Under the pieces are notes generated by a model, which worked only from the letters and a program-made list of their open reading frames with translations, was not told where the DNA came from and did no database searches. The position numbers and the translations under genes were made by a program. Of a stretch of DNA of 64,000 nt, positions 1 to 64,000 are shown in pieces (positions within the stretch are counted from its first letter, which is position 1; each line of letters begins with the position of its first letter). This DNA is from Crossaster papposus (Eukaryota; Echinodermata; Asteroidea; Velatida; Solasteridae): positions 2,232,001 through 2,296,000 of the forward strand of contig JBAIAA010000531.1 in NCBI GenBank assembly GCA_037893245.1. The letters run 5' to 3'.

Positions 1-1388
1 TCTACCCAGGTATGGCCAACTACATGCAGTCTAACATCTTCATTACGCAATTGTTGTTATAAATTAATATATTTTTGTGTATTAAACTGGTTCTAGTGTA
101 CGTTTAGTGTGGAAACTTGCTGTCAAAAAATTGACCCCCCCCCCCCCTTTTTTATTATTTTGCGGCCACTGAAAATCAGTGACGTAAACCGAGGCAGAAC
201 CCGGAAAAATTATCGATAGTTGGTTCGCGACGTCTAGGTATGAGACCGGTTCGAGTGGCCACGTACGCACACAACCTTATTGAACCTGGCCGCGTAATCG
301 GCCTGATAATTATTCTAGCCTCGTACTTCAGACAACGTATACTTGAATACGCGGCTGGAATTGTTGTGTTTCGGTGTACCCACATAGGCCGTATTACGTC
401 CCCGTTTTTTGTGTTGCCTGGTGGTACCTGACGGGGAACAGAATGAAAATTCCCATACACATAAATTGAACCACTGCGAATTCAAAAATCCATCTTGTCG
501 GAGCAAGGGAATGGAACAAAGGGGTGAAATTAGGCCTCGAAAGACCCGTTTTTGGTCCTTGAATCGATGACGTCGCAACAGGCACAGTATGGACAGTCAT
601 ATTGACAAAAAGAAAAGAAAATTGACAATGAATTTATTTAGGCTAACAATAGTAGCCCCCACCCCCACTTACATTTCACAAATTGATATACATTTCGAAA
701 TCATTTTGGTGAAAAGGATGCATCTTAAAAATAAATTTAAACACTAAAAAGTTATGTCCCCCATCCCATTATTTACGATCGATTTCTAAAAGATGTGGCT
801 TTCCATAAAAAAGTGTGTCGATAGGTGGCGCACTATATGTAAACAAATGCATGCGCCATGCGTGAGTCCAATTTTCTCGTCAAATGGAGAGAATCATCAT
901 TCAAGCTTCTGCCGATGGCACAGCTTCAGAAACCGCATTTGTGTGTGTGAAGAAGTAATTAGTACCTGGAGAGTTAAGAAAAAAGACTGACAAGTGTAAA
1001 TAACATGAAATTGGTGTATGAAAATCAATGCCACGACGCGACCAGCGCGGCGAAGGCGAATACAACCGATTTTGTAGTAATGCCTGGTCGGAGTTGTGTG
1101 GTCGTGTGTCGCATTTTTGTTCCACACGGGAGTTGCCACGGTCTGCAGCGAAAAGGACTTATTTAGAAAATAAGAACAAAACAAGGAATGGAGCTATAGT
1201 ATTATATTAACAAATATATTTGTCGTATTTTAGCCAAGGCTTTTGGTTTTTTTTGTTTTTGTTTAATTCGGTTCCCGATTTTGCAAGGCGCAAAAGAACA
1301 CACGGCATCATCAGCACAGTGGTTTGCAATACTTCCCATAACCACAGAAGAATCTACCCAAAACTGTTAACCACCAAAGATGGAAATG
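1..1388. other. Non-coding stretch before first transposon
   Basis: I see no convincing gene. Open frames are under 100 codons and overlap in several frames. The only notable feature is a C13 run at 135-147 followed by T-rich sequence. Confidence 0.5.
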
Positions 1389-1416
1389 TATGGTGGCCCT
1401 GAATGAAATACGCAGA

Positions 1417-1800
1417 TCGTGAATATTGACGTCAATATTCACGACAAATTTCACGACTTTCCTCAAAGTCGCGAATATTGACGTCAATATTGACGTCAAT
1501 ATTCACGACTTTCCCCAAAAGTCGCGAATAATTATTGACGTCAAATTTGACGTCAATATTCGCGTCAAATTTCACGACTTTCCCTGAAAGTCGCGAATAT
1601 TGACGTCAACATTCGCGACAAAATTCACGACTTTCCTCAAAGTCGCGATTATTGACGTCAATATTGACGTCAATATTCACGACTTTCTCCAAAAGTCGCG
1701 AATATTGACGTCAAATTTGAAGTCAAATTTCGCGACTTGCCTCCAAAGTCGCGAATATTGACGTCAAATTTGACGTCAAATTTTACGACCGCACATAAAT
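1417..1800. repeat. Minisatellite of TGACGTCA palindromes
   Basis: About eleven copies of the octamer TGACGTCA lie in roughly 380 bp, spaced by ATATT or AAATT and by blocks of the form CACGACTTTCC-CAAAGTCGCG, which are themselves near-palindromic. Units vary in length and are not strictly periodic. TGACGTCA is the full cAMP-response element (CREB/ATF) site. One unit is mutated to TGAAGTCA near 1720. Confidence 0.85.
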
Positions 1801-1997
1801 TTTGACGCAAATTGTATTCGCAAATTCTCTTGTGATAGCAATAGCAAGCTTTCGTGTCTTTACTGTTATGACACTCGTCAGTTGCAGGTAGTTGATTCCA
1901 TGGTGAGGAATCGGTTTTAACTCGCAGGGTGTGTGGGTTAGGTGTGGTCCAATCAGTGATCGTGAATTGGAAATGTTTGGAACAAAGCCATGTACTT

Positions 1998-2701
1998 TTA
2001 GTTGGTTCCGTGTTGTTCCTCTAGTAAAGAGAGCAGTATGTTGAGGGTTTGATCATGTTCAATAAGTTCTTCAAAGCCGGAGTTGGATGGGAGTGGTTTG
2101 AGCACTTGTGGTAACTTGGCTCGTATTAGTTTTTCCCCGATGTTTTTGGCTTTTCGGAAGGCAATGAACGGGGGTTTTGGAAATATTTCCGAGAGTATTT
2201 CATTTCCTTGGATCAAGTTCCAGTGTTTGTTAACTGCTTGATGTAAGTCACGGTGGTTGGTGGCTGGGTTGTATGTAGTGGAGAAGACAAGTGGAATTTT
2301 TTTGGATTTGTCTTTCACTACGGTTCTGTGTATCAATCTGGTTCTATCGAAATGCGATACTTTGGTTGTTGCTTTTTCAATTTCCGTGAGGTTGTAGAGC
2401 GTTTGTTACGCATTAGGAAAGCAACTCGAAGTTTTCGATTGAATGTCTTTATTTCACTCACGAGTGATGTTCCGTGTAGTTTAGCAGGAGTGGGAACGAA
2501 GTTGAGGCCTTTTCCTAAAGCAAATATCTCGGTATGCGATAATGTTGCTTTGGATAGGTTGGTTATAAATGATTCGCATTGTTCTGCTAATAATTGTTGT
2601 TGTTGTTGATTGGATTTGGCTTTTTTGCTTTTGCATTTGCCAGAGAAAAGGTTTGGTTGATATTCTCTGGGGTATATACGTACGGTTTGCGTACGTAGCA
2701 T
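1998..2701 (-). pseudogene. Penelope-like element ORF fragments, RT core absent
   Basis: Two adjacent open frames run on the minus strand, 2701-2333 then 2336-1998, overlapping by four bases. The first has a Lys/Gln-rich stretch followed by LSHTEIFALGKGLNFVPTP, which resembles the conserved segment upstream of the reverse transcriptase in Penelope-like retroelements. The second contains STTYNPA, NKHWNLIQ and FPKPPFIAFRKAKN, which resemble the region downstream of the RT and before the endonuclease. The palm motifs that should lie between them are missing, so the fragments are joined across a large deletion. The family assignment is by pattern recall and moderately uncertain. The fragment lies wholly inside the TIR-bounded element, as cargo or an internal deletion product. 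Confidence 0.45.
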
Positions 2702-3104
2702 GGGTAGCCTGCAAAAAGGCGTGGCCCGGTGGATGATACCGTGTTGTGATTGGTCATCGTATTGTCCAATTGGTGCTCGGATGCGGTAGTGCGGAAAACA
2801 GAGCCTGGGTTGTGGACTTATGTTGTGGTTTTGGGCTAAAAGTGTGTTTGTTTGAAAAAGCCATTATTTCTATTTTCCTATTTTGGAAAATAGTTAATTT
2901 TTTCTTCTATCTTTTGATAGTTGTTTAAGAAAAAAATATAACATCTAACCGTGTGCGGTGATGGAAAGAGATGTTTTTTTTGGTGTTTGAAAAATAAACA
3001 TATGGTCAAACCGTGTGCGGTATTTGGACAGATATGTTTTGGTCGTGAATATTGACGTCAATATTCACGATCTGCGTAGTCCCTTCAGGGCCACCATAGA
3101 AATG

Positions 3105-4397
3105 CCATTTTATTGCAAAGTATGGAGGAAGGGATGTTTATACTCCCTCTACTATTCTGCCTTATGTTATATAGTTCTAGGTAGAATGACATGCAATGGT
3201 AGCCATTTAGACATTTTTGAAAAAAGCCTGTTCAAGGGGCAAATGTAGGATGGCCCTATACATTTATATTCTAAAGACATAATACATGTATATTGATTGT
3301 GTGACAAATTCCATGCTTTTATCATTTTTACCATGTTTGTTTCACCAATCTGCCTGACTTAACAGCAAGACTCTAATTTATGTATGCCAGTAGGCAGTAT
3401 AGTATAGTCCTGAATTGTTTTGGCATGCTGTATATTATTGCTACCACCGACCACCTGTAGGAAGTACAATTGCCAATAAAGTATCCAATGTATAGCCTAA
3501 TATCAACCGAAAATTGTTGGTAAACTGAAATATTAACCTACCCTATTTTACAGGCTTCATATGAAAGACATGACCAACAATACATATCAAAAGGTTTGGG
3601 TCACTGAAGCAGTGCTTGTTTTAGTAGCAAAAAGGTTCTATGGAGAATGACGTGAAAAACCCGTCATTTTGTACATCCATCTCCATGCTGCTAAAAGTAC
3701 TGCATATTTTGCCTAGTTTGACCAGTATAATACAACTTAGACTATGTTCTTTCTAATAAAGCAAACAAATTACAATTTTATTATGATTTACCCCCGCGTT
3801 TTATTGCTTACAGTAGCCAATTTACTGCTAGTTTTAGCTCGTTTTCTCTGTAAAATCAACGGTTGGGGCGACAGAGCTGTTTTACTATTGCACAATTTGG
3901 CATAGCGCCCCTTTCAGTTTCTTAGTTGAGGAAGTGTTTTTTCTCTGTAGTCTTCCTACCAACCATATATGACTCGTTTTGATTGGTCAATGTTACCCCC
4001 CGCGTATCTGAGATATAAAACCATAACACGCAGAAAATTCGCGCCGAGTGAAAATGTTGGTGTGGGGAACTGTGTCGCGTAGTCTGGTCACAGTCCCCGT
4101 ACATAGTACAATACACAGTGGTGGAACCAGACTGGCTGCACAGACTGCTTGGAATGTGCTACACACAGCAGCGTTTTTCCAAGGTCGTTTGTGTAGTGCC
4201 AGGGTATCGGAGCATTATTAGGCTATTTTAATAGGGTCCTTATACCCCCTAAACCTTTTGATATGGGGTTCAAAGAAGTGCCAATTAGACCAAACTATAT
4301 TGAATGCAAAAATAAGTTACATGAAGTTTTTTGGAAAAGCCAACTGTCATTTTTACATTTAGGACAGATACTTCCATTTAAAACTCGTGTTGGGCGC
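3105..4397. other. Gene-free AT-rich stretch with a diverged R1 repeat
   Basis: I see no gene. About 3150-3330 resembles, in reverse orientation, the R1 dispersed repeat seen at 43300 and 49640; the shared core reads GATAAAAGCATGGAATTTG on the minus strand. The rest is unremarkable. Confidence 0.4.
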
Positions 4398-4785
4398 AAT
4401 AAGCCATTTGCGCGTGACCCCGAGTTAAATTTGAATAACATCTGGTACACTGACTTTCTCACACAGCTTGGCACAGTTTAACTTTAAATTCTCCAGTCCA
4501 AAGACGCTGTTGCTATATCACGTGATTCGGGGCAAGCCTTACGCTAGCAACCCCCAGCTCTTGAATGGTCTGGTGTCTTTTTGCCAATCTCACCCATTGT
4601 AAACAATGTATTGGTGCTGAGCGTCTCTTACGTAACTATGCACAAGCTTGCCCCGAATCACGTGATATAGCAACAGTGTCTTTGGTCTGGAGAATTTAAA
4701 GTTAAACTGTGCCAAGCTGTGTGAACAAGTCAGTGTACCAGATATTATTTAAATTTAACTCGGGGTCACGCGCAAATGGCTTATT
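4398..4785. mobile_element. 388-bp foldback (hairpin) element
   Basis: The arm starting AATAAGCCATTTGCGCGTGA at 4398 and running to about 4540 is repeated in inverted orientation from about 4646 to 4785, with only small differences. The loop is about 105 bp. No coding capacity is seen apart from a short open frame caused by the left arm. Long near-perfect arms and a short unique centre are typical of foldback elements or MITEs. I could not define a target duplication. Confidence 0.75.
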
Positions 4786-6259
4786 CAGTCTTTCTACGCG
4801 GCGCGAACTGCTGATCTGCACGAACTTCTAATCTGCGCGAACCGTCCATCGCGTGCGCTGCTGTGATCATGGGGAGGTACAGGTAGGCCCGAATCGGATC
4901 GCGCTGCATTCGTTGTCGGTTGATCGTGCCTCAATTGGCCGATCGTGCCACCACCAGTCGATTGCCTTCTATTTAGCTCTTCCATTTAGTTCCAATGCAC
5001 AAGTAATTGGGGGTTGTTCTGCAAAAGAGAAGTAAAAACTGAGAAATAGGCCGACTGTAATTGTGCAAATGCATTTTTGATAGCGCAGAATTAGAGACTG
5101 CGCCCAACATTCTGATTTTGGACCCCCAAAAAGTAGGTTATGTTCCATTTCCTGCATCCAACAACATAGAATTTCGGAATCAGGACATCAATCTGAGTAG
5201 AATCACACAATTTTTTTGGGGTTCCCAAACTGGTACCACGGATGTCATTTTCTGAGCATATTTTTGGGTCACGTAACACGGCCTAACAGTGTACGAATAG
5301 CGTACTCGTTGTGCACGGTCGTGAAAGTTTTTCCTTGGTTTTTAGTGAATCCGACAAAAACAGTACTGATGCGAATGACAGTATTTCTTATTCAGACACT
5401 GACTCGAGCGAGGATAATAAAGATGGGGTTCCTCTAGGTGCTATAGGTCGAAACAGAGAGCCGAAAATCACTAGGCCCGCCTGGACTACTTCGCTCTGGT
5501 AAGCGTTACTTTTGCTGTCCAAATCCTCCGATATTTAGGATCAGCCGTAAACAAATGAAGGCTTACTTCACCCTTATACCCAGCAGCTACACACCTAGTC
5601 AGCATGGCCGGAAACTGTTGTACTTTTACCCTGATTCTGAATGAAATTGAATGAAAAACCACTTGTTGCAATGCACGCAGTCTAAGCCGGGTAGCCCCCC
5701 CCCCCCCCCCCCCACCGCAGCGCGGCGAGTTTCTGCCTCGATTTTCGTCATACCCCTCGCGAAGTTTAATGTTAACGAGGCTTCCTTTCGAGGGGTTGGA
5801 CCCAAAACATTTTCAATTTTTTTCTTCTCCATATTTAGCATAGAAAATAAACAAAACCTCACACATAATGTTGTTGTCAACAGGCTACTTTATTGATTTA
5901 GGCAAAAAACACAACGTATTACATGTCTTCTTTAATTACCCGGGTAAGTCTAGAGTAGTGTGAAAACGGTATTGGTCTGGCGCACAAAGGTCACGAGCAA
6001 ACTACTACTACTAGTCCAGGCAAAATACATTTTTTTTTCCTCAAACATGTTGCAACAAACTGTTTTTTACCACAGTGCACTTCTATAAGGTCCCTAGAAT
6101 GACATACTAAAAGTCTTTAAAAATAAAAGTGGTGGAAATAGGTCTAATTTGCATAAATCGTTAATCCCTAACGTGTAATTTGTTTATTCACATATTTGGG
6201 TTTATATTTTATTTCAGAGGCTATAGATCACCTCGACAAAACAAGCCGTTAACCCATCA
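4786..6259. other. Gene-free stretch with C19 tract
   Basis: This stretch holds a C19 homopolymer at 5695-5713 and a short acidic open frame at 5311-5502 (many S/D/E residues) that I do not recognise. A polypyrimidine-rich segment lies near 5815. Nothing else is supportable. Confidence 0.4.
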
Positions 6260-9200
6260 TCATGAAGCTTGTTTAATTTCTTGGAAGGGCTACCAGGGAG
6301 GCCAACGATCCTGTGTATGGTTTTAAGGAAAGGGGCCGCAGGGATTCCAAGAAGGGATAAAACTTTAACGTCTAAGCCAAGACTACATCACAGCCATCTG
6401 CTCAAAGAACCCGACCGAGCAAAGGAAATGGATACCAGCATACTCAAAAACAGTCTTATTCCCTGTGCTCTGGAGGGCATCAGTTTGTTGAGTGTAGGCA
6501 GTTCACATCTAGCCTGACGGCTAGATGCCACTTTGCCAGAATATGAGATCAGGGCGCATATGGAGTTGGAGGTTGCAAAGTGAGACACTAAAAACTACTT
6601 CACGATGTGTTGCAGTCTTCCAGTATCAACGTTTAAGCCCCGACAGAGCTACGGTCAACTGACAGCCAGAACATGGGAGCTACCAGTCTTGCATACGGAG
6701 TGGACCAGGTTACTAACAAGGTGGTTTTGCCTATTGTTGCGGTATCGTGAAGGGTGTCGGCAGAAGTGACAGCGTCAAGACTCATGCGCTACTCGACCCT
6801 GACAGTAACAGAGTTTATGCTCCGTAGATCTAATGAGGATGCTTGACATACAGGGTAGTCCACAAGCCCTGTCCCTCGACACGCTGAAAAAGGGATCACA
6901 GGTGTTGACACTGGTGGTCGCTCTAAACATCCGGTAACAACACAGGCAAAGTGTTTCACCTGCCACGAGTCTACGCCTTGACGAACTTTCCTACCCTGCG
7001 AGACAGCTGTGCCACTCACAAAGACAAAGATTTGAGCCCTCACAAGCACCTACAGGACATCACGTTTCCTAGTATATGTATGGAAGGTGTCACCATGTTG
7101 ATTGGTCAAGATGTACCCGATATATTAGTCCCTCTTGAGGTATGACATGGCAAGGAGGGGGGTCCCTATGCTGTCAGAACATCACTCGAGTGGACAATTA
7201 TTGGTCCGTTGGGTTACAAGGCAACAGGTAGTGCTGTATCTAACTTTGTCCAAGGAAACCTTGAGGCTTAGGTAGAGAAATGTTGGAAGTTTTATATCGG
7301 CCAATCCCTGGCAAGTGACATGCCTGCTATGTCAGTTAACAATATGAGGGCGGTAACAATATGGAACATGTCAATAAGCATAGTCAATGGCCATTACCAG
7401 CTAGCCATTCCCTTTAAGCGCGATCCTCCAGATCTGCCTAACAACAAGAGGATGGAAGAGAGGCGTCTTTCATCTCTCGGCAAGAGATTAACGAAAAAAA
7501 ACTCCTGCAAATTAGATATACCAAAGATATGAACCATCTGGTTGAAAATGGCTATGCTAAGAAGGTGGCAGACGAAGAGCTGAACAATTCTCCTGGCGCA
7601 ACCTGGTACCTGCCTCACCACGCCGTTATCAACCCCAACAAACCAGATAAGCCGAGAGTCGTGTATGACTGTGCAGCCAAGAGTCATGGGGTGTCTCTCA
7701 GTGACACTGTTCTACAGGGGCCGGATATGATGAATAAGCTTATGGGAGTCATCATGCGCTTTCGTGAGCACTATGTCGGCTTGATGGGTGACGTCGAAGA
7801 AATGTTCCACCAGGTGCAAGTTCAGAAAAAGCACAGAGATGCCCTGAGGTTTCTTTGGTGGCCGGAAGGAGACACAGCTCAGCCACTAGATGTTTTCCGA
7901 ATGAGACGAGGTACAGGCGTCAACGTTTTGGACTGACAGCATGTTCGTGCTTCAGTTCATCAACAACCAAACAAAGCGATAATTTCAAAACCTTTGTGGC
8001 AAACAGGGTAGCTGTGATCCATGACGGTTCAACAGCAAGTCAATGGAGGTACGTGCGATTCGAGCTAAATCCTGCTTACGGCGCATCCAGAGGTCTTGAT
8101 GATCAGAACATAATTAACAGAGATAGGTGAAGAAAGGGTCCAAACGTCCTATGGCAGGAAGAGGCCACCTGGCCAGTGACACCGGAAGCTCCAAATATAC
8201 TTGAGAGAAACAAAGAGGTGAAGAAGGAAGCAGTATTCAGAGCAATTGATGCGGCTGAACAAGATGACATTATAGACGGACTGATCAATAGATTCTCATC
8301 CTGGTACTGCCTCAAAAGGCTGTGATATGGCTCCTTTGGTTCAAGCAATGGCTCCGTGATTATACGCCTCAGGCTCTGGGTGGTGATAAAGGCACAGGAA
8401 GACTGACAGTCGTCGAGCTGCGAGAAGCGGAACTAGCCTTGGTGAGATATGGGCCACATGAAGGGACGCCACGACCCACAGATGGGCAAGACCTCAGTAC
8501 AGAGACAAAGCTCAATCCGTATCTTGATGAGAGGGGTACACTCAGGCTTGGAGGTACGGTAGGCTTCGACTTGCACCAATTGAGAAGAATAGCAAGTACC
8601 CAGCGATACTACCTCAAAATTACCACCTATCAATTTTGGTTGTTTGACATGCACATGAGTCCTTGTCTAGTCATTCTGGCAAAGAGCATGTTCTCTCCTT
8701 GATAAGGAAACAGTTCTGGATACCAAAGGCTCGACCGTTGATACATCGCGTACTGAGAGTATGTATCATTTGCAAGAGGCTGCGAGGATCACCTGGAGCG
8801 CAGCTCTATTGTCAACGACATACCAGTCTCAGCCATTTCTAATCATCCAAAGGACTTAGAGGCTCTCACACCAAATCATCTCCTGAAGCTGAGAGCTGGT
8901 GCACCCAGTCCCACTCCATAGTATGAAGGGAACTGACAAGCATATGGCAAACGTTGGAAGCATGTCCAGTACTTGGTCTGTCAGTTCTGGGAACGTTGGA
9001 TCAGGGAGTATATTCCTACACAGCAGCGTCGACAACGATGGATCCTTCCTCAGAGAACTTTCCTAACGGGGATATAGTGCTGGTGCGGGAGGACAACCTT
9101 TGGTTTTGTTTTGTTTTGTTTGATTTTAACCAAAACCAGTGGCCGCTTGAAAGGGTGACCAAGAATTTCCCCGGAGGAGATGGGCTTGTCCGCTCTGTCG

Positions 9201-9300
9201 AATTGAAGACAGCTGCTGGTAGTCTTGTGAGGCATATCACTTAGCTGTGCCTCCTGGAAGGCGTCCTAGAGTAGTTGTCTCCAAGTCCTAAGACTTAAAC
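6260..9300 (+). pseudogene. BEL/Pao retrotransposon pol, decayed
   Basis: Fragments in several + strand frames appear in the order expected of a BEL/Pao polyprotein. A protease-like end and linker lie at about 6950-7300 (MLIGQDVPDI near 7110). The RT N-terminus is at 7380-7530 (IPFKRDPPDLPNN) and the RT proper at 7529-7900 (WYLPHHAVI, RVVYDCAAKS, MFHQVQV, RFLWWP). RNase H and linker pieces follow at about 7990-8130 (VAVIHDGSTASQWRYVR), then integrase-associated zinc-finger and linker sequence at 8150-8830. The C-terminal integrase tail lies at about 9060-9260 (NGDIVLVRED, GGDGLVRSVELKTAAGSLVR). Much of the RT/RNase H between about 7930 and 7990 is deleted, and stops and frame changes recur. 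A TTTTG-rich stretch near 9105-9125 has inserted extra codons in the tail. The element is inactive. Confidence 0.85.
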
Positions 9301-9409
9301 CTCAACAGTTTATTAACTCCTTAAGTAGCATGCGTTCACGTGCTTATTGAAATTAGATGTTTAGTACCTGTTTACTTAGATAGTTTTGGTAAATTTAAAT
9401 CCTATATTT

Positions 9410-10175
9410 AGGGGCCGGGATGTAATGCATGCCCTTCCTGCCATCTAAATTTGTGCTTAACCTTCGATGAAAATCATACATATAACATAAATAATTATGA
9501 TGATTCCATTAGATTCCTGGTCTCAGAAAACATATATTTAGACTCTTTATTTGTAATTGTATCACGTGTATTCGCGAAATATCGCATTTTTAGTGTTCAG
9601 CGGCCATTTTGGACGCCATCTTGGATTTCATACCCTTAGAATGTTCAGAACAAATGCCACTCTAATTTGTTTTAAAGCTTGTGATACCTTCTTACAAAGT
9701 CAATTGAGTTGTTGCTTTTAACAACAAAATACACAAAATTGCAAATAGGCCCATGCCTATATACACTACTTGTGCATATTGTATTACAGGACTCTCGTAA
9801 TTGTACCCTACGGGTGGCTGGCGGGGTGACAACTGTACCTTTCAGTGTTTTGCCGTGAAAGTGACCCCTTCTGGTGTCTTATACCTACCTATACCTACCT
9901 ATGTCAGGGCGAATACCTACCTAGTGACGAAGCTTCATTGAGTTTTCTTGCCATGCTACAAGGAGGAATCATCCCAGGGTGTAATCTGGATATTTATATT
10001 GTACTTAAGAGTGTAATCAATATTCTAATTAATGTCCTGGTTTAAAGTTTTGTTTTCTGTAATAAATAATGTAATAATTTTGTTTTGGTAAATCATGCGT
10101 TTAGTCTTCTGTTCTTTTGAGTTATTCTTTGATTTTTGGTCTGAGTAGAGCGGCGCAAGGGTCCGCTCTGCGACA
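9410..10175 (+). repeat. BEL/Pao polypurine tract and 3' LTR
   Basis: The purine-rich AGGGGCCGGGA at 9410-9420 is followed at once by TGTAATG, a typical LTR start, about 120 bp after the pol remnant. The proposed LTR runs to ACA at 10175. That right edge is supported independently: homology to the R2 dispersed repeat, also found at 28993-29525, resumes at the very next base (TGAG-ATTCTAAGTATTTT). No matching 5' LTR was located in the window. Confidence 0.6.
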
Positions 10176-10320
10176 TGAGCATTCTAAGTATTTTCAATAG
10201 ATCTTGAAAATATTGTTACACTAGTGCGTGCGGGAATGTATTTTCTCCAAAGCATGCTTAATAGGGCTCTGTTTTCAGGATGACGAGCGCCATATATAAT
10301 TCCCCGATAGTATTACATGG
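10176..10320 (+). repeat. Dispersed repeat R2, copy 1 (direct)
   Basis: This matches 29395-29525 in the same orientation, with diverged but alignable blocks such as TTCTAAGTATTTT, CACTAGTG and GATGACGAGCGCCAT. The BEL LTR abuts its left edge, so the BEL element appears to have inserted into it. Confidence 0.6.
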
Positions 10321-10417
10321 TCACAAATGTTGCTAGATTCGCGTCCTGTGGTTACTGCAGACCAAAAATATAGGTACATTTAACTGACCAATAAACTTAT
10401 AGTTAGTGGTGACATGA

Positions 10418-11045
10418 TTGAATGATTGGGGTTAGGATTGAATGGTTAGGGTTAAGGTTAGCATTTAAGGGTTAGGGTAACGTTTGAATGGTTAGGGCAA
10501 GCGTTAGGATTATGGTAAAAATGTAATAGTTAGGTTTAGGGTTACGATTCAATGGTTAGGGTTAGGATTTACCCAACCCATACCATTGTCCCGTTCGCCA
10601 TTGAAGAAAGTATACAAAAATCTGACGCAATCGAGCAGGTCCTGTGAGTGTTCGTGGGTTGATCGGTGCAATTGGCCTTCCACGAAGGCATGGCGCCTGC
10701 TGTTTTCCAAACCCGTATAATTGTTGGCTCCCCATTTGAAACGTTTACACAAAACAGTCTAGGCAATCTCGCTGTTCGGCCGCAATGGACAAGGTTAGAG
10801 TTACGATTTAATGGTTAGGGTTAGGGTTATAGAATGTAATCGTTAAGATTAGGGTTACATGTTAACGGTTGGGGTTAGGGTTACGATTTAATGGTTAGGG
10901 CTAGGATTTAATGGTTAGGGTTAGGGTTTTGATTGAAGGGTTAGGGTAAGATTTTGGTTTGAATGGTTAAGGTTAGAATTTAATGGCTAGGGTTTTGACT
11001 TAATGGTTAGGTTTACAATTTAATGGTTAGGGTTAGCGTTGGGAT
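10418..11045. repeat. Degenerate telomere-like (TTAGGG) repeat blocks
   Basis: Two blocks (about 10418-10572 and 10792-11045) consist of units like GATTTAATGGTTAGGGTTAGG, mixing TTAGGG hexamers with an AATGG spacer. They are separated by about 220 bp of unrelated sequence. The array is heavily mutated and lies far from any chromosome end that can be seen, so it is an interstitial telomere-like satellite and not a telomere. Confidence 0.75.
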
Positions 11046-11459
11046 TTCAAAAGCAATCACATTTGATAAACCAACGACATAATACGTACCTTTATTCCAC
11101 TCAAGCAACCATTCCTGGAGAAATTAAGAGAAATTTAAGTAGAACAAAGTCTGTTTGTAACACGATAGCGGGCCTGTTTAAGCGCTTGCTCGCATAAATT
11201 TGAATGTTTCCCCTAAAGAAAAGCCGGCAGATAGTAGGACTGTGATCTCTAAAATATCAATCTGCCTCCTTGTTAAAGGTCTAATCATTTTTTGTTTTTC
11301 AAAACGAGATAGAGGGATTCGTCTTAATTATAGCAATTATTGGTTACAACGTTGCGCATCTACGCCAAGTTTCATGAATGGCGCAGCTACGCAACTCTTT
11401 TGTTGGGTAAGCCTTAATCAATTTTTTTGAAAATGGCGCAAGCTACGCACTTTTTGTGA

Positions 11460-11710
11460 AATCGGCTGCTGGTACTTACAAATACTTAAACATTCTTCGA
11501 ACGCTCAAATGCGTTCAGGTTCCCCGCAAACATGACGGCAAATATATCATCTTTCATTTTCTTTAAACTTGTTGGTGGGTTGACCGATGTTTTGTTAGGA
11601 AAATTACCACGTACGTCTTCGGACAAATAATGAGCCCCATTAACCTTGAAAACACAAAGCAGATGTAGATAGAGCTATTACTCCAGCTCCTAAGCTATTA
11701 AGATTTGAAA
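11460..11710 (-). repeat. Dispersed repeat R2, copy 2 (inverted)
   Basis: This matches the reverse complement of 28993-29430. Clear blocks include TTGGTGGGTTGACCGATG near 11570 (the inverted partner of 29310-29335) and GCAGATGTAGATAGAGCTA near 11660 (the partner of 29010-29035). Together with copy 3 it brackets the Harbinger element as a pair of outward arms. Confidence 0.65.
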
Positions 11711-11776
11711 CAATATTTAACGACTCCCATATAATGACTCTTCGAGGTTCCAGGATTTTACCTCGATGTGTCTTAA

Positions 11777-11819
11777 GCGGTGGTCACATCTTACGGTCAT
11801 GAACGTAGTTGAACGTAGT
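11777..11819 (+). repeat. Harbinger left terminal inverted repeat
   Basis: It is identical over 43 bases to the reverse complement of 28946-28988 and diverges immediately after the shared ACGTAGT. Confidence 0.9.
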
Positions 11820-12245
11820 ACGGTGTGACCGTAGTTGACCGTAGTAGACCCTAGTAGTCGTAGTTAAACGTAGTTAAACGTAGTTAAACGTAGTGGACCG
11901 TAGTTCTGAACGTACTTAGACCTTGAGGAAAGCCATGATTTGGCCGTAGTTAGCCCAAAGGTTTTCAACATGTTGAAAATATTTATACGGTCACCTTGAA
12001 TACCTATACCGTACTGTGAGCCTAGTATATACGTAGTTAACCCTAGTTGACCCTAGTTGACCCTAGTTGACCCTACTTGACCGTAGTGTGGACCGTAGTT
12101 GACCGTAGTTGACCGTAGTAACCACGACACTACGGTCGAAGTACGGTCAACTACGGTCGAACTGCGTTTGAAGTACGTTCACAGTACGGTCACACTACGG
12201 TTAAGTACGACAAGCAGGGTTAACTAGGGTGAAGTAGGGTGAAGT
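11820..12245. repeat. Harbinger left subterminal repeats
   Basis: This is a tandem array of roughly 10-bp motifs, GTAGTTGACC, GTAGTTAAAC and CCTAGTTGAC. The array reads forward to about 12120 and then in reverse (GGTCAACTAC, GTACGGTCAC) to 12245, so it is itself a loose palindrome. In related elements such subterminal motifs are transposase or Myb-protein binding sites; that role here is inferred. Confidence 0.7.
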
Positions 12246-12273
12246 AAGGTTGAATTTAGGAGTTCCTGGACGA

Positions 12274-12280
12274 TATAAAA
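12274..12280 (+). promoter_or_regulatory. TATA box of the transposase gene
   Basis: TATAAAA lies 116 bp before the favoured start codon at 12390. A start site about 30 bp downstream would fall at or beyond the ATG at 12291, which argues against using that upstream ATG. Confidence 0.6.
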
Positions 12281-12389
12281 GGGGGCCAGCATGCCACATG
12301 GTCCCTGCAGTCTGTCTAACCTTTTCTGGAGGACATACGTCTTGTCTGCTCATGCTTCAATTCTACTTCTTCAACTCCATACAAACACA

Positions 12390-13682
12390 ATGGGTGACAG
12401 AGTCAGGATGGCCAAGTACTTGGGTCAGGTCGACATGGAACTTGCTGGTCTGGCAAGAGACCTTGTGGAGTTGGAGGAGCTAGAGGAACAGGAAAGGAGG
12501 GAGGAAATAAGACAAAGAAGATGGTGGACCAGGGACTGGCTGCTGCGTAGACCCCTCCACGGCCAGTATGAGGCTCTGATGACAGAGCTTCAACTGGAGG
12601 ACCCACATGCCTTCCATCAGTTCATGCGTGTACATGTGGCCACCTTCCATGACATCCTGTCCAGGATAGAGAGGAGGATCACCAAACAGACCACCTATTT
12701 CAGGCGACCCGTCTCTCCTGGGCTAAAGCTGGCGCTCACACTCAGGTACCTGGCCACTGGGAACTACTACCGAGACATGAGGTTCGGCTTCAGGGTGGCC
12801 CACAACACCATATCAGGCCTCATTGTTGATGTGTGTCAGGCTCTGGTTGAGGTCCTGGAACCAGAGTTTGTCAAACTTCACACAGAAGCTGAAGAGTGGC
12901 AGCAGGTGGCTCGGGCCTTTCAGCAGAAGTGGCAGTTCCCGCACACCCTTGGTGCTCTGGATGGGAAGCACATCCGGATCAAGAAGCCACCCCACTCAGG
13001 GTCTACCTACCACAACTACAAGGGGTTTGACTCCATTGTACTGATGGCCTTGGTGGATGCCCAATACCGCTTTATGTGGACACAGATTGGAGACGTGGGT
13101 TCCAGCTCGGATGGCCAGATCTGGAACCATTGCGACCTCCACCAAGCTCTGCAGGATGGTGTCCTTGGTGTCCCAGATGCAGACCCGCTACCAGGGGATG
13201 ATCTGAACACCCCGTACTACATCATAGGGGATGACGCGTTCGCCATGAGGACCTGGCTGATGAAACCCTTCCCTCGGCGCGGTTTGGACCACGGCCAGCA
13301 GGTCTTCAACTACCGGCTGTCCAGAGCCCGTCGTGTGGTGGAGAATGTCTTTGGCATCCTTGCCAACCGTTTCCGCTGTCTCCTCTCCACCCTCCAGGTC
13401 CATGTGGATACTGCAGCACTCGTAGTGAGATCGTGTGTCGTCCTGCACAACTACCTGAGGGTGAGGAACCCTGCTGCAGACCAGCATCTTGTGGACCAGG
13501 AGGATGCTCAGCACAACCTCGTCGATGGTGCCTGGCGGGCCAATGCCAACCTGTTGGACCTCACCCAACCACAGTGTGGGAACCGCGACAGCAGGGAAGC
13601 AAAGAGGCAGAGGCTGTACCTCAAGCACTACCTGACGTCACCAGCTGGCTCGGTTCCATGGCAGGACCAGCGTCTCCAATAA
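12390..13682 (+). CDS. PIF/Harbinger DDE transposase
   Basis: This is an intact single-exon gene of 430 codons from the favoured ATG. The frame stays open to an ATG at 12291, but that one lies too close to the TATA box, while ACAATGG at 12390 has better context. After an acidic coiled-coil-like N-terminus (ELEELEEQERREE), the protein has a helical region (FHDILSRIE, LRYLATGNYYRDM), as in DDE_Tnp_4 transposases. Catalytic candidates are the Asp in GALDGKHIRI (residue 191), the Asp in IIGDDAF (281 or 282) and the Glu in RVVENVFGILANRF (318). A GDVGSSSDG segment lies between the first two. The enzyme cuts and pastes DNA at the element's inverted repeats, normally with the Myb-like partner encoded in the same element. 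It converges on that partner gene. With no stops or frameshifts it could be functional. Confidence 0.92.
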   Translation: MGDRVRMAKYLGQVDMELAGLARDLVELEELEEQERREEIRQRRWWTRDWLLRRPLHGQYEALMTELQLEDPHAFHQFMRVHVATFHDILSRIERRITKQTTYFRRPVSPGLKLALTLRYLATGNYYRDMRFGFRVAHNTISGLIVDVCQALVEVLEPEFVKLHTEAEEWQQVARAFQQKWQFPHTLGALDGKHIRIKKPPHSGSTYHNYKGFDSIVLMALVDAQYRFMWTQIGDVGSSSDGQIWNHCDLHQALQDGVLGVPDADPLPGDDLNTPYYIIGDDAFAMRTWLMKPFPRRGLDHGQQVFNYRLSRARRVVENVFGILANRFRCLLSTLQVHVDTAALVVRSCVVLHNYLRVRNPAADQHLVDQEDAQHNLVDGAWRANANLLDLTQPQCGNRDSREAKRQRLYLKHYLTSPAGSVPWQDQRLQ

Positions 13683-14069
13683 TGAGCAGGGTCACCCAAA
13701 CTCAGGTCTCCCAAAATCAGTTGGTTGAGCCCCCCAACCCCCCCCCCCCCCCCACCAAACCCACCAAATTACCAGGGGCACACAAACTCATGTCATGATT
13801 TTAACCCCCCCCCTGCCCTACTTAAAATCAGGAGACCCCCACCCATTTATGAACCCGTTCATGTCTCTTTCATTTAATGATTATAATTTAACAGTTATAA
13901 TTTGTTATGATCTTATTTATTATCTATTTCTCATTTGTTTTGATAATTTTACACACTTTTAATCCTTTAAATTGTTCGGTTTTTGTTTTATTAATTTATA
14001 ATTTTATGTTCACGGCCCCGTGGAAGACCACATTATATGTGAACGAGCTACCCTGATAAAAGATCAGAT

Positions 14070-14091
14070 AATAAATAAATAAATAAATAAA
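14070..14091 (+). terminator. Polyadenylation signal cluster, transposase gene
   Basis: Overlapping AATAAA hexamers (AATAAATAAATAAATAAATA) begin 388 bp after the transposase stop codon. The 3' UTR also holds a C16 tract at 13738-13753. Confidence 0.55.
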
Positions 14092-14231
14092 CTCATTCTT
14101 TGGATTGAGTTTGGGTGCCCTGGGCCAATTTATTAAACATTACAATTTGTTTTATTTCAAAATTAAACATTAAATGTTTAAGACAAATAAAGGACAAACA
14201 AACATTTCACATTTATAGCATCATAGAGTTG

Positions 14232-14237
14232 CTTTAT
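14232..14237 (-). terminator. Polyadenylation signal, Myb-like gene
   Basis: TTTATT on the plus strand is AATAAA on the minus strand, about 95 bp past the stop codon of the Myb-like gene. The two Harbinger genes therefore converge with their 3' ends about 150 bp apart. Confidence 0.55.
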
Positions 14238-15356
14238 TCTTTTGGGAGGATGTGGTGGGCCTAGGGCCGGGCGTAAAGCCGGGTGAATGTCGTATCCTTA
14301 AAAGGACCGTTCCCCACTTCCCCACCACCTTACTCATGTAAAGTGGCGAAGAAGTCAATCCCACCAGCGGGTGCACTGCTGGGACGCTGCTGGTCTGCCT
14401 GCTGCTGGTCTGGCTGCTGTTGGTGCTGCTGCTGCGACTGGTACTGGCGCTGCCAGTTAGCGATGAAGCCCCCTGGGCACTGCTGCTGCTGTTGTGTGGC
14501 TGCGGCTGATGCAATCCCAAAGTCGCCAATGGTGTGGTGGATGGTGGCACCGGGCGGCATCTGCGGCAGTGGCGGCGGGCGTGGTGCGGCCTGGGCGACT
14601 GCTGCGACCTGAGTCCTGGCACGGGACTCTCGCTTGTACTTCACAAGTAGAGCGGTCACCTCCACCTGCAGGCCCTCAAAAGCCTCCTCATCCATCTCGG
14701 CTGCCGAGAGGCCTACCATGCGGCCAAAAGCCGCTCGAGGACTGTCCTCCTTAAATGACACATAAAGGAAAAACATATTAAAATATATAACAATTTGAAT
14801 TTAAATGAAATTGCAACTGGTGTGACAAAAACAATTTGGAACAAGTTTTGGACAAACACCATTTGCATCTGCAACCGCATTGCGGCTGGTGTGACAAAAA
14901 CTATTGTATAATAAAATATTATATGTTTGTCCACAAAAGTCTTTTGGATACAATTAGTGGAGAAGCATGTTATGTTTCATCAAAATAGTTTTTTTACCTG
15001 TTGGGCAATCTGGGCCGTCTGCTGCTGATTGGCCGCCAACCTCTTCTCTATCTTCTCAAGAAGGATGTCAGAAGGCTTCCTCTTTCTATAGGCGGAGCTG
15101 GTGGTCCTCTGGCTGGCAGTAGAGGCAGGTTCCTCAATCTGCGTGCCCGTGGGGGAGGTGGTCTGCTCCTGGTCGGAGTCTGACTCCGTCTCCCGTGGCG
15201 GTGTGCCCTCAGCTGCAGGTAGGTCGAATCTCTCAGGATGCTTCCTGCGAAGCTGCCCCAAGAGCTGAAAGTAGAAAAGAGCAGAAATATTCATGCATTA
15301 ATACATTTTCAACATTCAACATTACCATTCAACATTAACAATTTTCTTTGTGATTA

Positions 15357-18300
15357 AGTCAGTCAGTCAGTCAGTCAGTCAGTCAGTCAGTCAGTCAGTC
15401 AGTCAGTCAGTCAGTCAGTCAGTCAGTCAGTCAGTCAGTCAGTCAGTCAGTCAGTCAGTCAGTCAGTCAGTCAGTCAGTCAGTCAGTCAGTCAGTCAGTC
15501 AGTCAGTCAGTCAGTCAGTCAGTCAGTCAGTCAGTCAGTCAGTCAGTCAGTCAGTCAGTCAGTCAGTCAGTCAGTCAGTCAGTCAGTCAGTCAGTCAGTC
15601 AGTCAGTCAGTCAGTCAGTCAGTCAGTCAGTCAGTCAGTCAGTCAGTCAGTCAGTCAGTCAGTCAGTCAGTCAGTCAGTCAGTCAGTCAGTCAGTCAGTC
15701 AGTCAGTCAGTCAGTCAGTCAGTCAGTCAGTCAGTCAGTCAGTCAGTCAGTCAGTCAGTCAGTCAGTCAGTCAGTCAGTCAGTCAGTCAGTCAGTCAGTC
15801 AGTCAGTCAGTCAGTCAGTCAGTCAGTCAGTCAGTCAGTCAGTCAGTCAGTCAGTCAGTCAGTCAGTCAGTCAGTCAGTCAGTCAGTCAGTCAGTCAGTC
15901 AGTCAGTCAGTCAGTCAGTCAGTCAGTCAGTCAGTCAGTCAGTCAGTCAGTCAGTCAGTCAGTCAGTCAGTCAGTCAGTCAGTCAGTCAGTCAGTCAGTC
16001 AGTCAGTCAGTCAGTCAGTCAGTCAGTCAGTCAGTCAGTCAGTCAGTCAGTCAGTCAGTCAGTCAGTCAGTCAGTCAGTCAGTCAGTCAGTCAGTCAGTC
16101 AGTCAGTCAGTCAGTCAGTCAGTCAGTCAGTCAGTCAGTCAGTCAGTCAGTCAGTCAGTCAGTCAGTCAGTCAGTCAGTCAGTCAGTCAGTCAGTCAGTC
16201 AGTCAGTCAGTCAGTCAGTCAGTCAGTCAGTCAGTCAGTCAGTCAGTCAGTCAGTCAGTCAGTCAGTCAGTCAGTCAGTCAGTCAGTCAGTCAGTCAGTC
16301 AGTCAGTCAGTCAGTCAGTCAGTCAGTCAGTCAGTCAGTCAGTCAGTCAGTCAGTCAGTCAGTCAGTCAGTCAGTCAGTCAGTCAGTCAGTCAGTCAGTC
16401 AGTCAGTCAGTCAGTCAGTCAGTCAGTCAGTCAGTCAGTCAGTCAGTCAGTCAGTCAGTCAGTCAGTCAGTCAGTCAGTCAGTCAGTCAGTCAGTCAGTC
16501 AGTCAGTCAGTCAGTCAGTCAGTCAGTCAGTCAGTCAGTCAGTCAGTCAGTCAGTCAGTCAGTCAGTCAGTCAGTCAGTCAGTCAGTCAGTCAGTCAGTC
16601 AGTCAGTCAGTCAGTCAGTCAGTCAGTCAGTCAGTCAGTCAGTCAGTCAGTCAGTCAGTCAGTCAGTCAGTCAGTCAGTCAGTCAGTCAGTCAGTCAGTC
16701 AGTCAGTCAGTCAGTCAGTCAGTCAGTCAGTCAGTCAGTCAGTCAGTCAGTCAGTCAGTCAGTCAGTCAGTCAGTCAGTCAGTCAGTCAGTCAGTCAGTC
16801 AGTCAGTCAGTCAGTCAGTCAGTCAGTCAGTCAGTCAGTCAGTCAGTCAGTCAGTCAGTCAGTCAGTCAGTCAGTCAGTCAGTCAGTCAGTCAGTCAGTC
16901 AGTCAGTCAGTCAGTCAGTCAGTCAGTCAGTCAGTCAGTCAGTCAGTCAGTCAGTCAGTCAGTCAGTCAGTCAGTCAGTCAGTCAGTCAGTCAGTCAGTC
17001 AGTCAGTCAGTCAGTCAGTCAGTCAGTCAGTCAGTCAGTCAGTCAGTCAGTCAGTCAGTCAGTCAGTCAGTCAGTCAGTCAGTCAGTCAGTCAGTCAGTC
17101 AGTCAGTCAGTCAGTCAGTCAGTCAGTCAGTCAGTCAGTCAGTCAGTCAGTCAGTCAGTCAGTCAGTCAGTCAGTCAGTCAGTCAGTCAGTCAGTCAGTC
17201 AGTCAGTCAGTCAGTCAGTCAGTCAGTCAGTCAGTCAGTCAGTCAGTCAGTCAGTCAGTCAGTCAGTCAGTCAGTCAGTCAGTCAGTCAGTCAGTCAGTC
17301 AGTCAGTCAGTCAGTCAGTCAGTCAGTCAGTCAGTCAGTCAGTCAGTCAGTCAGTCAGTCAGTCAGTCAGTCAGTCAGTCAGTCAGTCAGTCAGTCAGTC
17401 AGTCAGTCAGTCAGTCAGTCAGTCAGTCAGTCAGTCAGTCAGTCAGTCAGTCAGTCAGTCAGTCAGTCAGTCAGTCAGTCAGTCAGTCAGTCAGTCAGTC
17501 AGTCAGTCAGTCAGTCAGTCAGTCAGTCAGTCAGTCAGTCAGTCAGTCAGTCAGTCAGTCAGTCAGTCAGTCAGTCAGTCAGTCAGTCAGTCAGTCAGTC
17601 AGTCAGTCAGTCAGTCAGTCAGTCAGTCAGTCAGTCAGTCAGTCAGTCAGTCAGTCAGTCAGTCAGTCAGTCAGTCAGTCAGTCAGTCAGTCAGTCAGTC
17701 AGTCAGTCAGTCAGTCAGTCAGTCAGTCAGTCAGTCAGTCAGTCAGTCAGTCAGTCAGTCAGTCAGTCAGTCAGTCAGTCAGTCAGTCAGTCAGTCAGTC
17801 AGTCAGTCAGTCAGTCAGTCAGTCAGTCAGTCAGTCAGTCAGTCAGTCAGTCAGTCAGTCAGTCAGTCAGTCAGTCAGTCAGTCAGTCAGTCAGTCAGTC
17901 AGTCAGTCAGTCAGTCAGTCAGTCAGTCAGTCAGTCAGTCAGTCAGTCAGTCAGTCAGTCAGTCAGTCAGTCAGTCAGTCAGTCAGTCAGTCAGTCAGTC
18001 AGTCAGTCAGTCAGTCAGTCAGTCAGTCAGTCAGTCAGTCAGTCAGTCAGTCAGTCAGTCAGTCAGTCAGTCAGTCAGTCAGTCAGTCAGTCAGTCAGTC
18101 AGTCAGTCAGTCAGTCAGTCAGTCAGTCAGTCAGTCAGTCAGTCAGTCAGTCAGTCAGTCAGTCAGTCAGTCAGTCAGTCAGTCAGTCAGTCAGTCAGTC
18201 AGTCAGTCAGTCAGTCAGTCAGTCAGTCAGTCAGTCAGTCAGTCAGTCAGTCAGTCAGTCAGTCAGTCAGTCAGTCAGTCAGTCAGTCAGTCAGTCAGTC

Positions 18301-21300
18301 AGTCAGTCAGTCAGTCAGTCAGTCAGTCAGTCAGTCAGTCAGTCAGTCAGTCAGTCAGTCAGTCAGTCAGTCAGTCAGTCAGTCAGTCAGTCAGTCAGTC
18401 AGTCAGTCAGTCAGTCAGTCAGTCAGTCAGTCAGTCAGTCAGTCAGTCAGTCAGTCAGTCAGTCAGTCAGTCAGTCAGTCAGTCAGTCAGTCAGTCAGTC
18501 AGTCAGTCAGTCAGTCAGTCAGTCAGTCAGTCAGTCAGTCAGTCAGTCAGTCAGTCAGTCAGTCAGTCAGTCAGTCAGTCAGTCAGTCAGTCAGTCAGTC
18601 AGTCAGTCAGTCAGTCAGTCAGTCAGTCAGTCAGTCAGTCAGTCAGTCAGTCAGTCAGTCAGTCAGTCAGTCAGTCAGTCAGTCAGTCAGTCAGTCAGTC
18701 AGTCAGTCAGTCAGTCAGTCAGTCAGTCAGTCAGTCAGTCAGTCAGTCAGTCAGTCAGTCAGTCAGTCAGTCAGTCAGTCAGTCAGTCAGTCAGTCAGTC
18801 AGTCAGTCAGTCAGTCAGTCAGTCAGTCAGTCAGTCAGTCAGTCAGTCAGTCAGTCAGTCAGTCAGTCAGTCAGTCAGTCAGTCAGTCAGTCAGTCAGTC
18901 AGTCAGTCAGTCAGTCAGTCAGTCAGTCAGTCAGTCAGTCAGTCAGTCAGTCAGTCAGTCAGTCAGTCAGTCAGTCAGTCAGTCAGTCAGTCAGTCAGTC
19001 AGTCAGTCAGTCAGTCAGTCAGTCAGTCAGTCAGTCAGTCAGTCAGTCAGTCAGTCAGTCAGTCAGTCAGTCAGTCAGTCAGTCAGTCAGTCAGTCAGTC
19101 AGTCAGTCAGTCAGTCAGTCAGTCAGTCAGTCAGTCAGTCAGTCAGTCAGTCAGTCAGTCAGTCAGTCAGTCAGTCAGTCAGTCGTCAGTCAGTCAGTCA
19201 GTCAGTCAGTCAGTCAGTCAGTCAGTCAGTCAGTCAGTCAGTCAGTCAGTCAGTCAGTCAGTCAGTCAGTCAGTCAGTCAGTCAGTCAGTCAGTCAGTCA
19301 GTCAGTCAGTCAGTCAGTCAGTCAGTCAGTCAGTCAGTCAGTCAGTCAGTCAGTCAGTCAGTCAGTCAGTCAGTCAGTCAGTCAGTCAGTCAGTCAGTCA
19401 GTCAGTCAGTCAGTCAGTCAGTCAGTCAGTCAGTCAGTCAGTCAGTCAGTCAGTCAGTCAGTCAGTCAGTCAGTCAGTCAGTCAGTCAGTCAGTCAGTCA
19501 GTCAGTCAGTCAGTCAGTCAGTCAGTCAGTCAGTCAGTCAGTCAGTCAGTCAGTCAGTCAGTCAGTCAGTCAGTCAGTCAGTCAGTCAGTCAGTCAGTCA
19601 GTCAGTCAGTCAGTCAGTCAGTCAGTCAGTCAGTCAGTCAGTCAGTCAGTCAGTCAGTCAGTCAGTCAGTCAGTCAGTCAGTCAGTCAGTCAGTCAGTCA
19701 GTCAGTCAGTCAGTCAGTCAGTCAGTCAGTCAGTCAGTCAGTCAGTCAGTCAGTCAGTCAGTCAGTCAGTCAGTCAGTCAGTCAGTCAGTCAGTCAGTCA
19801 GTCAGTCAGTCAGTCAGTCAGTCAGTCAGTCAGTCAGTCAGTCAGTCAGTCAGTCAGTCAGTCAGTCAGTCAGTCAGTCAGTCAGTCAGTCAGTCAGTCA
19901 GTCAGTCAGTCAGTCAGTCAGTCAGTCAGTCAGTCAGTCAGTCAGTCAGTCAGTCAGTCAGTCAGTCAGTCAGTCAGTCAGTCAGTCAGTCAGTCAGTCA
20001 GTCAGTCAGTCAGTCAGTCAGTCAGTCAGTCAGTCAGTCAGTCAGTCAGTCAGTCAGTCAGTCAGTCAGTCAGTCAGTCAGTCAGTCAGTCAGTCAGTCA
20101 GTCAGTCAGTCAGTCAGTCAGTCAGTCAGTCAGTCAGTCAGTCAGTCAGTCAGTCAGTCAGTCAGTCAGTCAGTCAGTCAGTCAGTCAGTCAGTCAGTCA
20201 GTCAGTCAGTCAGTCAGTCAGTCAGTCAGTCAGTCAGTCAGTCAGTCAGTCAGTCAGTCAGTCAGTCAGTCAGTCAGTCAGTCAGTCAGTCAGTCAGTCA
20301 GTCAGTCAGTCAGTCAGTCAGTCAGTCAGTCAGTCAGTCAGTCAGTCAGTCAGTCAGTCAGTCAGTCAGTCAGTCAGTCAGTCAGTCAGTCAGTCAGTCA
20401 GTCAGTCAGTCAGTCAGTCAGTCAGTCAGTCAGTCAGTCAGTCAGTCAGTCAGTCAGTCAGTCAGTCAGTCAGTCAGTCAGTCAGTCAGTCAGTCAGTCA
20501 GTCAGTCAGTCAGTCAGTCAGTCAGTCAGTCAGTCAGTCAGTCAGTCAGTCAGTCAGTCAGTCAGTCAGTCAGTCAGTCAGTCAGTCAGTCAGTCAGTCA
20601 GTCAGTCAGTCAGTCAGTCAGTCAGTCAGTCAGTCAGTCAGTCAGTCAGTCAGTCAGTCAGTCAGTCAGTCAGTCAGTCAGTCAGTCAGTCAGTCAGTCA
20701 GTCAGTCAGTCAGTCAGTCAGTCAGTCAGTCAGTCAGTCAGTCAGTCAGTCAGTCAGTCAGTCAGTCAGTCAGTCAGTCAGTCAGTCAGTCAGTCAGTCA
20801 GTCAGTCAGTCAGTCAGTCAGTCAGTCAGTCAGTCAGTCAGTCAGTCAGTCAGTCAGTCAGTCAGTCAGTCAGTCAGTCAGTCAGTCAGTCAGTCAGTCA
20901 GTCAGTCAGTCAGTCAGTCAGTCAGTCAGTCAGTCAGTCAGTCAGTCAGTCAGTCAGTCAGTCAGTCAGTCAGTCAGTCAGTCAGTCAGTCAGTCAGTCA
21001 GTCAGTCAGTCAGTCAGTCAGTCAGTCAGTCAGTCAGTCAGTCAGTCAGTCAGTCAGTCAGTCAGTCAGTCAGTCAGTCAGTCAGTCAGTCAGTCAGTCA
21101 GTCAGTCAGTCAGTCAGTCAGTCAGTCAGTCAGTCAGTCAGTCAGTCAGTCAGTCAGTCAGTCAGTCAGTCAGTCAGTCAGTCAGTCAGTCAGTCAGTCA
21201 GTCAGTCAGTCAGTCAGTCAGTCAGTCAGTCAGTCAGTCAGTCAGTCAGTCAGTCAGTCAGTCAGTCAGTCAGTCAGTCAGTCAGTCAGTCAGTCAGTCA

Positions 21301-23768
21301 GTCAGTCAGTCAGTCAGTCAGTCAGTCAGTCAGTCAGTCAGTCAGTCAGTCAGTCAGTCAGTCAGTCAGTCAGTCAGTCAGTCAGTCAGTCAGTCAGTCA
21401 GTCAGTCAGTCAGTCAGTCAGTCAGTCAGTCAGTCAGTCAGTCAGTCAGTCAGTCAGTCAGTCAGTCAGTCAGTCAGTCAGTCAGTCAGTCAGTCAGTCA
21501 GTCAGTCAGTCAGTCAGTCAGTCAGTCAGTCAGTCAGTCAGTCAGTCAGTCAGTCAGTCAGTCAGTCAGTCAGTCAGTCAGTCAGTCAGTCAGTCAGTCA
21601 GTCAGTCAGTCAGTCAGTCAGTCAGTCAGTCAGTCAGTCAGTCAGTCAGTCAGTCAGTCAGTCAGTCAGTCAGTCAGTCAGTCAGTCAGTCAGTCAGTCA
21701 GTCAGTCAGTCAGTCAGTCAGTCAGTCAGTCAGTCAGTCAGTCAGTCAGTCAGTCAGTCAGTCAGTCAGTCAGTCAGTCAGTCAGTCAGTCAGTCAGTCA
21801 GTCAGTCAGTCAGTCAGTCAGTCAGTCAGTCAGTCAGTCAGTCAGTCAGTCAGTCAGTCAGTCAGTCAGTCAGTCAGTCAGTCAGTCAGTCAGTCAGTCA
21901 GTCAGTCAGTCAGTCAGTCAGTCAGTCAGTCAGTCAGTCAGTCAGTCAGTCAGTCAGTCAGTCAGTCAGTCAGTCAGTCAGTCAGTCAGTCAGTCAGTCA
22001 GTCAGTCAGTCAGTCAGTCAGTCAGTCAGTCAGTCAGTCAGTCAGTCAGTCAGTCAGTCAGTCAGTCAGTCAGTCAGTCAGTCAGTCAGTCAGTCAGTCA
22101 GTCAGTCAGTCAGTCAGTCAGTCAGTCAGTCAGTCAGTCAGTCAGTCAGTCAGTCAGTCAGTCAGTCAGTCAGTCAGTCAGTCAGTCAGTCAGTCAGTCA
22201 GTCAGTCAGTCAGTCAGTCAGTCAGTCAGTCAGTCAGTCAGTCAGTCAGTCAGTCAGTCAGTCAGTCAGTCAGTCAGTCAGTCAGTCAGTCAGTCAGTCA
22301 GTCAGTCAGTCAGTCAGTCAGTCAGTCAGTCAGTCAGTCAGTCAGTCAGTCAGTCAGTCAGTCAGTCAGTCAGTCAGTCAGTCAGTCAGTCAGTCAGTCA
22401 GTCAGTCAGTCAGTCAGTCAGTCAGTCAGTCAGTCAGTCAGTCAGTCAGTCAGTCAGTCAGTCAGTCAGTCAGTCAGTCAGTCAGTCAGTCAGTCAGTCA
22501 GTCAGTCAGTCAGTCAGTCAGTCAGTCAGTCAGTCAGTCAGTCAGTCAGTCAGTCAGTCAGTCAGTCAGTCAGTCAGTCAGTCAGTCAGTCAGTCAGTCA
22601 GTCAGTCAGTCAGTCAGTCAGTCAGTCAGTCAGTCAGTCAGTCAGTCAGTCAGTCAGTCAGTCAGTCAGTCAGTCAGTCAGTCAGTCAGTCAGTCAGTCA
22701 GTCAGTCAGTCAGTCAGTCAGTCAGTCAGTCAGTCAGTCAGTCAGTCAGTCAGTCAGTCAGTCAGTCAGTCAGTCAGTCAGTCAGTCAGTCAGTCAGTCA
22801 GTCAGTCAGTCAGTCAGTCAGTCAGTCAGTCAGTCAGTCAGTCAGTCAGTCAGTCAGTCAGTCAGTCAGTCAGTCAGTCAGTCAGTCAGTCAGTCAGTCA
22901 GTCAGTCAGTCAGTCAGTCAGTCAGTCAGTCAGTCAGTCAGTCAGTCAGTCAGTCAGTCAGTCAGTCAGTCAGTCAGTCAGTCAGTCAGTCAGTCAGTCA
23001 GTCAGTCAGTCAGTCAGTCAGTCAGTCAGTCAGTCAGTCAGTCAGTCAGTCAGTCAGTCAGTCAGTCAGTCAGTCAGTCAGTCAGTCAGTCAGTCAGTCA
23101 GTCAGTCAGTCAGTCAGTCAGTCAGTCAGTCAGTCAGTCAGTCAGTCAGTCAGTCAGTCAGTCAGTCAGTCAGTCAGTCAGTCAGTCAGTCAGTCAGTCA
23201 GTCAGTCAGTCAGTCAGTCAGTCAGTCAGTCAGTCAGTCAGTCAGTCAGTCAGTCAGTCAGTCAGTCAGTCAGTCAGTCAGTCAGTCAGTCAGTCAGTCA
23301 GTCAGTCAGTCAGTCAGTCAGTCAGTCAGTCAGTCAGTCAGTCAGTCAGTCAGTCAGTCAGTCAGTCAGTCAGTCAGTCAGTCAGTCAGTCAGTCAGTCA
23401 GTCAGTCAGTCAGTCAGTCAGTCAGTCAGTCAGTCAGTCAGTCAGTCAGTCAGTCAGTCAGTCAGTCAGTCAGTCAGTCAGTCAGTCAGTCAGTCAGTCA
23501 GTCAGTCAGTCAGTCAGTCAGTCAGTCAGTCAGTCAGTCAGTCAGTCAGTCAGTCAGTCAGTCAGTCAGTCAGTCAGTCAGTCAGTCAGTCAGTCAGTCA
23601 GTCAGTCAGTCAGTCAGTCAGTCAGTCAGTCAGTCAGTCAGTCAGTCAGTCAGTCAGTCAGTCAGTCAGTCAGTCAGTCAGTCAGTCAGTCAGTCAGTCA
23701 GTCAGTCAGTCAGTCAGTCAGTCAGTCAGTCAGTCAGTCAGTCAGTCAGTCAGTCAGTCAGTCAGTCA
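15357..23768. repeat. Satellite zone A: near-perfect (AGTC)n
   Basis: About 2,100 units. The only irregularity I see is one missing A between 19184 and 19185; 957 exact units precede it and about 1,145 follow. Such homogeneity implies very recent expansion or strong homogenisation, unless assembly polishing produced it. Confidence 0.95.
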
Positions 23769-24490
23769 CTCAGTCACTCAGTCAGTCACTCAGTCACTCA
23801 GTCAGTCACTCAGTCAGTCACTCAGTCAGTCACTCAGTCACTCAGTCAGTCACTCAGTCACTCAGTCAGTCAGTCACTCAGTCACTCAGTCAGTCACTCA
23901 GTCACTCAGTCACTCAGTCACTCAGTCACTCAGTCACTCAGTCACTCAGTCACTCAGTCACTCAGTCACTCAGTCACTCAGTCACTCAGTCACTCAGTCA
24001 CTCAGTCACTCAGTCACTCAGTCACTCAGTCACTCAGTCACTCAGTCACTCAGTCACTCAGTCACTCAGTCACTCAGTCACTCAGTCACTCAGTCACTCA
24101 GTCACTCAGTCACTCAGTCACTCAGTCACTCAGTCACTCAGTCACTCAGTCACTCAGTCACTCAGTCACTCAGTCACTCAGTCACTCAGTCACTCAGTCA
24201 CTCAGTCACTCAGTCACTCAGTCACTCAGTCACTCAGTCACTCAGTCACTCAGTCACTCAGTCACTCAGTCACTCAGTCACTCAGTCACTCAGTCACTCA
24301 GTCACTCAGTCACTCAGTCACTCAGTCACTCAGTCACTCAGTCACTCAGTCACTCAGTCACTCAGTCACTCAGTCACTCAGTCACTCAGTCACTCAGTCA
24401 CTCAGTCACTCGGTCACTCAGCTCACTCAGTCACTCAGCTCACTCAGTCACTCAGTCACTCAGCTCACTCAGCTCACTCACTCAGTCACT
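23769..24490. repeat. Satellite zone B: alternating 8-mer (ACTCAGTC)n
   Basis: At the left, AGTC and ACTC units are mixed irregularly (23769-23890). They then settle into a strict alternation forming an 8-bp higher-order repeat, about 65 copies to roughly 24410. The last 80 bp are irregular, with GCTCACTC insertions. Confidence 0.9.
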
Positions 24491-27400
24491 CACAGTCACT
24501 CAGTCACTCAGTCACTCACTCACTCACTCACTCACTCATCACTCACTCACTCACTCACTCACTCACTCACTCACTCACTCACTCACTCACTCACTCACTC
24601 ACTCACTCACTCACTCACTCACTCACTCACTCACTCACTCTCACTCACTCACTCACTCACTCACTCACTCACTCACTCACTCACTCACTCACTCACTCAC
24701 TCACTCACTCACTCACTCACTCACTCACTCACTCACTCTCACTCACTCACTACTCACTCACTCACTCTCACTCACTCACTCACTCACTCACTCACTCACT
24801 CACTCACTCACTCACTCACTCACTCACTCACTCACTCACTCACTCACTCACTCACTCACTCACTCACTCACTCACTCACTCACTCACTCACTCACTCACT
24901 CACTCACTCACTCACTCACTCACTCTCACTCACTCACTCACTCACTCACTCACTCACTCACACTCACTCACTCACTCACTCACCTCACTCACTCACTCAC
25001 TCACTCACTCACTCACTCACTCACTCACTCACTCACTCACTCACTCACTCACTCACTCACACACTCACTCACTCACTCACTCACTCACTCACTCACTCAC
25101 TCATCACTCTCACTCACTCACTCACTCACTCACTCACTCACTCACTCACTCACTCACTCACTCACTCACTCACTCACTCACTCACTCACTCACTCACTCA
25201 CTCACTCACTCACTCACTCACTCACTCACTCACACTCACTCACTCACTCACTCACTCACTCACTCACTCACTCACTCACTCACTCACTCACTCACTCACT
25301 CACTCACTCACTCACTCACTCACTCACTCACACTCACTCACTCTCACTCACTCACTCACTCACTCACTCACTCACTCACTCACTCACTCACTCACTCACT
25401 CACTCACTCACTCACTCACTCACTCACTCACTTCACTACCTCACTCACTCACTCACTCACTCACTCACTCACTCACTCACTCACTCACTCACTCACTCAC
25501 TCACTCACATCACTCACTCACTCACTCACTCACTCACTCACTCACTCACTCACTCACTCACTCACTCACTCACTCACTCACTCACTCACTCACTCACTCA
25601 CTCACTCACTCACTCACTCACTCACTCACTCACTTCACTCACTCACTCACTCACTCACTCACTCACACTCACTCACTCACTCACTCACTCACTCACTCAC
25701 TCACTCACTCACTCACTCACTCACTCACTCACTCACTCACTCACTCACTCACTCACTCACTCTCACTCACTCACTCACTCACTCACTCATCACTCACTCA
25801 CTCACTCACTCACTACTCACTCACTCACTCACTCACTCACTCACTCACTCACTCACTCACTCACTCACTCACTCACTCACCACTCACTCACTCACTCACT
25901 CACTCACTCACTCACTCACTCACTCACTCACTCACTCACTCACTCACTCACTCACTCACTCACTCACTCACTCACTCACTCACTCACTCACTCACTCACT
26001 CACTCACTCATCACTCACTCACTCACTCACTCACTCACTCACTCACTCACTCCTCACTCACTCACTCACTCACTCACTCACTCACTCACTCACTCACTCA
26101 CTCACTCACTCACTCACTCACTCACTCACTCACTCACTCACTCACTCACTCACTCACTCACTCACTCACTCACTCACTCACTCACTCACTCACTCACTCA
26201 CTCACTCACTCACTCACTCACTCACTCACTCACTCACTCACTCACTCACTCACTCACTCACTCACTCACTCACTCACTCACTCACTCACTCACTCACTCA
26301 CTCACTCACTCACTCACTCACTCACTCACTCACTCACTCACTCACTCACCTCACTCACTCACTCACTCACTCACTCACTCACTCACTCACTCACTCACTC
26401 ACTCACTCACTCACTCACTCACTCACTCACTCACTCACTCACTCACTCACTCACTCACTCACTCACTCACTCACTCACTCACTCACTCACTCACTCACTC
26501 ACTCACTCACTCACTCACTCACTCACTCACTCACTCACTCACTCACTCACTCACTCACTCACTCACTCACTCACTCACTCATCACTCACTCACTCACTCA
26601 CTCACTCACTCACTCACTCACTCATCACTCACTCACTCACTCACTCACTCACTCACTCACTCACTCACTCACTCACTCACTCACTCACTCACTCACTCAC
26701 TCACTCACTCACTCACTCACTCACTCACTCACTCACTCACTCACTCACTCACTCACTCACTCACTCACTCACTCACTCACTCACTCACTCACTCACTCAC
26801 TCACACTCACTCACTCACTCACTCACTCACTCACTCACTCACTCTCACTCACTCACTCACTCACTCACTCACTCACTCACTCACTCACTCACTCACTCAC
26901 TCACTCACTCACTCACTCACTCACTCACTCACTCACTCACTCACTCACTCACTCACTCACTCACTCACTCACTCACTCACTCACTCACTCACTCACTCAC
27001 TCACTCACTCACTCACTCACTCACTCACTCACTCACTCACTCACTCACTCACTCACTCACTCACTCATCACTCACTCACTCACTCACTCACTCACTCACT
27101 CACTCACTCACTCACTCACTCACTCACTCACTCACTCACTCATCCACTCACTCACTCACTCACTCACTCACTCACTCACTCACTCACTCACTCACTCACT
27201 CACTCACTCACTCACTCACTCACTCACTCACTCACTCACTCACTCACTCACTCACTCACTCACTCACTCACTCACTCACTCACTCACTCACTCACTCACT
27301 CACTCACTCACTCACTCACTCACTCACTCACTCACTCACTCACTCACTCACTCACTCACTCACTCACTCACTCACTCACTCACTCACTCACTCACTCACT

Positions 27401-27876
27401 CACTCACTCACTCACTCACTCACTCACTCACTCACTCACTCACTCACTCACTCACTCACTCACTCACTCACTCACTCACTCACTCACTCACTCACTCACT
27501 CACTCACTCACTCACTCACTCACTCACTCACTCACTCACTCACTCACTCACTCACTCACTCACTCACTCACTCACTCACTCACTCACTCACTCACTCACT
27601 CACTCACTCACTCACTCACTCACTCACTCACTCACTCACTCACTCACTCACTCACTCACTCACTCACTCACTCACTCACTCACTCACTCACTCACTCACT
27701 CACTCACTCACTCACTCACTCACTCACTCACTCACTCACTCACTCACTCACTCACTCACTCACTCACTCACTCACTCACTCACTCACTCACTCACTCACT
27801 CACTCACTCACTCACTCACTCACTCACTCACTCACTCACTCACTCACTCACTCACTCACTCACTCACTCACTCACT
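24491..27876. repeat. Satellite zone C: (CACT)n with many indels
   Basis: About 850 units. From 24490 to about 27145 there are dozens of one- to three-base interruptions (such as CTCTCACT, CATCACTC and CACACTC). The final 730 bp next to exon 2 are clean. This zone is clearly more degenerate than zone A. Confidence 0.92.
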
Positions 27877-28633
27877 CTGTTCACGAGCGGTCAACCGCTT
27901 GACCCCCTGGCCAGAGACGCTACGGGTCACCTTTCCATAGGCCGACCTTTGGCTCGTCCACCATGTCATCACACGGGCCCCCTTAGCAATGGAACCTAAC
28001 AAATATGAAACAAGAAATATGTGTTAATACATGTTTTCACAATATATAAACGAGTGCAGCACCTGAAAATACAGTTTGGTATTATGTTTGTGAATTTCAG
28101 TAATTTTATCTTGCTAATAGCAATATAAATTAACCACATTTGCTACTCACCATCATACTCAGTGGCCTTCAGTGACTCTGCCAAAGACTCCCAAAGAGCC
28201 AACTTCTGCCCTGTTTTGAGGAAATCAGGGTGGCCTTTGTTGTAAAGCTCCTGGTGAGCCTCAACATAGTCAAACACAGTTGACTCCTGCTCAATCGTCA
28301 GCTTCAAAGCAGGTGTCTTTTTCTTGGGTAGAACAGGGACAAGACCCCGCTTCTCCCGTTGAGGTGCATCAAGCCTCAGGGGTTCAGGGTCCTGAGCCCT
28401 CTCTGGCACCCTCTCTGGCTCCTCAACCGTCTCCTGGACAGTAGTAACAGCAGCAGCAGCAGCACTCTTACGTGGTGCTCTCTTCTTCCTCGTTGCAGGC
28501 ATGTCAGTAGTATAGAAAAGGAGAAAACAAAAAGAGACAAGTTCAGATAAAAAAACAGCAGTCTTGTCTCTCTGACTTTTCAAAGCGCAATGGCTGTCCC
28601 CACGCCGTGGCCGACCCGCACTACGCAGACACG

Positions 28634-28643
28634 GTCGCGAGCT
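28634..28643 (-). promoter_or_regulatory. TATA-like box of the Myb-like gene
   Basis: The minus strand reads CGATAAAAGC about 135 bp before the start codon at 28502, a spacing similar to that of the TATA box of the transposase gene. This is a weak call made by analogy. Confidence 0.35.
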
Positions 28644-28945
28644 TTTATCGTAGTACAACGTAGTTGACCCTAGTTGACCATAGTTGCACGCAGTTCACAC
28701 GTAGCTCGACCGCAGTTCAACGTAGTTGACCGTATTAAGACGTAGTTCAACCCTAGTTAACCGTAGCCGATTTGACCGCAGTTCAACGTAGTTCAACGTA
28801 GTTGACAGTAGTTGCACGTACTTCACCCTACTTAACCGTTCTTTATATTTGCTCTTTTGCCAATTTTGAACCTACTTCGACCCTACTTCACCCTACTTCA
28901 CCCTAGTTGACCGTAGTTGCACTACGGTCTACTACGGTCAAATGA
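28644..28945. repeat. Harbinger right subterminal repeats
   Basis: These are copies of the same GTAGTTGACC/GTAGTTCAAC-type motifs as on the left flank. They read forward to about 28918 and then inverted (ACTACGGTCT, ACTACGGTCA) up to the right terminal repeat. Confidence 0.7.
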
Positions 28946-28988
28946 ACTACGTTCAACTACGTTCATGACCGTAAGATGTGACCACCGC
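28946..28988 (-). repeat. Harbinger right terminal inverted repeat
   Basis: It is the reverse complement of 11777-11819 over 43 bases without mismatch, followed by A and the TTA target duplication. Confidence 0.9.
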
Positions 28989-28992
28989 ATTA

Positions 28993-29525
28993 ATATGTTG
29001 GGAAGCTGGAGTATTAGCTCTATCTACATCTGCTCAATAGACGAAGTGGAAACTGTGATTTCAGGGTTAATGAGCTCACGCATTAATTGTCCGACAACTC
29101 GACTTATTTTATGTCGATAGAGGCCGCGCCACACAAATAACAACCACGGGCGAAACGCGGGCTTACATGAAACAACACCAAATCTGACAGACAGCGTCGC
29201 TAGTACAGTGTGGCAATGTATGTGTTTTTCACTGAACATTGTATAATTGTAAAGAATTAGCCTCCAATTGCGTTTCAAATAAAATGTACTTGTTTGGGTG
29301 ATAATTAACAAAAAATCATCGGTCAACCCACCAACAATTTTACAAAAATTGAAATATGACATGCTGGTCGTCATGTTTCTGTGGAGCCTGAACACTTGTG
29401 AGTGTTCTAAGTATTTTAAAATACCATTTGGCACTAGTGTCTGAGCGAATTTATTTGATCCATTGCACCCTTTGGGCTCCGTGTTCAAGATGACGAGCGC
29501 CATCCATAATTGTCTAATAGTGTCT
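28993..29525 (+). repeat. Dispersed repeat R2, copy 3 (longest)
   Basis: The 5' part matches the inverted copy at 11460-11710 and the 3' part matches the direct copy at 10176-10320, so this copy ties the other two together. It begins directly at the Harbinger target duplication. It contains no recognisable coding sequence. Confidence 0.65.
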
Positions 29526-29639
29526 ATAGACGATGTGCCCTCTGACGTCACGTGTTTACATCTGTATTCAAATGCGCCCGTCAATATGCGCACACATCGT
29601 GTTTTACATAACATTTGGTTGAAGATAGACGCCACATGT

Positions 29640-30540
29640 CAGACCACCTTTCGCATCTCCCCTCGCATTTCGCGTCGCAGATATTCCCGCGTCGCGGATT
29701 TCCCCTTTCGCGTCGCGGATCATGCATCTCGCTATTTAATAATTTATTTTACTATCTAATGATTTACGTTACTATTAAAGATGTTTGTTACTTTGGGCAA
29801 ACGCTCATCAAAAATGCAATATCTGCCGAATTCCTCGGCCGATTGTAGCCAAATTTGGATAGCATCTTTCTTGACCTAAGTTATATCTCATGTGACTATG
29901 TGGTCAAAGGTCTCCTAGTAGTCATTAGTGGTCGTTTTCTTCTGTACACAATTCTTCTTCTACAGTCTTAGTACAATTAATGTCAAACTTAGTCAGTTAC
30001 ATCTCTGGACCAAGCCTTATCAAAGTTGTTCACATAATTTTGCTAGTGGTCACCTAATGGTCAGCAGGGGTCATTTTCTTTAAACATACGAAATGCATAT
30101 ACTCCCACAGTCTTGAGCCAATTAATTTGGTTAATGGTCACCTAATGGTCAGTAGAGGTCAGAATGTAGCCAATTGTCACCTAATTGTCAGTATGAGTCA
30201 CATTAATTGGATCTAGACTATGGGAGAAGAAACATTTCGAAATGTTGAAGAAAATGACCCCCTGACCATTAGGTGACCATTGGCCAATTCTTTTAATTGG
30301 CAAATTTTTTGGTGAGCGTTTTCCAAAAGTAACATAAATATTTAAATAGTAACATATATATTTAAATAGTAGCAGAGAAAATTCAAAGAGTAACATATAT
30401 ATTTAAATAGTAACATAAATCATGAAATAGTAACATAATTTTTAGATAGAAAGTTGCAAGTTCCTCGACGCAAGATGCGAGATCCTCGACGCAAGATGCG
30501 AGATCGGGGAGGGGGATCCGCCACGCGAGATGTGAGATGG
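29640..30540. mobile_element. 0.9-kb TIR element (MITE-like)
   Basis: The segment 29640-29815 (CGCGTCGCGGAT motifs, then TGTTACTTTGGGCAAACGCTCA) matches the reverse complement of 30310-30540 (AAACGCTCACC, then repeated GATCTCGCATCTTGCGTCGA). The centre holds several copies of TGGTCACCTAATGGTCAG in both orientations and TATTTAAATAGTAACATA repeats on the right arm. No protein is encoded. The ends are diverged and I could not fix a target duplication. Confidence 0.55.
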
Positions 30541-30669
30541 CAGACATAGAACTCCGTACCAACTGGATAAAAGCAGGGAAGGGACGGAGCTTTATGACGT
30601 CTCGACGCGAAAGGGGCTCTCATTAGTTTTCTAGTAAGAAACCGCGGAGTGCACTGCAAATAAACCAAC

Positions 30670-31635
30670 ATGGAGGAGATTTTGTGGCTGCGTATCTTCA
30701 AGACCATCGTGGGTATTGTCGGTATCTTGGGCAACGGTCTGGTCTGTCTTGTCATAGGTAAAGTCTCCTCGATGCAGACTCGGACCAACGCTTTCATCTT
30801 CCACCAAGCTGTGGTGGATCTTCTTGGTTCGCTCATGATTCTTCTGCAGAGCGAGGCTCCCCTACCAGATCCCGTGCCTAACAACACCCTCGGCTGGGTA
30901 GTGTGCCACATCTGGTTGTCCAACTTTGTGCTTTTTCTCCTGTTCACCATATCCACGTTCAACCTGTTGGCGTTGACTCTGGAGCGGTACTTTGCCATCG
31001 TGTACCCGTTCAAGTACCAAGTGGCGTTCTCCCAGCGACCAAGACTGAAAGTCGGCGTAGTAATCGCGGCGTGCTGGATCAGTGCGACAGTTCTCAAGTC
31101 CTACAACATTACCATATTCAAAGTACAAGACGGCAAGTGCGTCTCGAACGCCGCGTATCGGTCGAAGGCTATCGGGGGCTTGACGACCGTCCTGCAGTAC
31201 ATCGTGCCGGTGGCGGTGATGCTGTTTGCGTATATTCGCATCGGCGTGGAGCTGAAGAGAGGAGCAGCCCGGGTGGGACCGGCACCGGCCAACATAGCTC
31301 CAGCTGCCGAAGCGTCCACTGCCGGTAACGCCCAACCAGCAGGTATGATGGAGTCCCTACTCCGAGCTAGACGTAACACATTTAAGATGCTCTTGATCGT
31401 CTTCATCACCTTATTGGTGTGCTGGACTCCAAACCAGGTCATCTTTCTCATGTTCAATCTGGGTGGGAAGCTGAACTTCGACGAGTGGTACTACCTGCTG
31501 TCCGTAACGATGGTGGCCGCCAATTGCTGCGTCAATCCCGTCATCTATGCCTTCAAGTACCGGCAATTCCGCAAGGAGATATGCAAAGTATTTTGCAGGC
31601 GACGTATACATCTTGAAGAAACGTCGAATTATTGA
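30670..31635 (+). CDS. Class A (rhodopsin-like) GPCR, probable peptide receptor
   Basis: This is an intact 321-residue single-exon gene with ATG in good context (CCAACATGG). Seven hydrophobic segments lie at about 11-31, 42-61, 80-103, 126-143, 171-192, 238-262 and 273-295. Diagnostic residues are GN (21-22, TM1), Asp50 (TM2), Cys79 and Cys157 (likely disulfide), ERY at 105-107 in place of DRY, Trp136 (TM4), Pro180 (TM5), CWTP at 251-254 (TM6) and NPVIY at 289-293 (TM7). The extracellular N-terminus is only about 10 residues, which is short for peptide receptors. Intracellular loop 3 is Ala/Pro-rich. NNT at 71-73 and NIT at 146-148 are possible glycosylation sites. Cytoplasmic cysteines 305 and 309 could be palmitoylated. 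The general look is that of galanin/somatostatin/allatostatin-type orphan receptors expanded in marine invertebrates; the ligand cannot be told from sequence. Confidence 0.9.
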   Translation: MEEILWLRIFKTIVGIVGILGNGLVCLVIGKVSSMQTRTNAFIFHQAVVDLLGSLMILLQSEAPLPDPVPNNTLGWVVCHIWLSNFVLFLLFTISTFNLLALTLERYFAIVYPFKYQVAFSQRPRLKVGVVIAACWISATVLKSYNITIFKVQDGKCVSNAAYRSKAIGGLTTVLQYIVPVAVMLFAYIRIGVELKRGAARVGPAPANIAPAAEASTAGNAQPAGMMESLLRARRNTFKMLLIVFITLLVCWTPNQVIFLMFNLGGKLNFDEWYYLLSVTMVAANCCVNPVIYAFKYRQFRKEICKVFCRRRIHLEETSNY

Positions 31636-31726
31636 TCCTTGACGCAATTTGCTTTACGACATTTGCACGCATTATAGACTTGAAGGCTGTTGTTACTTTG
31701 CTCTCCTGGAACATTGTACCTGAAAC

Positions 31727-31732
31727 AATAAA
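31727..31732 (+). terminator. Polyadenylation signal of the GPCR gene
   Basis: AATAAA lies 92 bp after the GPCR stop codon, giving a short 3' UTR. Confidence 0.65.
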
Positions 31733-31739
31733 GGTAGTA

Positions 31740-32460
31740 TACAACATTTGCAAACATAACGACTAAAACTGTACTGATTTATGAAATATAAATTATGAAT
31801 AACAGTCTCATGGAAATAGTCTCGTGAAATCATGGCACCCGGTGTGCTGCCATTTTAAAGAAAAGTGGAATATGTATATCAATCTCCAACGATGCTCAGC
31901 CGACCATCGTATCAATATTTGCTATGAAATACTGATATCCTGTTCCATCCGTATTTTTATTGTATTTAAAACACAAGCAAATTGATGTTGTATACGACCT
32001 TCAGGTCAAACAGACTGAGAAGAAAAGTCATTTCGCACCATTCAATTGTAGGTATTATTTGCACTCTATTATCAGCACTTAATGATCACATGTGTGCGCC
32101 TTCACTTTGTGTTCAGAATATATTCTCTAGCTAGTTTCAATCGCAATGCTATTAAAAATGTAATAGTAAACAAAGTAAGCACTGTAAAACATTACTTCGA
32201 CGCATAAGGTCTGTAAACGTGATGCAACGGTTTAAAAATAATAAGGAAAAAGAGACGCCAATTACCATAATAATATGAATAGTGTACATTTTATAGTGCG
32301 CCATGTCTGTCAAAATTGACACTCCTTGTGCAGTATCATCATTATTATCCCAGTTCACCCGTTCCATTGGAGGGTCGCATACAATTTTTCTGTTTTCACA
32401 CACGCCGTTCCTTGCATTGTTCATGTGATACACTTTGAAAAGTAAAATATCTCGGTTGAT
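31740..32460. other. Gene-free AT-rich stretch
   Basis: I see no coding region, repeat or structural signal here. Confidence 0.5.
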
Positions 32461-32576
32461 TCTTAAACCACTAGGCGGTCACCCGGGGTTTGTCGGTTCT
32501 CGGGTTTGTAGCTACTTCCCTGGATGGATGGGGATTGTGGATACATGTTGACCGAGTTTAAGCACGATCCGACCAA

Positions 32577-33291
32577 CTTCAAAAAGGTGACCCCTAGATG
32601 ACCTTTGACCTCGTACGCCCTAGCGAATGCAAACTGGTTCTTGCGGGGACCGAGCCGGACCCACCCACCGAGTTTGAACGCCGCACGACCCCGGGAAGGG
32701 GACGAAAAAGCGCGCACAGATTCAAAAAGGTGACCCCTAGATGACCTTTGACCTCGTACGCTCTAGCGAATGCAAACTGGTTCTTGCGGGGACCGAGCCG
32801 GACCCACCCACCGAGTTTGAACGCCGCACGACCCCGGGAAGGGGACGAAAAAGCGCGCACAGATTCAAAAAGGTGACCCCTAGATGACCTTTGACCTCGC
32901 ACGCTCTAGCGAATGCAAACTGGTTCTTGCGGGGACCGAGCCGGACCCACCCACCGAGTCTGAACGCCGCACGACCCCGGGAAGGGGACGAAAAAGCGCG
33001 CACAGATTCAAAAAGGTGACCCCTAGATGACCTTTGACCTCGTACGCTCTAGCGAATGCAAACTGGTTCTTGCGGGGACCGAGCCGGACCCACCCACCGA
33101 GTTTGAACGCCGCACGACCCCGGGAAGGGGACGAAAAAGCGCGCACAGATTAAAAAAGGTGACCCCTAGATGACCTTTGACCTCGCACGCTCTAGCGAAT
33201 GCAAACTGGTTCTTGCGGGGACCGAGCCGGACCCACCCACCGAGTTTGAACGCCGCACGACCCCGGGAAGGGGACGAAAAAGCGCGCACAG
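32577..33291. repeat. 143-bp minisatellite, five copies, each with a DR1 element
   Basis: Five tandem GC-rich units of exactly 143 bp, nearly identical, start at about 32577, 32720, 32863, 33006 and 33149. Differences are a few point changes (CGTACG/CGCACG, GTTTGAA/GTCTGAA). A diverged partial unit precedes the array (about 32550-32576). Each unit includes TGACCTTTGACCT. The repeated minus-strand open frames over the array are by-products of the period. A GACA-rich microsatellite follows at 33286-33318. Confidence 0.95.
32599..33183 (-). promoter_or_regulatory. Five perfect DR1 nuclear-receptor elements
   Basis: The minus strand reads AGGTCAAAGGTCA at 32599-32611, 32742-32754, 32885-32897, 33028-33040 and 33171-33183: two AGGTCA half-sites with a one-base spacer, the consensus for RXR/HNF4/COUP-type receptors. 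A third half-site (GGGTCA) follows six bases later in every unit. The match is direct; regulatory use is inference. The intact GPCR gene ends about 960 bp upstream. Confidence 0.6.
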
Positions 33292-33329
33292 ACAGACAGA
33301 CACACAGACAGACAGAGAGTAGCGTATTA

Positions 33330-35135
33330 TTATATAGATTATAATCGTTGTGCAAGGTTATCACTGTCGAGTAAAGAAGACCTACCGCTTGCAAGTACAC
33401 CGCGTACCTCCTAATTGTACGCAACAAGAAATGACCATTAACGACATAATACTGATAAATATGTTAAGGAGAATACACGATAAACTGTGAATTCGTAATT
33501 ACAAATCTGAATAAAGAATGGGTATCTCTACACCCGTACAACCCAGTAAAGCATGCCTTAACGTCAACCTAGATAGTTCACGAACGTTTTTGACTCGGAC
33601 TGTAGTATACATTTGTTAAATTGTGTTATCAATGTCAGAGTTAAAATGTTTAAACAATTGTGATACAACTGTAGTTTTTTGGACAGTTTAAAAAGCGTGG
33701 ATTCCTAGTTCCAAATTCACACTTTACTAAAGATTTGTAGATACGAATCCACACTATTTTGTTCGAAGCGTCAATTCGTAGATATACGAATCCACACTTT
33801 TAACAATAGAATGACGTCATAGCAATAATCTAGTTTACACATTTGCAAGTACAAGCAAATGTAGAATTCCGATTTAATTTAATAACAAATGGATGTGCCA
33901 GTGAGGCAAAAAACACCAGACATCTACACATTGAAATTGTACAGTATTTTTTGCATTTTATTATTATCATTGAAGGCCTTATACAGTCAGCTTAATTTAA
34001 CGGTCAAAGTGGTATTGGGGGAACACAATAAAACCCTTTTACAAAATCGTTCCGTGTGCACGGGGCCGGGCCAAAGAAAGTTGTGGGCCAGAATCGCCTA
34101 AAATCGCCAAAAATTAACAATTGTTGAATTTGTCAACTTCAACAATTGGTTTATAAAAACATTGTATAAGAAAACGTCTTAAACAATATTTGTTTGTCCA
34201 AATTTTAATTTGCTTCAGTTTTGATAGTGCCATCAAATAGTACGAATGCTGCTTTTAAAATGACCAAAGAAAAAGGTGTTGTAACTTTATGAAGGAGAAA
34301 GAAATCAACTTGCTACTGCGTGTATTTCTTGCCTATTACAAACCAAATTATAAAATTAAATTAATAATGTTATAAAAGCGACATTTTTAGAGAACTTTAC
34401 ACAAAAACAAGGCTAAAATACGCATTTGTATATATAAAATTAGCACAATAGTCAGGATTCCTGCCAAGATATAAATTTTAACATTTCCACCCAAGCCTAA
34501 GCTTGGCGTTGATGCAATTTGTTTTTGCTACAAGTTGCTATACTGCGTATAAGAGGCGTTTTAAATGCCCGTGTTTGACATTTTTAATGAACTGTGGTAC
34601 TGTACAGTGTATCAATAATGCAACAACAAAATATAATAACGGAATGCCACACGCAGAATGTGTAACCAACACAGATAATATATGTATGGTTTGACAGATA
34701 CACCTTTCTACATCAAACGTTTAAATCTGAACAATATGTTGATAGAGTTATGAATATTTTTTTAATAATTTTATATTTGTTATTTTGTATTATTTATTAA
34801 GAATTGTCAAATTGAGAATGGACCAAGTTTGTTTAGCCAATAAACATTGATGTTCAGGAATTAGGCACGTGCATTTAGTTGCTAACCAACAACAGCTCAT
34901 CCAGATTGCAACACTTGCACATACAAACAAAATCAAATACTTGGTCCAATGGTCGATGTAACCTATCTTGGGAAATTACTCACAACTTTGTCAAACATTA
35001 TCAGATTTGAACGATAGATGTATTATACGTGAAAAGAGTGTATATTTCAAACCATATCTATATATTATCTATGTTTGTTACACATTTTACGTGTGTCATT
35101 CAACACATTCACATACAACATATTAACATAGTCAC
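33330..35135. other. Gene-free AT-rich stretch
   Basis: The only repeat noticed is a pair of TACGAATCCACACT copies near 33740 and 33790. I see no coding region. Confidence 0.5.
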
Positions 35136-35592
35136 TAAAGGCCCGAATTAATAAACGGTGATTTTCCCTTGATCACGGAATTTCATCTTGATCAAATCTA
35201 GGCCTGAATTCACAAAGAGTGATTAGACCTTCTTGCTTGTGTGGACGGACGTATGGCCATACAATTATCAGCGCGTTTTTTTTTCTCGACATTCCGGTAC
35301 TCGCACTGGTTTAAACTGAGAGCACAGCGAGCTGCAAGTTTCCGGAAAAAATGCCCTTTTGTTAATAATAATTACGTCAGTCGCAGTGAAGAGAATGATG
35401 TACGACATGACCACTAAACATCGGCTAAGCAGGAACTTGTACACGGATGGATAAACAGCCGAATATTTTCTTACTGAATTGCGATCATCCCAGGAGTTTA
35501 TCCACACCGTACCTCTCTGTTTTAGCCACCGTACTATTGTTGTACGCGACTAACATAATCAAGTGATCATCGCCGTTTATGAATTCGTGCCT
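35136..35592. mobile_element. MITE-like element, about 455 bp
   Basis: The left end CTAAAGGCCCGAATTAATAA and the inverse of the right end (TTTTAGGCACGAATTCATAA) form imperfect terminal inverted repeats of about 30 bp. A second internal copy of the left motif (GGCCTGAATTCACAAA) lies near 35202. No protein is encoded. Confidence 0.45.
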
Positions 35593-36425
35593 AAAAGTCT
35601 GAAACAAATATTTGCACGAGTTTTATGCACCTACAAACGTTTTATGGGTCTACAAGCACCTCAAGTGTAAATTATGTAAACTATGTGAATTACCTTTGAA
35701 TGTATTATAGGTTTTTCCCGGTGAATTTAAACATAAATTCAATAAATTGAATACCCGGCTCATTCAATTTCATTTGAAAATGAATGCTCCGTTGCATCAG
35801 TATTCAACAGTCAAAAGGAGTAATTCCATTTAAGCAGTTAGTATTCACTGGCCAAATAAGATCATTAAAATTCATGAGGTCGCAAAGACCATTCAATTTG
35901 GTAATAGCCATCAGCAAGAGGCTGGTCAGCCATTCATTTCCATCAATTGGCAAACATGTTTTAAATGTTCACATTAAAATTCGTTTCTATGGTATGTGCT
36001 TTCTGATTTCGTATGTGCCTATATAAAGGCAGATATTTTGACGAGAATTATTTTTCCAAACTTATTCTGCGTTATATATATTTAAGTAGAGCGAATTTGA
36101 ACGAAAAGATGGCTGCCCGTATAGTCAGTATACCTGAATGTCTGCCAAATAACTATTGAACAGTGTGTGAAATGGTACAACCACAGCTAAACGCGCATGG
36201 CGAGATAGAATACGGGGTACAGGATTAAATTTTAATCATGGGGTAACAAAGCACCGAGGAACAATTGTTGCAATTAAAATCTAACACATAACGTAAATGG
36301 ATTGCAAACAACACGGAAACGCAGTATATTGCCATACAGCTTCCTCGAATAAACAAGCCATAACCTATGTTTAGTTTGAACGCAGAAAAGTTGAAGTTCG
36401 TTGCCCATAAACGAAAAGGAAAAGA
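35593..36425. other. Gene-free AT-rich stretch
   Basis: No gene or repeat could be supported. Confidence 0.45.
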
Positions 36426-36429
36426 AACC

Positions 36430-36735
36430 TTAGCAACAAATTAATGTGCGCTTCGATGCGTCTTAATTTGATTTTATCAATTGTAGATATGTAGCAGAAA
36501 TTCAACTGAAGAATGGTGAAAATGTAGTCTTGAATGCCTATAAATCTAAATAGGTTGACAGAAGCGAACCTGAATGACAAGAACGAAATCACATGTGCAC
36601 GAACATGAAAATTAATGCAATAGTAGCTAAAATGAAACCCTAGTTAGAATGAATTAGGGGGGAAGTTCTTGAATTTGAATGTGTGTTAATGAAGGTGAAA
36701 TAATTTGTGATGAAATTGGCCGGGAAAACCTATAT
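36430..36735 (+). repeat. Dispersed direct repeat R4, copy 1
   Basis: This matches 37440-37710 in the same orientation. Shared blocks include ATTTTATCAATTGTAGATA, AATGTAGTCT-GAATGCCTATAAAT, GCAATAGTAGCTAAAA and ATTGGCCGGGA. The copies differ by many substitutions and small indels, so they are old. Confidence 0.7.
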
Positions 36736-37439
36736 TATGTTAATTTAAAAGCGTGTAAAAGTAAAAAGTCACCCTTTTGTAATTAGAGCGATATTCATTC
36801 ATACTGGGTAGAAAAATCACTTAAAATATGAGTTTATGTCATACTATCAATGAAAAGACTCGTCAACTTAATGGTAGTAAACATGTCTAGTCAACACAGT
36901 CAACATAGTCATGTCTAGTCAACATACCTTATAATGTAAATTGTGTAGCATAATAGATTTCATCTATACACGAAATAAAATATTATTTTAACCCGCCAAT
37001 CGAAGTGCGGCATTAAACAAACGTTTCCACAAACCAATTTAGGTTTCAACAATCAAACTTACACTTCTACCATTGTTAAAGAGATATTTTAATTAAAATA
37101 GGATGTTCAATGTTTATGAAGCTACACATTTGTAAAGAAAACGGCCCTTTTCTAAATGTAGGAAAACATTTTTTAACAAAAATTGTATTGGGCGTCGATA
37201 ATGCAAATATTTGTCATCAAAACGAAGTTTCACATTAAGTTTGAAAGACATTTATATAAAGGTCACCAGAGCCTTACTCACAATTTCATTTTTTGTTACA
37301 AAGCAAATTGTGTAAAAAGAACCGGCTGCATAGTCTTCATTATTCAAATAAATTGATATTAATCTCAATAAAGTATAATTTCTTCAACAGATTCTGTTTC
37401 TAAACAAAGGTTTGTATTTTTCCCTTGAAAAGTTTCAAA

Positions 37440-37710
37440 TACGAAAGCCTTAATGTGATTTTATCAATTGTAGATAGATAGTATAAATGAAGAATGAAGA
37501 ATGGTAAAAATGTAGTCTCGAATGCCTATAAATGAAACAGAGAGACTAAAACAAACTTAAACGTAAAAAACAAATTCCGTATGTGCACAAACACGAAATT
37601 GAATGCAATAGTAGCTAAAAGATACCCTAGTTTGATTGAATTAGGAGGAAGTGCGTGAATTTGAATGCGTGTTAATGTAATTGAAATAATCTGTGATGAT
37701 ATTGGCCGGG
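37440..37710 (+). repeat. Dispersed direct repeat R4, copy 2
   Basis: This is the partner of 36430-36735, about 1 kb away, with no gene between them. Confidence 0.7.
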
Positions 37711-37759
37711 ATAATACACCTATAATGCACGAACTGGTTGGGAATTGTTGCCCTAAAAT

Positions 37760-37865
37760 GATAGCCGTCCATTCACATCTGAGATTAGAGTCCCTACAAT
37801 TGTAGGCCGTCTATTCAAATCTGAGAATATAATCCCTACAATTGAAGGCCGTCCATTCACATTCT
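37760..37865. repeat. Short tandem repeat, AGGCCGTCCATTCAC unit
   Basis: Two units of about 50 bp plus a partial third (GGCCGTCCATTCACATCTGA then CCCTACAATTG). The same unit recurs twice at 38560-38640, on the other side of the left arm of the palindrome. Confidence 0.6.
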
Positions 37866-37869
37866 GGCG

Positions 37870-39670
37870 AGGTTAATATTGTCAAAATCAGTCTGAATCA
37901 TTAAGATTACGAAAATCATTCAGGGAAAAATTTCACCCAAATCGTATTTTCAGTTTTCACGAAGAGACAAATTATAATTTGTTCCTGCGTAGATAGAAAT
38001 AACGTTGGTCCGAGTGCAAACATATACATTCACGAAGAGACAAATATGGGCAAAACAAGAGACAATTTCGTGCGCTATGGGCAAAAAAGCCGCCACCGTA
38101 GATTTTGAATTTTCACGAACAGACGAAATATAATTTGTGAATTTTCACGAACAGACGAATTATATTTTGGCCCTGCGTAGATATAAATAACGTTGCTCGA
38201 GTGCAAACACAACGCGAGTACAATGTATATACATTCACGAACTTGAAACAATTTAGGACAAAACTAGTTTTTAAGTTTTCACGAAGAGACAAATTCGTGC
38301 GCTTAGGGCAAAAAAGCCACCATCGTAGATTTGGAATGTTCACGAACGGACGAATTTATATCTAAATTAATTACTCGTCAATTAAGTTTGTTAGTGTTCT
38401 TTAATAGGTATATTGTTAAAGTGTTATATCTCACCTCTCTGTACGTAGCAAATATAAGTGCTTTACAAAATAGGCGGAATCTCTTTTTCAAAAAGTGACC
38501 AACTTAAAACCTGCTTTTCTCAAAACCAATGTGAAACTCCCCGTGGCCAAATTCGTCTCTAGGCCGTCCATTTACATTTGAGAATGGAAGCCCTAACATC
38601 GTAGGCCGTCCATCCACTTCTAAGAATGGAAGCCCTACAACCAGCGTGTTCACGAAGAGACGAATTTGGCCACGGGGCGTTGCACATTGGTTTTAAGAAA
38701 ATCATGTTTTAAGTTGGTCTCTTTTTTAAAAAGAGATTTATTAACATAATATATTTGGTACTTACAGAAAGGTTAGATGTCAAACTTCAAAATATACCTA
38801 TTGAAGAACACAAACAACTTAATTGACGAGTAATTAATGTGTATATAACTTTGTCTGTTCGTGAAAATTCAAAATCATCGACGTTGGCTTGTTTGCCCAT
38901 AGTGCGTAGAATTCGTCTCCTCGTGAGAACTTAGAATTTTACACGCGCGTCGTTTTGGCCCATATTCGTCTCTTCATGAACACTAACAAATGTATACATT
39001 TATACGCACGTTACTTTTGCCCCTTTGGAGCAACGTTGTTTCTATGAACACTGAAAATACGATTTGGGTGAAATTTTCCCACATTTAATTTTCGTGATCT
39101 TAATGATTCGAACTGATTTTGACAAAATTACGCCAGAATGTTCGTTGCTATCCACATAATCGATATCGGCACAACAAAAGTGGCATTGCACTTTGGTTTT
39201 GAGAAAATCAGGTTTTAAGTTGGTCACTTTTTGGAAAAGAAATCTAGCCTATTTTTAAAGCAATTAATACTTATAATTATTTGCTACGTACAGTACCAAT
39301 TACAAAGCATTCAACAACTTAATTGCCAAGTAATTAGTGTAGATATAAATTCGTCTGTTCGTGAACATTCTAAATCTACGGTGGTGTTTTTTGTTGCCCA
39401 TAGCGTGCAGAATTCGTCTCTTCACGAAAACTCAAAAACTTGTTTTGCCCATATCTGTCTCTTCGTGAAAACTAAACAATGTACATACATTGTATGCGCG
39501 TTGTTTGTGCACTCGGAGCAAAGTTATGAATCTACACAGGTACATGTTATAATTTGTCTCTTCGTCTCTTTGTCTCTGAAAATACGATTTGGGTGAAATT
39601 TGTCTCTGTAAGATTTTCGTAATCTTAATGATTCAAACTGATTTTGACAAAATTAACCTCGCCAGAATGT
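37870..39670. repeat. Large imperfect palindrome
   Basis: The left arm (about 37870-38540) recurs in inverted orientation on the right, and the right side carries it twice (about 38690-39140 and 39190-39670). Landmarks are TCAGTCTGAATCATTAAGAT at 37888 against inverted partners at 39100 and 39625, and many copies of TTCACGAAGAGACAAATT-type motifs in both directions. The centre is near 38620. No credible coding region is present; short open frames read through the repeat motifs. It is probably a nest of foldback elements. Confidence 0.65.
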
Positions 39671-39727
39671 TTGTTGTTATCGACCTAATAAATTTCGGCA
39701 AAAAATAAGATAACCCTTAAATAAACA

Positions 39728-40430
39728 CCCCCCCCCCCGATGGACAACATTAGTGGTCCCGCGAGTGCTGGAACTGTTTTCAATGCAATGTGTGATGACC
39801 ATGTACATGTACACAACTGTATGCATGAATTATACAAAATGCATGCATGTTTATGGTACATGAAGGCAATTGTATCTTGGCATTGAAGTGTTCACTTTGT
39901 GCAACATGATTTTACTTTGTAGATTTTATTCATTTTTTTGACAACCCCCCCCATGTCTTGTTTGCAAGACGATATTCGCGATGCGGGCGCCCTCTAACGT
40001 ACGCCGTAGACCACACGCGCAATGACCTTCGCTAATTAAGACCGTTTATCTGCTCTAATCGCTCGGAAAAATTCCGAGCAGAATTGTTTCGCATTTGCAT
40101 TCGCGTGTGACGTTGCAAGAAAAATCGTGTGACGTAATTTGCATAATCGCTGACACTCTGGTATAGTTTCTGTACTGCAAGGACATGAGATTTGAAATTG
40201 TCCTGTTTTGGGGGCCGCCGTAGAGTCGTCAAAGTAAAGTTTAAGACAATTTATTTTAAAAAGGGGTTAAATTTGGAGCTACATTCCCCCAACAGAATGT
40301 TCTACTCTTAGTACTTCATTATAAGCAGTCAAAGTGAACCACAAGCTAACGGTTCACGTTTCTGTTCCCATGTTTGTCAATAAGGTTATAATCACGGTCA
40401 ATTTCGTGGGTTACTAAAACAATAATACTA
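39728..40430. other. Gene-free stretch with C-tracts
   Basis: It contains a C11 run at 39728-39738 and a C8 run near 39946. No coding region is seen. Confidence 0.4.
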
Positions 40431-40443
40431 ATAGGGTGAGTCA

Positions 40444-40600
40444 AAAAGAAAGTGAATTTGATTTTCGGAGGCACCGACCAAAAACAATGTTATGGTTGCA
40501 AGAGGCATACAAGAGGCATATGTGTAACTATATAAAGAACTGTGTTTAGGGGGGGGGGGGGGGGGGGGCACAATTGTTTTTCTAATGGTATGAACATACA
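40444..40600 (+). repeat. Dispersed repeat R3, copy with expanded G20 tract
   Basis: This shares GCACCGACCAAAAA, AAGAGGCATATGTGTAACTA, TAAAGAACTGTGTTT and TCTAATGGTATGAACATA with 50490-50615. At the shared GTGTTT-G position this copy has G20 (40549-40568), where the other copy has a short G run near 50577. Confidence 0.75.
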
Positions 40601-40707
40601 GATGTAATTTCGTTCGGTTGAGCGCCGAATTAGAACGAAATTGGGTTCCTAATGGTAAATGATCACTCCGCGCTCCTTGGAGCGATATGGCAGTGCCGGG
40701 GCAAGGG

Positions 40708-40715
40708 TATAAAAA
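40708..40715 (+). promoter_or_regulatory. TATA box of the DIRS-like element
   Basis: TATAAAAA lies about 105 bp before the ATG at 40817, inside a GC-richer promoter-like stretch. Confidence 0.45.
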
Positions 40716-40816
40716 GGAAAGGCGTGGCACAAGATAGTCATCTGTGTACTGACAGGCAATTAACACGTACATTTTAAGGCATACTTACAATATCCTATAT
40801 CGATACTTACTGAACC

Positions 40817-42072
40817 ATGGAGACCAACGAACCTACGGACCGCATACTACATGCATTCCAGGTCACCACGAACGAGATTCAGCGGACATTCAGAGACTCA
40901 TGTGCTTTACTGAGAGCTGAAATGCTCGGCAGCAAAAGAAAGTCGATGCGAGCCATGAACGACAAAATAAAGACTTCTACATCGACCATGTGGAAAAGAA
41001 AAGGAAATCAAAAACAGTTTGAATTCAACCGTGATGTCCTCGAACTCATTGTCAAGGCGTCCGAGGCGTGAAAGTCGGGAGACTTCTCGGCAGTAAGCAC
41101 GCATATCGACGCAGCGATCCTAAAGATGCCAACCAGGCGAAAGCTCATCCGCCTGGCAGACTCCAGCAAAGGGGGGGGGGGGGGGGGGGGCAGACCGTTC
41201 CAGAGTACGAGACGAACGACTACTCCGAGGACAACAACAGAATCAACAGGGCAGAGGCAAGAGCCGTACGTCCGCAAGATGAAAAAGACGAAATCAGCCA
41301 GGAGAAGCAGCCGTTTTTGTCCATACAACAGTTCCTTTGTGTCATACAATCTGCACCTTCGTGGGATACTGATATAACGTTATCAGAAGAGTCCAAACAT
41401 GAATTAAAATTCTGGGGTTCAAACTTATCCAATTTGAAACCAGTCCCAATGAAAAAATAATGTCATGTATCAAAAGGCTGTATGTTCAGATGCCAGCAAT
41501 GCTTTCGGGGCAGGATACGTAGTTGGTGTAAACAAAGCAGTTGCACATGGGACTATAATGATGTATGATGGGACTATATGCAGTATGATGAAAAGTCTAA
41601 GAGTAGTACTTGGAAAGAACTAGGAGCTGTTCGCATAGTCTAAGACAGTTTTGCAACTATATTGACCGGAAACAATGTAAAATGGTTCACAGAGAGTCAG
41701 AATGTCGCAAACATTGTTGAAAATGGTAGCGGAAAACCAGTTCTTCAGAGAATTACAAGGTCTATTTACTCAACATGCGTAAAACATGGTATTGGCCTAA
41801 ATATTGAATGGATTCCACGCTCGCAAAATTAAAAAGCTGATGTTTTGAGTCACATTGTAAATTACGATGATTGGGCAATTTCAGATGCAATTTTTAGCAA
41901 AATTGACATACTATGGGGGCCCCACTCCATAGACAGATTTGCCAATTACAAAAACAACAGCACTGCTCGTTTGAATTCCAGAATCTGGAACCCGAATTAT
42001 GTAAACATCGACGCATTTACCCAAAATTGGTCAGGCGAAAACAAATGGCTAATTCCACCAATTTTTCTTATA
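40817..42072 (+). pseudogene. DIRS-type retrotransposon, gag-like ORF fused to RT/RNase H remnant
   Basis: The 5' part (40817-41320) encodes a gag-like protein resembling those of DIRS/YR retroelements. Visible blocks are KRKGNQKQFEFNRDVLELI, then RRKLIRLADSSK, then EYETNDYSEDN and a basic tail. A frame change occurs near 41070, and a G20 tract (41171-41190) interrupts the coding sequence just after ADSSK. From about 41340 the sequence jumps to the region between RT and RNase H (PSWDTDITLSEESKHELKFW). It then gives RNase H-like and trailing segments with several stops, ending WGPHSIDRFANYKNN and ENKWLIPP near 42060. The RT palm is deleted, and the tyrosine recombinase expected downstream is not seen. 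The sequence is cut at 42072 by the Tc1 element. Confidence 0.65.
41171..41190 (+). repeat. G20 homopolymer
   Basis: Exactly 20 G, inside the DIRS gag-like frame, adding a run of glycine codons and disturbing the frame. Confidence 0.8.
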
Positions 42073-43292
42073 AACACCTCAACAAAAGTAAGTCCCCCTC
42101 TTAACAGTTCGTCATAACATCGTCAGGTAAAACATTTTACCAATCAAACTTAGTTAAAAATAATCCTATGACTGTTTCCTAAATGTTGTTGGAAAATAAA
42201 AGATGTCCATAACTTCATGGCTGAATGAGCTCGAATGAATGAACAAAACTGCCCTTCTCAAAAGTCACAAAAGTTGATCAAATCTCCAGGTCAGTATCGC
42301 GTGTATCCACCACGCCTGTTAATGACCGCCTGGTCTTCGACCACCCAACCGCCAGAGAGTTTCGACGCAGACGATTACAAGGTGCTTGCACAATGCTGGA
42401 CTTTGTGCCCGACGTCGAGTGAACTAAGAAAGCCACCCTGGAACTACGACACAGACAAGCGCGTATGTTATGGGCCACAGCTCGTGTTCGATGGACCAGA
42501 CAGCAGTGGAGCAATGGGTTGTTCACGGTGAAATGAGAAGTTGTCTGCGTCACATTGATGGCCGGATACGTGTGTGGCGTCGAGTTGGAGAGCAACATGC
42601 CGAGTGCTGTGTTCAGCCAGTTACAGCCTATGGTGGCGGTAGTGTAATGGTGTGGGGTGGTATTAGCCTTACCAGGAAAACACCACTTGTGCAGATTGCT
42701 GGCAACCTGACAGCTCAACGATATGTTGACGAAGTGCTGCGTCCACATGTGTCACCACTTGCTGCAGCCCACGGTGGAGCATTTGTTTACATGGACGACA
42801 ATGCCCCACCACACAAAGGGAGAGTAGCTACTGCATACTTGGCTGGTGAAGTCATCAATCGAATGGTGTGGCCGGCATGCTCGCCTGACCAGCTGAAGCG
42901 ATCTGTATATCCTCACATCAACGCCAACAGCAACCTGGCTCACCTATCCCATCTTCTGCAGGTTCAGTGGAATGCCATTACACAGCAGCGTGTCGCCAGC
43001 TTGATCAACACCATGAGAAGACGGTGCCAGGCGGTCATTAACAGGCGTGGTGGATACACGCGATACTGACCTGAAGATTTGATCAACCGTCCTTTTGTGA
43101 CTTTTAAGAAGGGCAGTTTTGTTCATTCATTTGAGCTCATTCAGCCATGAAGTTATGGACATCTTTTATTTTCCAACAACATTTAGGAAACAGTCATAGG
43201 ATTAATTTTAACTAAGTTTGATTGGTAAAATGTTTTACCTGACGATTTTATGACGAACTGTTGAGAGGGGGACTTACTTTTGTTGAGGTGTT
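42073..43292. mobile_element. Tc1-type transposon with about 260-bp inverted repeats
   Basis: The left end, AACACCTCAACAAAAGTAAG at 42073, is matched by the inverted right end finishing at 43292, and TA flanks both ends (42071-42072 and 43293-43294). The inverted match extends about 260 bp inward, to the 3' end of the transposase gene (GGCGTGGTGGATACACGCGA on the right), which is unusually long for Tc1. Differences between the arms are few, so the insertion is fairly young even though the gene is dead. Confidence 0.85.
42286..43069 (+). pseudogene. Tc1-like transposase, catalytic residues lost
   Basis: The best-preserved part, 42540-43069, reads LRHIDGRIRVWRRVGE, YGGGSVMVWGGIS and FVYMDDNAPPHKGRVATAYL, clear Tc1/mariner DDE_3 blocks. 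The second catalytic Asp is kept in YMDDNAPPH. The third acidic residue should follow SPD, but the sequence goes SPDQLKRSVY, so a short deletion removed the Glu/Asp region. The first catalytic block, expected before LRHIDGR, is destroyed by a frame change and stop at about 42530. The N-terminal helix-turn-helix half is only partly recognisable, in other frames. Not functional. Confidence 0.8.
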
Positions 43293-43299
43293 TAGTGCA

Positions 43300-43450
43300 G
43301 CAGATATGTGCAAAGATTGTGGGTTTGATGATAAAAGCATAGAATTTGGCTCACAATTAGAACATGCCACAAGAAAGATTTTTGGATATAGGGACATTGC
43401 ATATTCACCCTGGGTCCAAAATGGCGGCCATTTTTCAAAATGGCCGTGAT
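43300..43450 (+). repeat. Dispersed repeat R1, copy 1 (direct)
   Basis: This matches the reverse complement of 49640-49840: AGATATGTG, TTGTGGGTTTGATGATAAAA, TTTTTGGATATAGGGACAT and AAAATGGC-GCC. It sits between the Tc1 insertion and the gene on the minus strand. Confidence 0.75.
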
Positions 43451-43459
43451 CGGGTATTA

Positions 43460-44009
43460 CATAACACATAATCTGTAGGAGTTTCGCACGTTTTCCAACT
43501 GGAGATGCATGTAAGTGATGCAATATCACTTAACAAATAATATGGGATGCCAGTGAAAGGTCGTACACCTTACATAACCGATTTTGTTTACCTATTAGGC
43601 AACAATTACGCAAAATTTGTGTTTTTTTATGAGTTTTGTCTGTATTTTGCAATCTGAAAATGATCGGTTCAACATTAAACTGCACTGCCACTGTGGAAGT
43701 ACGTTTACCCTTACATATGATCTTACATTTATCTTTTACCCTTACATTGTCAATGGGTACATCATATTAAAATATAACAATCCGCCATGCGGACAAAGGC
43801 GATCAAGGTTAGCAAACCGAGCATCAAACGTACATTAATGCCAACCAACTGTTTACACATGTACGTTATGTAGTTAGATCTTATTAGCTAACGAAATATG
43901 TTTAACTTGGGTGTTAAATCATGGTGGTAGATGGGACCAGCTATCCCCAATTTAACTATAGAAAGTGGTTATGTTTGTGTTCCCTAAGCCGTCCATGATA
44001 CTGCAAGTT
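43460..44009. other. Spacer downstream of the minus-strand gene
   Basis: I see no gene. A clear minus-strand AATAAA signal for the neighbouring gene was not found here. Confidence 0.4.
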
Positions 44010-47000
44010 CTACTCATGAACACACTGTCCGTCGCAGTGGCATAGTGCCGTGCACTGGAGTACAGCCTTCATACACTTGCATTGTCCTCTGCATCCCTTC
44101 TTGCAGCCGCATCTGAGAAGTTGCCGGCATGCTTGCGTTGCCTCCGCGAGGGTTGTCCAGTAGATGTCCCAGCCAGTGTCACTCTTCACCCACCCCCATT
44201 CGCTAGGGGATGGGAGCTCTGTAGCAGCAACCATCATCTGGCCCCAACAGTAGCCAGCTTGGTAGGCAGTTCTCCTGATGTGCTGTCTGAGGGCTTCTCG
44301 AGTTGGTGGGAGAGCATCTATTGCTCGACCTTTCTGGGTGAAGAGCTGCTTACGTGCATCATTGACATGCTCGTGGCTGCTAGTGCGATCATACAGGAGA
44401 ACGACGAAACGCTCCAAGGTGTCCAGGCTGTCATCTACGATTGAGGGGTTTGGTGTAGCGCCCAAGTGACAGAAGGTCGCAGTGATCTCATCACAGGCCT
44501 TCCACGTCTCCCATGCAGTCTTTTTGCTCCTGCCTCTAAAGCTTGACACCGTATCACACCCAGTGAAGGCATGAAATGAGGGTAATCCTCGACACTTGTC
44601 AGGCCCCAATGCCTGGGCTATTTCGTGAGCTGCTAAGAACCTAAAGTTCTTCCCGGTACCGAAGGCAACCCACAGCTCAGCTATGTTGAGGCGTTCGGCT
44701 GCTGCCACCGCAAGGACTACGACATCCGTGTCAACTGTGCGGATTGACACCTTGGTGTAGCCCTGCTTCACAGCATCTCCCACGTGGAACAGCATCCTGG
44801 TATCTGCTTCTTCATGTGTACATGGAGCAAGACCAGCGATGTCTCTGGCATGCGTACAGACCACGTCTTTGTGGAGAGTGCTGATGACTTGTTTGTCTGT
44901 CTCTTGAGCAGCTAGTCTTGTCGCTAGGAAGGAGAACAGCTCCACCTTGTTCTCGTCGATCCGTAGGAAGGCCTGCCAGTTTCCTGGTATGGAACTAGAT
45001 GGCTCGACTCGTCTCCAGATGCCTCTACCTCTCTTTATTCGAGTGTCGGACTTCAAACTGTCTGGCAGGTATTCATCCCAGACGACATCCACTCTGATTG
45101 CATGCTGTAGCTGAGATGTGATATACGGCAAGAAAACCTGTGTTGCATAGTCAGAGAAGGTCTTCGCACCACCAGGTGCCAGCATGTTGGTGATCGCTGC
45201 TCCATCAAGGATGATGACTTCAACATGAGGGCTGGCAACATTCTCTTGTGGCGGGATCATATCTTCTAAGCATCCCACGAGCTGAGACTTTTTTCCCAGT
45301 CTCATTTTGCCCATCTGTGACAGGGCAGGGGGGCAGGCCTGGTTCTCATGAGCAAAGAAATCGTCGAGATCTCCATCACGCATCTGGGATGCAATGAACA
45401 ACCGGGAGAATAGGGAGCAGTCATTCTTGAGCGACGACAGCTGAAGCTGGGTTCTTGATCTCTTTCTGATTGGAGATCGGCTAAAGAGAGGAAGGTTGTT
45501 TCTTCTGATTGGGTCGGTGATGGGCTTCGTCTGGTTCACAAGCCGCTCATTAACATACGTGTGGTACTGCTCCTTCCCCAGCTTCTCGATCTGGCGCACA
45601 GTGTTGATGACTGCTGGTTCTGCCAGGTATCTGCTGTCTAGTACCAGGAGATCGTTGTTGTCATCACAGAAGGGGTTCCCCATCTCTCTTATTACACCGG
45701 AAAGTGACTTCACATCTCGAGCAAATGCCAACTGTGTATACTTTGTCTGCTCGTGGTGCCTGGAATCAGTCTTCTTTGTTCTCGTCTCTGCTGTGGCTTG
45801 GAACTCTGCAATCACTCTTGCCATCTCAGGACCGGACACCATCCAGCGCCGCAATGCTGCAGGATTCTCAGTCAGGCCGACTGCTCCGCCATCACCTTTC
45901 ACTGATGCGTTATTTTGCTCATGTGCCTGGTCGATGGCCAAAGCAGAGAATGCATGTGTTGTCTTCTTCACTGTGAAGTTCCCAGCCATGAACTCTGCGA
46001 ACACATCTGGATGCTTGTCTTCGAGTGCTACCATGTCACGCAAGTGAACTGGAATCCACCTTGCGTAATTTGTGTGTCCCAGGGCAAAGAACCAGGGTAC
46101 AATCTTGGTCAAGGCATCGATGTAGAGCATGAAGTCGCCCTCGCGTAGCGATCTCACGTAGATCATGATTTCCAGTTCCAGCTGCAGGATAATCGACCAG
46201 AACTTGAACTGGGGACTTGTATCAGCTCGGCTAGCACACCAGTCTTCTACTGACATTGGAACCTGTCCCTCATCTAACCCGACACAGTATTGGGTGTAAC
46301 CCTCTTGTCGAAGGAGATACAGAACACTAGCTGTGACCTGGTGAGCCCATCGAGTGCGCGTCACATGGGCGGCTTTGATGAAGGAGTCGGCTGTTCCAGG
46401 TGTAGCAACTCCTGCCTGGACCCGGGCTTCCGTCCATCCACTGCAATCCAGAAGGTCGCCCAGGGTGTTGAATGATGCCTTTTCGATGTGAAATCCGGCA
46501 AACAGGATAATGAAGTAATCTTCTCCATGTGTTTGAGGCCAGCTCCATTGGATCTGTTTGGCCAGCGTGTACAGTGGTTGATCCGCGGTGATGACTGGGA
46601 CCTGACCAGGATTCAGGATATCCACTGCCCTCTTGATGACGTCCATGGAGTGGCGAATCATGGCCACGGAGTTGGCCTGATCATAGAAGAGGGGCAGCAA
46701 TGAGGTAATGGCCACACTGCTTGGATCCACTGGTGCTGATTGCTCGCTGGCGTGGTATGCAGCCCATGACACGGCCTCGTCTCCAGTGAGCGGTGTGTCT
46801 GCAGTCACCATCTTCCCCATCTGACCCAGCCACCTGTTGAATGAGACAAATGAAACAAGACAGTAAACACGACAGTGGTGGTTAGTTGGTGCAGACACAC
46901 ATTGCTGCTGTCATTGTCCGAACATCAAATAAAGCCAGTCCAGAATATGCAGTAATACCATTCCGTATTTACCTGTACTCAGTCTTCACTGCTTGAGGTA

Positions 47001-48725
47001 TTAGGCGGCATTCACTTCTGTTGGGACCCGCCAACTTTGGAATAGGTGGGTCACGTTTCCTCAGGAGCACGGAAGGCACGCTGGTGTATGATTCTGGCAG
47101 GTGGGCAACTGTTGTCGCAGTTGTTGCAGTGTTGTCTGTGTCCACAATCCGTTGAACTCCAGGGACGTCACTATTCGGGTGTTGGAACAAAGAGATTCCT
47201 GTACCATGGAACGAGTCCTGAGCACTTGTCGAGCTAGGGTTGTGGTCTATGTTGTCGACTGCTCCAGTGGTGAACAAGCCACCCTTCAGTATGGGGGGCA
47301 AACGGCTCCCTCCAACAGGAAGTAGCGACATATGTTGTTCCCCAACTCAGAAGAAATGCTCAGCACCCTGTCGTAGGCGATAGACAGACCAAGGCGGTAC
47401 AGCTCATCAACGAGGTCTCGTCTTCGTGTCTTTGTGTGCATCATCACACCCAGGTACACAGGTACAGGTGTCTCTCTGTTGTGACTGTGCTTGGTAGATT
47501 GTACAGAACCGGTGCTCTTGCGACGGCGTGCACAGCTGTTAAACATCAGGAGCTGGGTGATTGTAAGTGTAGGAGCTGGTACAGATGAGTGGCTTGACTG
47601 TTCATGGATATTGGGGCCATTCAAGATCATAGAAACCAGTGCGATGAGTGAATTTGGCACCGACTCTTCCTGGCAGTGGGTGTCAAATGAACCACTGAAT
47701 GCAGTCGTCATCTTCAGCATGTCTCTTCGGACTATGTTGGCAGCTCTAGCCAGATGAATGCCATCACTGTCGGCATCCTGCTCACATACCTTGCGCAGGG
47801 CTGCTCCAACATCCTGGTTGAAAGCAAGTAGAATGTCTCGGCCTCGCTTGTGCTCCTCTAAGTCAGGAAAATACCTCAAAATTCTATTTTTTAGTTCGGT
47901 TGAGTGAACACGCCCAGTCAGGACTGTTCCAAGCTGCTCCAGCCTGGTGTTGTACAGGGTTGCCAGGTCTATGAGCTTGAACACTGGCGCCACATCAGAG
48001 TCCATACGGGCTTCCTCAATGTAGGACACCAGTTCAGCAAGGGCTATGCCGTGATTTACATCGTCTTGGTCTGGACCCTCATTTATCTTCGTGCCTCTGG
48101 CTTTGTTGTACAGGGAGGCTAGACACTTCACATGGTACTTGGCCTCTTGTGCTATAAGATCCCCTCCACTTAGTTTAGCCAACAGTGGTTTGTCCTCTAG
48201 TTTGAGGGCACATTTCCTGACACGGGCATCAAGCTCAAAGGTGGAAGCCTCGTGCAGAGTCTCCTTACCCGCCAGTCTGTCACAAAAGAAACACTTCTCA
48301 ACTGAAGGTTGTGGTTGGTTCACACTCTGACGGGTGTACTTCCTTGGGACATCTGCACTGTGCTCATAGGAGGTTTTCCTCTTCTCAGCTCGAAACAGTT
48401 AGGTTTTGTTGTATTCGAGTCTACATGAATCGTGCCACCTGGCTCTGTGGTGCTCGAATGTGGCTTGAATGCCCTCACCATCATCCAGTTTGGAGAGATC
48501 TATAGTCTTTGGCAGACATCCGATCTTGCTGAAGGCGAGGAGATTGTCTGCAAGAGTCTGGTACCCAGAACCACCGGTGCTACGCTTTGATTCAGCTGGA
48601 CAACATAGCTTCGCAGAGGTGTCTTTCTGACATAGCACACACTGGTCCCAATCTGTCAGAAATGGAAGATGTGCACCAGATGAGTCTGGCTGTTGGGGGT
48701 CCAACACCATAAAACGTTTGGCCAT
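44010..48725 (-). CDS. Tandem C2HC zinc-finger / FEN-XPG-like nuclease / CXC protein, two breaks
   Basis: This is a large gene of unknown function, roughly 1,525 codons in two exons (48725-46973 and 46833-44010). Its parts in order are zinc finger 1 (CVLC ... WHDSC, exon start), zinc finger 2 (CFFC ... YHVKC), and a conserved middle (YLGVMMHTKTRRRDLVDEL, then DNIDHNPSS and FHGTGISLFQHP). Exon 2 has VPVITADQPLYTLAKQ, then a nuclease-like part: IILDGAA (about 45215), VVWDEYLPDSLKSDTRIKRG, CTHEEADTRML (about 44810), TVDTDVVVLA (about 44720) and HAFTGCDTVSSFRGRSKKTAW (about 44550). These acidic blocks match the order and spacing of FEN1/XPG N and I regions. The C-terminus is a CXC cluster (CGCKKGC, CKC, CHC). 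Breaks are an in-frame TAA at 48399-48401 and a one-base loss in a six-C run at 47293-47298. It could be a host family or the gene of an unrecognised mobile element. The nuclease call is by motif only. Confidence 0.7.
46834..46972 (-). other. 139-bp intron of the zinc-finger/nuclease gene
   Basis: The donor CAG|GTAAAT (GT at 46972-46971) and acceptor TTCAACAG (ending 46834) join EYR to WLGQMGK without disturbing the frame. The intron is short and AT-rich, with a pyrimidine-rich 3' end. Confidence 0.8.
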
Positions 48726-49031
48726 TGTCAGTCAGTCAGAATATATTTAGAGTACAGCCATCGTGACCTGAAAGCAGAATCAGCAGAATTAAGATATGCA
48801 CATCTCAGCTCTAGTACATATGTAGCAAGACAGATCTGTCAGATATGATAAGCATGACAAGGAAGAAAAACGTTGTTTGCGTCCCTGTTAGGCCACCATA
48901 CATAATTGTGTTTAAGTCCACGGGAGGCCTATGCATAACATGTCAATAACAAATGATACATAGATCCACAAGAATGTGTTTTGCACTAACCATAGTTGAT
49001 ATAATAAACACATAATGGAATGGCAATGAGG

Positions 49032-49180
49032 TCACTAGTCATATCTATGAACCCCGAGGTACTGTAAGTGACCACATGAGGGCCATATTTTCCGAGGCCG
49101 AAGGCCGAGGGAAATGTGACCTTTATGTGGTCATTCACAGTCTCTCGGTGTGCATAGATGCGACTATAGTCGACTAGTGA
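49032..49180. mobile_element. Foldback MITE, about 150 bp
   Basis: Arms of about 70 bp starting ACTAGTC pair with one another around a GGCCGAAGGCC centre (for example GTGACCACAT against ATGTGGTCAT). RNA or DNA from it would fold into a long hairpin. Confidence 0.65.
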
Positions 49181-49510
49181 CCGAATTATGCCAGTACATA
49201 TGAGTTTCATAACACACCACCCACGGTCCAAAAAATACCATGAGAAAAGAGATATTTACTTGCGTACAGCTCGCCGTTTAGAATTATTCACGGATTATTT
49301 AATTATATCCTTGGTACATGAAGAGTCTTTCTTGAGGATCAATTGTGCAATTTCCTCGGTTTAATAATAGTGTAAATCCAGATTTGTTGACCTGATCCGT
49401 ACCGTCGGTGTTAGAAGCCGCCATTTGTCTTACTTTCATGACAACACTTGAGTAGTCTTGACAACTTCTTGAGGGCGCTGTAAACTGTCAAACATTAACG
49501 ACAAGTATCA

Positions 49511-49534
49511 CACTATGGACCGGTCCATAGTGTC
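49511..49534. repeat. 24-bp perfect palindrome
   Basis: ACACTATGGACC followed by its exact inverse GGTCCATAGTGT. A second, imperfect relative (GTGCACCGGTCCATAGTGG) follows at about 49548. No function is evident. Confidence 0.8.
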
Positions 49535-49639
49535 ACGGAACCACTGTGCACCGGTCCATAGTGGTAAAATTTGCACTGGCTATGCAATAGGCTATACTAG
49601 TGAACCACACATGATAATGGTTTAGCCATTCGGGGAGAA

Positions 49640-49840
49640 GAATCAACACAAGGTGTGTTAAAATTCAACTTATAGGCAAAAATTGTAAATTGTGGTTGCC
49701 ATTTTGTAAAATGGCCGCCACAGCGACCATAGGACGAATATGCGATGTCCCTATATCCAAAAATATTCCTAAGGGTATGTCCCAACTGTGTGCCAAATGC
49801 CATGCTTTTATCATCAAACCCACAATTCGGTCAAAAAATT
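49640..49840 (-). repeat. Dispersed repeat R1, copy 2 (inverted)
   Basis: This is the inverted partner of 43300-43450, so the zinc-finger/nuclease gene lies between two R1 copies in opposite orientation. It abuts the gag-like fragment at 49850. Confidence 0.75.
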
Positions 49841-49849
49841 TCACATATC

Positions 49850-50230
49850 TTTATCAATGACTTTAGCCAGTTTTTCATTGACTGCAGCAGCAGTTGGGGC
49901 ATCCTCTGTATATAGCTGTTCAAAATGTTCAACAACTGGTCATCCTGGCATGTAGGGTTTGAACCTGTGACTGACTCCGAGAGCAGTTCGTTTATAGTCT
50001 TTGAGGCGCTTGCATCTGAGTCAGATTCTGAGGCCAGACAAGGCCGCTTTGCGGCAGGTTGGCTGAGGATGGCCGTTTGGATGGTCTTAATGGCTTCTGC
50101 CATTGTGTCCCGCTTTTCTGTCACGGCGGCAAATTCTTGCCGAGTAACAGCCTTGTTTTTACGAGACTTTTCTTTTGGCTTAGCCGAATCATCTTGATAC
50201 TCACCCGTATCCTGTCAGGTGTCCGACAGA
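49850..50230 (-). pseudogene. DIRS gag-like fragment
   Basis: Minus-strand frames give MAGPSDSVRHLTGY near 50240, then AKRPCLASESDSDASASK and DDQLLNILNS, and in another frame NEKLAKVIDKDM near 49870. The Ser/Asp-rich linker followed by a hydrophobic segment and a short repeat of LA-(x)-V resembles the N-terminal ORF of DIRS-type elements. At least two frame changes and several stops are present. The family call is tentative. Confidence 0.4.
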
Positions 50231-50489
50231 GTCCGACGGCCCGGCCATTAATTCTAAAAATCTGTCTCTAGTTACTATCCATTGGGATATACAGTACAAT
50301 GTATAACTCTACGTACACACTTTATACGATGTATTAGGGCGTGGTTGCCCTTTATAGGGAAGATATTATTTTCAAGATCTTTCAAGCGTGACCATACACT
50401 CCGGTGGAAAGTGTAATCGCATTGTAAGTCCGAAGTGGAGGTGATTATAAGGTAGAATTAAGAAATAGTTCTTCCCTGGACACACTAAA

Positions 50490-50615
50490 CAAATATCGAC
50501 ACCGACCAAAAAACTTCCACGGTTGGTGTTTGGTGCTCACGCAAGAGGCATGTGTAACTATGTAAAGAACTGTGTTTGGGGGGTCACATTTGTTGTCTAA
50601 TGGTATGAACATATA
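50490..50615 (+). repeat. Dispersed repeat R3, copy 2
   Basis: This is the partner of 40444-40600, with a short G run at the position where the other copy has G20. Confidence 0.7.
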
Positions 50616-51467
50616 AATAGATCTTCCCTGGACACACACACCAAACACTAAAGCAATCTTGAAATTTACACCGTACCAAACGTAGTTTTGAAGTACAGCT
50701 ATTGCCACCATTCATGCAGTTGTAAACATTGAAATCACTATTACACAGACCCCAAGCACTGGCGTATAACAGCCGCAGGCCTTTAGCTCTTTTGGTGCGC
50801 TTTGAGTCATAGGACAAAAAGATAACCGCTTAAATTCGAACGTGCATGTCGAGGACAACCAGAAAATTGAACACAACCTAATTTTCTGAATTAAGTGCAA
50901 ACCAGTCCTTCCATTCACAAACGGACAAATACAGCAATACTTTCATCAAACACAAACGAGTGAAAATGTCCATCCAAGGTCTATCCTTGCAGCAATGCAT
51001 TTGTCCAGGCTACTTCTCCAACGAGCGCGATATAAAGCCATAGAAATGGAACAAAGATGACATATTCCCATAGAGCTATATTAAATTACTAGAGCACTGG
51101 CTAGATGCAAAAAGTGATCGAGCTTGGCGCATCCATGTTTGTGCACAAACCTATGGAAACCTCAACATTTGGTACGGCTTTTGTACGGCTATTTGCACAT
51201 CTGCGTTGGTATTCTATACAGTGTGTTTTGGAAGCCGATACGCAGAAACCGAAACGAATGATTTATTTATTCCATTTGTTTTTCCTAGGGTGTGCCCAAA
51301 CAGTTTAAAACTGGTTTTCATTGGGGCCCTGCATACATCATTAACTGAAATAGCAGTACATATAAATGCAACAACATTTACAGAAAGTTACAAACATAAT
51401 ATTTACAGACGTACACAAAATATTGGTCTTGTACAAAGGAGTCATTTTGTTGAGACTTTTTTTTGAC
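50616..51467. other. Gene-free AT-rich stretch
   Basis: No coding region or repeat could be supported. Confidence 0.4.
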
Positions 51468-53270
51468 TTAACTCTTTTTGAAAAAAAAATTAAGACGAGC
51501 AAATATATCATCTGAAGGGGTGAGGAAGGTACATTTTAGATACAACATTTTTCTTACGTATTCGACATGTGGGCCCCAACTTAATGTTTCATCAATAACT
51601 ACACCCAAACATTGATAAGACTTCACATTTTCAATACGACTACCAGTAATGCATACATTTAAATCAACATTACATATTTTCTGCCTTGTACCAATAAGCA
51701 TGCATCTGGTTTTGGTGGCATTAAATGCTAGCTTGTTTCTTACACACCAGTTAAGAAAACTTGTAAGAGCTGTATTTAATTTAAGCTACTTTCTATTATA
51801 ATAATGTTGGAGGAGCTACACGTTAGTGTGGAGTCATCAGCGTACATAAATAAGTTGCAGACCTGGTCCCTCCACTATTTACAATTCTGGAGCGCGGCTA
51901 GCGAATTTTAGTTATGTGGGCCCCTCCATAAACTTTCTTATCGTACTAGTGCACTGTGAACAGTAAGAATGAATTTCCATAGTGCGCTGTGTTTTTGTTG
52001 TTGGATGTTCAGCGGTAGTTACTTCTATATAGCTGTGTACATACCAAACATACTTTTGTATTGTTATCTTCTATTATACCTTGTGTGCATACCAAACATA
52101 CTTTTGCATTGTTATAGCAGTATTAGAGATGCAGTGCCATCTTAGTTGTTATGCAACCTGAATAGTATGTTGTGCGTGCCTCTACTTTTCTTTTTTATTG
52201 TTACATATGCAGTGTGCTGAATTATACTCTTCGGATTAGATACAAGGTTTTGGGGGTGTTGGCTGGATAAATGTTTTTAGTCATTCCGTCAGCGACCTCC
52301 CTCGAGCGAACATCATAAATTATGTTCTCTCACTAAACATTTATAGCCAGTTTACCTAACCACGTAATGATATAACTTGCTGTATTACTGTATCGGCTGG
52401 CACAAGTTGGGGGACGTCACCCGGTAAGTAAAATAATATTTACTATCAATGTATTGTGCAATGTAATTTGGTTTAGTTGGATAGTAAAAACTGACCTTAA
52501 CACACTTAATATTAATACTATGAACACAAGCATTTATCAATTCCAATAAATACTTGGGGAAGTTTAATATATATTTTTGTATAGTTAATTCAAACTGTCG
52601 TTTTTATTAAATATACAAAATTCTGTGTACAGTCTACTGAAACTCTTAATAAACTGAACATACTGCGAGAGCGCTGGACGCTTGTTAAGACCACCCCCTT
52701 CCGTTTCCTGATTTTTATTAATATTGTTGTAACCAAACCACCACTCGGTTACAGTATATATATACCGATGAGTGCACCCATCTTTCAAAAATCTTAGAAA
52801 TAATTGGCAGTATAGAAATAGGCCGATAGGTAGCTGTACTACACTTATCTCCTCCCTTGTGAATTGGTGTTACTAAAGCATGTTTCCAATCTTTAGAGTA
52901 TCGCTCACATCTTATAGACAGGTTCCAAATATGAGTTAAAGATTTAAAGGTAATTATAAGGTGAAGCAATTTTAATCATTTTAACACTGATTCCATCCGG
53001 ACCTGTTGCTTTCCCAACCGACATATATGGTATTTGCTTTTGAACAAACTCTTCTGTAATATTAGGTACTACGTAATCTTCATTAAAAGAATCAAATATA
53101 GGGGCGTCAGTATTGTCATCTATTTCAAGTTCACGCAAAGGGTAGTTTCCAGCAGTACGCTTGCCGATTGTTGAAAAATGTTCATTAAATGTATCAGCAA
53201 TGTTAGTCCAGGCTCCAGTCCCCCCAATATGAGTTAACGCTACATGATTTGCTCTCTGTAATATTTTTAC
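51468..53270 (-). pseudogene. Non-LTR retrotransposon (LINE) RT fragments
   Basis: Minus-strand fragments appear in the right order. The region before RT is at 53270-53150 (TNIADTFNEHFSTIG). RT fingers follow at 53138-52750 (GKATGPDGISVKMIK, WKHALVTPIHKGGD, YRPISILPIISKIFER). The catalytic YADD motif lies near 51850 (NLFMYADDSTLT). Past the palm come MLIGTRQK and YQCLGVVIDETLSWGPHVEYV, to 51468. Between 52740 and 51890 about 850 bp do not read as RT, so palm motif A is replaced or displaced by an insertion. Stops and frame changes are present, and no endonuclease is seen upstream. The motif style fits a Jockey/CR1-like clade. Confidence 0.8.
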
Positions 53271-53279
53271 GTTTTTCTA

Positions 53280-55077
53280 TGTAGTAAGGCCTGCTGATTC
53301 ATAATCAGGACGGTGTATTAAAATTTGACCCAGCGAAAATGCATTTGTTTGTCAAAATCCAATTTGGCCGCCATTTCCCCCCCACCAATTTTTTTTATTA
53401 AAACCGAACTATGAATTAAAAAAAACAAAACATTAGTCGGCCGAATGAACCCAAATTTAGCTCAGAAGGCGACTTGCGATAGATAAGCATTTGTGCAAAA
53501 GTTCACATCTGAGCTAATTTTGAAATTTTGCAAAATCCAAAATGGTGGCCATTTTGTGTAATAATAAAGAGAAAAGGTCGTTTTTAATAGCGTTCATTTT
53601 ATAAATAGTATATTTAATTAAAATTTAGACAAAACTGAGTTTCAGACATTAAAAGTGTTTACAGCCGATTTCCTCAAATTTGGTGTAAATTACCACAATC
53701 GGCAAAATTGATTAAAAAAAAAAATCCTAGGGCGTAGGGCGTATTTAGTACTTTTTGCCCGGTTTTTTTTTAAACTAACTTTCTGTACATTTTGTTATTG
53801 TTATCCAAATGTAAACAACATTTGTACTACAGAGATATTTTTCAACAATCAATAACTTGAATGTTTTGATTCAAGGTTTTCCACAACATATCATTAAAAC
53901 AATATGACCAATAATAAATTTCAGTCAACATTAATAGCCCCTCGTCGAGTCAAACGATATGTTTTAATATTAAGATTTGTTATGAATGTTTTCCAAATGA
54001 CAGATAAACAATTCACTAACTTCATAGTAGTTTGTTATGCGCTTATGTTGGATCCACAACGCCTGTGTTGACTTAGAAATAAAATTACCCGGTTCACCTA
54101 ATAAAGAATGTAGTTTTATTTTTTTACTGAGGTCACCCCCGATTGTATGTGATAATGCAAGTGTTAAAAACAGACTGCCCCAATCGTGTCCGCCTTCTGT
54201 GTTTATCGTTCATGTAGCCGAATTCATACATTATATCGCGATTTCACATCCATTTCCACCCCAGGGAGAATCACCACAGGTTTAGTGTCAGAATTGGAAT
54301 ATGCATTACAGGATTGAAATACTTGTGCCCCAATTCCAGTAGCAATTGAGACCACTGACGTCACAACTGAGTTAGATTCACGGAAGGGAGTTGAACTGGT
54401 CATTGAGCAACTCCAGATGTCCAAATGCAATAACAGTCACGAAAAGAACACGATCCCGGGTCGCCGGATAGGAATAACCGAGCCGTCAGCTTCGACGTGA
54501 AGGATACATTATGAATATGGAGAGACAGGAAGAGCTTCAATGACCGCACAGCATCGGAAGTACGATAGGCGCTTTATTCTCGTCGATTACACCTGCTGTG
54601 CTAACTTAATTAATTGTCACCACCAAAAAAACAAGGCAAAACTTTCTCACACTTCGTCAATGTTAATAATACCAATTAACAGCAAGTGGCACATCCATGC
54701 AGGGCAGGTTCAGTGATGAAGCATGTTGAACAGCGGATTATTGATGGACTCCCTTTACAGGTGACGAAAGTATCAATGGCCAAAGAGGAATAACCTTCAA
54801 GTGGAGGCAGTTTAACCATATATAGGCTAGATGTCAGAGGCCAGATGTTAGATTCAGGAATTAGAGTAATTTCGGTGTGAAGATATGTCAGCCGAGTATC
54901 GTACCCAGTATAGATACAATGGAAAAACCAATAGATTGCGTGGTAGTGAAGAGATGTTTGTAAACATGAATGACAAGTTGGATAGTGCATTTGGATGTGC
55001 CAGTTGTCAGAAAATGATCTGGTGAAATTCCGTTGCCCAGGCCTAGACTTTGAGAGAACTTGACAGGCAAAAAAGAG
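53280..55077. other. Gene-free stretch
   Basis: It contains two short mirror-like motifs built on AATGGTGGCCATTTT and GGCCGCCATTT (53370, 53540). No coding region is recognised. Confidence 0.4.
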
Positions 55078-58000
55078 CTAGATATAATAACATTTTCTTT
55101 TTGTATTCAGTTTACTGTATTCTGTGACACTTTCAGACTCGTCATCGGGAGTATCATCGTCTAATTCAATATCTGCTCGCACACAGGTAGCTGCCCGACT
55201 TTTGCACGAGCATGAGTAATCGCACGCTTGTTTCTTTTTCAGACAAGGGCAATTTCTTCTGCAATTCTTCTTACACTTGCAGAATAGCTTGCTTCGAAGA
55301 TGGTGTGGAAGATACCTACGTTGCACAAGTACAGGTTTAATTCCAGAGGATATTGATCTCCATCCGTAATTAAAGGGGTCAGAAAGGGATGGTCTTGCCT
55401 GCATTGCCTTAACCCAGACACTCGTTTGGAAAATGGCACGTAGGACATGTTGTTGGAAAGCATCATTTGTTAGAGGCAATGACTCTATGTTTTCGACCCT
55501 TGCGTAAAGGTGACGTCTTAACATGTCCAAACTAGAGAAATCACTATGACCATACACCTTAGTTAGAAGATCGGTCGCAACTTTCGTAATGTGCACAACA
55601 AAGTCCTTAGAAACATTGCTCTGATGTTCCAGCTGGTCCAGCGAAGTGAGCAGACATTGTCACCTCGAGTAAACACCTCCACCAGATTTGTTTCTCGACG
55701 ATACTTCTCTCCTTTTTACTGCAGCGTTAGCTTCATTGGTGTGACACATCATCGTCGTCCAGGTGAACCATCAACTTTACAGAAGAAGAAATGCCTGCAG
55801 TAAAAGGTAGAGCCATAAACCACTTCTTTTGAGTGTATTCTTTCATAGTCACTCCCTTCAGCCCCGCCTGTTAATTTTTCCTTTTGCATCACAATTATGT
55901 GAGCATTCTAGTGCCATGTCTGTCCAAATGCTTTGAACTTTCCTGTCGACCGTTTTACTGTGAAGTGACCATTCTCAAACTGTGTGTGAACTTCGGGTGC
56001 AGTATGTGGTAACATTTGCATCTCTTCCAAGTAAGCAACAACAGCTTTAATATACTTGCAATAATCTGCAGCTGCAATAACTTCTAGCATGCCTGGTGTA
56101 CTTGACAAATGCTCCGTCCAAACACCATCTCTCTCAGCATGGATAAACAATAGTGCTGCATCCACCATATCTAAGTAATTCAAGCACAACTGGTGCGTTA
56201 AAAACTCTTGCCAACTTTTGTCAAATCTGCCTTTCAGCTCCTGAACACCATCGGCTTCATGGTCCAACTGCTTTATGATATCATAGGCTTCATCTCTTCT
56301 ATTTATGAGGACATATTTCACTTTATTCATCAAGTTTTTCACTTCACTAAGACAATCTGAATCCACACAGTTGCAGACACACCGCTCCTCAAATGCAGAC
56401 TACCAAACAATGTTCGTCTACCATTATGTGTGCATTTATTGCTTGGTAGTATCGTTTTCCAGAAAGGACTTTATTATTTTGCTGTGAGCTTCCATCAACA
56501 ACTTTCCTTCGACGAATAACTCTTTCAATCTGGTTCCACCCATCAGCTTTCCAACAGCACCCAAGTAATTCATGAGGAGATGGAATCCACCATGCCGCAA
56601 TATTAGATTGGGAAATCTGTCTGGTTCCTGAAGTCGCAGAGTATAGCTGATTTCGTAAACAGCCTCATCCTGAGTGACTATTGTGTGTTCCATTCCTAAG
56701 TAATGGCTTGACTTCATACAGATCTGCAGAGCTTCTTTCAAGACAGCAGGGTCAGTTGGTGACTTGTTCAGAAATGGACAATAGCCGATTGAAGTCACTG
56801 GGAGAGTATTTCTTGATATCGTTGCATTGAACACCTTCCACCCTGGGCAATCCACATCAACTTCAAGAAGCTTTGTTGAACATCGACGCATCGTGGTCCA
56901 ACATAAATTCAAGTTGGGCATTTCAGAAGAAACCTTCTGTAGCAACGAGTTGATGTTAGACTCGTTGCCAGAGTGCATCCTGCGTTTTAAGGTACGGACT
57001 TTGGTTACTGTCTTCGGATCAAAGTTGCTCGCCTTGCTACCACGGAGACTTGTTTCTCTGCCAATGTGTGCAGGAATTGCACCAAATCACCCTTTTTGTA
57101 CCGTTCGTTGTGACGATGGCTGGTACATCACCATGCTTGTAACATGCATACTGGATCCATCCAATGTTGATTCTGAGAAGTCAAGGTTATCAATGGCGTA
57201 CTGTGTAAACTTCCCACGTATTATGTTGGAAGGGATGAATATGTTGTCATCTGCTGCTTCGTCAGTGATCTGATTTGCAACTGAGGTTAAAAGACGTTGC
57301 AGTTCAACATAACTACTGCACAAACCAAGCCTGTTGTGTACGGTGATGATATCTCTACATGTGGTCTTATGGTACACATAGACAACCAAACCAACATGTT
57401 TTGGAGTTTGCATGCCTGTTGCTGCGAAGCGAATATCTTGGGCCAGATTCAAAACTTTCTCATGAGTGCTGATTTGCGAAGTCACATTGGGGTCATCTTC
57501 ATTCAGGATTACTCTGCCTCGTTCATCTCTTTGATCAAATGCTGTACCGCCACACAGTATACACGCAAGGATATTGTACAGGCTTGAGGGCACCATTGAA
57601 GAGGCTCTATCATATTTGACGTTCCATGATTGTGGCACATCTTCCTTCATGCGTGTCTGTACATCTTTCCAATCAGACCTGATCTTTTCTGCAACCTGAA
57701 AAGATTGTTTGGCTTAAATGGCATGTTGTTGCTCACCAAGGGTGTTTCTACTGTCATCGTTCTCATCTTCTGACTCGGCATCGATGCGAAGGTAGTTTTC
57801 CTCAACATCGTTTCTCAGATCTCTCAAAGCTTGAACAAGTTTAACAACAGACATTTGAGCAGAGCAGACCAAGTCGGATTGCTGTCCTCCTTGAGGAACA
57901 AAGCGAACACTTGAGCCAAAGTGATTTTGAAGTCTTTTTTTTTAACTAGATGTACGGTACTGAGCCACTGATTCTGTATTGAGGCCAACATTTGACAAAT

Positions 58001-58714
58001 GGGTTTGATACATCCGTTTCAAAGTTGATGCAAAAAACACCTTGCCAGTATAAAGGGGCTCTGTAACATCACACAGCAAGGCATTGAAAGCTGTCTCATA
58101 AGGACCCCGATGTTCCATCTTATCTCGGCGTAGTCTCAGAGTATCATAGCAATGCTTGTGGTACCTCACTTTTGCTGACATCATATCAATGGGCTTTCCT
58201 CTTTCTGCACCCTGTATACGTAGCAATAGTAGGTGGTCATCAGGTGGCTCGCGTGTAAATCAGTTGATCTACTGTGCTACTTTCTACTTGTCTCAGTTTG
58301 TCATGCTTTCTTTTACCTGCCATGTGTTCTCTTCCACATATAACACACATCTGCTTCATGTCAAAATATTACACTGATTGTCTAGTTGATAGAGATGAAC
58401 CTGATGTTGAACTAGTATTTTTCACCATATTTGGAATATTGGGTCTGGTTGTCCATATACCACGGCAGGAACGATGCCATTTTGGATTTTTCTTAAGGAA
58501 ATTTTCTTTGGACTCAATCTCTGTCCGTAAACGATAAGCAGCCAAGTCATCTGTGTCGAACATCTGTAATACCTGATAATGTTTCAAAACTGGCTTCAGT
58601 AAGATTGTTAAGACCTTCATTGCTTTCCTCTTGGCATATGATGCATTTATCAAAGTCTGTTTCTGTTCGTATTTTTGTCAAAGGACTTCGCAAAAGCTTA
58701 ATACTTTCAGCCAT
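55078..58714 (-). pseudogene. Second zinc-finger/CXC family member, nuclease region lost
   Basis: This is a decayed relative of the 44010-48725 gene. From ATG 58714 it gives zinc finger 1 (CIIC at 58634-58645; WHRSC near 58470) and zinc finger 2 (CVIC at 58336-58347; RYHKHC near 58150). The middle region follows at 57650-57087 (PKHVGLVVYVYHKTTCRDI, IRGKFTQYAIDNLD), and the next block at 56978-56436 (IVTQDEAVYEISYTLR, LILRHGGFHLLMNYLGA). The segment ending FTVKRSTGKFKAFG is at 55908. The C-terminus is at 55600-55078 with the CXC cluster CKCKKNCRRNCPC and CDYSCSCKS. About 150 bp after FTVKRS the sequence jumps to the C-terminal part, so the FEN/XPG-like nuclease is missing. Frameshifts and stops separate the blocks; some gaps may be introns. 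Sequence differs enough from the first copy to be a separate subfamily. Confidence 0.7.
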
Positions 58715-58970
58715 TGTTGATATTTCAGATCAGCTAAGGATAGGACAGCCTGGCGAACTTATTCAGTGCAGGCTGGATCTAATGAAAACAAATTGTTCAA
58801 TCAAATGATAACAGCAATTGTCAAAAATGGCTACCGTTGCATGTTATTATGTCGTGCCGTCGCGTCGAGCCGTCGCGTCGTGCCGTCGATCTGTAATACT
58901 CAGTTCATTAGGATTGGAAGAACACATTTTGCTGTTCGTAGATAATCAGGTACGCTATTCCTGTTGTATA

Positions 58971-59591
58971 CAGCGTGGCCACTCATCAAATTTGAAAATC
59001 CCAAGATGATGGCAGTACAATTCCCAAGAATTCCCAAGATGTCAATAGATAGCACGGATGATGCTATAACGGACCAGAGAACCCGCAAAAAGGCCCAATT
59101 TTGTGAATATGTACAGTACAGTCAAAACCTTTATAACAAGGTCCTTGGGACTTTACAAATTACCTTGTTATAAGTAACAGGTATATGTACCGGCACCTTG
59201 TATTATCAATGACGAAAAACAAAGACTCAGGACCGTCCTTGTTATTGTTAATGTTATAAGCATCATATTGTTAGCAGTGCTCTCATTATCAGGGTACGAC
59301 TGTACTACAACAAAATGATATAAATGTACAGTACTACAAAATCACGTAATAATGTATCAATTGAATTAGTGCATGTACATGTACTTGAGGAGCACGCGCG
59401 CAGGCGCAGTCACGTGTTTACAAAATTGTTTGCGGTTAACAAAAAAATTGCCTAAAATGTATATAAAAGTTGTTTGCAGTTAATGCAGAAATCCCAAGAT
59501 TTCGTGAAATTTTGATACAAAATCCCAAGTTCCCAAGGTCTTGCCCAAATTCCCAAGATCTTTGGAAAAATCCCAAGGAGTGGCCACACTG
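58971..59591. mobile_element. Non-autonomous hAT element with 8-bp target duplication
   Basis: The ends are CAGCGTGGCCACTC (left) and the inverse of CAGTGTGGCCACTC (right), flanked on both sides by GTTGTATA (58963-58970 and 59592-59599), a perfect 8-bp target duplication as hAT transposases make. The ends contain repeated AAATCCCAAGA motifs. It has no coding capacity and carries a nested MITE at 59119-59303. Confidence 0.85.
59119..59303. mobile_element. Pogo/Tigger-like MITE nested in the hAT element
   Basis: It starts CAGTCAAAACCTTTATAACA and ends GGGTACGACTG, with TA on both sides (59117-59118 and 59304-59305). TIRs of this look with TA duplications are typical of pogo/Tigger MITEs. It is 185 bp, too short to encode anything. 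Confidence 0.5.
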
Positions 59592-59599
59592 GTTGTATA

Positions 59600-60489
59600 G
59601 GCTTTTAACTAATGTATTTCACAGTTACATGTATCGCCAGACCCTCTAAATCCACGCGGTCCTATTTCTACGCATTTACATTTGGTTTACGTTGGCAATT
59701 TGCGCGTGCATGAGCGTTAGGTGCGTAGATTACGGAGGGTCGAGGATAAGTCTGATATATGGTGCATTGAGTTAATACAAATAACAAATAACAATAGTTG
59801 AACAAAAACGGCCAATTAAACAACGGTAGTTATTTACTAGACAGATCAATGATCTAAATATGCACCAATGTCTAATTTTACTGAAAAAGGGGAGAGGGGC
59901 GCTCCAAATCAATAGGTCAATGTTAAAGCTGCTAGTACTGGAGTGCATTGTAGGGCACTTAGGGGGTTGCTGGCCATTGTTGCTCACTTCACCAGAAAGT
60001 ATTGACGGAACTTGCCATTGTTTACTTTTATAATGTTAAACATTAATTTTAATTATTATAACATTATATAACATAACAGAACATTAACATAACATTACTT
60101 AACATTACATAACATCAACCTGGACCTGGTGTTCAACCCGACAAAGTTGTTTGTTTTACTTCCCACAGCCTAGACATACCCTCGATCTCACACCAGAGGA
60201 TTATGTCATGTGGCTTTGCTTATCAGTTCAATACACTGTTTCCTCACAGCATGACCAAGTCATCCTCCAGTTTCCTTTGGCTTTGACATTCCTTGGTGTA
60301 CAAGGACTCCCCATTGCAATAATGTGGCAGTTATTGGAGGACCATGCAATAAACATACATGTAGTCATTTGGGGGGGGGGGGGGGGGGGGCAATATTTAA
60401 GTGCATTGGAGTGTAAACAAGAGCAAGGGTTAAGTATACTAATTGACAATTAACAACTAACCGCATCACTGTAATCATTTTGTTAATAT
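59600..60489. other. Gene-free stretch with G20 tract
   Basis: It contains a CATAACATTA-rich segment near 60060-60115 and a G20 run at 60371-60390. No coding region is recognised. Confidence 0.4.
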
Positions 60490-62371
60490 TGTAACGGACC
60501 CTCTTGGGTCGCTTACCAGTTGGGGAGAGATAAATCAATTTAAAAGGTAGGGCCGACAAAATTCGTCGCGGGTCAAATAACAAACCCCCAAAAAAGTATT
60601 TAATCTCTCCTCCGTACAACATAAACTCTTATTACAGCTTCTTTCCAGAATACCAACTCAGCCGGGCCCACAAGATGTTTGGTTACATTAATATAAATTA
60701 CATTAATATAAATAAACAAAACTTACATATGAAGAAGAAAAAGACATACTGGCAAACGGCGCTACCTTAATGAACACAACATGGCTACATTGTGGAGCGT
60801 GTGTGCAGCGCTTTGTAACTGCAAGGAAAAGGCGCTATATCAAATATCTTTTGGATTGGATGGCTATAACAAACTTCTTCTGGCTAACACAAGATTTATA
60901 CAACATAATGGCCGCTCACCAGCAGAGCCTGTCGTCCCCAGCCACACTGATCTCTAAAAACCCTCTTGTTCAGTGTAAGGTACTTGGGCCTTATATACCT
61001 ACTGAATCAGTTAAAAGAATGCTTAACAAAAGATATACGAATACCCTCCCCATTGAAGCAGTTTAAAAGGAATGCTTCACAAAAGATATGCAAATAACTA
61101 AAGGACCCAGGCCCTTGCACATACCAATTGGGTTAACCCCAAATATAACAAAAGGACCCAGGCCCCAACACATACCACTATAACAAACATATGAACTTAT
61201 TATTCTATAAGGAAACTAAACAGGTGTCCAAGAAATAAGAAAAGAATAGATCAAGTCATTTCGTTACATTTACCCTCCCCATTGGAAAGGCGCGTCCTCG
61301 CGCCTAATTATTACAACTATACCATAACAATAATTAACATATATTTATAAAAAGGTAGTTTCCATGCAGCTAATACAATATTAATGTGGGGATCCCACTA
61401 GATGCTCCTTTATGACCCCGAGAGGGCGCACTTTTTATATGTCCTTTTCTGCATTCAGCCTGGAAGTCACTGGTTGCCGCCGGAAACCGTTCGGTAATTA
61501 ATCTGTTTTTACGTTATATTAACACGACTATTTGGATATTATGAGTAAACTGTGTGTATCCTGATTGATTGTAGAGATGAATCAAATAGGGATTTAATGC
61601 CAGATTTGTCATAGTGGAAGAGATTTTGAGTAACTTTCTCATCTAAACTTCGTATCGCTGGAACTTTCTCTAACTTTTACACACAAAACATATACATGTA
61701 CATGTACGGTACACCAAGCAATGTACAGTCTAACACCACGCACGTCGTGCTCACGTGTACAACGTATATATGCGGTGTGAGAGCATGGAAAGTTCGGGTG
61801 ACCTTAGGTCGTATCCATGCCGACAGCTGCGCCGCGTGTGCTATTTTTAGCCTGTGTGCGACACATTTCGTTGTATTAGGTAGATTTGTGAATGAGTGTG
61901 TACATGTATTTCCACAATCATTTATGTGTATTGATATTTAGGTACTTGGTAGAGGTTATTAGCCTTCGCGTTCCAGGCCTGACTTTCGTTGCAGTTTAGC
62001 CCATGAGTGTTGGGTGAGTTGTAATAACCATGGTCGTAACTGTTTCCTGCACATAATGTAGTATGTGGAACATGGGTCTACATGTGAAACCCATTGTATT
62101 TGATGGTCAAACTGTGTGCCACACTCATTGTAATATGATACATTATAATTAAATACATTATAAGTCTTATGTTGTAATGATAATATTTTGCTTGTTTTTC
62201 TAAAAAGGGATATAAAGATATAAGGATGTAAAGATTAAAACAATCACCGTCTAAGCAGTTGTCTGAGTGTGGAATCTTCTTACCGTGAGGGCACACGCCC
62301 TCTACTCCGGATTGAGCTTCACAGCCCTTCCAACCAGAGGGACGCTGCTACCGAGCGTCGCCTCCCTTACA
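60490..62371 (+). repeat. Possible 5' LTR of the Ty3-type element
   Basis: TGTAACGGACC at 60490 and CCTTACA ending at 62371 would give short inverted LTR ends (TGTAA/TTACA). A TGG-starting, tRNA-primer-site-like sequence (TGGCGTCGTAGACAGGAT) follows at 62375-62392. The 1.9-kb length is long for an LTR; TGTGGGGATCCC at 61385 is an alternative start. Small tandem duplications (AAAGGACCCAGGCCC and AATGCTTAACAAAAGATAT types) lie at 61000-61180. The 3' LTR is beyond the window, so this cannot be confirmed. Confidence 0.3.
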
Positions 62372-62676
62372 AAGTGGCGTCGTAGACAGGATATGGGATC
62401 CCACCATCAAAGAATGATCATCCCCAACATTCATGTGTAATTGTATAACATCAAATGTTGGTGCTCTTGTGCGTATTAGGCACTGATGGAGAATTTAAAT
62501 ATTGTCCTCTCTTGTAGCATTATTGCTTGTGAAGTTTTACCCAGGGCCGTAATTTAATGAAAATATGTGTGTGTTGATGTAGTTTTTATTACTACTCACA
62601 TTTTAGCTACCGGTGATATTATTGTTAACTGCTCTGAGTACACAGTGAGTGTTTTGGCTCAGTAATTGTATTTTAA

Positions 62677-63819
62677 ATACATACCGTAGGTGATATTTGT
62701 GTAACCATTGCTACACCAGAAGGTTTGGCAGATGTAATTAAACAGTCAAATGAAGCCCTGGCCGAGACACTAGCGGGAGCTTTCAAAAATCTTAAATACC
62801 AAAGGGCCTCCACTGTCAAACTCCCTAAATTTTGTGGTAGTCCCAAAAAGTCTGGAGACCCAACACTAAAGGAATGGGTAGATGACCTAATGTCGTACTC
62901 GCAACAGCTGGGCCTCTCCAAGGAAGAGCAAGTCAGCGCAGCAATAGACCATTTAGGAGGTGTGGCACGAGAAGAAATTTGGTGTTGCCCCAAAGTGGAA
63001 AAGAACACACTTAAAAAGGTGCTGGCCCTCCTAAGGCGTAGTTTTGGGTCCCCCGAAACGGTCCAGACATTTAATTGTACTTTCTATTCAAGAAATCAGT
63101 CGGAAGTGGAAACCCTTGCTGATTTTAGCCGCGCTCTCATCCGACTCTATGACCGCATGGAGTCGGCTTCGACTAATACTCATGAGAAGTCTGCGCTGGC
63201 GCAACTTAGAGAGGGTGCACTCAAAGAGCAATTCATTCGGGGAACTAGAAACGTGGCAATCAGGCGTGAGCTGCGCAAGCTGAGTCATGATAAGTCGAAA
63301 CTTTCGTTTTTTGAGTTTCGTGAATTGGCACTCGAATTGATGCGGGATTCGGAGGATGGTCAGGGCAGTGAACCAAAAGGTGAACAATACTCAGTTGATC
63401 AGGCGAGTGGTAGCGTAATCATAGATGCAGTAAATCCGTGCGTGCGTGTTAGTAATGAACAGAAGTTGCTCGTTGGACTCGCAGAGGGTCAGAAGCAACT
63501 GACCACACTAATGGAACGCCTCGTGCAGCAACAAACCGAGACAAATACGCACATGAGATCGTTGACCGACGTGGTTGGAAAACTACAAATGAATGTGACA
63601 TCTGACCCCGTAGGTCAAAGGCTAGAGAAACGTGCCCGCGGCCCAAAGTGTAGCTTTTGTGGAAGGCTCGGTCACTCCGTGGAAGCATGCTTTAAGAAGC
63701 AGGCGTTTGAGCGCGCGCAAAATAAACCAAACGGAAATTCTAGCTCCTCGATTCGTAGTCACGGTACTAACAATGGCGCTGGCCAGAATGCGTCGGGAAA
63801 CGGGACACCCCCGTCGTAG
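62677..63819 (+). CDS. Ty3-type retrotransposon gag
   Basis: This is a continuous frame of about 380 codons encoding a capsid-like helical region (VKLPKFCGSPKKSGDPTLKE, LRRSFGSPETVQTF, LADFSRALIRLYDRM). A coiled-coil-like stretch follows, then one zinc knuckle of the CX2CX4HX4C type at 63649-63690 and a Ser/Asn/Gly-rich tail. The gag would assemble intracellular particles around the element's RNA. The frame has no in-frame ATG before the conserved start; the first is about 215 bp in, so the start is lost, spliced in or non-AUG. The frame ends with TAG at 63817-63819. Confidence 0.85.
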   Translation: MHTVGDICVTIATPEGLADVIKQSNEALAETLAGAFKNLKYQRASTVKLPKFCGSPKKSGDPTLKEWVDDLMSYSQQLGLSKEEQVSAAIDHLGGVAREEIWCCPKVEKNTLKKVLALLRRSFGSPETVQTFNCTFYSRNQSEVETLADFSRALIRLYDRMESASTNTHEKSALAQLREGALKEQFIRGTRNVAIRRELRKLSHDKSKLSFFEFRELALELMRDSEDGQGSEPKGEQYSVDQASGSVIIDAVNPCVRVSNEQKLLVGLAEGQKQLTTLMERLVQQQTETNTHMRSLTDVVGKLQMNVTSDPVGQRLEKRARGPKCSFCGRLGHSVEACFKKQAFERAQNKPNGNSSSSIRSHGTNNGAGQNASGNGTPPS

Positions 63820-64000
63820 AGGGCGATGCGCGGGGGAAATCATGTGAGCCCACCGTCACTCATTGTACTCAAATTAATAGGGTACTGACACAGGCACAAG
63901 TTGCTCTCAAAAAGCCCAACTGCAAAAATTGTCCTAGGTGGAGTGCCTGTTAACTGTGTGCTTGATACGGGGGCCGAGTCATCCCTAATATCGTGGAAAT
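63820..64000 (+). pseudogene. Start of Ty3-type pol (aspartic protease), truncated by window end
   Basis: An open stretch in a different frame from gag continues past the gag stop. The protease active-site motif (LDTGAESS, Asp codon at 63964) appears in the gag frame, so a frame change lies between, near the A-rich run at about 63908-63914. It is unclear whether that is decay or a sequencing error. The rest of pol is outside the window. Confidence 0.65.

Follow-up and report, generated by a model that had tools for sequence, protein, structure and literature searches.

The gene encoded on the minus strand at positions 44010-48725 of the analyzed window (the whole stretch of 64,000 nucleotides from the genome of the sea star Crossaster papposus) lies inside a transposon. 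With a probability of about 83%, the window element is a decayed autonomous cut-and-paste transposon that belongs to the Academ superfamily and, within it, to AcademX, a placement made by published description and not by sequence. It constitutes a new family of an already described transposon kind.

The first-pass annotation had described a large protein with two C2HC fingers, a FEN1/XPG-like nuclease and a CXC cluster. Its span proved to be exactly one gene, from ATG (48723-48725) to stop (44010-44012), and all listed motifs were found in the given order (CxxC-WHxSC, CxxC-YHxxC, ILDGAA, WDEYLPDSLK..KRG, EEADTR, DTDVVVLA, TGCDT...RGRSKKTAW and CGC/CKC/CHC); what it left out was that this copy is broken, that an intron is predicted and that a transposon encloses the gene. 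In the window copy, the predicted exon 1 (46973-48725, minus strand, ends read from the sequence) is interrupted twice, by an in-frame TAA at 48399-48401 and, near 47.3 kb, by a frameshift. It is followed by a predicted GT-AG intron of 139 bp (46834-46972, minus strand, also read from the sequence) and by the predicted exon 2 (44010-46833, minus strand), which is open in the window copy. In three other copies (L009, L010 and L011) exon 1 is an unbroken single frame of 587 codons, counted from stop to stop. In L009 and L010, exon 2 forms an open frame of 969 codons, and in L011 a stop interrupts it; the two exons occupy separate open frames in the window and in all three copies. The spliced product would comprise about 1525 residues, a length taken from L009. 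Along the minus strand, two C2HC pairs, CVLC ... WHDSC (48423-48641) and CFFC ... YHVKC (48123-48293), both conserved in L033 and L028, precede a putative transposase core (45918-47256), a putative FEN/XPG-like nuclease region (44232-45224) and a CXC-like cysteine cluster (44022-44111).

The transposon itself measures 6.56 kb (43293-49850, gene on the minus strand). Its left terminus, TAGTGCAGCAGATATGTG, is intact, and its terminal inverted repeats occupy 43293-43444 (plus strand, about 150 bp) and 49698-49850 (minus strand), the latter having lost its outer 9 bp in the window copy. The sequence TAGTGCAGCAGATATGTG is read inward at both element ends; other subfamilies have the ends TAGTGCTGC or TAGTACTGC and TAGTGGGGC or TAGTCCGGC, and the terminal motif of the family is TAGTVSDGCRGA, with exceptions. 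L009, L010 and L011 aligned with window positions 43293-49850 at 98.5-98.7% identity over their longest aligned pieces, and the similarity ended at common boundaries; L009 and L010, in which both exons are open, are located at different sites. At the DNA level, the genome (1.02 Gb, 1841 contigs) gave at least 41 matches (40 of 127 candidates scored), four of them, the window included, at 99-100%, and a protein search gave at least 109 (100 of 2299 candidates scored), both numbers being lower bounds on family copy number that cover the scored candidates. These matches bore out the earlier proposal of a multicopy family. The family was recently mobile in the C. papposus genome, with many copies, some of them recent.

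A neighboring element of Tc1/mariner type (42073-43292, type assigned by eye, no strand given) is not part of this transposon; it has terminal repeats of about 200 bp with 98% identity and is inserted exactly at the left-terminal TA of the Academ element. Elsewhere, the window contains a 12.5-kb near-perfect tetranucleotide array (15357-27874), consisting of (AGTC)n to about 23.4 kb, then a mixed portion and then (ACTC)n, as well as a 143-bp tandem repeat present in five copies (32578-33292).

Target site duplications of 2-11 bp were scored in 30 fetched regions, and both ends were paired by script in 18 of these. L013/L014 and L029/L030/L031, which have common flanks, were each counted once. 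L018 was left out because of its altered left end (the script read no duplication, inspection by eye suggested TTA), and L028, whose second end was missed by the script, was not counted (TAT was suggested by eye). In the 14 independent loci that resulted, all of them testable at both ends, the duplication was 3 bp long in ten (L009, L010, L013, L020, L022, L024, L029, L032, L034 and L038), 4 bp in one (L021) and 2 bp in one (L012), and two had none (L011 and L035). L021 sits in a tandem repeat, and its duplication is read as 4 bp because the adjoining units carry a single TATA. Moreover, of four insertions for which paralogous empty sites were sought, two had them. The joined flanks of L010 minus one TTT aligned over 260/260 bases, and at up to 99% identity, to a dispersed repeat, and those of L038 minus one 3-bp copy aligned without interruption over 260/260 bases at 11 places (91-98%). 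No empty site was found for L009 among at least 79 matches (40 of 1991 candidates scored), where, its own right flank aside, the left flank alone was matched. The joined-flank search of the genome likewise found none for the window copy, whose apparent TTA duplication is unproven because its two flanks belong to different repeats. These flanks, at 41500-42070 and 49831-50214, differ in the repeat that they match; by eye, they look like pieces of a retroelement of DIRS/Ngaro type. The exact shared termini, the 3-bp target duplications and the empty sites uphold the earlier suggestion that the protein is the enzyme of a mobile element, for which defined ends and target duplications had been named as the features to look for.

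The window frame gave DUF6589 as its sole Pfam match (E 2.8e-4, 20.1 bits versus a cut-off of 27), at residues 249-377 of the 966-aa frame. This match was seen in 4 of 13 aligned rows and was absent from L030 and L033; no XPG, PIN, DDE or CXC match was obtained by Pfam in the frames scanned, and NCBIfam returned chance-level matches only. The aligned rows, which are not independent (four come from one subfamily and two from L034), share 47-67% identity with the window frame, except for L009 (98%). Three candidate acids of a D/D/E transposase are conserved on the minus strand: the D at 47254-47256 in AVDNID of exon 1 (motif kept in the four rows, out of five, that reach it), the D at 46581-46583 in ITADQPLY (4/4 rows with letters there) and the E at 45918-45920 in DQAHEQNN (8/8 rows, the D of this motif in 8/9). 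In the nuclease-like block, the acids checked were invariant in 10/10 or 11/11 rows with letters; those of the region are D 45204-45206, D 45075-45077, the two E at 44808-44813, D 44730-44732, D 44724-44726 and D 44553-44555, all on the minus strand. Comparison of L030 with L033, the least saturated pair between families, gave dN 0.130 and dS 0.950 for the transposase part (dN/dS about 0.14), dN 0.154 and dS 1.407 for the nuclease (about 0.11) and dN 0.173 and dS 1.591 for the CXC tail (about 0.11). Other between-family pairs were near or past synonymous saturation (dS 1.6 to infinite), and within-family pairs had few changes, with a transposase column that for some included non-homologous flanking codons. 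The motifs are thus more than chance, and the protein is under constraint.

One possibility raised in the first-pass annotation was a mobile element working without a DDE transposase. This was not supported, since a separate conserved region with weak similarity to DUF6589 and with D/D/E candidates lies upstream of the nuclease-like block; the element is probably not DDE-less because of this weak match and these conserved candidates, even though the DDE Pfam models gave no match. The link suggests that DUF6589 may itself be an Academ-like transposase core. In this genome, DUF6589 had at least 112 matches (102 of 334 candidates scored), many with equal score.

The region downstream resembles the 5' nucleases of the FEN1, XPG and bacterial polA type in the order and rough spacing of the motifs hhhD, hh[FWY]D..K..R, EAD, D.D and G.D..GxxKKA, but has GCDT in place of GTDY. 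A signature of this motif order, composed after the query was seen and therefore not independent of it, matched nine of the 13 family rows; the other four do not extend across the region. Among the controls it matched 37 of 47 archaeal FEN1 proteins, polA, none of 5000 shuffles and one of 92 long E. coli frames, with the opening residues of the polA start; it missed ygdG and the other 10 archaeal FEN1 proteins. The hhalign comparison with an archaeal FEN1 profile (47 of 53 fetched loci, after a length filter on L039-L089) gave a score of 16.1, a probability of 0.2% and an E value of 0.32, which, given the thin profile (Neff 1.6), is weak evidence of absence. Of 150 column shuffles, 69 scored as high, and reversed FEN1 scored higher (17.2); the best alignment nonetheless pairs the four downstream motifs. 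The AlphaFold single-sequence model (mean pLDDT 35.4) was uninformative on a PIN/FEN fold. A sequence search of the PDB gave no match, a viral-contig search gave 57 pattern matches of which none was a relative, and a phage sequence search found nothing. XPG_I_2 (PF12813) had 12 matches in the same genome, none at the places of the family among the matches listed. The proposed FEN/XPG-like identity is consistent with the motif order and is unproven: the order held up, and significant profile similarity was not obtained. That the protein acts on DNA, as was proposed at first, is probably right. The cysteine cluster differs from Tesmin/TSO1 CXC domains in that it has no Pfam CXC match; the spacing of its nine cysteines is, we presume, near the Tesmin/TSO1 consensus.

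The X of AcademX stands for XPG; the primary paper on this lineage is reportedly that of Kojima from 2020, and Academ transposases are said to be the subject of work by Yuan and Wessler from 2011. Academ is placed in print among the DDD/E superfamilies. According to an excerpt of PMC10045372, target duplications of 3-4 bp in AcademX and of 9-10 bp in AcademH go with a nuclease and a helicase, respectively. The excerpt of PMC10294476 describes an amplification of Academ in bivalves, with a mean length of 5565 bp and 100 curated consensus elements, a mean that the 6.56-kb element resembles. The placement in AcademX was made because the nuclease-like region, present besides the putative transposase, and the 3-4-bp duplications, seen in 11 of the 14 independent loci (ten of 3 bp, one of 4 bp), fit this published lineage; terminal inverted repeats are a further likeness by description. 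In the same comparison, which is by description only, the TAGTVSDGCRGA terminal motif, with its exceptions, and the CXC tail are features of the present family. AcademH belongs to the same superfamily and has a possible connection to DUF6589, but it has a helicase and 9-10-bp duplications, neither of which was seen in the present family; it was ruled out by duplication length and by the lack of a helicase Pfam match in the exon 1 and exon 2 frames. A non-exhaustive literature search returned nothing on DUF6589 nor on Academ, XPG and transposon in combination, and the excerpts of PMC10799480 and PMC8290104 added nothing on AcademX. The motif combination, for which no published name had been recognized at first, thus probably has one, AcademX, as far as the excerpt of PMC10045372 describes it.

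Three other readings were weighed against the AcademX placement. The similarity to DUF6589 is weak, DUF6589 has its own multicopy set of at least 112 matches, and the fit to AcademX was established by description; all this would also suit a distinct undescribed superfamily, in which 3-bp duplications and an AcademX-like nuclease arose by convergence and whose upstream domain would group with DUF6589 proteins and not with the transposases of Academ. The length of the duplications, the terminal repeats, the size of the element and the nuclease-like region all match the AcademX and Academ descriptions in the excerpts, however, and we consider a separate superfamily improbable. It is still less probable, and to be given little credence, that the nuclease-like block is itself the transposition enzyme and works without a D/D/E domain. 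Strong conservation of the block, and its retention in long open frames of palindromic derivatives, speak for this, but the upstream region is comparably constrained (in L030 versus L033) and has the conserved D/D/E candidates, and Academ is classed in print as DDD/E.

The constraint on the protein would be expected of a host gene as well, for example a multicopy defense factor that simply happens to be located among repeats. Such a gene is contradicted by the exact common termini, the 3-bp duplications, the deletion derivatives, the empty sites and the two near-identical open-exon copies at different sites; the defense factor first considered was rejected on the defined termini, target duplications and empty sites, and a host gene of any kind is hardly conceivable. 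The AcademX-type transposon is thus the preferred reading.

A related subfamily, with about 69% DNA identity, was represented by nine fetched loci (L017-L025) that contain two inverted left halves relative to the longer L028 (for example L018, positions 2422-7434). L023 and L025, which have a left flank in common at 95%, were counted once. There were six distinct junctions (L017; L018; L019 and L023/L025; L020 and L021; L022; L024) with 0-2 bp of microhomology by direct reading. Two of these junctions each occur at two sites with unrelated flanks (L019 versus L023/L025, and L020 versus L021), and L020, L021, L022 and L024 have 3- or 4-bp target duplications. Because junctions recur at unrelated flanks and such duplications are present, two left ends seem to be sufficient for movement. 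Foldback elements such as Tetris and Galileo are already known, and the palindromic derivatives are unusual for their recurrence and not for their kind. A role of the element's own nuclease as their cause is speculation; that its nuclease or transposase reaction repeatedly joins broken left halves head to head by 0-2 bp of microhomology, giving products that transpose themselves, seems to us rather unlikely.

In the mechanism that we propose for the AcademX-type element, the C2HC fingers, the CXC cluster or both would bind the terminal repeats, an RNase-H-like D/D/E domain would cut and join the element ends, and the C-terminal FEN/XPG-like nuclease would process flaps or branched ends, with insertion duplicating 3, sometimes 4, target bases. 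We infer all these enzymatic roles and how they are divided, together with the nuclease fold and the assignment of the D/D/E residues, from sequence features, and hold the individual roles with less confidence than the AcademX type.

Large "uncharacterized" proteins with C2HC fingers, an ILDG/EEADTR/DTDVVVLA/TGCDT block and a CXC tail, which are easily mistaken for host nucleases, thereby receive a probable name. Furthermore, the recurrent palindromic derivatives offer a sequence-level handle on how a transposase may use a fused flap-type nuclease.
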